Below, one piece after another: positions 1 to 64,000 of a stretch of DNA of 64,000 nucleotides (its first letter is position 1; each line of letters begins with the position of its first letter). This stretch comes from Chrysoperla carnea (Eukaryota > Arthropoda > Insecta > Neuroptera > Chrysopidae), in NCBI RefSeq assembly GCF_905475395.1, contig NC_058337.1, positions 29,226,983 to 29,290,982 on the forward strand, given 5' to 3'. The position numbers and the translations under genes were made by a program. The notes beneath the pieces were generated by a model, which was not told the DNA's origin, ran no database searches, and saw only the letters and a program-made list of their open reading frames with translations.

Positions 1-538
1 CAATAGCTTTTTCGACGTTTCCCGCCCAATCATCTAAACATAAAATTTTTTATGTAGTGCTAAAAATATAATTAGTTAATTTTTTGTAAAACAATTACTT
101 TTTTAATTTATATTCGTACCAAGCTTCGGCCTGCAGTGATAAACTTTTTCGGAAGCCACATTGCCTTGTTATAACGCCTGTCACATACGCAGTACGCTTG
201 TCTATCTAACAGGTTCATTATCGCAAATCGAAGCTTGGAACTAACATAGAAAAGCATTAACTGCACTAACAAGCAGAAAAGCACGGTACAATCTCAGTAA
301 TCAGGCAATTCAATAGACCGATACGTCTTATAATCCGACAATCGAATTTGATTTAAAAAAAAAAAAACATTAAAGACGAATTTCGTGACAGTGATGATAT
401 TTATTATGAAATTCTATTCAATTCAGTAATCCAAATATCCCAATAATCCGGCAATCTCTGGTTTTTATTAGTGCCGGATTAGTGAGATTGTACTGTATTC
501 TCAAAAAGACAACAATAGAATATACAAAAGAAACAAAC
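1..538. other. Intron of the leftmost gene, mostly repeat
   Basis: This stretch lies downstream of the donor site of the minus-strand exon that ends at 539, so it should be intronic for that gene. I see no further coding exon before the left edge. Positions 284-495 hold a pogo/Tigger-like MITE, listed separately. The rest is AT-rich sequence with no recognisable signal. Confidence 0.5.
284..495. mobile_element. Short pogo/Tigger-like MITE (212 bp)
   Basis: The right end reads, on the minus strand, CAGTACAATCTCACTAATCC followed inward by GGCA. The left end is a slightly diverged copy (CGGTACAATCTCAGTAATCA, then GGCA). The motif AATCCGRCAAT recurs inside. A TA dinucleotide flanks the right end, as expected for Tc1/mariner-pogo target sites; the left TA appears mutated. 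Terminal repeats of the type CAGTANAANCTC-nTAATCCGG are characteristic of Tigger/pogo elements. There is no transposase, so it is non-autonomous. Confidence 0.7.
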
Positions 539-824
539 CTTCAGCTTCTGCTGAATTCCGTTTTCTAGATTTATGTCTGTCAGCTCTTTCTGCACGACGT
601 TCTCTACGACTACTCCGAGAATCTTTATCCTTATCTTTATCATTTTTAGAAAGATCTACACTAACTATTCCTTCAGAATTAACTGTCTCTTTTTTATTAT
701 CATTTTTTGCCTCGGATTTAGGAGGATTTGTGGAATCTTTAGGTGGTATTTCTGATTCAATAATAACATCATCGTCATCATCCTCAATTTCACCATCTTC
801 TAAATCATTATTTTCATCTTCCAT
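539..824 (-). CDS. 5' coding exon of an acidic/RS-rich nuclear protein, possibly a CCCH zinc-finger protein of the ZC3H4/6 type (partial)
   Basis: The exon starts at ATG 824 (MEDENNDLEDGEIEDDDDD) and ends in phase 1 at a GTTTGT donor at 538-537. An in-frame ATG at 842 would add six residues. The visible 95 residues have an acidic head containing DLEDGEIEDDDD, then a Lys/Asp-rich stretch and a basic RERR/RHKSRKR segment, so the fragment is low-complexity and probably nuclear. Short DGE-EDD heads followed by basic RS-like segments occur in ZC3H4/ZC3H6-type CCCH proteins and several other RNA-processing factors. The zinc fingers would lie off the left edge, so the family name is only a suggestion. 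The exon itself is well supported by composition, start context and splice donor. Confidence 0.55.
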
Positions 825-2918
825 GCTGCAGGGATTAAACAAAAAAATAATTTTTAAAATGGCGCGATTTTTTTTTTATATAAAAAATTACTGCATTATC
901 GGCATTTATTAAAAATTCATAGCCTTATATAACACATAGATGGCGCACTAGTTCAAGGTTATATTGTAACAAATTTATCATGAATTGATTAGTTTTGTTT
1001 ACATGGAAATTCTTAAGACCATAATAATTAACATTGTGGAAGGAAATGAAAAGTTTTTTTCGTACTTAGAATGAAATAAAATTGAAAATAATTATTTTCA
1101 AAAGAACTTTGTATTGTCTACCCCACCACTTAAAAAAAAAAAAATTTTTATGATAAAAAATACTAATACTTTGGATAATAAATGCGCAGTTATTTTTAGA
1201 CCAAGACGAGATAGAAATAATTATACCATGCAGGAAAAAGAGAAAATAATAAAAATCTATTTTTTATCAATCAAATGAGAATTTTATCATCAAAGCATGC
1301 GCAATATGTATATAAAAATTATTTTAAAAAGCATCTGGCAAGGCTATGCGACATTTACTATTTTATCTAATTATGAAATTTGATGACTCATTAGCTATAA
1401 TGACAATTTGTAAACAAAAAAAAAATTCAATTATAAATAAAGATAACAATGACATGATAATTTAGGACAACAATTTTACTCTGTCCCCTTAAATTTAGAA
1501 TAGTAAATTAACGCACGCCTATAGAGCGAATTGATAATAAAAAGACTGTAAATAAAACAATAAATTAAAAAACCTGATTGATAAAAAATTAATCTAATAA
1601 AAATTATTAACTGTCGGATCTTGAAAAATATGATTTTTTGTATACATTAATAATTCACAATAATAATTAAAATATTCCCAAGGCCAAATCAACAATTACT
1701 TTTAATTTCTATCATAAAAAAAAATGATAGAAGTGTTTTTTTCATTTTTACAAAATGGCGTACAACACAACAGCAAAACATGAGTTACAACGAGAAACAA
1801 CCATGAATGATCAAAATCGCCGCCATTATAAACAATTTTATGACATTGAAATTTTTGTATTAAATTTTACCAAAAATTAATCGTATTTTATCCGATCCGA
1901 CATTCAAAAATATAAATTAATAAAAAAAATTTAGGCTTATGTAACGATTAATTAGAAAATTTCGAACATCAATACAAGATAAATGATGTTGGATTTGTTT
2001 TAAAAATCAAGAATCGACTCAAACCTTTGATTATTTTCACATAATACGATTGTATTTGCCATTTCGTGTGTTTTAAATTTTTCTAATATCTAGTTAGAAT
2101 TTCTAAACGAGAATAAAAAACGATAAGTCTGTCCTCGGCTACATCACATATTTAAAACTAAGAAATGGAATTTAGAAGATCAAATTATCTGATATATCAC
2201 TGGTATATTTTTCACTGTAGATGGTTTAGTTTTCCAATCAAATTATCAAATTTGAGACCAATTGATTATATTTTTATGTTGTTTGTTCTTATAATTCGAA
2301 CTGAGGCCCAAAAATGAACTTAGATTTCGGTTATATGATCCGAAATAAAAGTCATTAGCTTCTTTATTATTTTTTTAATAAAATTAATATTAATGAAAAA
2401 AACATTACGCATAATAATTCATGTTTTTCTGGTTAAGTAATCAATAGTCTAGAAAAAACTATCAAATTATTGTGACGATTAGGGACAAACAACTGTATTT
2501 GGTCGCGATTTGTACACAAATGACGACTTTCTATTCTTGTTGCTATGGGAGTATCTGTATTAAACCACTATCTAGCACAGGAAGAACGATCAATTTCATT
2601 TATTTCAATCGGAGTCGAAGCGGAGATGAAGTATTTGCACTCAAATCACATTTACACCCGACAACGACCTTTCATTTATAATTTCATCCAATCACATTCA
2701 ACATAGCCACGTATGCAGATAATTTCTCTCTTTCTAATTTCAAATAAACAATTTTAGTTTACATAAACGTTGTACATTCACCAATCACGTGACTTTTACC
2801 CCCATATTTACTTTTTATTTTTATTAAAATTCAATACCTAATTAATTATAAATAAAAAATAATTTATATAAAAAAATTAAAAATTTTATTCTTTATTAAA
2901 AAAAATGTAATAATTGTA
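825..2918. other. Intergenic, no gene seen
   Basis: About 2.1 kb of AT-rich DNA separates the 5' end of the leftmost gene from the 3' end of the Rad54 gene. Both lie on the minus strand. The short open frames here (for example 2472-2681 +) have no family features. A TTTATT at 2892-2897, read as AATAAA on the minus strand, is a suitable poly(A) signal for the Rad54 gene, about 22 bases beyond its stop. Confidence 0.6.
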
Positions 2919-5900
2919 TTACTCATCTACATCAGATTTATAATTATCATCAGAATTTATATCGTCATTTTCTTCAACTTCCTCTGTAATTTCCACTTCC
3001 TGTTTTGTTTTTGAAACTTCTACTTGACTAGAACTATGATGGAAAACGAACGATATCACTTTTGCAATATCCCAACATTGTTTTATTGTCTAAAAAAAAG
3101 TATTTATAAAATACAGATTTTATTTGATACATGAATCGTTGCTTTGTAATAATTATTACCAAATCTGCAAGACCCTTTTTATCCCAACAATGGTACCAGT
3201 TGGATAAATCCGATGTACAATCTGAATCAGGCGGAGGAGATTTTACTTGTATTTTATTTATACACCGAGTACATTTAAATCTGAAATACATTAAATTTAA
3301 AAAAAAATAATGTAAATGTAAAAGTATTCTAATTTTATTTTATTTACTTGCTATGGGTATCAGAGAGCGTATCTTCTTCTAATTTAAAAAGTTCTCTTAA
3401 ATCTGAAAGAGTAAAATGTCGTTCACAATCGTCGTTGTTATCAACAACTGTCGAACTTAATGCCTTTTTATGCGCTTGTCGTTGGAAGATTTTCTCTTCG
3501 ATAGTTCCTGTCTGAAAATATGACATCGATTATTAATAGACCGGTTCTTAGCCGAAAAATGGGTCGGACTAGACGCAAGTCACACCAATTTTTAATATTT
3601 CTTTAAAAAACATTTCTAGCCTACTCCGAGAATTCTCATTCACGTTTACTTCGTTTTTTTTTTTATTTCGTAAATTGAATCTAATCGCTGTTTATATCAA
3701 AGATGAAGATTTGGGCTGGATTTTTACATAGTTTGCGGACGAGACAAATTATTTTAAAAATTATCTTTGTAGATAAGAATTATGATCCTTTTTAAAATCC
3801 GTTTCAAATTAAAAGTAAAGTGACAAAACCATACAAATTTGAAAAAAAAAATTTTTTAATACGCGAAAAATGTTTTTTTTAAGAATCCTAACAATTGATG
3901 TGAGTTACGCTAGGGTCGTCCCATTTACTTTTCGAACTAGGGACTGCTCTATATAAATACTTAAAAAAGAAAGGCTTTTAAATATTTTAAAGGCTGAGCA
4001 TACACGTAACGGTACACCTGTGGCACACACACGTTATGGTTTCACTTGAGAAAATATACAAAAAAGACGTGACCTCTGCTTGTGACTAGTTACCTGGCAA
4101 CTCGCCACAGCTAAGCTTAGGCCTGTACAGATTTGCCAAAGCACTCACACACACGGTCAAGTATCTTCACCTGTGCCGGCAGTAAGAATCGAATTTCGAT
4201 TCTTCTCCGGTTGCCTGCAGTGGCTGACACACATGCTCCGGTTTATCTGTACAGGTAAACCTGTCTGATATACTGTCACGTGTTTGCTCAGCCTAATATA
4301 AATATGAAAAGTTACCGCCAATAATCTGTAAATATAACATGGTTTCTTTTGTCCGTCACGCCAAACTCTAGCCATTGCTTGGTCATCATTTGCTGGGTTC
4401 CAATCGGGATCAAACATTACCAATCTGTGTAATAAAAATAAATTAGCTTTATTAAACTGTTGAGTCTTTTAGCTTAATTCTAAAACACTCTCAATTTTGT
4501 CAAAATTAGGCTAAAAAAAGTACCTAATATGTTTGTTCTGAGCGAAATTTTAAAATTTTAAAGGCGTATTGGTGAAAATGGTGAAAAATAAATATCGATT
4601 TTAATTAATATTGTTAATTGGTCATAATTTCTCTATCATATGACGATATTCGAATTAAAAAAATCATTTTATATAACGGAAACAAAAAATTACCTATTTG
4701 CGCCAATTAAATTTAATCCACAACCACCAGCTTTTGAACTTAACATAAATATAAATTCTTTGGATTCAGGTTTATTGAAATTTTCAACGACTTTCGCACG
4801 TTTTTTAATAGTCATCGTTCCATCTAATCTGACATACGAATAGTTTCTAAAAACAATACAAACATTATGAAATAAAACTTTAAATCATGTCGTTTAGGGT
4901 GAAATTCTGGTCAAGAAAACAGATTTTTTTCTGTAAATAATTTTTGTAATGAAAAAAAGTCGTTGATTTGCATCTGGCGTACTATTTGTGTAACTGTAAA
5001 AATGTATCTGCATTAGAATTTTGCCAATACCAAAATTTTTTTTAATACAAGACAATTTTTTTTAGAAAATCTCAATTTAATAAAATGATGAGTTTGAGGG
5101 GTCAATCTTTTTTTTTCAACCTTGACAACATAAAGTCCCTTTTGAATTCTCTAGACTAGAACTTGATCTTAAAATATACCTTTTATGGCTAAGTTTTTCA
5201 AATAAATCTAATGTTTGAGTGTAGTTGGAAACGAGTACAATTTTATCAGTTGTATTCATTTTAATATTCGCCAATAAACAGTCCAATACCATTAGTTTTC
5301 CGGACAATTCGGGTAAAACGTCCCTAAAATTAAAAAAATAATTAACAATGAACTATTTTAAATATACCAATAGTTTATACTTTGTAGAATAATGCGGCGG
5401 TAATAATTCTAAAGCTTTTTCGAAACCTTCAGATCTAGTCTCAATCTTATCGTAAATTAGATCGGGATGATTGCATAATTTTTTTAAAGTTGTGATTGCT
5501 GCTAATGTACTGAAGCTAGCTTTTTCCCCTGTACTTGCTGAAAAAAAATTAAAATTATGTTGAGTATACCTTTTTGGATTAACCATGCATTCCTTTATTT
5601 GCTTAGGATTCATTGCATTTAATTATTTTAAATTAAGTATCATTTCTCGTTAGTAAACCAAAACTCCGCAACCCAAAAGAAATATGTTTCAATAGTAAAA
5701 AATAGAAAATCCTTACCCCCAAATATATTTTAAATGCGAAAGTGGCTTTGTTTGTTTGTTACGCTTTTACGCAAAAACTACTGAATGGGTTTGAATGAAA
5801 CTACAATAATATAGCTCATAAATCAGAATATCCATAGGCTAAAGATAGTAGTTACCCACCCGCTTCGCGGATGATTTCAAAAACTCCTGAATGGATTTTA

Positions 5901-8900
5901 ATGAAACTCTACTATAATACAGATCATACATCAGAATAACACATAACCTATAATTTATAAAGATAGCAGTTACCCACCCGCTTCGTTGGACGATTTCGAA
6001 AATTACTGAATAAAACATAGCTTAAGACTATAATTTATAAAGATACTGATAGATACCCACCCGCTTCGCCAAAAAATTTATGTTTCAAAAGCAAAGACTA
6101 AATAGTTTGGATTTATAATAAAAAGTATTTCGAGTGTTATGGAAGAGGGATAAGTGAGAGCAAGGAAGGGGAAGGCTATAACGCGGTGGTCTTTACTTTT
6201 AAAATGGAAATTGTTCATCAATATGGGCGGGTATCATGTTGGTTGTTTGCAAATACAGAAAAGTGTGTGCAATTAATTTTCAAATCCACTCTTTTTTTTT
6301 ATAATGATGTTTCGATCTATGTGATCAGTTTTAATTAACTGTATGATAATTTCATTGGATATTAGCGATTTCCAATGGTCTTATTGTCATTAAATTTAAC
6401 TCAAAATAATCATTGAATTATTTAAAAACTATCATCTCGATATTTTTTTTTCGTCACGTGAATACGATATGAAACAGATTACGATTGCATTTATAAATAA
6501 ACTGCGAACTTCAACAGAGTAAAGTATACAAAAATTAATTAAAATTTGAAAATAAAAAAAAGGTTTTTATATGACAAACTGAGAAGTTCTATAAAATTCA
6601 AAATGTGATGAGTATATAATTCAAAACTTACTGCTAATAACAGTTTTTTTTATTGCATCGGAGTTAACAAAAGATTTGTATAATTGTTGTTGTAAAGGTG
6701 CCATCTTTACACAAATCACCATTTCGAATTTAATTGGTAAGTATTTTGTTAATAATGAGCTTGTGCGTCGAATTAAACATTTATTCACGATTTCAGTTAA
6801 TTCAGTTAAACGTTCCAAACATTTTGCACGCTCAGAATCTGTAGCGCATGCATCTTGTCCTTTAAGAATTGGTGTTTCAAAATGCTTGCGGAAATCCTAC
6901 AATCAAAATAAACGCAAATAATAAAAATATTTCAAATTTGTAATAAATTCGTTATTACCTGAGCACTACCTAAAATTCCTTCATTTACAAAATGAACTAA
7001 GCTGAAATATTCAAGAAGATCATTCTGAATGGGTGTACCACTAAGTAGAACACGTCGTTTGGCCTTTAAACCCATTAATGCTTGGTACGTTTGATTTTCA
7101 CAATTTTTTAAACGATGGCCCTAATTTAAATCGTAATTTTATATAATAAATGATTTTTAGAAAGATTTTAATCAAATACCCTTAACATTTCACATAAATT
7201 CGACTATATTCAGAAGTATTTAATAATTGGTCGATTTTAGAGTATTTTTGAAATAACAAACAAAATATCGGAATTAATCAATTATCACATCTCGTGCTCA
7301 AAATTTGAACTCTAATAACACTACGTTTTATATTTGTCCAATAAATAAGTACTTAGGCAAACATAGATTGGATAATAGAAAATCAATCGGGGGTCATATA
7401 GTAGAATAATTTCCAAGGAAATTTTTATTAATAAAAGTTAAAAGATGCAATCTAAAAATTAGTTAAAGTGAAAAAAAACCGCTTTTCGTTTAAAAATAAC
7501 AAAAGTATAAACCTAAACCGAAAAGCTGTGTATTTAATGAAATTATCAAGTGAAGATGCAGAAGGATCAGCAAAACGTCATAATTTGCGATTTTCCCGAA
7601 AGCATAACCCAAAACAAGCGGAAAAAATACGTTTTTAAAGCATTCTTAAAAATGCCAAACTAAACAAATTTTTCTTAAATAAAAACAATTACAATTTCAA
7701 TAAAAAATTTTTTAATCAAAAGTTTGATACTGATTTTTAAGACATTTTTTGAGATAAAATCGATATATTTGAGAGCTTCAATTTTTAATATGTATATAAT
7801 ATGCTTATAATATTTTACGTTCATTTTAATACAAAAATGATTTAAATCGGAGTACTCTACATTAATATGTCGAACTAATTAATATTTCTATGTAGGTAAA
7901 TCAATTTATTTGAATTGTTACGAGTATTTGATAAAGGAGATCTATCTACGTAGGGCTTATGAAAAAATACAGAAATCTACATAAAATTATTTTTTAAATT
8001 GATCTTTTTGTTAGTAATTCGTTAATTACTTCATCGCATAAAACTAATCCAATTTCACTAGTATGTAAAATTTTCGTATATAAACGAAAAGTTTCATACG
8101 AAATGATAAGTATTGGTGTAACCGGTCGACCACGATAAGTGTTCATGTATTGAGATAGTTTCTGTTCGATTTCAGCTCGAGAACCTCCATCCATAGCTAA
8201 GGCATTGACTCGTCCATTTAACCATTTTTGTATTTCATTATACCAATTCTAAAATAAAATATATATTTATGTTAGCTTTGAAAACAGTACCAGAAACCAT
8301 AATTTGTGGAACGAGTCCTCCGTACGGATAACGATAATCTGAGTTTGCTTGTTTCAGAAAATCTTTCGACATAAAAAAAACTGCTGAGAAAAAAACTCAG
8401 ATTACCATTGTCAAATCTTGGAGTGAAGCAAAAATTTAAAAAATAAAAGATTTTTTTTATTAACTCCTGTGAATACACGGAATGTATGTCTCAGAATTTA
8501 GTTTTGGTCTTTACAGTACTTACCTTTACTAATGAACTAGGTGCTACAATAATCGCTTTATCGATTAAAGGTTTGCATTCGGGGCCTTGGCGTAATAATG
8601 TCCACATTAAAGTAATACATTGTAGTGTTTTTCCCAATCTACAAATTAATATTGAATATAATTATATAACAAGTGAAAACAAACAATTGATTTAGTTAAT
8701 TGTTGAAATACCATGTATAGACAGTGTTGATTACTCTGTCACATTACACATTAATACATATCACACATATAACTGATATACCCATATAATACATAATATA
8801 CAATTTGAGCATAATTTGCGCTCTCACGGGTAAACAATGATGCTTACGAAAAAATGTTTCAAACAAAAATTGTTTATTTTTTATAAGGAACATTTTTTAC

Positions 8901-11071
8901 ACATAAACTTTTGTTCTATCTCTAACGGTTTACAAGATGGGTCCTACGGAACCAAGACCCAATTGACCTATGTTGCTCATTTATGAACTCGACCTCACTT
9001 TTTACGTCCTAAGCACGCTATAAATTTTTCAGCTTGATATCTCTTTTCGTTTTTTAATAATCGTGATGACAGACATACAGACAGACAACTGGAAATGGAC
9101 TGACTAATTAGATGATTTTATGAACACTTATACCAAGACTTTGTTCATAGTGCATTTAAATATTTTTAAGCGTTACAAACTTGGGACTAAACTTACTATA
9201 GTTTTATATATTTCATATATCGCTTTTCTTGAAACATAGTTAAGAACACTTTCATTTAAGTTCACCTTTCAAAGGCAAGGAGCTACGATGCCACAGACAG
9301 ACAAACACACATAGTGAACAAACTAATAACACCTTTCTTTTTGGATCGGGAGTTAATTATCTAGGGTAGAAAATCGAACAAAACCGTTTCATAACATACC
9401 TAAACAGGGGGAAGGATCAAATGTTGACTGACGTATTTTAGGTGATATCTTGTAACAAAATGAATGTCACATTTTTTATCTCAACTTTTTTTTTTTTTAA
9501 ATTTGTTGTTGGACGAGATGAATTTACAGTTTTTTTTTTGTATGGAAATTTACATTTTTTAAGGTTTTATTTAAAAACTGTATTTAAACACAAAAATAAA
9601 AATGACTCGATTAAAAATACATAATCGCTAATTTAAAAAAAGTTCTATTAAAACAGTATCGTTTTTTGTACACGGTGTAACGACGCTTTCGGTAGATTTT
9701 GATAGTTAACAAAAAGCACGGATCAGTAGTATATGCTGTTTCAAGATTTGACATTTTGACTTTTTCAATCTTTAAAAATAGGGTTCCAATTCAACTTCAC
9801 TTTTAAACAATTATCTTTTTAGCATTTGCATTCTTAGTATCTTTTGAACTTACCCCATTTCATCGGCCATAATACAACCATAAGTATCAGGAATTTGTAC
9901 ACCGGTTACACAATCGTACATAAATTTCACACCCTGTAAAAATGTTTTTTTCTAAAATGTAATTTAGTAAGCCTTAAGTATTTGGGTAAGAAACTTTGCG
10001 CTGTAAATTTTGCATATACTGATGCCTTAGAAGACCCAATAACATCTTTTAAGTTTCTAGAATAGTTTTAATTACAAAGCAGAATTATTTAAAATTTTTC
10101 AAAAATCTATCTTTGGAAGTTATAATATAATAAACCCCATCGCGCATCCTGCGTTCCAAGTACCAAGATATTTCCAATAAATAAAGATTTTTTGTAAATT
10201 TTAATATAGTATTGTATAAAATAATATGAGATAAGGCCAAAGGAGTAACACCGCTAGCCAATAATTTCGATTTACATGTAATAGGTGAATAAAAATACTA
10301 TGGTAGAACAAACGTAGAAAGAGTAAATATTTTCGGTTTTCGAAACTTGTCTCCAATCTCTCGACGAATTTAAAATATTTTGTTCATATTATAGACTGCC
10401 TAAGAAGTTGTATTTCATATATTTTACCTCACGCTGATGAGGACGAAGAATGTTGCTAAGTATTGGATCGACAACAACATGAACCAAAACGTTTTTCCTA
10501 AAAAATTGCGATGAAAAATTTTAGCCGATAGTACACATTAAATTTAACACAATTTTCACTTACTGATCAGCCATAAGCTTTTCATGATTGGATTGTTCGG
10601 GTGGTGAATATAAAACCAAAGCATTCGGCATTTCTGGATCATGTAATGGTCGTCGTACCATTGATTTTCGCATTCCTAATATACGACCAGATGGTACATA
10701 ATTTGGACATGGTGAATTAAAGGGTCGGCTTAATATTTTCTTAATGTGTTCCTCCTAAGTGTAACAATAAGTTATTCGATAATTAGGTACGGGAATGTTT
10801 ACTTGAAAATAACTTACATGTTCTGATGTAGACATTTGAATTTGTTGTGTAGCTGGCGAAGGTTTTGGTTTGTTTTCTTTACACGACCGTCGTTTTTCCT
10901 TTTCCATTTGTGGTGGTATAAATATTTTTTTAACATTTTCGCAATCATTATTATACTCAATAGGACGTTTTGTTTGTTGACTAGGTGCTAAACTCCTTCT
11001 CTAGGTTTTACAATTTTAAAAACAAAATTTATATAAATACATTTCCAAGTTATAATTTTAATACGAACCAT
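2919..11071 (-). CDS. Rad54/okra: Rad54 / okra SNF2-family DNA translocase, complete, 16 coding exons, 768 aa
   Basis: This is a Swi2/Snf2 ATPase that assists Rad51 in homologous recombination in the nucleus. Exons (minus): 11071-11069, 11000-10818, 10754-10564, 10497-10428, 9933-9854, 8638-8524, 8248-8030, 7120-6959, 6896-6632, 5537-5381, 5323-5180, 4846-4694, 4424-4316, 3511-3348, 3280-3160 and 3089-2919. They sum to 2307 bp. The order of motifs is N-terminal [16 protein letters not shown], Walker A GLGKTLQC, DEGHRLKN (box II), [18 protein letters not shown] (III), [43 protein letters not shown] (V) and the [20 protein letters not shown] segment (VI). The C-terminal CTRC...[13 protein letters not shown] zinc-like region is present. 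Length matches human RAD54L (747) and fly okra. The initiator ATG stands alone in its exon; an in-frame TAG directly precedes exon 2. Several introns carry repeats. Confidence 0.97.
3992..4293. mobile_element. MITE-like element in a Rad54 intron (about 300 bp)
   Basis: The ends are inverted: the left begins GGCTGAGCATACACGT and the right, read in reverse complement, begins GGCTGAGCAAACACGTGAC. The interior is clearly richer in G and C than the surrounding intron (3512-4315) and includes CA/GT runs and palindromic patches around 4180-4215. No protein can be read from it. A target duplication is not clear. Confidence 0.7.
5735..6075. repeat. Degenerate tandem repeat in a Rad54 intron
   Basis: About two and a half units of roughly 125 bp each contain an ACT-n-GAATGGRTTT-n-AATGAAACT core, then TAAAGATAGNAGTTACCCACC and a CGCTTCGYNGGAYGATTTC tail. 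The motif ACCCACCCGCTTCG appears three times. This kind of short GC-marked satellite-like repeat is common in insect introns. It lies in the intron between exons ending at 6632 and starting at 5537. Confidence 0.65.
8668..9220 (-). repeat. R1 dispersed repeat, copy A
   Basis: R1 is the most abundant repeat here. Its forward consensus runs from TTTAGTCCCAAGTTTGTAAC through CAAAAACGAAAAGAGATAT, AGCGTGCTNAGGACGTAAAA and CCGTTAGAGATAGAAC to CAATTAACTCAGTCAATTG and a TTTGTTTTCACTTG tail. This copy is in reverse orientation inside the Rad54 intron 8639-9853 and looks nearly full length. No protein is encoded. Confidence 0.8.
9228..9357 (-). repeat. R2 dispersed repeat, copy 1
   Basis: This segment is related, in reverse orientation, to 53803-53970. 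Shared marks are GTGTCTGTCTGTCTGTGGCA, ATCGTAG-GCC, TTTGAAAGGTNAA and GTTCTTAGCTATG. It abuts R1 copy A. It is not coding. Confidence 0.65.
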
Positions 11072-11426
11072 TAAAAATTATTATCACGGTGTAATTGTAA
11101 TTTACTTAAAAATTAATATTTTTTTTATATTCCGTTCAAATGTCATTTGGCTGTCAACTGTCACATTTATAAGTAATAAAATAACAAGTGATTCCCGCGT
11201 TTATAAATTGTGTGTACATAAACAGATTGCATTATGGGAGAAATTTAGCACCTGTTACATTTTCGGTATGAAAAATGGATGTAGGAAAATTACAATTCCT
11301 ATGTCCATGGTATGAAATTATTATCCAATTTTGTAAACTTTTCTAATAAGATCTACTGTCTACTGTGTCACAACTATGATTAATTCAGGGTATGATAATT
11401 TAAGTTATCATTGAAATATATATATC

Positions 11427-12360
11427 AAGGTATAGAAAATTTAGTCCCAAGTTTGTAACGCCTAAAATAATATTATACAGAATGTTCGATTTACATCTAG
11501 ACATTATAAATATCACGAGTATGACAGAGTACATGCGTTAAGTAATGCATCTAAGTAAGAGGTATTATAGGTGTTATATGAAATTGCAAAAGTGATTTGT
11601 ATCGTGGCTTATCTTTTGTAATTCATCTTTTCAACTAAGAAACTCTCACTCTCCAAGCGTCTTACAACTATCTCAACGCATATCGAAGCTTCGACACTGT
11701 CATACTGTCATTATTCTGTCATACCCGTGATTCGTATAAAATCACCTAATTATTCCATTTCTGGTTGTCCACCCGTCTGTCTGTCCGTCCGTCTAGACTC
11801 TAGACGATAACTCAAAAACGAAGAGATATTCAGCTGAAATTTATATAGCGTGCTTAGGACGTAAAAAATGAATTTGAGTTCGTAAATGAGCAACATAGGT
11901 CAATTGGGTGTTGGGTCCGTAGGATCCATCTTGAAAACCGTTAGAGATTTAACAAAATTTTAAGTATAAAAAATATTTTTTATAAAAAAACAACTTTGGT
12001 TGGAAATATTTTTTCGTAAATAGCACTGTTTACTCGTGAGGGCGCAATTATTTGTTAGATTTTGTTGATTAAGATATAATCAGTAATTTTTAAAAGGAGA
12101 TCAAAATCCTGTAGAAATTTGATAAAAAAAGTTCCATAAATTAAGGCAAGTAAGGACCTAATTTTAAAAAGCAAAAATTTTCTGATTGAATATAGAATGT
12201 ATTCCGAAATTACAAATTTGGTTTTTTTTCCCAGAAAATTGTTGATTTTTTAAAGTCTAATTTATTAAAATTAATGCAAACATTGGCCATTCAACACTTT
12301 CTTCTATACAGGGTATTTCAACAATTAGCTCATTCAATTGTTTGTTTTCATTGTTTATTT
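11427..12360 (+). repeat. R1 dispersed repeat, copy B, interrupted
   Basis: It starts at TTTAGTCCCAAGTTTGTAAC (about 11439), carries ACTCAAAAACGAAGAGATAT, CCGTAGGATCCATCTTG and GAGGGCGCAATTA, and resumes at CATTCAACACTTTC to the family terminus near 12355. About 200 bases of foreign sequence follow the first 50 bases. The left arm of the 193-bp inverted repeat occupies its variable middle. Confidence 0.75.
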
Positions 12361-12749
12361 GAATTTGAATTTATGAATTTACCTTGAATTAATGTAATTT
12401 CAGTAAAAACAGTCAGAAATTGGGAATATTTTTTTGAATAATATTATTTATATTTTTTCTTTAAAAAAAAAATATAATTCCTGTCACCCAATACACACTT
12501 GTGAGTAAATTACAAATCGATCATTTTTAGTATATGGCAATATAATGGCAAAGGAAAATTTTCTGGGAAAAAAAACCAAATTTGTAATTTCGGAATACAT
12601 TCTATATTCAATCAGAAAATTTTTGCTTTTTAAAATTAGGTCCTTACTTGCCTTAATTTATGGAACTTTTTTTATCAAATTTCTACAGGATTTTGATCTC
12701 CTTTTAAAAATTACTGATTATATCTTAATCAACAAAATCTAACAAATAA
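12048..12749. repeat. Perfect 193-bp inverted repeat with 316-bp spacer
   Basis: The arm at 12048-12240 and the arm at 12557-12749 are reverse complements over 193 bases with no mismatch or gap that I could find. The spacer (12241-12556) includes the 3' end of R1 copy B. Transcription across it would give a hairpin of about 193 bp. No gene is present; a 65-codon frame at 12545 is a by-product of the right arm. Confidence 0.9.
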
Positions 12750-13527
12750 ATGAACGGATAAGAATAAGGCTTTCTTCGAAATGTTGTCTTCCAAACGCAA
12801 GTATAATAATAATGGGATTTAACCTCCGTTTTTCTGGCATACGCCTATAACAGAGGCCACCCACAACATTATTTGTTAATCTTTATGTATTAAATTACAT
12901 TCATATTTTACAATTACATTTATGATGTGGGTGGAATCGGTTACTTCGTTCAAAGACTAACGCATTATACCGCTCGGACATTTAGGCCAAGCGCATAGAA
13001 GTTCAAAATTAGTTTATTATATTGTTAAATTTTACAATGTTCAGTACTAAATATCTTACTATATAGTTTCTCTTCCTAGCCTAAACTTTATCTATAATAC
13101 ATCATTTTATTAATTAAATTCATCGCGATATTATAAATATGAATACATCGTTATAAAATAGAATAATTTATCGAAAAAATCATTGGTTTGAACCCAATTT
13201 GAATATGATATTTAAAAGTAATTATTTCTAGCTTCTGAGCTTCAGTTTTAGAGAAATTTGAAAAAGAAAAAGATAACACCCATAATTAAGGTATATTATT
13301 TTGTTCAATAGAGGAATTTTCAAAAAATGAAATATGTTATAAATAAACATTGATTGTTAGACCTCAATTTCTTGCGGTTTTCTACAATCAAACTTTTGAT
13401 ACCAAAACGGAAATAAATAATAAAACTGGAAGATAATGTATTAGCCGCATAATGTATTTATTTTTAACTTTATGTTTGGTAAAAAATCATTTCATGATAC
13501 TCATTATAACGTAAAACATTCAAAAAG

Positions 13528-15715
13528 ATGGCGGAATTAAACGCAGACAATGAAAAGATTTTAAAAAGAGATTCGACTGAAATTATTAAAATTGGTATTG
13601 ATAACAGTGACAATGTGAGTTTAGAAGGTAAAGAAAGCATTTTTAAATATTATTATTAAGCTTTTATAATTATGATGAAATGAAATAAATTAAAACAGAA
13701 ACAACAGGAACAGAATTAATTGAAGAAAATAAGCAAAGTAAAGAAACACTCGGAGAAAATTTAGAAAATCCTCTAGAAATAGAATCTCAAGTTGATAGTG
13801 CTGATGGAAGGAGGCGAAATAAAATCAATAATAATACTTATGTAGCCAAGAAAACTGCGGCCCAAGGTGAGTGAAATATTTTCTGAATAGACGTGCTGCA
13901 ACAATCAAAAGAAAAAAATCAACTTTTGACAATCGGACAAAAAAAAAACTGTTTTAGATTTTTAATTTTATTTATGAAAAACAAGAATTTTATTCAAAAT
14001 TTCTTTTCTTTTTATACGACCCTTACTGTTGGAATCGAAGCAATTAAGTTTGCAATTCTATATGACTTTTTATGGGACCCGACTCAAAATGTTCAGATGA
14101 GTGTGTAGAACAAAGTCATATTGATTAGAAATATGTGCTCTTACTAGTCGCACTCTTACTCGCGCTCATTGGATCTTATATTTTAGGGTATTCTAAGCAT
14201 TTTTATATTTATCTCGTGTCATTTTTTTTCTAAAACTCACCGTTTTTGAGATAAAAAAAACAAAATCTAATTTTAAGGAAAAGTTTTATATTGTCGAAAT
14301 TAACGGTTTATTTCGATCAAATATTTGACTTGAAACTTTTTGCTTTTTCTCATATTTTGGATGATTTTAAACAATTTTTGTTTCTTGACTCTTTTTCCCT
14401 CATCTCACCGTTTTTGTTCATATAAGCGTATTTTTAAGCTAAAATTTTGTCATCGACAAAATTGACGGTTATCGTATGATTGTGATCAAATATTTGATTT
14501 AAAAACGATTGAAATTTAAAATTTGGACTATTCTCAGAACTTTTTGAGTCTTGTAATTTTTCAATTTACCTCACCAATTAACTCAGTCAATTGTTTGTTT
14601 CCACTTGTTATACCATACATATAAAATATATCAAGGTATACTAAGTTTAGTCTCAAGTTTGTAACGCTTAAAAGAAGACCTACGGACCCATCTTGTAAAC
14701 CGTTAGAGACAGAAGCAAAGTTTAAATGCAAATATGTTCCTTATAAAAAAATAAGCAACTTTTGTTTGAAATATTTTTTGTAAACATTACTGTTAACCTA
14801 CGAGGGCGCTAATTAGGTGCAAATTTTATAGTATGTATTAATATGGGAATATCAGTTATGTGTGTGTGGCTATTTAAGAGTAGATTTCTTTCTTTATTTA
14901 CGTGCCATCAAAAAATAAACGATTGCGTCATCAACACTGTCTATACATGGTATTTAAACAATTAACTCAGTCAATTGTTTGTTTTCACTTGTTTGTTGTT
15001 TATTAGCTGGTGGAGCTTTTCTTTAACAAAATAATCTTTTACTATATGAAAACAGTGAGAGTATACTTTACCTAGCTATAGTTAACTTTAACTAGTACAT
15101 GTTGATCAAATTTCAACACTTTTTGGTTTTAATAAACTTTTAATAAAAAGATCAGTATCAGTCGACTTTACATAGGATTAGGAAGAGTCTCTTACTGGAG
15201 GATCAACTATTTCTGTAACATTTACATCGATATGGTTTTTCAGATAAACGTTTTATTTTCTGAATTTAAGAGAAGCTGTGTTAATAAGATTTTAATAAAT
15301 ATGAAAGAAAAAAATTTGATGAAAAATTTATGTCGTTATGTTGGATCTTTTTTTATAAACCATAATTTGAAAAGCGCTGATTTTTCTTACAGGATTAATG
15401 GATATCGCATTATTAACAGCAAATGCAAATCAATTACGTTACATAATTGAATACAGTTCATCAAATTTAACATTTGCAATTAATATTACATTAATTTGTA
15501 TATCATTATTATTACAAATATTTGTTGGTATAACATTGGCATTTCAAGGACGTTTCTATTATCGAGGTGAATCAAAGAAGAAAAGTTGTAAGAATTTAAA
15601 AAATTATATTATTATAGGCGTATTTTTAATAACACTTGTTAATGTATTTATTGCTAGTTTTACACAAATTGTACCACGTGATCAAATTATAGCCGCTAAT
15701 AGTAAAAGTAAATAA
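13528..15715 (+). CDS. Ninjurin, complete, 3 exons, 196 aa
   Basis: Ninjurins are small double-pass plasma-membrane proteins. They were first known in adhesion, and NINJ1 also drives plasma-membrane rupture in dying cells. Exons are 13528-13627, 13699-13866 and 15393-15715 (591 bp, phase 1 at both joins). The first about 75 residues are hydrophilic and acidic, as in insect ninjurins. The conserved core begins YVAKKTAAQGLMDIALL, TANANQLRYIIEY, followed by two membrane segments (around LTFAINITLICISLLLQIFV and YIIIGVFLITLVNVFIASF). An amphipathic stretch lies ahead of the first segment, matching the YASKKSAAESMLDIALLMAN core of the vertebrate family. A second acceptor CAG nine bases after the first at exon 2 would remove three residues without a frame change. 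The stop overlaps an AATAAA at 15711. I cannot assign it to NijA, B or C. It is divergent to Rad54. Confidence 0.93.
14200..14560. repeat. Degenerate duplication in ninjurin intron 2
   Basis: Two related blocks of about 170-190 bp follow each other. Each has CTCACCGTTTTTG, a stretch with GTCGAAATTAACGGTT or CGACAAAATTGACGGTT, then GATCAAATATTTGA. It is intronic and non-coding. Confidence 0.55.
14618..14995 (+). repeat. R1 dispersed repeat, copy C (internally deleted)
   Basis: The copy keeps both family ends (GTTTAGTCTCAAGTTTGTAA and CAATTAACTCAGTCAATTG plus TTTGTTTTCACTTG) but lacks about 190 internal bases. A second, short terminal fragment of the same family sits just upstream at about 14575-14610. 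It lies in ninjurin intron 2. Confidence 0.8.
15000..15170 (+). repeat. R7 direct repeat, copy 1
   Basis: This segment matches 16780-16960 in the same orientation, sharing TACCTAGCTATAGTTAACT, TACATGTTGATC and AACACTTTTTGNTTTTAATA. It lies in ninjurin intron 2, while the second copy lies beyond the gene. It is non-coding. Confidence 0.7.
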
Positions 15716-15879
15716 AAAATATTTGTAATCGAATGTTGTTTTTATTTGTTTCGTAAACAAGAAATGGAAAAGTGAGCTGTAGACGAATCATTTTAGACGA
15801 AAAAAGTGTAAAATGAAGTATTTTTTTTGTACCTCGACCTAAGCAGACAATTTAAAAAAATAAATTTTCAGGAAGGTGC

Positions 15880-16435
15880 AAATATAAAAATCTACATCTA
15901 ACTTGGTGCCGCTAGAAAATTTGGCCATTGCTATGGGCCAAATAGGCCAATTATTAAGGTAATTTTTGAAAATTTGGCAGTCCAATTAGAAAGAGAAACA
16001 ATCCGTGGGTAGTGTCAGGTGCGATTAGGACAGAATTTAAGAAAAAACTTCGCCGACTCGTAATGTCTCGACTGAACGAAATTATTTTCAGATCATATTG
16101 CCGTTAACATGCTTCGATCGATACTTCTACGAAGTCAATGCCATTTTTTGTTCGCGCGATATCGATTAGGAAAAAAATCTCCCGGCTCAGAACATATTTC
16201 TGTTAATAAGCTTTGATCGACACCTCAACGAAGTCGATATCACGCGATATCGATGGCGAAAAAAATGACCACAAACACACATATACGTACGCGCACACAC
16301 AGACATACTTCTTCTCCAAATTGGTGTTAATGCTTTGTCCTAGCCATGAAACGTAAAGATATGTTGAAAATTTCGATTTCGAAAATCGGACCCATTACAA
16401 TAACTTCCTATAGTGGGAAGTTAATAATTTTACAA
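15880..16435. repeat. GC-marked dispersed repeat of unknown class
   Basis: The block stands out from its surroundings by CG-containing words (CGATATCGAT twice, CTTCGATCGATAC, CCTCAACGAAGTCGAT). Two related sub-blocks are present (GATCATATTGCCGTTAACA and GAACATATTTCTGTTAATA, each followed by CTTYGATCGA). It ends with the near-palindrome AACTTCCTATAGTGGGAAGT. It is not coding. Confidence 0.55.
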
Positions 16436-16779
16436 TACGAACACTGTCGTGTGTTTAGCATGACTCTCACGTTAAGATTATTTGGAGTATAGATAATTAG
16501 CGTAAGCAGAATATTATCTAAGTTTTTTGGTGAAAAATTTATAGTTTTTCCGTGTTATTGCGTTCATGCACTGATCCACGGATTGGTCATTCGTTTAATG
16601 GGGTTGAGTTAGCACGGGTTTGCGGGTTTTTAGCCTTTTTGGTTAACCTTGTGATTACGAATATCTTCATTTTATGATATCTTCAGAATCTTCAGATCTG
16701 AGAAAAGCTAAAAAAACTTAGATAATTTTTAAACTTTTGCATGTACACTTATTAATAAAGGTTTCGTCTTTATTTGTTT

Positions 16780-16960
16780 TTTATTAGCTTTAGACCATTT
16801 TTTTTGCAAAAAGTCAACTTTTACTACCTAAGACAGTGAGAGCATACTTTTACCTAGCTATAGTTAACTGTGACTAGCACCTACATGTTGATCCAATTTT
16901 AACACTTTTTGATTTTAATAAACTTTTACTGAAAAAACTAGTAACAGTCGACTTTTCCTG
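16780..16960 (+). repeat. R7 direct repeat, copy 2
   Basis: This is the second copy of the segment at 15000-15170, with the shared words given there. The two copies are about 1.8 kb apart. Confidence 0.7.
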
Positions 16961-19398
16961 TAACACATTCAAACAGAAAACTTTACATGCACATTTTACT
17001 CGATTCATGCGAAAAATATGCGATGCTTACAAATATGAAAATTTTAAACAGTAAAGACCGTTTGTGTAGAGAATTTTACACTTTTTTATATTTGCTCTCT
17101 TTTTGTTTTTTGTGTATTTTGCACATTGTGGAATAACTTCTTCCGGGGAGAAAAAGGCTTCTTGGAGTTTCAATCGTAACTAATTATCAAGATCCCTTAT
17201 ATCGAAAACAGAGTATATCGGATTAAAAAGTAACTAAAAAAAAGGCAACTAGAGGAGGGCTAGCTTTTACACGTTAAATAAATTTCGAGAAAGGTTGGCG
17301 GAAATAATAATCCGACACAGAATACTGATAAACGATAAATAAATTTGCCAAATTTAGTATAATATACAATGTTATGATAGATATATATGATAATAAAAAT
17401 TGATATTGTTTGACTCTTTAATTAATATATTTACAAAAGCCTAATAATTTTCTTTTTTTCTTTCCATGCCAGTTCCGGCTTTGAATAGCAGATAGTAAAA
17501 AATTCGTCATGCATAAATATTTATTAAAAATAAACATAAACCAAACTAATTTAGACGAATGAATAATAAAAATTTTATTATACGTGTTAAATACAAATTC
17601 ACGACCGACATGCTTTTTTACTTTTGATTATTCATAATAGGGAATATACATGAAATTTAAATTTGGTTCAAATATTTTTTTTCCGTTACTTTGTTGGTTG
17701 GACATTTGAACTATACCATTTTTTAATAATTAATATCTTTTTAATTATTTAAAATTAATTAATAAAAGTACAAATTCAGTGAGAGAAATTCCGTTTTAGA
17801 GGAAATTCAAATTTTTAAACGAACGTGACGTCATAGTATATGGCTTGTCAGACTTGTTAACATACTGTATGGTATTAATTACTTATATTTTGTATGGTAT
17901 TACCAGGAATATATACTATAATTACTACATACCTGGGTATTAATCCTGTAGTAAACAGTACATTAACTGTCAACAACTGAGATCACATATTAATACGTCA
18001 CCAACAGAGATCTCCGAAAGACTGTGTTTAAACATCTCAAAATTATTCTCTATTTCAATATTTTTTTACACTTAATTACAACATTTTTAAACAGTATTTA
18101 TATTTTTTACTATTTTATAACGGTGTAAACAATGAATTAAAAATATAAAATAATACATGAATATTCCCTATTATCCTGTACTAGGCAGGCGACAAAAATG
18201 ATTTATAAAATCAAAAGGAGGGATTAAGATATTTGAATCACATAGGCTACTAACAATAATTACTTGCTTAAAAACTATACGAAAAACATTAAATTCATAA
18301 TATGTGCTAATTTCAGAATACGTGACCCAATTTGTGTAATCTGACATCAGATTCGTATTCAGCGATCTGTATATGCTTCCCACAGGGGTCCTATGCCCCC
18401 TATAACTAAGTTAAGTTGGCTAAATGTTCCTCGGGGTCCTATAAATATGTTACAAAAGGTTCCATTAAAATTGGTGCTGTTTCCCAACTTATCCACTATC
18501 GACACTTTTTTCCGGCTTATTCATTGTATTATTAGTAAATATCCCCAAAAATAGACTTACATACTATAACAAAAGAGAGGGGATGAGCTGCATTTTATAT
18601 CTGCTTAAACCACCTGAAATTTATTTGGACAGTTTTTGTTAGACAGCTTTATCGGTCTCCTTTAGTAAAAATGAGGTGCGAAATTTGGAACGCAAGGCTT
18701 TTCACTAGATATTATAAATGTGAGGGTAGATTTCAGTGATTTACAGGATATTCTTAGGGAGGTGCCGCTTTTTTCGCAGGTATTAAAGCTATTCGCACAA
18801 TTAAATCCTCTCTAAATCGAGCTAGATGTGTTTAAGAATTTGTTTGTGAGTGGAAATAATGGCAAGACAGTGTATTTTCGAAGTGTCAACTTCTCAGCAC
18901 CTCTACCATCTTTTTATAATGAAATATCATGTTTTACGCGATTTTTAAGACTAAGCGCATCTCTACAAGTTCATTATAATGGGCTCACGATCTATATTAT
19001 ATTATTATGATACTCAATAAATTTTATATTAAGGAAGTCATATTGTATACATATACATCAATTACGATATCAAATGTATCACATTTACACTACATCTTGT
19101 CTATTTATAATTTGCAATAGAATGCGAATAAAACGCAATACTTGAAGAAACAAGGATAAAAATAATATTTATTATTCACTCACTAAATTACAAGAGTTTA
19201 CAGTACATCGTTTCAAAATTGTAAACGGATTTGAATGAAAATTATAAATGAATTCGATTGTAAAATATATAACATTATAAATATTGAGTATATTTTTTAC
19301 GTGATCAATTCGAAGTGTATTTTTGACTTTGGTTACAAACAAACCTTGATGGATATGACATAAATCAGACCAATAGTTTTTTTATTAATGAATAAACT

Positions 19399-19980
19399 AT
19401 TGAATTCATTAAATATTCGCATTGTGAGTCGCTAACAAATTAATGAGACTTAAAAACGTTTAGGTAATACAGAAACAAATGTTTTACTCTCCGAAAACTA
19501 CCATTTCTCAAAGTTTTAGAAAATTTGCCCGAAAGACATTTTCCATAAGGATTCGGGTGTGTAATTTCAAATTTTCTGTTTCTGAACATTTCAAAGTGTT
19601 TAAAGTTTGTAAATGTTTGATTTATAAGATAGAAAATATAATCAGATGTTAATAAAATACGACAAAAATATTTTTTAATACTATAGTTGTTTCTGTTACA
19701 AACACAATACTCTACTATATTGTTGCCGTAGGTATATACTTATAAATTAAACATTTACAACGTTTAAACAATTTTTAGAAACAGAAAAATTGAAATTACA
19801 TAGCGGAATCATTATGGAAAATGTATTTCGGTAAAATTTTCTAAAACTACTAAGAAAAATGTTAGTTCTCGAAGAGTAAAATATAAGATTTATAAAATAT
19901 TTTTTCTGTATTATCTATAAACGTTTTAAGTCATTAATTTTTTAGCGACTCACTATGCGAAAATTAAATAAATGCAATTG
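19399..19980. repeat. Fold-back element, arms about 220 bp
   Basis: The left arm (from about 19399 to 19630) and the right arm (from about 19740 to 19980) are inverted relatives. Matching landmarks are CGCATTGTGAGTCGCTAA against TTAGCGACTCACTATGCG, and ACATTTTCCATAAGGATTC against a diverged partner GAATCATTATGGAAAATGT. Identity looks like about 80%, so it is an older MITE-like element. Confidence 0.75.
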
Positions 19981-20568
19981 GGATTTTGAAAAAAAAAATG
20001 TTGCTTTTTTTGGATAAAAATGGAAAGATCATATTATAAGTTTTATAAAAAAACCGTTTTGATGATGAAAAGTGAAAATGGAAGTCGCAACCTGCGTAAA
20101 CGAGATCAAATATCGTGGATTCATGTTAACATCTCACAGACCCCTAATTTTTGTTCACTCTCATGAGCCTTGTAGATCATTGTGAACCCCTGAGGGTCCA
20201 TATGGACCACTTTGGGAATCACTTATTTATATGGATTTTTTGTAATGTTTTGATGCCAAGAATGAATTTCTCAAGCCACGGACACTTATTCGAATACATT
20301 ATTTATTATCATTTAAAAATGGTGTTGAAATGGATACCTCAAAACGTATAGATTTCATAAAATGTTTTGTTTCGATTTTCGAGGTGAAAACTGTAATTTT
20401 CTATCAGAAAATTAAAAAATAGTTCACTATTGAAATGACGATTTACATTTGTTATTGAAGTAGTATACTAGGATCAGTGCATTCTTTTTGGAAATTGAGT
20501 TACCGATTGTCAAAAAAAAATTTAAGAACGTTGTTGAGTGTGTGTAACACATATTAACTCTTAAAAAT

Positions 20569-22734
20569 ATGGGGAAAGGAGGCAAAGGTGGCAAAGGATC
20601 AGGATCAGCAGATGATGTATGTACCTACCCCGATTTTAAATCTATATTTTATATTATCAAATTTTATTCTATAAGTTTCTCTTAATAAATACTCCAATAT
20701 TTCCTGTTAAAGTGCAAAATTTATCCAGAATATTTCGCTTGGAAATTAAGAGTCGAGGAGCCAAAACTTGACTAAATGAATTTACGACTTTGTTTAAAAT
20801 AAATATCTAAAATTAGATACTGTAAAATTGTTGTATGCTAATTCTTTAATGGCTAGAAAATATCAAAATTGAATCATAAAAGTGGTTTTTCGAATTATTT
20901 TGATTAAATAATATTTGATTATATTTATGGGAATAATTATTGATTTCATTTTCGGGATTTCATAAAATCGAAACTGATTACTTTCGGCTTCATTGAAAGC
21001 ATGGGCGGGAAACATAACCCTGAGATTATTTTTTTTGCATTCTGACGGTTGAAATGATTTTTCTAAGGAACTAACAGATTAACCGATAGTAAGAATGAAC
21101 GGCCAAGCCGTTGACTGAATGGATCTAGGACAAAGTTAATCGACATGTCGATTGATATGCTGCGGGCTACATGGGGGGCTCGTTTATCGTACCATAGTAC
21201 TTTTATTTTAGGCCTGCAGCTCATTCCTGTTTTTATCTTTGAATATATTTACAATAACCTCCTCCGTTTTTGTTTGAAGTCGGTTAATAATAAATACATA
21301 AAGTAATAGTTTTCTCAAATATATAAAAAAAAAGGGAAATTTATTACAAAAATTGGAAACAAAAATAAATTTAAATTTTGAAATACAAATGTACCGTTTT
21401 GCTGATAACCATGAATGAATGCTTTTTGGAGTTTCTGCCAATGGATATTTCACAATCAAAAATTTACTTTATTTTCCAATTTTTAAACTTAACTATTTTA
21501 AATTTTGATTTAGAAAAAGGCAGCTGGAGGTAAGGCAGGAGGTGCAGATGCAAAAACTGCAGCACCTGCGACAAAAGAAGGAAAAAGCGGAGGCAAGAAA
21601 GGTATATTATTGATTAAATTGTAAATTTTAGATAGCTAAATCACACTACTTATATTAGCAGATACTCAAACATTCTGCTGTCCTTAAAGAAAACGTGTGT
21701 CTTTTAGAACAGGAAACGGAAAATTGACAAACATAATTTTCCTTCAACATTAACTGTAAATCAATTGAAAAATAAAAGTTGTAGCCTAATTTTGCACATT
21801 TTAATTTTTTATTCAGCTTTCTAGCATCAAAATTGATTTAGATATTATTTTTTTTACAATTTTTCACGCTTTTACAAAAGTTTATTACCAGCAACTCTTT
21901 CAGTTTTTCGTAAATAACTCGAAATGCGTACATTCAATCGAAAAGAGTAATATTTCTTTAAGACTCTATAATTAATTAACTATTTAATTTAGTCTCTGTA
22001 ATAAATTAATAATTTTCGAGTTATAGCTCATCGAAGTAGTATTTTGTCTCCAATAAAACAAGTACCTTTGAAATATTATTTTCGTCATAGCTTCGTGAAT
22101 TTTCCTCATATTACTGTCTTCTACTACGGATTATTTTGAAAATAGTTTTACGTACTTATATATTTTTGAAATTTTATCAAATATAATATTTTATTTTTCA
22201 ATTATTAAACGTTGAATTATTTGACTTCAGTTTTCAACGAATTAAATACTTATTTATTTTAATGATCTGAATAACTCAGTAATATTAGTAACGTAATGCA
22301 AAGTTACGAATCTATATATTTTATGAGCTTTATGGAGATATCACACTTTTGTTTTCTATTGATTGTACAGTTTCGTGGTTTACAGTTTTGCGGTTCGAAG
22401 GTAACCGCAAAAACTGGGGTTTCACGCATATCAGCTTATAAGATAACATGAAAAAAGCATACTCATCGCAAAGAATGATAAAAAATGTTGAATAAATATT
22501 GAATATGTGCTTATTGCGTCAGTTAATTACAACATTTACATTTCTAGTATAGTTTTCAAATTAAAAAAAAAAAACAATTTTTCATTTTCCAATTCCCAAT
22601 TATCAGCGATTCCTTAAAATTTTTAGCCTAGTTTGATAATTCATTTCTCTATTTCTTGTGGTATAAGCGTTAATGTAAATATCAGATTGCACTAATTGAA
22701 AATAATATTTATTTTTTTAGGTGGAAAAAAGTGA
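20569..22734 (+). CDS. Lys/Gly/Ala-rich 49-aa protein, 3 exons, function unknown
   Basis: Exons are 20569-20616, 21514-21601 and 22721-22734 (150 bp including the stop). The protein starts MGKGGKGGKGSGSADD, continues KKAAGGKAGGADAK, TAAPATKEGKSGGKKGGKK, and ends. Splice sites are good (DD|GTATGT; TTTGATTTAG|AAAAAG; a pyrimidine tract before the last 14 coding bases), and AATAAA follows at about 22774. GC content and codon use in exons 1 and 2 differ sharply from the AT-rich introns, which supports selection on coding. I do not recognise a family. The composition recalls the basic Gly/Lys N-terminal tail of PIN4-type parvulins, but no catalytic domain follows. It could be a nucleic-acid-binding microprotein. 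The gene model is more certain than any role. Confidence 0.7.
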
Positions 22735-23456
22735 CCCAAGGATAAAAAACGTAGAATATTAGAATACTTTTTTAATAAAGGCTGGAAAAATACAAAGATG
22801 ATCGTTTGAATTAATGTAAAAAAAATTTTATAAATAAAAAAATAGAAAAATAATTTTTGTGAAAATATTTCTTTATTCCTTGAAAGCCATTAGTTTAAAG
22901 AATTTCAGTTTTATAATTCAAAATACTGAAATTACTGGAAACATCTATCCAGCCAGCCTGACTCATAATTTTAATATTTTTATTCTAGTCTGATTTTGTG
23001 GTTGCAATGCAACCTTAAAATTCAGCGGAATGAGGGTATTTTTTTCTAATTAATTTAATTAGAAAAATCCTGCTTTGATAAAAAAAAGTTAAACATTTAA
23101 TAAATTATCTAGGTAATTATTTAATTTATTTTTATCAAAACAAAAATATGGTTAGATAAATCAAAATTTCGGAACAGTAAAATTTTATTCTAGATTATTA
23201 TTATAAAATTTGATTGAAAATTGCAGGTGAAACAACATAATATTTTCATAGGAAAAGTTATGACTTAACATTTTTTGGATGAAATTTCGAAAAATGTTTA
23301 TCCTGGAAAAGGGTTGAGTTTTCTTGGGAAAACCAGTAGCCTTTTAGCCAGTAATAGCCATATAGCAAGAATATGTATATCAAATGCCACTTGAGAACGG
23401 TTGGATCGTTTTGGTTTTTTTTTTATACGTTTTTTTTGGTTTTTTTTTTTATGTAT

Positions 23457-23960
23457 ACTCAGTATGCATGGTATTTCAACAATTGATTCAGCCAATTGTT
23501 TGTTTCAGCTAATTTATAAATTAAAATTTGTCATGAGCTATGGAGAAAAATAGAACATTAAAAAAGTTACTATTTGTCGAATTTGACTGGTTGAAAATCC
23601 GTGCGGTAATAAACTATCTTATCCCAAGCAAAATAAGTGCGGTAAAGTAATTCTTATCTCAAGAGCGTAGATATATATTTCCGTTTCTATACCCTCCACT
23701 TGCTCGCCAACACGATAAATCAAAAACGAAAAGAAATATTGGCCTGATATTTTATAGCAGCGTACTCAGGGCATAAACAGTGAGTTTGAGTTCGTAAACC
23801 GGCAACAGCAGACCCATTGGGTTTTATAAACATTTCTAATAAAGAAGTAAACAACTTTTAAATCTTTTTAAATCTAAAAAAATAATACAAGCACAAGCAC
23901 TAATATTCAATACTGTCTATATAGGGTATTTCAACAATTAACTCAGTCAATTAATTATTT
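23457..23960 (+). repeat. R1 fragments, copies D and E
   Basis: A terminal piece at 23457-23510 carries CAATTGATTCAGCCAATTG and TTTGTTTCA. A longer, diverged copy runs from about 23690 to 23960 with AATCAAAAACGAAAAGAAAT, GCGTACTCAGGGCATAAA and the terminus CAATTAACTCAGTCAATTA. Both are in the forward orientation. Confidence 0.7.
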
Positions 23961-24886
23961 TAACTTACTTATTTTTATTATTTTCAATTAAATAGTTATT
24001 ACCCATTTATGGAAGAAAACATTATGAATCATCAGTACTTGTATGTAGAATAGATGAGCGGAAACTTACCTTGACTGACATGACGCGTTTGAGACCACAA
24101 GCTAATTAAAAGTTATTTAGGTTTTTATGTTTTCAAGTTTGTTCACAAAATTGAAACATGATCTTGGCTCATTTTTGCACCTTTTCTAGTTTACACTTCC
24201 AGGTCCTTTCCACTAAGTGATTATTTAATAGTATTACAGTAATAGGTACTTAGAAGTCCATATTTTTTACCAAATATTTTATGTTTTAATGTGTGCAAAT
24301 ATATTAAATTTTATTTAAAATTAGCCTTACCGACCCGCCCACTTTGAGAAACACTGGTATATAATCGTATCCTCATGGTCAACATCAAACATTTCTTATG
24401 CAGGAAAATCCAAGGTGTCCGTCCTGCGGAAACAAGAAATTGCAATATTCCGAGTGTCTGGAGATGGCATCCTGTTTTGTATAATATCGAACCTATTGAC
24501 TTTTCTATTTGTTACTTATTATTAGAATAACAACAACAAAAAACGGTTAATAATCCATTCATTCTCCAGAATCTTCCCAAATATAAATTGTTTAAGTCTT
24601 GCCATAACAGAAGCCATGATAATATATAGTGAAAAAGTTACGAGAGGACTTGACCCGAGTGAAAATATTTTGGAGCCCTGCAAAAAGAACTTTTTTGGAG
24701 AATTATCGTAAATAAAGATTGTTCTAGATTTACCATAACGAACCACATCCGAAGTGCTAGTAATCACTTGTGCAAAAGACCTAGGACTATTCTGCAGTCT
24801 TTTTGAATGCGGGCACATAAATCATTGAATTATTTTGACCATTTTTGCTTTATAATTACTATTACTAAAAAAATAAATAATAATGG

Positions 24887-25101
24887 AAATAAAAAATCCG
24901 ACTGTGATAAATAAAATTTGAAAAGAAAGAAACAAGTCCAGTAGTTTACATAGCACCTTTAACAGTCAGGGCCAATTATTGGGAAGATTTGATTCGGTCT
25001 AGATTTTAATGGGCTCCGACTGTAAAATTCGCTATGTAAAATAATACTGAACTTGTTTCTTTCTTTTCAGATTTTATTTATCGCAGTCGGATTTTTTATT
25101 T
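24887..25101. mobile_element. Short fold-back MITE (215 bp)
   Basis: The ends are inverted over about 85 bases with few mismatches. The left begins AAATAAAAAATCCGACTGTG and the right, reverse-complemented, begins AAATAAAAAATCCGACTGCG, followed by a shared GAAAAGAAAGAAACAAGT. It has no coding capacity. The arms are so similar that it is probably one of the younger elements here. Confidence 0.8.
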
Positions 25102-25794
25102 GTTTAATTATATTCTTTGATTATATAATGAAATATTTCTCGGAATAAGATATGACCCTTACTAAAATCCAAAAAATAAATTTCTTCAGATTATATTCCA
25201 TACTCGTGCGCCTTGCACCACACCTAATACATCGCTCACCTAATATGCATGTTACCTATGTATTATGAATATCATACTAATATGTGTTAATTTTAGTGAG
25301 GCAAAAACACGAAACTAAACGAAAAAAAATTATAAGGGAGTGATTATTTTAACACGAAAATAAAAAATTGTTCCTGACACAAAGGAGGGGCATTTTACAT
25401 TAAAAATAAACAAATATTCCCTTAGCAAATAATATTTTTACATGAAAAAACTGATTATCCTACATAAGGCAGGTTACACACGCTGAGGAGTATATTCAAA
25501 CAATAATATTGATGAAAAAATATTGAAGAAAATTAAAAGATTTAATATTTATTGAAAATTCATCAATATAATTGGCGGAAGCATACTTTCTCTGTTCAAA
25601 TTATGATTTTAATTAATCAATATGACTGATTTGAGGGCACAATCATAATCCTGGTCAATAATATTGCTACAATTATATTGACCATGTGAGGCTAGTCTTA
25701 CGTAATGATCCGATTAGAAAAGACCCGATTAAATTATAAAAGTAGAAAAATTAATATAAGTAAGTATTATTGGAGTTATAGAGTTATAATTAAT

Positions 25795-25990
25795 CAATTT
25801 TGAGCAATCCAGAAATCTTATATCAATCCTTGCCCAATCCTCCACCAAGTCTAACGAACCAAGTTTTGGTTTGCCAGCTTTTGCCCAAGTTGCTATTACA
25901 TCAAGTCATGATGTAATAGCAACCTTGACCCAACTTCTCCAGCAAGAATATACTTGTTCAAAACTCAACAGCTCTGACAAATCCGCTTAT
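25795..25990 (+). repeat. R14 direct repeat, copy 1, with a 15-bp hairpin
   Basis: It is related to 27520-27690, sharing GCAATCCAGAA, CCTCCACCAA, GAACCAAGT and TTTGCCAGCTTTT. This copy carries a perfect 15-bp stem (25889-25903 with 25909-25923, loop AGTCA) that the other copy lacks. Confidence 0.65.
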
Positions 25991-27519
25991 TACATATACA
26001 ACTAAACTTGATAAATCTAAAAACTGTTTAATATTGTACTTAAAAGTAGAAAATATTTTTTTCTATGAGTTGAAGATATCTACCTTAAAATTGAGTTGCA
26101 AGATTCCACCCGAACAAACAAGGTTACATACATACAACATATACATTGCAAATTTAATAAAAGCTTGTAATAAAAACACTTTACGCCAAAATATAATATA
26201 ACAACCATCAGCTGATGAAAGGAATTGCTCCAGGTAGGGAACAAAACATGATATACCATAATAAACGCAACTAGCGGGTGGAAGGAATATTTTTTATTAC
26301 TTGCACTAAGGTTTGAGCGAAAGCCATATATTTAGGCTTCGGCGAAGACCATATATCCAGAGTTGGGCCAAGATCTGAAGTCTAAGCTTAATAAGAGGTT
26401 ATCATTTTATGTTAACTCAAGACTGGATCAATCTTGGTTCCAAAACTCAACAATTTCCTACCAGACTTTAATCAATATTGGTCCGGTTTTTATTTCTTAC
26501 ATGGGCAGTACATTCTTGCTCTTTGACGTAAGCAATACTTACAGAATAGTTTTAATGCATTTTTTCCTTTTATTTGATTGGTACTCTCTGATTCCTAAGG
26601 GGCATATATATTTGGACACTCTGTATAATACATTTTAATCAAATTTTTAATTAATTTACACAGGTAAGAGACGCTCCCATAAAGCTCCTGTAATTCTAGA
26701 AATGAGTTCAATGAAAAGTTACGCAGTTACTAATGTGGTAATTTTTCGTTTGTTATAATTTTTTTCAAAATTATAAATAAACTATTGTAACAGCAAAAAA
26801 AATTTTATGCCCATCCTTTGAATTTGGGGATGTGCAGGGTCGAGTAATTAAATAGGATGAGAAGGACTCCCCCCCCCCCCGTATATTTATCGTTGAATCT
26901 TACGCTTATAATATCAAATACCAAGGATGGTTCGCCTAAAGCTTTTACAAAGAGTTATGTATGAGTGACTCGTAGAAAAGTTATTTTATATACCTTCTTT
27001 TTAGTACACAAAAAGCTTATCCCTTAAAAGTTGTTTTTCATAAAATTTTTTTTATTTAAAACTAAGAAACGTATGTATATCAAATATGGTGGAAGTGGTG
27101 GGAAAATCAGGTCATGCTTGATCATGCTTTAAAATCAGGTCAAAACATTATCTTCTGATTTACATATGCTTGCCAAATTTCAGCTCGATTGGAAACCGGG
27201 AAGTGGGTGCAATTTAACTTTCAAGATTTGATAACAGACACCGGGAAAGATGAAATTAAATAAAGGCTTGTAAAATAATGTTAATACAGGGAATAGAGAA
27301 GTCCACTACAATCTCTTCTAATAATAGTTTAAACAATAAAATGCTGCTAAGGTGACTTTTAAATCTACAAATTCCCTGCAACTTTTACTTTGAACTTTTT
27401 TTCTAAAAGTAATAATTATGACGTTATAACGCTTTCAATGTTGCACTACCGGGTGCTAAAAAAAATCCTCGAGAAAATTTTCACTGAATTGAATTATTAC
27501 AGTTGTAAGTCCTAAGCAA

Positions 27520-27690
27520 TAAATTTTGGGCAATCCAGAACTACTATTTTAGTCCTTGCATAAACCTCCACCAAATTTAATGAACCAAGTCTATGTTTGC
27601 CAGCTTTTCCCCAAGTTACTATTAAATCAAGTCTTAGCCTGGCAACCCTTGCCCAATCTTTGTTCAAAGCTAAGACTTGCAAGGTTAAAT
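27520..27690 (+). repeat. R14 direct repeat, copy 2
   Basis: This is the second copy of the segment at 25795-25990. It directly precedes R1 copy F. Confidence 0.65.
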
Positions 27691-28255
27691 AAAAACAAAT
27701 GACTGAGTTAGTTGTTGAAATACCGTGTATAGAAAACATCAGTACTAATTCAGCAGTCAGCATAATTTTTGGTTTTTGAATATTCCGAAAATTAAAGTAT
27801 TTTCAAAAACTTTTCTTCGTATTTCAAGAATCTTTTACAATACTACTACTTGAAGCTATCTGCAAATTTTCAATTTCCTATCTTTTATAGTTTTGGAGAA
27901 AATGGACACCAAAATTTGGTTATAATTTGTACCGTCACGGATAAACAATAATGTTTAAGAAAAAATGTTTCAAACAAAAGTTGTTTATTTATAAGGACCA
28001 TATATTACATTTAAACATATTTTATATCTCCAACGGCTTACAAGATGTGTGCTACGGTCCCGACATCCAATGGAACCTATGTTGTTCATTTACGAACTTA
28101 AACTCACTTTTTACGACCTGAGCACGCTATAAAAGTTTCGGCTTATATCTTTTCGTTTTCGAGTTATTAACGTTGTCGTGATCGCGGACGCACTAATTAA
28201 GTATCTGTATTCTTTGGTATCATCAATATTTCTTACAAACTTGGGACTAAAAAAT
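27690..28255 (-). repeat. R1 dispersed repeat, copy F
   Basis: It is in reverse orientation. The terminal block is CAAATGACTGAGTTAGTTG, and the far end is TACAAACTTGGGACTAAA near 28255. Its variable middle (about 27760-27930) differs from the other copies but resembles copy I in the words ATTTTCAATTTCCTATCTTT and ATAGTTTTGGAGAAAATGGA. Confidence 0.75.
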
Positions 28256-30325
28256 GTCTAAGAACATTAGAACATCAGTCAATATTATACCGGGTATCCT
28301 ACAATATCCTACCGGGTTCCCACCATCAACCTGCACTTATACTTTCAGAGCATTTTTTAAACGGAATCTTACAAAAATCCATGCAAAAATAATTCCTGCT
28401 CAATGACGGATTTTACCGGATCTATAAATATTTCCATTTTTCTAATAACATCCATAGTGTTTCATTTCTAAAGACTGCTCATCCATGCACAATCGCACAC
28501 CCCAGAAATAGGCTTTAAAAGACTTATTTTGATAATGAATAGTCTAGTATGAGACTTTATTTTTGAGACATGTTGTATTTTAAGGGGAGGTCATTATGCT
28601 TTCTCTATGTATAAATTATAAAATAAAAATTCATGTATGAGAAACTATGCAATAAACATTATTTAACTAAATGTAATTAAACTTACCATTATAATAGTAA
28701 GGTACCTATGTACATATGATCATGATGGTAACATCAAACTCTATCAAACATTACCTCTACTCTTTTGCTTAATAATACCCCACCTGAATTTATAATAAAC
28801 GCCGTGTTCGAAGCCGCGCCGAGTTGATTTTACAGTTACACTATAAAATACAATTTTACGTTCAACAACTAAAAAAGAATAAATAAAATTATAGTGTTGT
28901 TTACGTGTCTTGCTTTGTTTGTTGTTTATTTGTTTGTTTAAGTAAATTGAAACTCAAGAAATTGATACTTTTTAAATATTTTAAGTAAGTATTTTTGTGA
29001 TTATTTTTTTACTTTGGTTTATCGATCTATATTCTTTTATTATGTAAAATAAGGCGTGTTGATTGAAACTTCTATAAACTTTTGTTTACAAATAATAAAT
29101 TATAGTCATTGAACTCACATCAATTAGGAAATTGCAAAAAAAAAAAAAAAAATTATCATATAGGTATAATTATGAATTTTTTTTTTATAATGATAAATCT
29201 ATGTCAATAGAACTACTTTCTAATAAACTTTTTTTTTGTTTTTAAAAGTTTTTTGCACTTGGAAAGTTAGAATGTTATTTTATTTGTAAGAAGAAAACAT
29301 TAAAATATCTTTATTTTTATTAATATAGTTAGGACATCCCTTTTATTTAATTACTTTTAATTGACTCTAATTAAGCCGATGATTTCTCACCATACCGCTA
29401 TTATTAAATCTTTTTTGTTGTTGTTTGAAAAGAAGGTGTGTTTTTATTATGTGTGAAAAATAATCTTTTTTTTATGTAACGACATCTATTGAATTGAAGT
29501 TAAATTAAAATTAATTGGCGAGAAGCTGAAATCTAATATACAAGTTGCATTTTATTATTGATAATAAAATGAATTTTTCAATTACAAAATTTTTACACGT
29601 TTCAAAAATTTAACACTATCGTTTTATGTTTAGAATGCCACAATGAAACAAATAAATTAGAAGTGACTTTCATATGCACTCATACAAAAAATTCGCAAAA
29701 AAAAAATTTTAGTTAGTTGTATATAAATAAACATTAAAGATTTAACCTTCAGGTAGTAGGACAAATTCAAAACGATTGTTAAATGTTGTTTTATTTAGGA
29801 ATTTTCCCTTCATAATTAAGTACGAAATTATGTAATATTTATTTAATGTTCTTAAAAATTAATATTGTTTTGTAATGTTTAATTTCCTTTTAATTATGCA
29901 AACGTAATCATTATTTATTTTCGTGTTTAAGTTTTTTAACCCCTTATTTCATACTCTCTGAAAAGTTAACCCACCCCTAAATCAATAATATAATTAGAAA
30001 TTTTGCTGATTTTTTTTACCGGCTATCAAAAAATATCGATCCGTAATTGGGTGGAGAGGTATTATTTATGAAGTATATTTCTACCTGTAGCTGAATATAT
30101 AGCCGTAATTAAGCAATATAATGTTTCACGTCACTTAAAGAATGATTTCACGCCAATAAAACATGTGTATAGAATAGCCTTAAGGGGAGTAATCAAATTT
30201 GTATCAAAAGAATGTAATCATTTGGAAGAAGTATTTGTCAAATTCGTTAATTCTTACCGGTGAATCATGTTATTAAAATTAATGCAATGAATATTTATGA
30301 CTAAATACTAAAGTATATATGAGTA

Positions 30326-30513
30326 CAAAAGGGAATATGAGGTACTGTGAAATAGCTACAATATTTGTATGTTATTCCAAAAAAATTTCGAATCCAATTA
30401 CAGAAAATTTAATTAAGTCATGATTTCATAGTTCTGTGAAATTCGGTTCGAAATTTTCTTGGAATAAGATACAAATATTACGCTTGTTTCACTGTGCCCC
30501 ATGTTCCCCTACT
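30326..30513. repeat. Short fold-back element (about 190 bp)
   Basis: The arms match in inverse orientation: TACTGTGAAATAGC and ACAATATTTGTATGTTATTC on the left, and GCACAGTGAAACAAGC and TAATATTTGTATCTTATTC on the right arm read in reverse complement. The outer ends are AAGGGAATATGAGG and AGGGGAACATGGGG. It is non-coding. Confidence 0.7.
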
Positions 30514-31369
30514 AATAAAAAAAATTCCATTTTTTTTGTAATAAATTTTGATTAATAATATGTAAATATTATCAAAAAAAATTAACATGTATTTGTGAAT
30601 TTTTCAAAAAAATAATATTTTTGTTAGCATAAGTGTTATTTATATAATTAGTGTTGGATTGGTTATATTAATTCAATAAACAACAAGACCTAAAAAACAA
30701 CATTCAATTTGAATCAGGTCATAGAGTTGATTGATAATTCTTTTTTTATTGAATAGGATATACTTCGAAGTTGACACTATATATATAAATTTGAAAAATT
30801 CCGCGCCTAAAAGAAGAAAAATAGGGAATGATTAATTGTTTACCCACTAAATTTTTATCTAAATGTATTGACTCAAATCACGTTCGTTGTGAGCAATTAC
30901 TCTTTGAAGTCGACGCTAATAGATCCTCTACAAAGCTTAATTGCTCACAAAGAAATTATTGATTGGATTCGTTACTTTAAAATTATTTTCTACTTTTTTG
31001 TGTAGATTTCGTCGGTTCTATTTATTTGCAAAATTTTTTTAACAAAAAAAAAAGACATTGAACAGCCTTTAATTTTTAATCAAGAGTTTCGATTTTCTCT
31101 CATAAAAAAAATTTTACTTCGAATTTAAAAATTTACCTAATATTCGATGCCTCATCCTATAAAAAATAACAAAAATTTTCCAAGAAACATTTGTTTACTT
31201 TTCAAAAAATTGAGTTTTGAAGAATCTGGATCTGATCTTAAAATTACTCTCGCATATCACGTTTTAGCGAAATTTAACTAAAAATATGTAAAAATACAAT
31301 ATTTGGAACAATCTAATTAAAAATAAATGCATACCATATTATTCGATTCTCGGTGGCAAAAAAGGCTAC

Positions 31370-31600
31370 GTAAATTGTTTTGTGGAACAAAATTACTTCT
31401 CGGTGTAACATGACTTCGAAAATAGGGTAAAAACGAACCTTTTTCACGTTTATATTTCTGAAAGAAAAGAAAAGGTATTGGAAAAAATCCAAATGGATTT
31501 TGAAAGGGAATGAATATTTTTTCTGACTGCTTAAAACTGTTTCGTGGGAAAAAATTACTTCCCCGTGTTACATGACTTCAAATACAAGGAAAAAAGGAGT
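31370..31600. repeat. Degenerate tandem duplication
   Basis: Two blocks about 165 bp apart share TGTTTYGTGGRANAAAATTA followed by CTTC(T/C)C(G/C)GTGTNACATGACTTC. They are non-coding. Confidence 0.55.
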
Positions 31601-31869
31601 TAATTACTCATACTAAAAACCTTTTAAAAATCAAACTACTGTTTCTTGGCAAAAAAACATGAAAGCTTGTACCTAGTATTTATGTATTGTAAAAATAAAG
31701 ATTCTGAACTCAAAATTTTTAAAGAAAAATTCTTATAATCGTTGATTTCTAAACTAATTAAACTTCAGGCAGTGAAAGTCCGTTAAGTTTTTTATGAACA
31801 ATGTGCAAAAAACAGTTTTTAAATACCATATCAATCACGTACTTAGTATAAAGTGAATTTATTATATTT

Positions 31870-32112
31870 CTATGAAACTTACACGACCATTATTTACCAC
31901 GAATTCTTTTTTTGATAATTTACGTTATAAAAAAATTAAATTATATTTATTGATACAGTTATTCAAAACAATAACATCCAGTCAAGAGTTCAAGACGATT
32001 AGTAATCACTTGAAGTTGTTTAAAAATGTATATGAATTATTATTAATTCTACTTGTATCCCCTACGGTAATGCCATCCAAATTTGAGTTGGTCGTACTTC
32101 TCTTAGAAAACA
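31870..32112. repeat. R17 dispersed repeat, copy 1
   Basis: It is related to 44995-45195. Shared words are ATAACATCCA or GTAACATCTA, AATCACTTGAAGTTG or AATCACTTGAAATTG, TGCCATC and TTGGTCGTACTTCTC or TTGGCCGTACTTCTC. It is diverged and non-coding. Confidence 0.55.
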
Positions 32113-33007
32113 AGTGAATTGACTTAGTTAATTGTTGAAATACCATGTATAGACCAAAGAGGTTATATACGTAGAGAACGCCAGTGTCCAAAACTTACGA
32201 TATGCGGAGCGAGAGAGAAGACTGTCAGTGAGTTCCCCTGTGTTCTTTTCTAATCTATATATCGTTGACTACATATTGATTACATTATTACAAATCTCTA
32301 TGCATCATATGATTGTGACATATGATTATGATAAGGACACAAGGGAACTCACAGGCTAGCAGATTTCTGGCGTTTTCTATCTGTATTATCTCTATATGCT
32401 ATAGACAGTGTTAATAATACAATCGTTTGCTTCTGACGTCATGTAAATAAAGAAAAATAGTCACTCTTACACACAAAGTAATGGAAGCATCTTTCATCTC
32501 ACTTCCTCAGTGGAAATGTTAATTAACAAGCACATATATACATACAATAAGTGTATATTTGATACAATACAATAGATGTATAATTTTTTAACCTAATTTG
32601 CGCCCTTTCGGGTAAACAGTGATGTTTACGAATAAATGTTTCATACAAAAGTTGTTTATTTTTTATAAAGGAACATTTTTTACATTTAAATTTTAGTTCT
32701 ATCTCTAACGGCTTACAAGATGGGTCCTACGGACCTAAGACCAAATTGACCTATATTGCGCATTTACGAACTTAGCTTCACTTTTTACGTCTTGAGCACG
32801 CTATAAAAAATTTCAGTTTGATATCTCTTTTCGTTTTTGAGTTATCGTGTCCACAGACAGACAGACGGATAACCGAAAATGGACTAACTAGGTGATTTTA
32901 TGAACAACTATACCAAAATTTGTTTGGTAGCATCGATATTTTTAAGCATTACAAACTCGAGACTAAACTTAGTATACCTTGCATATTACATATATGTATG
33001 GTATAAA
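32108..33007 (-). repeat. R1 dispersed repeat, copy G, split by an R3 insertion
   Basis: It is in reverse orientation and close to full length. The terminal block at 32108 is followed after about 40 bases by the R3 element (32155-32399), then the copy resumes at TATAGACAGTGTTAATAATA and runs to ACTAAACTTAGTATACCTTG and TATGTATGGTATA near 33000. Confidence 0.85.
32155..32399. mobile_element. R3 MITE inserted in R1 (245 bp, TATAGAC duplication)
   Basis: The 7 bases TATAGAC occur directly before (32148-32154) and after (32400-32406) the element, and R1 is continuous across them. The imperfect terminal repeats are AGAGGTTATATACGTAGAGA and, from the right end, AGAGATAATACAGATAGAAA, both running into AACGCCAG. 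An inner inverted pair is GTGAGTTCCCCTGTG with its complement CAAGGGAACTCACAG. A target duplication of 7-8 bp suggests hAT-like mobilisation; this is inference. Confidence 0.85.
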
Positions 33008-33222
33008 AAGTGAAGGTCCATTGAATCAGTGTGAATCTATCAATAAGTAGCTCATTCCAACACTAATATTACTAACTATATAAAATAAATATAATACGAT
33101 AGTTTCTAATTTTTCCTAAAATAAGGAGAAAACACGTTCTGTTTTTTATTATCTATTTTTAAACATAAATAATTTCATAAAATATTTTTTGTGTCATTTA
33201 TAGAAATTACATTCCAACAACA

Positions 33223-36200
33223 ATGGAGCAAATGAAGTTTATTGTTGTCGTTTTTGTTGCGTTATGTGGAATATATTCAACTGTAGAAGCACAAGATAAA
33301 GTAAGTTGTTTGTATATTATTTTTTATCGAGTCCTATTTTATTTTAATTTTATTACTTGCGATGAATATTTTTTGAGTGTGAACTGGCAAAGTTTCGAAA
33401 TCAAGGATAATTTATTTTGATCAAAATTTTTACAAACTTTTTATAAATTTAGCTTAACTTTTCTACCGGTAGTCGAGGAAGGTGTTTAAAACTAACTTTT
33501 TTAATGAAATGATTTTGATCCAACGCGGTTCATTTTGTTCGTAATTGTATTAAGTCCCTTAAATTAGTTTGTGATACTTTCCAATTCCCTTTTTTGGACA
33601 TTCGACTATTATGCCCCAGAGTTCCCGAAACGTATTAAAATAACAAATGAAGATAAAAATATCATTCTGGGAACTTTTGGGGTCGCTAAATTCGAATCTG
33701 ACTATAAAAAAATGAGAAATTTCTAAATGACGGACGGATTTTAAATTTCTAGCTATAAGCCCCCTTCTGACTCCCGGTAATATAAAACGCAATAATATTT
33801 TAAGAAAAAAATATTGACCTGGGGGTTTTCGAGCTTGGTGAATCCAAATTTGAAATTTTAAAATGGAAAAATTCCAAATAGGGGCCGGAAAATTCAGTTT
33901 TTTTGCAAAAAAAAATTATATTTTGACCAATAAAACACAAATAAAGTCAGTATTGGCCGCACACTCAATTTCTCTCTTTCTAGAGTGTGGTAAATTTCAT
34001 GAAGATAAGTCCATTCTCTATGTCTATGATTATGACAAACAAATAATATAAATATGATGGAAATGTTGGAAAACTAAATTGCTTTTTTCTTATACCGTCT
34101 CTTCTATCATTACCATATGTTAATGTATAAAAAGGGACTTATTTTTGTTCGTTTTTAAAATAGCGTCATAATTTTGTCACTCAAAGCTGATCTTTCAAGT
34201 GTCAGAAATTCAGTATTATTATATTCCCTGTGAAAAAGGCGTTAATTTTAAAGTGAAAAATTTGTCTGAACAAAACATACATGTAATACTACTATATTGC
34301 CACCCACTTTGTTCTTCTATGAGAGAGATCGGCGAAAACAAGCTAAACAGAGCAAAAGCCAGAATTGTGCCTTCTTTATCTATAGGACATTTACTATGGC
34401 GCCACTACTACTATAAATTTTATGAAGCCGCGCATGTGCAAAAAAATCACAGTCCTTTGATTATTGAGTGAAAGGAATATATCATCTGCACCGTGATATT
34501 TTCGCCCGTATCTCACACTCTGCTGGCAATATAGCAGTATTACATATATGGAAACATAGTGTTATCTTTTTAGGATACGGAACACTAAAAACGGTTTTAA
34601 CTAATTACTGACCGGAGACCACAAAATACTGGAAATCAATAATAATATTTTTTTTATGGTTTGTGGTCTTTAAGCCAAAAAATGAAATCATTGAGCGTTA
34701 CTATTTTTTACATTTTGAACAACTTATAATTGATGCGAATAACTCATATGACCTCATAAATCCAGCAAATAAGTTATTTATTATTAGTCGATTTTCGTTA
34801 AATTCTGAAACGAGCAGAAATGATTTTCGGGACATATATACAGGGTGGGCCATTTTAATCTATGCATCTGAATATTTCATTTTTTAGGTAACTAATAAAA
34901 AAATAACTTAAACAAAAGTTGTAGAATTTGATGGGGGACATCATGTTCTGACATTAGATTTCAGCTAGTTTTTCGGATTTCTTTAATAACTAATTTAGAT
35001 CCTAAACGGTAAGAGCTAAGAGATAGAATAACACTTTAAATTAGAAAGTTTATCCTCATAAAAAACTGTTAATTATTGTTTATAACATTTTTTCGGAAAA
35101 GATTAGCTTTCGAAGGAAATGCGACTTAAAAATAAAAGCCATGGACACAGACGAATGCCGTCTATTGTCCTTGACAACTTCTGGCTAGAGCATTTTTGAG
35201 TAGTTATCGTGAAAGCTGACGATTTTCGAAAAAATGGTTTGCATAAAAAACGTTTTTTTTTTATAGGGATCAACTTTCTAATTTAAAGTGTTATTCTATC
35301 TCTTACCGTTACCGGATCTTAATCTGCATTTTTTGTCCAAGTTATTTTTTGATTAGTTAACTAAGAAACGAGATATTCAGATGCATAGATTAAAATGGCT
35401 CACCCTGTATATAAGATGTTTTTTTTTAAGTTGACATATGCTTGAAACTTCAAACAAAAAGTGTTTGGGTTTTTATAAAGAACAACTTTCTATGAGAATG
35501 AATTTTCAAATTTAAAGTGTCCGTCTAAGAGTTGTCAGTTATGAATCAAATCGAGATTTTAATTGAACCTGAAAACTTCGAAGATCGAATTAAATACTTG
35601 TACAAGGTGTGTAACTAACATTTTTCGCTTGAAGCATTTTCCTCGATTAATCTTTTTTTTCGAGGCTCACGTATACAGATATCTTCAAATCGACAAATCG
35701 AATGTGCTTGAAAATATGTGTTGCTATTTTGAAAAGCGGCCGACTTAATCACCCAACATTTTTTTGGAGGGTTTAAAGCTGTTTTGCGTCTAATCGACCT
35801 GATAATTTGCAAAAGTAATCTCTGTTTAAAAAAGAAACACAGCTCAAAATATTCCCTTTTCTAAACTTTCGGGTACAATACCTCAAAAGCGATTCAATTT
35901 AGGCCAAAATCCTTCTGGTAATATTTGACTTTAAAAATTTTGTAATAAATGTAACGCATAAAAATTTTTAGGTCGATCAGACGCAAAATAATTTTCAATC
36001 TCTCCAAAAAAATGGTGGTGATAATTTGACCACTTTCCAAATTGGTGACATGGGGTACTTCATTCATATCAAGAAAGCCCCCCGAAAAAAAAAACTACGG
36101 TCAAAAAATTTCGACACTCATGCGCCGCTCAATACTGCACTACTTTATAAAATCAATTAAATTTGATACGATTATGTAATCTGTAGATATTGAAAAAATT

Positions 36201-39200
36201 TTTCGAATCATCATTTTCGTATCAAATTTTCCTTCAAGTACGTATTTTAACTGGCATTTAATTGATAATTATTAAATTTTTGAAAAGAAAATTAATTACA
36301 CTATTTATTATTTTTGCTAACGCTCAGTTCACAGTTTCTCCAACTATGATAGGTTCAATATTTATTTTTTCAATATTTAATATGGATTTCAGTGGAAATA
36401 CCTTTCGCTTGCATTACCTATAAATGCAAACTACTATTTCATATCTGGTTTGGAATATTTAATATATGAAAGCGCTTTTCGTAGTCAATGGATGCGCTTC
36501 TATGGGTACACCAAAATTTTTCTTTGGTGGTGGCAAAAATCAATCAGCACTTTTCGTAGTCAATGGATGTTTCCATGAGTACATCAAAATCTAGATTCTA
36601 AAGACGATAAACAATTCAGTGTTTATTTAATCAATATGAATTTCTAACAATTCAGGGAATCATTAGCCACTCTGCTCATATCTTATCCACATTTGCTCGC
36701 CATCTGAGTTTGGTACTTATGTAACTTGCGGTAAAACTAAAATTCAGAAGTTCCTGGTTCTTCATCGAATCTTATCTGTGATTGCAACGAAACCATCGTT
36801 AATAGCTCAATTTATTCATATAACACATTACAAATATTCTTTAAAAAGTTAAAAATAAACATGTAAAAAATTACCAACAATTACAGTAACACACTTACAA
36901 AAAATAAATAAAAATAAATACAAAAATTATCGCAAAATCGAAAAAATTAATTTTTAAAGACAACCAAATTTTCTGTAACCGTTTACAACAAATTATTTAG
37001 TGGGTTTGAAAAATTCCTTTATCAACCGTAAATTACGTTACAAAAAGTTTAGTGGTCTTAAAAAATTTATTTTTTCGATTTTGTGATAATTTTTGGAAGT
37101 GTAACTTAATGTGTTATATTAATAAATTTTTAACTTTGTAAAGAATGTTTGCAATGTGTGTTATATTAATAAATTTATTTACTGACGATGGTTTCGTTGC
37201 AATCGAAATATCAATATTTAGCGAAATATAAGTCTGTTGTATGGATTTAATTATATTTTTTAAATAAAATTTTTTAATATAAAATTTTATTTCGAGTATA
37301 GTGGTATTGATTTTCAATAACTTTGTCATAATTCAATGTCGACAAAAATTCATCTTTATATCTCTTCAATATGTTTTACCAACCCTTAATCATAAATTTC
37401 CGGGCTATATTATTCAACTCACATATTTTATGTAAAATAGATCTAAATTAAGTTATTATTTTGTCAAAAAAGTTTTTGAGAACTATTAAATTGTTGTGTA
37501 AATTATAAATATATAAAAAATGAATCATTATTCGTAAATAAAAAAAAAAAAAATATGACTCACATAACATTATGAATGATCGTTAATGAAATTGCATTGT
37601 TTTCAATAATTTATTTCAAGGTTAATGAAATAATTTTCTAAATAAGCAAATTTTCCATTATTTTACTCTCCTACATTATCTGATATTAATTTCAAAACAC
37701 CTTATGGTACAATTTTTCCAAAAACTTCCATATATCATTTTACAATACTGGAAAGTTTCTGTTATGAAATATTTTATTATTATAAACAGAATATTTATTT
37801 TTCACAACTTTCATTCAATATTGATAATTATTTTAAATAAAAATCGTTAGTGAAATCCCTATTATAACTGTTCACGTTGGCGATTATTTTGGTACAGAGA
37901 ACTGTGCAACACACAGCCTGCTACCAAAGTTGTTATTTCTTTCAATAATTTTATAAAAACTTGACGACAATTTTTACATTTTTGGATGGTTCGAAAAGTC
38001 TCGAAACTGATATCCAAATACTGCTTCTCGTGGTAATGATTCATTTCAATGGATTACATAAATGATTCATTTAGTGAATCATTGATTCATTTAGAGAACC
38101 TAACTTTACCTCTAACTTATCCGCTCTATATTCTACGCTCAATATAGACATTGCTTGGTTTGAAAACCCATATGTTATCCATCAACCCACTTGCCCTCGC
38201 TTAGCCCGCCCCCTCAACATCAACTTTATTCCCACCCCCTTGGAACATAGCGAGTCCCTTAAAGAATGAAATAAAAAAGTGATACATCAAACTTTTGTTT
38301 TGAATCGTGAGCACATATATATTAATTTTTACATTTCTAACTTCAAAAACGACAAAGTTTCATATAAAAAGACACCCGCTATTTTATCCCCTTGAAGAAT
38401 AAATTTTTTGAAAATAGTCTTACAGTAAACTTTTGTTTTGATCCATGAGCTCATATATCATTTTTTACATTTCTAACTTCAAAATTGACTAAGTTTCACA
38501 CAAACTTAAAATTCTCATTTTAACTTTAGGGGATGCATCTTTTGAAAATAGTCCTTCAGTAAACTTTTTATTTTGAAACTTCAAAATTAACAAAGTTTCA
38601 TACAAACTTTCAACCCTCATTTAAGCCTCTTAGGGGATGAATTTCCAAAAATCTCTTCTTACATGAATACTTACGGCTTTTAAGAAACATGTGTACAAAA
38701 TTTTATGCTTCAACCCAGAGGTTTCAGCCGTGCGTTGATCAGTCAGTCTGTCAGTTTCTTCTTTTTGTAGATATAGATTTTAATACCAAATTTATCTTCT
38801 TTCCGTATCCACCGTTTTCTCTAGATTTGATCTCCAGCGACTAATATTTGTTCACAAATTCGGAGAATACGGTACGTCCGAAATACGAATACAAGTGCAA
38901 TTTATGTAGATATGCCATCATTGTAAATATAAGGGTATGAATATGCTAGTGAAGTCGCCATCAATGTGCCAATATTGGGACATTTCGAATAACACGTTAT
39001 ATATCTTCTTGAGTATTCTGATTATCAATAAGCTTTGAAAAATTATATATATTTAGTAACTTTTCGAATTCAAGATCTCTTTTTTAACGCAGATTTTTTA
39101 TTCAAAATTTTTAATTCTTATTTCTTTGTTTTTAGGTATCTGTTGCAGTATACTACGAATCACTATGTCCTGATAGTATTAAATTTATTACTAAACAATT

Positions 39201-42200
39201 GTACCCAACATTACAACATGAAAATCTTAATAAATACATTGATTTGAAATTGGTGCCATACGGAAAATCATCAGTAAGTTACTTTATTTATGGACCTCTG
39301 ATATATAAAAGAATATCCATGATTATATAGTGCGCGGTTTTTTATTTGATATAAAAACGGTCAATAATGAAAAGAAAGATGATACGTTCATGCAACCGTA
39401 ATCATTACCTCGAAGGTATACATAAAAGATGGAACACCGAAACGGAATAGAAATAGCTCTACAATTTGTTAAAAGATGTGGGCGTTGGTCCTATTCATTA
39501 AGCCGGTTCTTCTTCGAAAGTGAAAAAGATAGCTTTCTGATCTTTGGCTTGATAGTCATAAATTGGCTATCCTCCGCGGACTACGTCTGCCATAAACTAA
39601 AATATATTCACTTTTAAATTTAAATATTTTTAACGACCTTTAAACGACTGACTTTACTCTTGCGCAGTGCATGTGAGCAAATATAACTTAATATATATAT
39701 ATATATATATATACAGTTGAGTTTACGTTGTGTTTGTGTTTTCTAGAACTTGAAAAATAAAAACAAAACTTAAGGTAGTACCTACACGAAAGTGATATTC
39801 CAAGAATTTCTCAAAACTCAGAATATAAAATATTTAATTCATAATACACTTGCTGTTAAAATTAGAAGATGATTTACCATGCCATACATGAGATATTAGC
39901 AATTAAAAGTGACGCAATTTGTACGTGTACATGGGAGAAGTGTATAAAAATACACAAATTTACAAATATTATATTTATTTACCAATGAATGACGTCCACC
40001 ATCTCTATGAAAAACTAATATAATGTAGAATACTATATTTAGAAAATATATAAATAAAAATAAAAATTATTTACCATATAGTTTCGATAAAAAACTTAAA
40101 TAAATAACTCGTTTTAGCGATGATTTTTGTGGAAAAGATATGAAGACTAATGTTAAAGGCATATGTCATAGTGTGTGTGCTTATATGTATACTAGAAACA
40201 GTAGTGAGGAACTACAGTCTTTTGAAAATAATATATGGTATATGTATAATAGTCATAGCACAGTTAATGCACTGAATGATAGTATTAGTCCAAAACTTTT
40301 TGACTGGACGGTCGCGGAGGAACTACCTTAAACGCAAAACTCTTGTTTCCATCAAGCGGCTTGCATAAACAAAAAAACAAAACTCCAACGCAAAACAGGC
40401 CACCTCAAATAGTTTGTAAATGCAGTTTTGTTTTATTCGATACGAGTTTGTGTTTTGTTTTTGTAATTGTCCGTTTATTGGAAAACCGACTAAAAGTATA
40501 CGTTTCATAATTTGTTCCAAAATAAAAGCCGTATTTCGAATCATTTTCTTTAACAAAGTGCAAATTTAGTAAATATTTTTTATTTAATTTATAGCAAGAA
40601 TTTTCATCAGAAGGTTGGAGATTTATTTGTCATCATGGACCAAATGAATGCTACGGAAATAAAGTTCAAGCATGTGCATTATCATTGTCCAAGGATAATT
40701 CTAACATCGTTAGCAAAGAAGTTGTTGGATACATTAATTGTTTGATGTCCAAAGTAGACAAAGATTCGAATCCATTTACTTACCCAACCAAAGAGGTAAA
40801 ATATTGTACTAATTTTAACAACCAATAGCAATATGACGAAGGTAAACAGTAAGATCCCCACAAGAGAGGGGTGGACGAAGATTAGAGCGATCCTCAACTT
40901 TTTTATTTGTTAGCAAAATTAGTTCTAAATTAAATACATTTAAAAACTCAATAAAAAATTTACCAAAAAAAAAAAAAAACAGTTCGTTTGAAAGTTTTTA
41001 GTTTCTAGTATAAAATACAGAAATTTTATATTTAAAATTTGCATTGTAAAGGTAACCCTACGCCTACAGAATAGGAATGGACAAATAATTTTAATCGGAA
41101 AAATTTAATTTATTAACATTTTTTAAATTTTAGTGCGCATCAGCAAACAATATTCAAAATGTGGTTCAAATTGAATCATGCGCAAATGGAACTGAAGGTT
41201 CCACCGCTTTACAACAATTGGGAGTTACAACTCAAAGTTTACGACCTGAATTAAAATCTGTACCAACAATTATATTTGATAATGTAAGTATTTTTTTAAA
41301 TATTTTATTAAATATGTCTTTAATTCAAACATTGATATTTTTTATCGAATTTGCATCAATACGTGAATTCATATGTTTCTTTGAATTTCTTTTGTATTAA
41401 TACAATAGTCAAAATTGGTTATGTCCCAAACGGCTTTTTACTTTTCATTATTATTATATTGATCAGACTCGTCCGCACGAGGGAGGAGGGTTGGAGTCAA
41501 CACCCAGCTCATTGAATTGACTAACTCCACATAAATTTGAACTAACAATTGTTATATTAATATAGTCCTGTAAATGCAGTCATTTATGAAAGGCATTTCC
41601 ACTGTCTATTTAGCTGTTTCAACATTTGTGTACATTTATTGATTTTTTATTAGATTCAACGCTCGAATGTACAAATTGATTTAGTTGAAGATTATTTTCA
41701 AGTTACAATCTAATACTGTATATCGATTTGTTTCTGACACAATTACAAGATCGATTTTAGAATCATCGTAATATTTTATAAATTTTTGTATGTCTCTTTC
41801 CCAACAAAATGAAACATTTTGATGAAAACTCTTGCGCTCATCTTTTTGAACAATACTCTTCAATTTTAGACAATGATTTTTGTGATATCTGGGTATTTGG
41901 GTCAACGTAGTTAAACTATGGCGAAAACCAATTGTCGGACAGTACGTCAAAAATTCACTCGATATTTGCACTGATATGCGTTTCCAAATGTCTACCAAAT
42001 GCTTCACGTTCTTGCTGTTTTGCCTGTGACAACAGCGACGACTGAACTCTACTTTTCAACTTTGCGTTGCAATACCTGAAGATCGACTAAACAGTTCAGC
42101 CTCGTTCAATAAACATTGCGATGTAGAGGACGATAAAGAGTCTGTTGTTTTTTTAACATGATGAAAAAAAGTTTGACCCCCCCCCCTTTCCTGTGCATGT

Positions 42201-42673
42201 GCCTCATATGGAGTACCTTAAAAACTTTCTTGGCGGAAACTTTTTAACTTACAAATACTCTAAATAGGGTGCCAAGTCTAGGAGAAATGTATGTAAAAAT
42301 ATGATTTTCTATTAAAAAAAATAAAGTTGACCTCCGCTTGACCTCGATTAAAAAAACCTTTAAAAATGTGAAACACTATGTATTTTTATTCCTCCCAAAA
42401 ATAAAGAGACATGTGTTTTATCATTTTTTGATTCTATATTCTATCTTTAAAATCATCCTTAATATGACTAAAATTATTTTTGTCTGTATATAGTTATTTA
42501 ACCAAGAAGATCAAACTTTAGCTGTTGACAACTTCCAAAAAGCATTATGTTTAAAATTGAAAAATCGTGATCAAATTCCAGAATGTCAAGGAAGTGGAGC
42601 TGGTTTCAGTACTCCCCTTAAAATAGTGACAATTGCGTCAGCAGTGCTAGTATCCGTAATGCATTTGTATTAA
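33223..42673 (+). CDS. GILT: GILT-like thiol reductase, complete, 5 exons, 248 aa
   Basis: GILT proteins reduce disulfides in the endolysosomal or secretory route; insect members act in immunity. Exons are 33223-33300, 39136-39273, 40595-40795, 41134-41283 and 42494-42673, 747 bp in all, with all introns in phase 0. A signal peptide is clear (MKFIVVVFVALCGIYSTVEA, cut before QDK). The active-site region is YYESLCPDS, a CXXS form rather than CXXC. The family signature follows as CHHGPNECYGNKVQAC (CQHG in most members). Further conserved cysteines sit in INCL, ESCANG, KALCLKL and IPECQ. The C terminus has a small-residue stretch QGSGAGFST and then a hydrophobic tail IVTIASAVLVSVMHLY to the stop, which resembles a GPI-anchor signal and is unusual for the family. 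ATG 33232 is an alternative start. AATAAA lies at about 42792. Confidence 0.95.
34841..35407. mobile_element. Long-TIR MITE with CAGGGTG ends (567 bp)
   Basis: It begins CAGGGTGGGCCATTTTAATC and ends with the reverse complement of CAGGGTGAGCCATTTTAATC. The arms stay similar for about 200 bases, including GATAGAATAACACTTTAAAT in both. TATATA flanks both sides. CAGGGTG-ended elements are widespread in insect genomes. It sits in GILT intron 1 and encodes nothing recognisable. Confidence 0.85.
36780..37204. mobile_element. Fold-back MITE in GILT intron 1 (425 bp)
   Basis: The left end GATTGCAACGAAACCATCGT is matched by the reverse complement of the right end over the same 20 bases. The similarity continues inward, down to paired CGAAAAAATTAATTTTTAAA and TTTAAGACCACTAAAC-type words around the centre. 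It is non-coding. Confidence 0.8.
38250..38770. repeat. Dispersed repeat with tandem internal units
   Basis: Units of about 150-170 bp repeat two to three times, with AAACTTTTGTTTTGA, ACATTTCTAACTTCAAAA, AAGTTTCA and a GGGGATGAATTT-like join. A GTCAGTCTGTCAGTTTCTTC tail leads to a TAGATATAGAT end. It lies in GILT intron 1. Confidence 0.6.
39690..39713. repeat. (TA)n microsatellite
   Basis: An uninterrupted AT run of about 24 bases replaces the expected left end of the R5 element that follows it. Confidence 0.9.
39714..40487. mobile_element. R5 MITE, copy 1, left end lost, split by a TTAA element
   Basis: Compared with the complete copy at 46186-46402, this one starts at CAGTTGAGTTTACGTTG, is interrupted at 39770 by the 554-bp TTAA element, and resumes at 40332 to end CCGTTTATTGGAAAACC. 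The microsatellite stands where the terminal GGTTTTCCA would be. It is in GILT intron 2. Confidence 0.75.
39770..40331. mobile_element. TTAA-flanked 554-bp element, copy 1
   Basis: The element body is 39774-40327 with TTAA on each side. Ends are GGTAGTACCTACACGAAAGT and, from the right in reverse complement, GGTAGTTCCTCCGCGACCGT, a short imperfect inverted repeat. Only about three bases differ from copy 2 (52152-52705). TTAA duplications are typical of piggyBac-type transposition, and the short TIR is compatible, but no transposase is present. A 63-codon frame (40140-40331) runs into the right TIR; it is identical in both copies and probably incidental. Confidence 0.85.
41681..42100 (-). pseudogene. 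Unidentified coding-like fragment in GILT intron 4
   Basis: A 108-codon minus-strand frame contains TLTQIPRYHKNHCLKLKSIV, QKDERKSFHQNVSFCWERDI and IKYYDDSKIDLVIVSETN, which read like real protein. Directly upstream, in another frame, is a polar helix-like stretch (LLSQAKQQEREAFGRHLETH). Together they suggest a broken gene or retrocopy that lost its frame once near 41990. I do not recognise the family. It has no intron signals and is on the opposite strand to GILT. Confidence 0.3.
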
Positions 42674-43099
42674 ATGTTTTATAAATACGGTACTTAATGG
42701 TAATTAAGACGTAATTTCATCTTTTTTAAATGTACAATAGTTTACAAGTTAGTTTAGGGTTAACCATTAAAGAAATTATTTACTTAAAAAAAATAAACAA
42801 TCGATGCCGATAGTCACTCTAATTATTGATATCAGTATTGATTTGTGATAATTTGTACACCGTATCATTTTTATTATTAATTAAATATTTTATTGTATTT
42901 TATTTTTTAAATAAACTTTATTAAATATTATATGGACAATTTGATTTTCCTTTAATGAGTCTGTCTACCAAATTTTTATTTTATTCATAAAAAAAAAAAA
43001 AGATTTTGTCTTAAAAATAAAATAACTTGGCATATATTTACTTATTTTCTAAATTTGAGACATTTCATCCATTGTTAATAATGGACCAGGAGGCAGCCG

Positions 43100-43501
43100 C
43101 AAAATTTCCAGGGTGTCTGTTATATTGATGAAAAACCATCAGAAATTATGGTGATTGTATATATATATATAATAAGCGCCATGATTACCTGGATTCCATA
43201 AGATCCAAAGACAGGGGGAATAATTTTTTTGTTGCAAAATTCACACATTTACTTGGTCTATTTGTTATAGTGATGAAACCTATGCCAAATTGTAGTGTTC
43301 AAAGAGTTATTAAAAAAGTCTTTCAATGAAATTTGTATAGGATTTTGAAATGAATTGAAAAAGTGAATTTTGAAATAAAAAATTACTTCGCCCTCTCTTG
43401 GGGTCATACGGAATCCAGGTAATCATGGTGTTTATTCATTTTAAACGCGAATACCATCATTCCTGATGGTTTTCATCAATGTAACAGATACCTTAAAATT
43501 T
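43100..43501. mobile_element. Fold-back MITE (about 400 bp)
   Basis: Two inverted blocks nest. The outer one is CTGTTATATTGATGAAAAAC against CTGTTACATTGATGAAAACC, read from the right in reverse complement. The inner one is CCATGATTACCTGGATTCC, present in both arms. A TA microsatellite of about 14 bases lies in the left arm. It is non-coding. Confidence 0.8.
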
Positions 43502-44994
43502 TTTCGATATCGTCTCTTGGTTCATAATTTATTACTACAAAGTAATATCCTCACTAACGGTGTTGTTTTTAGAAAGTTTGTTTTCAAAATTCAAAAAAAT
43601 CCAGTTCATGTGTCTATTAGACAAATATTTTCTAAGTAATTGTTTGAAATAGCTTAGAAGAATCCTTTTCGTATGAGATTTCAAACGAAGCCAATTACAA
43701 TACTGAGTTTTTTCAAAATTAAAAATACAATTTTTATTTTTGATTTTTTGCATTTTTAAGAGTAGGCACTCTTTTAAAAATTACAACAAATTTTTACTTA
43801 AAAAATTGAGTAATTTTGACCCAAAAAATACCCAAATTACGTTCATTCCTCGATTGGTCAAATATTTTTTATGGTATCTATCGAAATCCTATAGAAACCA
43901 GACCATATATGATTTTTAGCGGTATTCAAGACTTAATTCTCTTGTCATCAATGAACAAGAGGTTTTTGTGCCTTTTCTACCCTATATAGAAGGTAATCTT
44001 TATAACAGTAGGACTTACTTCATCAAATGGTAGATGATATTAAAATAATGATAATTTGTCAATACACTTATAGTCAGAAAAGCGTCCTATTTTAGATACA
44101 GGATACTGAAGTTTTGGAAGAAAAGAAGATATTTTTGTGAATTACTAAACCGTTTGCTTAGAAAAATTGGAAATTTGACAAAATAAGCTTAAGATTCGTC
44201 ATTATTTAAGGCTTATGGTAATAAATTATGTAAACCAGCGATAGAGACATGGCGTTTTCCTCCTCTCAATTTTCGCGCCAAGGCAACCTTAAACGCTATA
44301 TTTATATCTTTAAAATGCGTGAGAAAGAATTAAAACATGGTTCACTATATTATATAATATCTATTTGTTTTTTTTTTACAATAATAACAAAATTTATTTT
44401 ACAAGATTTTTATAATATATTAATGGAATAATATAATAATAATATTAGCGATTTAAGTTTTTTCTTAGAAATTTTCCTATTACGTAATAAAACGATACAT
44501 ATTAAAAACAAAGAGTAAAACAATAAATGTCTATTTTAAAATCATTACTAATTGAATTTTCTACTATTAGTTATAATTTGACTTCAATAACATTATCAAA
44601 TATAAAAGAATTTCAAGGTTAATTTGACCTGAATATTATTTCTGGACAATCCTCGTTAGCCCCTTCTACAACATCACACGTTGCAATCGACCGCATACGT
44701 TGTATTAAATGAAAAACGATTCAGTTTCATATTTCAAGACATGAAAACTAGATCAAATTTATAACGCATTTAACCTTTCAGGCAGAGGCCGAAAATTTAT
44801 TTAACATAGTTCTTATATTACCCGCCACCATTTTTTAATGCAGGAATAAATCGATTTAAGTACAATTTATATATTACAAAAGAATCTATTCATAAATTAC
44901 GATAATCGATTGTCATTAAATTAATGAACTATTCTCCTGAAATTCACAAAAATAGGTAAGCGCTAGTCGTACAGGTAGGTACAAACAGCTTTGA

Positions 44995-45195
44995 AAGTCC
45001 ATAACACCAAAATATTTACCCCGGAATTTATACTTAATAGGTAGATTTTATATAAAGCAGTAACATCTAATCGAGACACAGTAAATAATCACTTGAAATT
45101 GATTAGTGAAATATTTATAAATTCGTGTTATACTCTTCGAAGATACTGCACTGCCATCTAGTTATTGGTTGGCCGTACTTCTCCCAGGAAAATAT
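44995..45195. repeat. R17 dispersed repeat, copy 2
   Basis: It is related to 31870-32112, with the shared words given there, and in the same orientation. Confidence 0.5.
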
Positions 45196-45771
45196 CCGTT
45201 AAAAATTATTTAAAATCGTGTTTTTTATTAATAATAATTTGAAATTCTTTTGTGTATTTTCTGTATGAAGAAAATTAATATTTCACTATATTAAAATCGA
45301 CAAGGAAGTGAAAATAAATTTTTCCAATTGCTTTGGAGGGGCACTCCTGTTTGGTATATGGTCACGTTCCTGCTTTCGTATTTACATTTTCAAGCGTATT
45401 TTTAATCATATATAATATTCAACGTATGATAAAACGAGCTTTCCTGATTTTAACTTTAAATTCTAATAAGTTAATAAAAATTACTAATCACCAGTTTTGT
45501 CCCTAACATCAAAGGGATAGTTTGAATACAATATGAAACAAGGAATATAAGACCCTAATAAATAAAAAATTCCCATAACATTTTTAACTAAAATCATCGT
45601 GGCAGTTTTCTATTTCTTATTTGTTGAAATAATCTGAGAGCAGTTGTGTGTCGTTTATCATCTCTAAGAGTTATGTGTGAAATTATTTTAGTATAGAAAA
45701 ATATTCCTAAATAATTTAAAGAACCGGTCGGAATATTTGCGTAATAAATGCTAATCTATTATAAATAATTA

Positions 45772-48700
45772 TTAAGTCAATTTTGGTTTATCAACAAATT
45801 CTTTTCCATGTCGTAATATTAATATACCAGTTGACATTACCATAGATCCCCAAAATAGCATGTATATTAATGTTTCTGTTGAATACTCAGATGGAAGAAT
45901 ACCACATGCAACAAACATTGCCACAGCTATCAGTAGAACTGAAGGGAACTAGAAAATAAAAATAAAAATTCACATTAGATAACAATTTTGGAATAAAACT
46001 CATAGTTTTGGAAAATATTTTCAGTAATTAGAGGAAGGTGAGAACACAGAGAAATCAAAAGAGATTATGGGATTTTAAAAACAAAATATTAATTCCATGT
46101 AAAAACTCGTGCACTATAACATTAAAAATTAGATTTTAATAAATCAAAGTTTCAAACTGAAGGCATATGGAATTAAAGTAAAAGCGGTTTTCCACTAAAC
46201 GGACAGTTGATTTTATATTGTATTTGTGATTTCTAGAATCTGAAAACAAAAATAAAACTGAAATAAACCCAAAATAATAATTTTAAAAAATTCATATTTG
46301 ATTATTATTATTCAACTATCGCAAAACACGCCAGTCTTCAAAAAGTTAAGTTATTATTTGAGATTGTGTTTTAATTTTAGTTTACCCGTTTAGTGGAAAA
46401 CCAGCATTGTTCGTACTTTTTGTAGATTAAATTTACTGTTGCACTTGGCCCCAGGTATGAAGTACAATAAAACATGGATAGGGTAGTATTCACTACAACA
46501 ACACGGCCGCGGCGCAGTAAAAAATATATTAAACATACAAAATCATATTTTAAAAATATAGATTTACGTTTAAATTATTCATAGTAAAAAATAGTACAAA
46601 TTAAATAATAGCGCATAATCCGAACCTAGAAAGTTTAATTTTTTCTTGCACTTTCTGTATGATATGATAAATTACTTGTCTTCTTCAAGCGAATTTCTCT
46701 AGCATCATTTTCCATACATAACCTATTTGTTTTGTTGAACCCGATGATTTACTTTACCCATTACCACTTTTATATTAAATAAGAATCGATTAATCTTAAT
46801 ATCATGGTTACCGTTACTTCCGTAAAACAGGAAAATTTATCGCATTGTGATAAAAATGATACTTACTGTAACATATTTCCAACCTCGATCCACGCGTAAG
46901 GGACATGGTCGTGAAGAACCTTCACCTTCTTGAACAAAATAGTTGCCTAAAAATAAATCAATTGAATCTTGGCGGAAACCATCTCTAAAATTATTTTTAT
47001 AGTATCGTGTTAACGAATTCACGCCATCTTTAACCAGCCCCATTCGTGTACGTTTACCCGTTCGAGTAAAATCAGTTTTTAAAGCACCGGTACCAGAATA
47101 TTGTATACTAACTATGTCAGCATTGTCAGACCACACCTACAAGCAGAATAAGAATATTAATTCCACAAATAAATACAACTAAATAATTATTACAATCATT
47201 TTAAAGAGTTCATTTATTGAATATTAAAAAGCTGAAAGTTGCTGCAAATTACAGTTTTTGATGAGTATATTCCAGGGATATTGCGGGTGTCATTTTTTGC
47301 GGATTTTTGAAGGTTCACATCTGCGGATGCGGATGTTAAAACTTTTAAGAAAATTTGTATGGAATATGAATAAATATGGAGATTGCAGAAATAACGTGAA
47401 TACAATATTCAAATATTTCGTTTTTTGTTTTATGTCACCAAAATTTTTGCCCCTGTTAGTCACTTTAAACGAGATCACGCTTTATAGTATATACATATAT
47501 TTGCATTACGTAGCATAACGAATGATTATACACAGCTGCATCCGCAATATTCGCAATGAATAATGCGGTTGCGGATGCAGATGTGAATGTCCAAAATTAT
47601 GCGGAAGTTCCGCAATTTTAGATATTCCCAACATTATATTATATAAAATAAGTTGTCATCTGTAAAGTGACTATTAAAAGAAATTTTGGGCTTTTTTTGA
47701 CGAGCAAAAATGTACAAAATTTGAAGACTTTTCTCAAAATTTTAGTTACAGGAAGTTATAAGCAGCAAGATACATTTAAGGAGCAAGGTTAAGGTAGGAT
47801 ATTTTGAAGGGCTTGTTCGGCAGTGCCGACATTAAGATACCGTGAAGTAATTATAAATATTATTTACTTACAGCTTTGAACAACATTTCAAATCCGGGAT
47901 GATCATCAATTGTTTGACCATTTTTTAATATACATAATTTTAATAAAACACCATTTAAATTACGTTTAGCAAGCATTGATTGAACGACATTAGTACGATC
48001 TAAACAATCCATACAATTTGTACGAAATACACCATCTTGTATGCTTGCTAATGTACCATCACGGGTTAATAAGAACCATGAAAATTCATCTTGTTCATGT
48101 GCTAAACGTAACAATAAGACACTAAGACGATCCCATCTCATTTTTCGACATTCGGCATGAAAATCAAATGCTTCATATCTAAAATTTTAAACATTTTTAT
48201 TGTGGCATTGTTTTTTTTTTAAGATTTAAACCCTTCTTTTCTCGGTAGAAAGGCAGTTTTGTATGCGTTACAAAAAATTACAACCTGATTCGATTTTACT
48301 AAAGTTTTCTCTGTAATGACAAATTCTACGAAGGAGTTACATCGACATGATAAAATTTTAAAGAAGGAGCAATTGAAGAATTTGTAAAAGTCGGTACAAT
48401 CTGCGCAGCAGATCTGCTCAAATGTGTATGCTCCTTGTATGATACATCTTAATTCCACTCGATTTAGGTACTAAAACTCTATGATGTACAATAACCGCCT
48501 TTTCCGTTTAATAAAAATCACTACAATTACCGTAATAAGAGCAGATAATCTCGTTTGGAATGAGACTTACCTTACATTGGGATTATTTATTTGTGCCAAT
48601 GTATTACGAAAAGCTGTTTCTAAAACTTGCTCCGAACCATGATGATCAATTAGATTTACACAAACTTGACGTCCATAATTTAGTACTTGATCTTCAAAAT

Positions 48701-51250
48701 GTTTGGAACAAGCTAGTATGTGATTTTCTAGTGGTGATAATGTTGGAGGTGGTTTATAACGTATATCTGGATATTGTTCCCAAAACAATGGAATTGATCC
48801 TCTAGTCTGAAATTAAAATTTCATAATAACTGGTAAACAAAAATAAACCTTAGAAATAAAGTGTAAATTTGACTACGAATCTAATTACTTTTTCTCTGTG
48901 GAAATTTAAACCATTTTTGTATTATTTTGAAGTTTTGGTTCTGTTTTTGCCAATTTGATGATAACCGACCAAAATAAAACAAAAAAGTTAATGTGAGAAA
49001 AGTATAACTTACTTGTACAAAACTAGCACGATCTCCTTCATATTCCACTATTTGCTCAGTTTCAACGAAATTTGCCACTTGTCCATGTTCATTAACACCA
49101 CGTCTAAAAAATCGGGTACCAGCACGATACACGGATCGTCGTGAAACAATTGTAAAATTAAAACATTGTCCATTTATAGAACAGGTATTAATTGAAATAA
49201 CTGTAATTTGATAGTTAAAGAAATGATATATTCTTTGTTTTAAGAGTTCGAGCGATTCACCGTTAACATATTCCAAACGTAGTGCTTATGAATACATTTG
49301 TTATTATAAAACTTCTTAAGCCGAATAGAATACAAAACGGAAAATTATTTCACAAGATGGAAAATTAGGTTTCAACTTTAGTCCAGTAACTTGATACATT
49401 AGACCTTGCGTCAAATCGAGTAGTTCTGAATTTTTGCTGCAGACTTGTTTATGGTGTTGACGCAATGAAAAATCCAAGTTTGAGATCTCTAGGGCTGAAC
49501 GCAATTAAATAAAAAAAATATATAAAAAAACCGTGAAAATTTCAGCTTTATTTTAGATTTGGGCGATTATAACTCTAAAGGACTAGTTTTTTATAGTACC
49601 TTTTCAATATAAAAGTATACTAAATTTTCTACAATTTGAGACTAGAATTGTCTCTGTAGACCTAATAGTTTCCGAGATAAAGCTTTTGAAATATTTATTT
49701 TTTCGAACTTCGTAATTTTTTGCAATATTCGATCGTTCTAAATGAATTTTAACACTGAAAATTTCGGTTTTTTTAGATTTACGAGGGGTCAAAATTGATT
49801 CAGAACGATAGAATATTAAGAAATTTCGAAGTTCGTAAAAATGAAAAATTTTGATACGCTTTACTCCGGAAACTATTGGGTCTACAGATATAGACCCAAT
49901 TGGGTCAAGGATAAGGTATTATCAAAAACTATTCCTTTATAGTTACAATCACTAAAAAATTAAAAAGAAAAAAGGACTTGGATTATTCATTAGAGCAACA
50001 TCATAAACAAGTCTACAAAAAAAAAAAAAAAAAAAAAAATATATGTGAAATATACATAAAGGTATACTAATTTTAGTCTCAAGTTTGTAACGCTTAGAAA
50101 TATCAATATAACTCAGTCAATTATTTTCACTTGTTTTGCTTTAAATTTTACGCTTTCACACAAGGTCATTATTTAATTCTCTTCGAATGCAGTTTGACAA
50201 AAAACTTTTTTGAGTTGGAAATTTCATTTTCTCATTATGAAAAATTGTGATTGATCACGTTCTAGGTAACAAAAAGGTTCCGGACTTCTTTGATTCATGT
50301 CAAGTTAATTAAATTATTATTTTTTCAACCAAATTAAATTCAATCGTAATTGATAAAATCTTTTGTAATTTTGTAAAAGGATACATCCATGTAATAATGG
50401 TAAGCAATAACGATGTAAATTTTGTTTTTTAAAACAACTTAATAATTCTCCATTCCATATAAATCGTCGATCCGCACGTTCAATAATTGACAGCTGGAAA
50501 CAGAATAAAAGATTTAAAATTTCCAATCGACCTAATGATATTTTTCTTGGTAACAAACCTGCATAAATTCTGGTGATGTGTTATGTAATCGTTGTAAAGT
50601 ATGAGTTAAATCATAGCTATACGAAAAGTATAAATTAGGTGTATTTAACATTAAATGCAACATCTTCAGGTACTCTTCATTATCGGAAATTTGCTCATCG
50701 GTTAAATGTATGGTTGCTTTTACATATGGCAATAAATCTGCACCCGCTAATTTCCATATTGTATGACCAGCGATTGTTCCAACTGGTATCCGATGTGTAG
50801 CTACTATTAAATAACATCCAGATATTAAGCGTATTGAACCTATTATTCCACATATTGAGCGTCTACTACACGCTTCGGGAACCTGGCCGGTATTTTCTGA
50901 AATTTTTATTGTAGCGTTAAAAATATATTAAAATTATTGAATTATTTGATAAAAATTACGTTCTGAAGTAATTTCCTCCGTAACACGATCGATAACTAAA
51001 AGGCCTGTGCCACCACGAGGCTCAGCATAAAATTTTTCGGTTGTAATATATCTGGAAAAAATATAGGGTACTTGATAACCAAATTTTTGACAACATAACC
51101 ATACAATTATTTATATTTTCCTAATGTAATCGACTAATAATAAATTGAAATTACTTATTTTAATTAATAAATTATTAATTAGTATTTAAAATATTTGAAA
51201 ATATAAACTTACAGGTTAATATCATTAAAAATGTCATTATTTAACGCCAT
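45772..51250 (-). CDS. Sac1: Sac1 phosphoinositide phosphatase, complete, 9 exons, 584 aa
   Basis: Sac1 removes the 4-phosphate of PI4P in the ER and Golgi. Exons (minus): 51250-51213, 51051-50960, 50896-50559, 50493-50385, 49200-49013, 48806-48571, 48178-47872, 47136-46867 and 45948-45772. They sum to 1755 bp; human SACM1L has 587 residues. It starts [20 protein letters not shown]. Conserved blocks include [83 protein letters not shown] and [16 protein letters not shown]. The catalytic CX5R(T) is [10 protein letters not shown], intact. Two membrane segments follow ([20 protein letters not shown] and [19 protein letters not shown]). The tail ends KPKLT, a KXKXX signal for COPI-mediated ER retrieval, as in human (KEKID). 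The donor after HG-F (GTATCC at 50384) is weak, but the join keeps frame and homology. Confidence 0.97.
46186..46402. mobile_element. R5 MITE, complete copy (217 bp) in the last Sac1 intron
   Basis: It begins GGTTTTCCACTAAACGGACA and ends ACCCGTTTAGTGGAAAACC, a terminal inverted repeat of about 17 bp. AGC occurs directly on both sides, a possible 3-bp target duplication. There is no coding capacity. The diverged partner is at 39714-40487. Confidence 0.8.
47270..47635. mobile_element. MITE-like element in a Sac1 intron (about 365 bp)
   Basis: Inverted ends carry GGGATATTGCGGGTGTC on the left and GGGAATATCTAAAATTGCGG from the right. Both arms share TTCACATCTGC followed by repeated GCGGAT words. 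The GC-containing hexamer runs stand out from the AT-rich intron 47137-47871. The overlapping 86-codon plus-strand frame is not a gene. Confidence 0.6.
49565..49950. mobile_element. Fold-back MITE in a Sac1 intron (about 386 bp)
   Basis: The arms are inverted over about 170 bases: GATTATAACTCTAAAGGACT against GATTGTAACTATAAAGGAAT read from the right, then GTAGACCTAATAGTTTCCGA against GTAGACCCAATAGTTTCCGG, and CGAACTTCGTAATTTTTTGC against CGAACTTCGAAATTTCTTA. It is non-coding. Confidence 0.85.
50050..50145 (+). repeat. R1 deletion derivative, copy H
   Basis: Only the two ends of R1 remain: GGTATACTAATTTTAGTCTC, AAGTTTGTAACGCTTAGAAA, then directly AACTCAGTCAATTATTTTCACTTG in split form. It lies in a Sac1 intron next to a 20-base A run. 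Confidence 0.75.
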
Positions 51251-52138
51251 ATTTGTCATTTTGTCATTCTTGACGCATCGATGTGGATATACTGGTTGGG
51301 ACACTTTGAACTTTGTACAATCATTTTTGGTTAAATTTGAATATAATTTGGGTCTCATTATTGCCAAAGTCATAAGTGGAAATTCAAGTTCCAATCCAAA
51401 ATTGAATTATTCTTTAGAAATAAAAAACAAAAATAAATTTCACAGTAACCTGTTTGTAAAATTTGAAATTTTTTGGCATGATTTTTTTTGAATTTTTATA
51501 TTTTTTTATCAAATATTTATTTATATCATTTTGTATTTAACAAGGTATTTTTCCAAATTTTAATATGGGAAAACAATTGACGGTAACAATTAATTCTTTA
51601 TGAGTTGTTTTTAAAAACTCAAAAAACTCACATTGGCGCTTAATCCAGAAAAATTTCGCACAAAAGGCTATAGCAGATAGAAATGTCCAAGCTGGCAAAA
51701 ATTTTTACCATTTTTCGCATTTTACCTAACTCTTGAAAAATCAATAAAAAAATTCGCAAGTTTCGAATTTTCACGCAAACTTTGATCTAACCTAACTTGA
51801 ACGATAAAAATCAATAAAATTTACGATTCTCCGATTCTCTAGGGATATCAAATTCAAAATTCATCAGATTATGTCTAAATAAAACCTAATTGAATACGTA
51901 TGTCGAGATTAAAACCGCGTGTCGAATAAAAACACCGAACCGAAAGCCCCCCAAAGAGAGATATTACGTCGAAAAATCAAGAAAATTTCCAATTTTAATA
52001 TCTTATGAAAGAGTATAAGCAACAATTTTTTGATTTTTGATTCAGCAAGTAAATTGCCGATTTGTCTATATACCAATTTAAAGGTGCTAATGAATTATTA
52101 TGCAACAACAATCAAACAGTTTAATGTTTAATGTTGAC

Positions 52139-52997
52139 CTTAGACCTTTAAGGTAGTACCTACACGAAAGTGATATTCCAAGAATTTCTCAAAACTCAGA
52201 ATATAAAATATTTAATTCATAATACACTTGCTGTTAAAATTAGAAGATGATTTACCATGCCATACATGAGATATTAGCAATTAAAAGTGACGCAATTTGT
52301 ACGTGTACGTGGGAGGCGTGTATAAAAATACACAAATTTACAAATATTATATTTATTTACCAATGAATGACGTCCACCATCTCTATGAAAAACTAATATA
52401 ATGTAGAATACTATATTTAGAAAATATATAAATAAAAATAAAAATTATTTACCATATAGTTTCGATAAAAAACTTAAATAAATAACTCGTTTTAGCGATG
52501 ATTTTTGTGGAAAAGATATGAAGACTAATGTTAAAGGCATATGTCATAGTGTGTGTGCTTATATGTATACTAGAAACAGTAGTGAGGAACTACAGTCTTT
52601 TGAAAATAATATATGGTATATGTATAATAGTCATAGCACAGTTAATGCACTGAATGATAGTATTAGTCCAAAACTTTTTGACTGGACGGTCGCGGAGGAA
52701 CTACCTTAAGTACATAGACTGAGCGTCAAACGAATGGTTTGAAACAATTTAAAGTGTGCCAACATCTAAGGGTCAAATCCATCATGGTGGCGGTGTGGAA
52801 ATGTCAAAATAAGTGTTGTTGTCATACTTGTCATTGTAGATTCGTAAGAAAATATGTTCAGTGAAACCACGATGTTTTATGCAAAGCATTTTGTGATATG
52901 AAAATTTGACATTCAATATATGTTACCTCAGATGTTGGCCACCTCTCATTGTACGGAAAGATAGGTGATGCTCAGTCTATGTACTCAATGGTCTAAG
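52139..52997. mobile_element. R4 MITE with 8-bp ATGTTGAC duplication, split by a TTAA element
   Basis: Ends are CTTAGACCTTTAAGTACATA then GACTGAGCGTCA on the left, and CTTAGACCATTGAGTACATA then GACTGAGCATCA from the right. ATGTTGAC stands directly before (52131-52138) and after (52998-53005). Without the 554-bp insert plus one TTAA it would be about 300 bp. An 8-bp duplication fits hAT or P-type transposition. Confidence 0.88.
52148..52709. mobile_element. TTAA-flanked 554-bp element, copy 2
   Basis: The body is 52152-52705, flanked by TTAA, and differs from copy 1 only near 52308-52318 (ACGTGGGAGGCGTG here, ACATGGGAGAAGTG there). It sits in the left terminal repeat of R4. The other R4 terminus shows what the site was like before insertion, with TTAA present once. 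Confidence 0.9.
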
Positions 52998-53529
52998 ATG
53001 TTGACTATATTTTTTTTCTACAGCTTAATTACGAATAAGTTACTCGGAAATTAGTGTCGAGTGTCACAATGAAATATCGCACTTGATTATTTTTAAAACT
53101 TCTTATAATCACTCCTATCTATATAGGTATAGGGTGCTTTTGTCTCTACCAAAGACATGACAATAGACTGAGCCTTCTCTATTCAGCTGTAAAGTGTATG
53201 TCTATGCTACAGACCTACGGAAGAGATACAGATATTGGCCACATAATCACTTTCCAACTTTCTAGAAAGTGATTAATTTTCATGAGTGCTGTCATTGCTT
53301 AGTCCATTCTCTATGCCTATGGTCACTATATGATGGATCATATAGTCATGTTCATGGTCATAGGAATAGGACCTTTAGCTGTCAAGTTAACTCAGCGATC
53401 ATATTTGATAAATTTTGCAATTTTTGTGAGCTTACTCAAAAAAACAATCATCCGAATGTAATAACATTTGAAATATATAATCTTAACATGATAACGGACA
53501 TTCTTATCAAAGAAATATGAACACATAGA

Positions 53530-53705
53530 ACAAGCCAGGGCTCAAAACTTACGATATGCGTAGCGAGAGAGAAGGCTGCTAGTGAGTTCCCCTGTGCCCT
53601 TGTCTAATAAATTAATATACTGACTATCGTGTATAATAAGTATATACGTACATAAAAATTATTACAAGGACTCAGGGGAACTCACAGACAGTATTCTCTC
53701 TGGCA
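53530..53705. mobile_element. R3 MITE, copy 2
   Basis: It shares CAAAACTTACGATATGCG-AGCGAGAGAGAAG and GTGAGTTCCCCTGTG with 32155-32399, and the inverted partner GGGGAACTCACAG near the right end. The outer ends are more diverged, and no target duplication was found. Confidence 0.7.
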
Positions 53706-53802
53706 TCCACTTACAGAGTTCCATTTGGTGGCCCCATAAAAAAAGATAGTATAGATTTTAACGCCGACCTTTTGGCATTTATCCGGCATCATTTTTAATC
53801 CC

Positions 53803-53970
53803 CCGAACTAAAAAAGGGGTGTTATAAGTTTGACCATTATGTGTGTCTGTCTGTCTGTCTGTGGCATCGTAGTGCCTAAATGAATGAACCAATTTGGATT
53901 TTTTTGTTTTGTTTGAAAGGTAATTTAATGGAGAATGTTCTTAGCTATGCTTCCAGTGCGAGTTTAGGGT
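53803..53970 (+). repeat. R2 dispersed repeat, copy 2
   Basis: It is the forward copy of the segment at 9228-9357. It has four GTCT units and then GGCATCGTAGTGCCTAAATG, and continues past AGCTATG into GGGTTCCGCACCCG. It is non-coding. Confidence 0.6.
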
Positions 53971-56329
53971 TCCGCACCCGAAAAATTTGCCGGAGGTTTT
54001 TTTAATTTTGTAAATTTAATGTGTGAATTTTATAAATATTAAATAAACTTTGAGTTTTAGTGTAACTGATCCTTTCTAACATCTTATTACTCTGAAAAAC
54101 GAGATCTTACGAGAGAATTTTACGTAAGAAGAGAGATTGGGGTTCGAAAAATCTTATGTACCCTTATATGAGGGTAGAGGAAATTCAAAAATCGCCAAAA
54201 ATACTTCCTACGAAATTAATGAATGGCAAGGTTTGTGGGATTGGATAATTTTAATAAAATATAACAAGTAATAAATAACTGTTTATTCATCTAATAAATA
54301 TTTGCATACATAAGAGCATTTGTTTTGTATTATAATTTTAATTAATTGATTATTTATTGATGTTCCAAGCTAAAGCTATGAGGTACAATTATTTTTTTAT
54401 ATTCATTTTTAAACATTCAGAATTAAACAATAATTTTCATTTACGGCGGTTGTATATTAAAGCTGAATACCTAATCGTCACTACTGTCCATAAATACATG
54501 ATTAGAATTTAATTCTTAAAACAAAAATCTACTAAACGTAATTTGATTTGATTATGTAGATGTTGTTACTGAATTTTTAGGCTGGTGAATCAAAATTTTC
54601 ATTTACTGTTTCGTTGAAATATGATGATTTTTAAATATTGATTTCTTGTAGAAAAATAATATTCGAACAAAGAGTATTATTTAATGAGCAAATACTACAA
54701 TTTTTTAAATATTTTAAGTATATAATAATTAAATTCATTTATGAACAAAAATTGTAATATCTCTCGCCACATTGGACGTGATACCTCAAAATTTTTATTA
54801 ATATTTACAGTTAACAATAATTTATTATAGTGTCCGTTGATATGTTTTTAAATAAACAAATTAAAAATTTACGTACAAATTCATGTCAATAAATTGGGCT
54901 CAAATATTTATGACATAAATGTGTTATCTTCATATGATTAGGAAGAACTCAATTTAATAAAATCTAACAATTTTTGCATTTGGCTCATATTATTTGAATG
55001 CAAAAATTGTTATTTTCGGACCAAAAATTGCTTTAAAACGCTTAACAATACTTTATACTAAATATAGATTTCCATTACAAACTTAATACAAACTCTCGGA
55101 GTTTAAAAAAATATGCTTATAAATAATTATAAATTCAATTTTCTATTTAGAATTATTTTCTATGGACTAATTTATTCATAGGATGCCACAGAAATCCAGA
55201 ATGCACACCATTACTTATTTGTAATTTCATATCTATAGTTACTATCTATAGTCAAAAATTGAATTTGTTTTCTATGATGTCATAAATAATATTTTTTAAG
55301 TTCCTTTATTAATGACAGTATGCTGTCAAGTTTAATGACGTCATCATTTATAATGCTAAATGCATAGTAATGAAACTTCAATTCGTGTTGGGCAGCATAC
55401 GGGCAATAATGAAGGAACGCAAGCATAATATGCATACTGGTTTTCATACTCTGCTGCATAGGTTTTACTTTGCTTTCTAATATGCATGAGTAAAAAAAAA
55501 AATGCGTAAAAACATACGTTGCGAAAAATAACATGTGCAAACACATTTATAGATATAGAATGAAATACCATGCTGTAAACTAAACAAAAATATCGATAAG
55601 TTCGATATTTTGAAGAAATTGGATTGAGTCCCACTACATACCAGCGAATACCAAAAATGATAAGTATTTCATTTACATAATATTATGATTAATTATTGTC
55701 TTGTTTTACTATTACAATAAACTAAATGTTTTTGGATTTGAATATTTCATTACAGCATCTATCTTCATTTGATACGTATTATTATAAAATATGTTAAGAT
55801 ATAATTGGAATTTTTATTAAATTTAACTTAATATTGAGCTTTTTTACAATTATTTTAAATATAAAGAGATATTGTCCATTTTTAATAAACTATTATTACA
55901 TTTAACGGATATTTTTTAAACACTATTGTTTATTACATTTAGATAACGGCTGTGCTTTTTGGGAAATTCTTTCTAGAAAGTGATCAAAGAGCATAACCCA
56001 ATATCATTACAAATATAAAAGGAATAAATACGATAATGAATACATACGTATTCTATAAAGACAAATTAGTTTATTACCTATAACTATGGCGTGAGATTAC
56101 GTCACAAAGTGATTAAAATTATTTCAATATGTTTGAAAAACCATTTGAAATATTTATTTAACAAAAAAATATTGAAGCATTTATTGCCGTTAAACTTAAA
56201 AAAATATTTTGTAAGATAATAATTATTGTAGAAATATTGAGAAAATGTACAAAAATATACAATTTGAATCCTATCTATCGTAGTAACTAGTAAGTATTTA
56301 TTTTACTTCATTTATAAAAACAAAAAAAT

Positions 56330-59300
56330 TTAAGTTCTATGAAAATCACCACGTAACAGTCGTGTAAAAGTTTTTTTAAATTGTTGATTTGCTAACGCAT
56401 AACAAAATGGATTTAATGGACTATTTGCATAGCATAAAAAATATGAAAACATGAATAAATGTTCATTTGTACATGGTGGATTTGTACAAAAACCTTCAAC
56501 TAATGCTAAAACATGATATGGTGTCCAACAGACAACAAATGCACCCAAAATAAATGAAATTGTTCGAAATGCTTTACGTGCACGATTTTCTGATTTTGAT
56601 TTTTGCCGTCCAATTAAACCGAATGGTCCACTACCATCTTTCTTTTTACGCCCTTTTAAACGTTTACCAATTGTTTTTACAAAATCTTTGCGTGAACTGC
56701 GACAACTTTTTTTATTGCTTGAATCCGCTTTGTTAGTGTCCGTATCACTAAGAATGTTTTCTTTTGTGTTGCGACGTGCAACATCGACCACAGATGTTGC
56801 AGCTAATATTGTTGCTGCACTACCACTTTGACACAAAGCAGCTATACCACATTTCATAGATGTTTCGTTTGGTTTTGTGTCTGATGGATCGTCAATGTCT
56901 ATACTGTCCTCACTAATTAATTTTGGTGGCGGAGCTCGTTCTATTTTATTGGCTACAATTGAGGTAATTGGTTTTTTGACAATATCATCTGCATTAACTG
57001 TTAATTGTACTGTAACTTCAATATTCACTTTATTTATTGTCGGTTGTTCAACAGCTGTCGGTGCTGCTTGATTTGTAGCACGAATTAATGCAGCTTGAAG
57101 TAATGATGTAGTGGCAGTTGATGAAACGATTGCCGTATGCACAGGTGACGGAGGTGCTGTGGTTGACGTATTTGGAAAACTCATTGAAGACGGTGGACTT
57201 TCACAATTTGGAGATGGTACGATTATTGAACTTTCATCCATATAACGTAAATCGGCTCCATCTAAACCAACTAGAACATCATATGTACCACCTTTATTCA
57301 TTAAAAAACTTCTAGGTCTATCTGAAGATTGCTGTGGTGAACTTTGCGTGGTCGTTGCAACACTTGATGTTTGACTGTATGACGGTTGTGTTATTTGACC
57401 CGTTTGAGTTCCACCATAATCGGATTGTGGTGCTATTGTTGATTGATTTGAAGGTTGTGGTGATACAGCAATATGGGTCTTATTATTAAGTTGATCAAAA
57501 GAATTTGATTTTGAGATCGGTGTTGGAATTAATGGATTTGAACTTTGTTCAATACTTTGATTATCTGTATCTAAAAGACTTTGTTCTAGTATTTGTGGGA
57601 GAGTTGATGTTGGCATTCCGTCCACATTCGGAGACGTTGGTGTCAAAACTTTACGAGGTCCACCATCTTGTGATGATTTCATTAAAATACCACCATTAAA
57701 ACGATTTGTATTTGTGAAAGCTTGTGCCATAATACACCCAACCACAGATGCTCGTTTTTTTATCGAAGATTGCTGAGCTGTTGTACAAGTGGTACTCTCT
57801 TCATCCGATTCAAATGCAGGACTACTCGATCGTTCAGATTTTTCTACTTCACCAGTTGTTGTGGTTGTTGATGATACTTGCTGAATTGGATAAATTCTAC
57901 GATCAGAGGATTCGGCAGTGGTTGTTGTTGTCGTTGTAATTGTACCACTGTTTTTGTGTGATGATGTTTTTTGACTAGAGTTTGAATCACCCGAACCGGG
58001 TCCAGCACCTTGAGTTGATTTAACATTTACGGATAGTGTATCAACGGTCGATGGTGGAACTTGTGTGACATTGGTTGTTACATTCACAGGTTTTGGTTTT
58101 TCTTGACTAAGAAACGTACTTTGTGTTTTAGAAATACCAATTCCAGCAGTACGGCCAGCCATTCCAGACATTGCGCCGGCACTTAAAGCGACCATTGATT
58201 GCATTTTTCTTTGTTTGGCCTCACTTTTTTTCTGCATATCATAAGCTGTTTTATAAATGCCACCATATAACACAAATAATACCACTAATGTTGTCCAATA
58301 GTATCCAATTATTAAGGCAGTGTTAAATATCGGATCTTTTAAAAATTGTACAGCACATTGTCCTGGTAATAAATCTCTATATCCAACAAAATGTTCCCAA
58401 CCAAAAATGCTAATGAAAAATAATAATGCTGGTATTATCCAAGTGATTGTTACCATCCATATAACACGATTTTTTGTTCGCCATGATCGATATCGAGCTG
58501 CTATTTTCACAGAACAAAAACGATCGATTGTTATTAAAAGAACTGTATACTGTGATACTAAACAAACGGTGTAATCCACTGATAGCCATAAATCACACAA
58601 TAATGGTCCTAAATTCCAATAACCCATCAACACATAAACGGTGTAGAAAGGCATTGAAACAGTACCTGAAACCAAATTTTATTTTAATTATAAAATAAAG
58701 AATAAATGTTTAAACATAGTTCAATAACAAATAAAAAAGTATATTATGTATCTAATTCTGAAAAATGTATATGGTCTTCACTAGTCTTGAGCATAATACC
58801 TTCTACCAGGCTGAATGTTTGTGGACGTAATTTGTATTAAAATCAAATTCAGGAAATATCCGATGGTGGTATAAGCGTAACCCGGAGATACGAAAAGGTA
58901 ACTCAAGTGATTATAGTTGTGCATGTCAAAAAATTATTTTCAAACAATTTTTAAAATTTAGAATACTCAAAAAGTTATAAGAGTTTTAAAAATATCAAAT
59001 TAAGGATTTTTTTTCGTATTACGGCAAAACCATCAATCGGAGATGAAAATAAGCCACAGTAAAGATTCCAGCCCGTATTTATATGTAAATCATGCTGTAA
59101 CAGATTTAGTACAGAGGGCTAAATTATTTTTTCATTTATTTTGAAATGCTGTTTATCCGTTGATTTCCTGTCGTTCTTTTTTGTAGTGAAAGAACTATTT
59201 CAAATTAAAAACTGCAAGTTGATTGATTCCCCGCTTGATAGTTTCGGTTTAAAACTGTTTCCATAACTCAAGCATTATTTTTAAAACTACAACTTTTTAA

Positions 59301-61271
59301 ATACCTCTACGGTATACTATGGCGAAAATTGTATTGGTGCAGCATCGCGTACTTACATTTTTAATTTCGCTGGACATTTGATTTAATGCAAACGTAGCTT
59401 TTACGACCACATGACTGTATTTTTTATGACCATATGACTGTATAGTGAAACATGTAGTGGCTCACGAGTGCGGAAAATTTTCACTCCATTGATCCTTTGA
59501 GAAAGCCCACGGTAAAAATTTTTTGCCGCTTATGTTGTACTAGTATACTACATTTTCGCAAGGGCACTTATGTTGTACTAGTATACTACATTTTCGCAAG
59601 GGCACTACGTATAATAAATAACGAATTAAGTAGTGTGATATCTACTGAGTCCCTATACCGAATATTATCGGGATTTTGATCAGGACGCCACTCAAAATCA
59701 ATTGTAAGAATCCACCCAAAAAAATTTTCATCTTACTCTGATAATTTACATTCAAGTTTACTTCGAATTATAATAGACTACAAGCCCATGCTCAATTTTG
59801 TCGGGTGAAATGACCAACCAGGAATCATGTTGAAAAAGTGGTTCATTCATGTAAAAGTAAGTTTAAGTATCATGATATTAGTTTTGCGCGGGACAGGTGA
59901 GTACAGGTGAGAATTGAATATCACACCCTTTGGTGTCACACCTCTGCATAAGTATCCGAAACGAATTACATGAATACCGTGCACAAATCAATCCGGTAAC
60001 TTCTGTACCGGAAGTTAAAAAAATTTTTGGACCTCCAGTCGATTTCCGAAGCCCTACGTGATTTATTTCCATACGGCATTTGTGTAATTCACTTTGAATA
60101 CTTATGTAGAGTTAATATCTAGCAACGCCGTACATATTTGCTGATGCAGGGGTGAGACACTAGAGTTGTGACATTCATATTCTCACCCGTACTCACCTGT
60201 ACCGAGAAAAACTGACGCCATGGTGCTTAAACTTACTTTTACATATAGTAACATTTTTTCTTATTGATTCCTGGTGGATCATTTCACTCCAATGAGCCCA
60301 TAAGCTTGTAGTCTATAACAGTTAAAAAATTTTTTTCTCTTTTAGCGCCAATTATGCCAATTTACAAAACTGAAAATGCTTAGTAAATTGCTTATGATAT
60401 ACATAAACTTTTACTTAATAGTGTTTGATTCGTTAATGGTGTGTGTTGCTATAAAATATGTAAAAATTCTGACGCCATTTATCAGTTTTGCATTTTTTAT
60501 CGCCTAATAAAAAAAACAATTGTTAAATGGTTATTTTTCGATGGTTAAAGAAGAATTTTCGCAGTAGACTATAAATGTTTTTTGAAAAGAGTAACGTCCA
60601 GATCATAGTTCGGACTCATTTCTCGAGCTAAAGTCTGGTCTAATATTACCGGTTGGATAAGTTTAAATTTGGAATACCTAAACCGCAATGTTGTGAGTGT
60701 CCCATACAAAATATTAATTGTTAATAAATAATGTAAATGATTTGTTCTTGAACTATTTGTAAGTCAGTTGATTGATATTATTATTATTAATTATTTACCA
60801 ATAAGCATATCAGTGGCTGCTAATGATGCAATAAAATAATTACTTGGTTGTCTTATAGCACGTTCAACAATAAATGCTAAAAGTACTAATATATTACCAG
60901 CCACAGTTAATATAATACATATGCCAAGACATATTGCAATTATAATTGTTTGCCATAGTTCAAATGGTGGTAACACTGGTCCAATTATTAATTCATCACC
61001 ATTTGTAACATCTTGTTGTGTATAATTTGATAATTGATCATTTGGTGATATTGTTTGATTATGAAGAAAATCTGAACCGTTCCCATAATTAATCCAATCG
61101 AATAATGTGAATGTTGAATCATTTCCATATGTATTTGTTGATAATGTTGTATCAATTGTATTCCATGGACGTAATAATGATGTTATATTGTATAATTTAC
61201 GACATTCTGGTGATGAAAATGGCCGTCGGAATATTGATTTACAAAAACGATCACGTTGTTTCTCAATTCGC
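56330..61271 (-). CDS. mAChR-B: B-type muscarinic acetylcholine receptor (GPCR), N terminus unresolved
   Basis: Two exons are read: 61271-60799 and 58665-56330, joined in phase 1 as [14 protein letters not shown], giving about 935 residues. The extracellular head has five N-glycosylation sequons (NIT, NDS, NGS, NQT, NYT). TM1 is around [22 protein letters not shown]3 has the ligand aspartate (SVDYTVCL) and an IDRFC motif. TM4-5 include [15 protein letters not shown] and [19 protein letters not shown]. The third cytoplasmic loop is about 545 residues, rich in Ser/Thr/Gln. TM6 is [18 protein letters not shown] and TM7 ends [10 protein letters not shown], then [10 protein letters not shown]. Vertebrate and A-type receptors have TPYN in TM6; H here fits the arthropod B-type, known to be Gi-coupled and insensitive to classical antagonists. 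The acceptor TTTGTTACAG at 61272 implies an upstream exon; reading on without splicing to ATG 61354 is the alternative. Confidence 0.93.
59529..59604. repeat. 38-bp exact tandem duplication
   Basis: Two identical 38-base units (59529-59566 and 59567-59604) begin CTTATGTTGTACTAGTATAC and end TTCGCAAGGGCA. It is in the receptor intron. The perfect match indicates a recent slippage or duplication. Confidence 0.9.
59768..60321. mobile_element. Long-armed fold-back element in the receptor intron (554 bp)
   Basis: The arms of about 180-200 bases are inverted. TAGACTACAAGC, GTGAAATGA-CCA-CCAGGAATCA, TGTAAAAGTAAGTTTAAG and GGTGAGTAC-GGTGAGAAT appear on the left and, in reverse complement, on the right. 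Identity is moderate. Its length equals that of the TTAA element by coincidence; the sequences are unrelated. Confidence 0.8.
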
Positions 61272-61446
61272 CTGTAACAAACAGAAAATTCAATTAATAT
61301 AAAAAAATTGGAATGAATTTTATGTTCGATAGTATTAAAATCTTTTACATTCAAGGTCTTATTTGTTATTTTCTATGTAAATTATACGAAAGCTGTGGTT
61401 GATACCGCCATGTTTAGTCAAAAACTAGTGGGAAAAGAATAAATTT

Positions 61447-61905
61447 GAATCGTATACAAAGTTTAGACCCAAGATTGTAACGCTTAAAAATATTGATGCT
61501 ACGAACAAATTTTTGGTATAGGTGTTTATAAAATCACCTAATTATTCCATTTCCGGTCTGTCCGTCAGGGCAAAAAAACTGAGGTCGAGTTCGTAAATGC
61601 GCAACATAGGTAAATTGGGTCTTGGGTCCGTAGGACTCATCTAAACCGTTAGATAGAGAAACGTAAACCGTTAGAGATTAAAAAAAACTTTTAATATGAA
61701 AAGTGTTTCTCATAAAAAAATAATTGCGTGTGGGCGCAAATTAGATCAAAACTTTGGTATCCATTTTCTCCAAAACTATAAAAGATAGGGAGTTGAAAAT
61801 TTGCAAGCAGGTATAAAAAATAATGCCAGCGCTGACATTCAACACTTTCTATACAGGGTATTTCCATATTTAACTCAGTCGATTGTTTGTTTTCACTTAT
61901 TTTAC
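61447..61905 (+). repeat. R1 dispersed repeat, copy I
   Basis: It begins near GTATACAAAGTTTAGACCC and runs through ATTGATGCTACG, CCGTAGGACTCATC and GGGCGCAAATTAG to a terminus ACTCAGTCGATTGTTTGTTT, TTCACTTATT. Its middle resembles copy F rather than copies A, B or C. Confidence 0.8.
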
Positions 61906-62778
61906 TTATAAACACAGATTATAAAATACTTAAAATGGAAAATTTGATATTTTATTTATGATTATTTGAAAATTGGAACAAACCAATCTACTCCATCATA
62001 TTGTATAATGAATGAATGCATTTCATTCGATATTTTATTACGTGCATAAAATATTCGTTTATTACGTTTATAACATACTAATAATTAAAATGGTTCAAAT
62101 TTAACTTAAATGTGTCAACAATAAACTGAACCGTCGGAATCTGTTAATAATAAAAAAGTTCAAATATCTATATCAGATATTTAACATGAGAGTACATATA
62201 CACAGTGTAACAAGGTCGTAGAACATATCAAAAATAGTTATGATAAAAACAATTAAAAATATTTTAATCCTTATAATTTATAACATCCTCATATAATTCG
62301 ATGATCTTTCGTTAGATTCAAATTTAATTTTGGGAACTGTTCTTCCTCCCACCTTCGACTTTCTTTTTGTAACGTTCGTTTGAGGAGATAATTCATTAGA
62401 GGAATTTGTCATTCTCTTATCAGAACCACCACTTCAATAGGGCTAGTAAAAAATTCGTCCTTTAGTTTATTCACATCCTCAATTGGCGAATGGAAATAAG
62501 TTGAAAAGAGGTTTCAGCGGCCTTTATAGACGTTCTACATTGGATGGTCTGAAATTTCAAAATTATAAAGATGGTACTTATACCGACAATTCCCTGCCAG
62601 GTTCCACTACCTAATCCTACTTAACTGTATTCTAGTGAGTTTCAAACGAACACAGTCAAATGATCCTGCTGCGTTCGTTTCCACGCCAGAATAACGCAGT
62701 TTTGTGATAACAGAAATGCATAAATGGGTGCATTCTGTATACTAGTAAAAATAGGAGGATATGATGGGATAGGATATA

Positions 62779-63906
62779 CAGTGATGGAAAAAGGGTATCT
62801 TTAAATTATTTTTGTAGATAAGGAGATGAAATTTATATGAGTTCAAGGTGACTATAATATGGACCGCTTAACGATAACATTGCTTACGCAGTCCTCTCAT
62901 GGGAGGGGAGCGGTGTGTTAGGGTACATTTTTTCTGAATGGAACGGAGATCGAATGATGGTTCATTTGAAAGGATTTTTCAAGACAAACATAACGGATTT
63001 AAAAAAAGTTTGTAACGATTTTTTCGCAGACTTAAAAGTAAGTTTTAGTAATTTGTTAAATTAAAAGCAACACTAATACACGTACTCACACCTTGTCTCT
63101 GCTATGACAAACATACGTGTGCTTGTTTTTTGGGGGCTTTATGATGATTGAAGCCATTTACACCAGAAGGTGATGACAGAAAACGTTCTCCCATTTTCTA
63201 CTGCATGCCTTTTTAAGAAATAATAATTTACCCTAAAATATTAACGATAGAGGGGTTATTGGCAGCTTCACGCTTCCACGTCATAAGAAAAATGACTTTT
63301 CTTTTTGTAAATAATTTTAGTGGTTTTCCATGATATTATATTGCCTGCCTTTGTAACATAAGGTAGTGCAATCAAAGTCAAGCTATAATAATTAATGGCA
63401 TGCAATTCACAAGGGATACGTAAAAATGAGAAAATAAATAGGACATTTGAGTGTTTTCATAATGCATGCCGATGTAAAACATTAAAGTTTTCATCACAAA
63501 AACACTAGTATGAAAATTAGTATGCGCCCCTCGTATGACCAAGGGTGGAAAATTTTGTTAAATGTTGAATTATATTATGTTGGAAATGGGAGATCGTTTT
63601 CTGTTATCATCTTCTAGTCTAATTTATACGCTCGCGCTATTTATGGACTCCAAACCTTCTCTGGCGTGAGCCGACTACTTTTAAATAATCAAAAGTCCAC
63701 AAAAAAAATTCATAAAAAACTTTTTCAAAAAAAAAAACTTACTACCACCCTTTGCACCCCCCCCCCCACCTTCATGAGTGGGTTGTAGGAACGGTATTGT
63801 CGTTAAAAGATTTATATTAAAGTCACCTTGAAGTTATATAAATTACAGACTTTTATCTCGAATTGTTTAAAAAAAGTAACGATTGTGAAACTTTTCTCCA
63901 TCACTG
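62779..63906. mobile_element. Tc1/mariner-like element, 1128 bp, no readable transposase
   Basis: Ends are CAGTGATGGAAAAAGGGTAT and, from the right, CAGTGATGGAGAAAAGTTTC, each flanked by TA. The arms remain similar for about 120 bases, including TTCAAGGTGACTNTAATAT. CAGTG-TGG ends with TA target sites are the Tc1 pattern. The interior has no transposase-like frame. It carries a second, internal inverted pair (around 63157-63205 and 63570-63625). Confidence 0.75.
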
Positions 63907-64000
63907 TATTTTATCCATGATATTATCTGCCTACTAGTTGAGGTTAAAAGTAAATATGTTGCGCTTTGCTATTGCAGACAACTTTTGTATATAATATAGT

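Follow-up and report, generated by a model that had tools for sequence, protein, structure and literature searches.

A perfect 193-base inverted repeat between a RAD54-like gene and a ninjurin gene, probably a recent templated inverted duplication

Fold-back transposable elements and MITEs carry long inverted arms around a spacer, and perfect inverted repeats can also be created by chimeric reads or by misassembly. Template switching or templated repair has been proposed as the origin of short inverted duplications, for example at the Drosophila subobscura inversion O7 loci, in a report that also presents inversion with staggered breaks as one proposed route to inverted duplicates at inversion ends (PMC7584159). 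In a yeast study (PMC8604942), repeats with template switching have shorter spacers than others, the spacers studied there being at most 70 bases. In Drosophila simulans, a report on hairpin RNAs (hpRNAs) describes very young inverted-repeat hpRNA loci, one of them with arms of transposon sequence, and in most of the newly found loci that it describes the arms match a target, a transposon in one case (PMC10317233). The locus described here lies in a 64-kb window of Chrysoperla carnea, the window being the whole stretch of DNA that was analysed. Like the O7 loci as they are described, it is a sharp-ended inverted copy of local DNA; unlike them, it has a spacer without inversion, and junction microhomology is not evident (PMC7584159). 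Its spacer is also long beside those reported for the template-switching repeats of yeast (PMC8604942).

The initial annotation had described a perfect 193-bp inverted repeat with a 316-base spacer, and computed alignment returns exactly these coordinates and this identity. In a self-search of the window, the left arm (12048-12240, plus strand) and the right arm (12557-12749, minus strand) are exact reverse complements at 193/193 bases, with the 316 bases of spacer at 12241-12556 between them. Outward, the arms can be extended by three more bases with one mismatch (12045-12240 and 12557-12752, 196 nt, 99%). The identity ends abruptly at both arm ends, the zone of diverged arm beyond them measuring 3 bases at most; the outer flanks of the two arms are mutually unrelated, and so are the inner flanks. 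The arms have a G+C content of 23% in a window whose DNA is A+T-rich, and for independent bases at the window's composition the chance expectation for such a perfect arm pair is about 10^-94. The repeat is by far the longest of its kind, as the second-longest exact inverted match in the window spans 34 bases. The remaining inverted matches have identities of 66-89% (self-search, E below 1e-10), which agrees with the earlier statement that the other fold-backs in the window have diverged arms. Six palindromic fold-back stretches (19399-19978, 30331-30508, 35007-35314, 36780-37204, 43101-43502 and 49653-49888) have arm identities of 66-76%, and none of them matched the perfect repeat in the self-search.

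Apart from matches to a dispersed repeat, R1, that reach 12047-12051, the arms matched each other alone, so they belong to no dispersed family within the 64 kb; a self-search with 11001-13500 at E up to 1e-3 found no third copy of the 193-base unit in the window. A 28-base match of part of the arm at 14321-14348, with 79% identity, is taken as chance. Searches with Rfam (gathering thresholds) and ARAGORN gave no matches. The 61-codon open frame that runs through the arm is ordinary: among 3000 pieces of 193 bases sampled from the window, 15% do equally well. Pfam, searched up to E 0.1, gave no match to the 77-residue frame enclosing it. The arm is also absent from the tandem-repeat list of the window. 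Among other repeats, the window holds a tandem repeat at 59529-59606 (38-base unit, 2.1 copies, 100% identical) and two 562-base copies, at 39770-40331 and 52148-52709, that are 99.5% identical. Each 562-base copy is flanked by TTAA and has the inverted ends TTAAGGTAGTACC / GGAACTACCTTAA, and the pair looks like a recently active non-autonomous element of piggyBac type.

The inverted repeat sits between two divergent genes, as had been noted: one is RAD54-like and lies on the minus strand, the other is a ninjurin gene on the plus strand. The putative first exon of the RAD54-like gene is an open stretch at 10755-11000 on the minus strand, which we place there on the strength of a presumed N-terminal motif; the exon itself has no family match above the cut-off. 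Helicase parts of the gene are found on the same strand at lower coordinates, with RAD54-like matches against solved structures at 6621-6896 (E 5.9e-25) and 5353-5619 (E 6.3e-13), and with an SNF2-related domain in 6621-6896 and 7994-8245. The ninjurin gene (13528-15712, plus strand; Pfam Ninjurin, E 3.6e-28) has its conserved domain within 15371-15712, and its ATG at 13528 is proposed by eye. Other genes that Pfam identifies in the window are GILT and a rhodopsin-type receptor, and the gene content as a whole indicates an animal, probably an insect.

What makes the history of the repeat partly legible is R1, which has a (GTCY)n stretch, a conserved block with a majority sequence ending GAGGGCGCAAATTA, a middle that is variable and a 3' part that is conserved. 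The window contains seven copies with a body, whole or partial, at 8651-9220 (8.7k), 11412-12360 (12k), 14602-15005 (14.8k), 23710-23980 (23.8k), 27693-28167 (28k), 32106-33012 (32k) and 61452-61904 (61.7k), with an additional fragment near 50.1k. Another 3' end of R1, a separate one at 14556-14676, immediately precedes the start of the next R1 copy, which suggests that R1 units are arranged head-to-tail. R1 is reminiscent of mini-me/DINE-1 type elements. Three R1 words had no match in the literature text searched, and exact R1 words are absent from viral_contigs and genome_contigs, a result that says little as these collections are without animal genomes as such. In the 12k copy, the 5' part (11412-12047, plus strand) has its (GTCY)n at about 11775-11794, and its conserved block reaches 12047, at the very start of the left arm. 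The 3' part of this copy (12263-12360) lies within the spacer and points the same way as the 5' part, so that the two keep the relative orientation that they have in other copies. The left arm is thus inside the R1 copy and the right arm about 200 bases past its end, and the initial annotation was correct in placing one arm in the middle of R1 and the other outside it.

We consider it probable that the feature is a recent, local, short, templated inverted duplication. In this history, the end of a break or a nascent strand that had stalled, lying a few hundred bases away, would have switched to the opposite strand, 193 bases would have been copied backwards, and a second switch back, or a joining, would have left the inverted copy; no function would be needed. 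The two outer flanks are unrelated to each other, and so are the two inner ones, which is what a pair of separate switches or joins would produce, and the arms would be identical because the event is young. With mutation rates of 1e-8 and 2.9e-9 assumed, zero differences in 386 site-copies put the 95% upper bound on the age at about 0.8 to 2.7 million generations. The annotation had offered a choice between very recent origin and conversion or selection; recency fits the absence of differences in 2 x 193 bases, and neither conversion nor selection is needed, since a copy younger than this bound would show none. Counting against templated duplication are the lack of clear junction microhomology (0 to 2 bases by eye), the length of the spacer, 316 bases where the repeats studied in yeast had at most 70 (PMC8604942), and the conflicting signals on the direction of copying. 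We infer the mechanism, the young age and the lack of function alike, and the duplication is probably neutral.

Which arm is the source and which the copy is undecided, with weak results in both directions. Beyond the conserved block, 5/5 other R1 copies resemble each other (leave-one-out fractions at most 0.0024), whereas the 12k copy resembles them with a fraction of 0.31, which is not significant; a separate test of whether R1 continues into the beginning of the left arm was likewise not significant (fractions 0.12 and 0.22). Because the 12k copy lacks likeness where all five others agree, R1 seems to be interrupted at the start of the left arm, and this sequence comparison suggests that the left arm, or something within it, was inserted into R1. 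The innermost 36 bases of the left arm (12205-12240) suggest the opposite, as they weakly resemble the R1 middle in 2/4 copies (fractions of 0.003 for 28k, 0.003 for 61.7k, 0.34 for 14.8k and 0.27 for 8.7k; the 32k copy, with its long insert, was left out). Since the 28k and 61.7k copies resemble each other here, they are not independent. A right-anchored test gave 0.002 for 28k, 0.016 for 61.7k, 0.056 for 14.8k and 0.30 for 8.7k. When the stretch is prolonged to 12205-12262 the fractions are 0.02 and 0.02 for 28k and 61.7k and 0.60 and 0.50 for 14.8k and 8.7k, and 12241-12262 alone has no R1 likeness (0.38-0.67), so the resemblance to R1 may stop at the edge of the arm. The stretch 12205-12240 was singled out only following a free alignment; in a scan of 260 positions it is the best at 18 bases (0.001 per position, non-significant after correction), and it is not the best at 24 or 30 bases. 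By eye, AATTA occurs at 12046-12050 and again at 12208-12212, and the likeness of 12205-12240 would imply a small insertion in R1 between these two sites. The whole arm has no likeness to the R1 middle beyond that of shuffles in 5/5 copies and both orientations, in a test that omitted the 12k copy itself as well as the 23.8k copy, which is without that part. The earlier view of the repeat as an inverted duplication and not the usual end of a transposon stands, and on its further claim that flanking DNA of R1 was duplicated the source-arm tests point both ways.

The apparent interruption of R1 is relevant to a different history, in which a small mobile element of about 193 bases was inserted twice, independently and in opposite orientations. 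The likeness to R1 ends at the start of the left arm as it would at an insertion, and young mobile elements are present in the window in the form of the 562-base pair. Against this, the third copy that a mobile element might have left is absent from the 64 kb, the 193-base unit has, by eye, no inverted termini or target-site duplication common to both places, and two insertions with identical ends within 0.5 kb would be a coincidence. We regard two insertions as unlikely.

We think it equally improbable that the repeat is an artefact of assembly or library preparation, even though perfect inverted repeats are known to come from such errors. A single fold-back chimera would run on after 12749 as the reverse complement of the sequence that precedes the left arm, but the actual sequence there is unrelated and holds no reverse complement of R1. 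With the single chimera thus rejected on the unrelated outer flanks, an artefact would require two separate false joins.

The arms might instead be kept as the long stem of a young hairpin-RNA locus, whose transcript would be diced into siRNAs against a target. The strand does fold with a stem through nearly the whole of the arms (-330.6 kcal/mol against a shuffle mean of -114.9, n=20), in keeping with the annotation's proposal that a transcript through the repeat could form a long hairpin, but such a stem is a consequence of the repeat and adds no evidence of its own. In arm size (one such locus has about 200 bases of homology) and in the potential for a long stem, the locus resembles hpRNA loci described in Drosophila, which count in favour of a hairpin locus by their youth and against it by the target-matching arms that most of them have; unlike those loci, the present arms have no target homology within the window (PMC10317233). 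Elsewhere in the window the arm's longest exact match measures 14 bases, a length that is also typical of shuffled arms (mean 14.25, maximum 17, n=60) and of pieces taken at random from the window (median 14, n=100), and the open frame through the right arm is without a Pfam match. We judge such a locus to be very unlikely, and the arms to be a possible, candidate source of siRNAs. A bolder version, which we rate as extremely improbable, is that one inverted duplication gave rise to a newborn hpRNA gene between RAD54 and ninjurin that is already transcribed off a divergent promoter, with siRNAs against R1-type repeats or a gene of unknown identity.

It is also highly improbable, in our estimation, that the inverted repeat is older and that its arms were made identical by conversion or template switching. 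Template switching is described as homogenising the arms of inverted repeats in yeast (PMC8604942), but the identity here stops abruptly at both ends with next to nothing of a diverged arm beyond, and youth accounts for the data with one event.

Two further candidates fail on the arrangement of R1. A 702-base fold-back transposon or MITE dropped into R1 is rejected, as the R1 3' part would then lie outside the right arm and is instead found in the spacer; the long inverted arms flanking a spacer are common to this locus and such elements, but here the spacer holds part of R1, no further copy is present in the window and no target-site duplication is seen by eye at the outer ends of the 702-base unit, save a TA within the arms. 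Had the spacer been inverted through staggered breaks, the R1 3' part would be reversed, yet the R1 pieces are colinear, so the spacer is not net inverted.

With the dispersed repeat R1 serving as a ruler, the locus is a clean example of what appears to be a young inverted duplication. Possible side effects are local instability and, in the case of transcription, double-stranded RNA. If the arms are transcribed, the duplication would illustrate how the birth of a hairpin-RNA gene begins; if they are not, it would be ordinary genome turnover.
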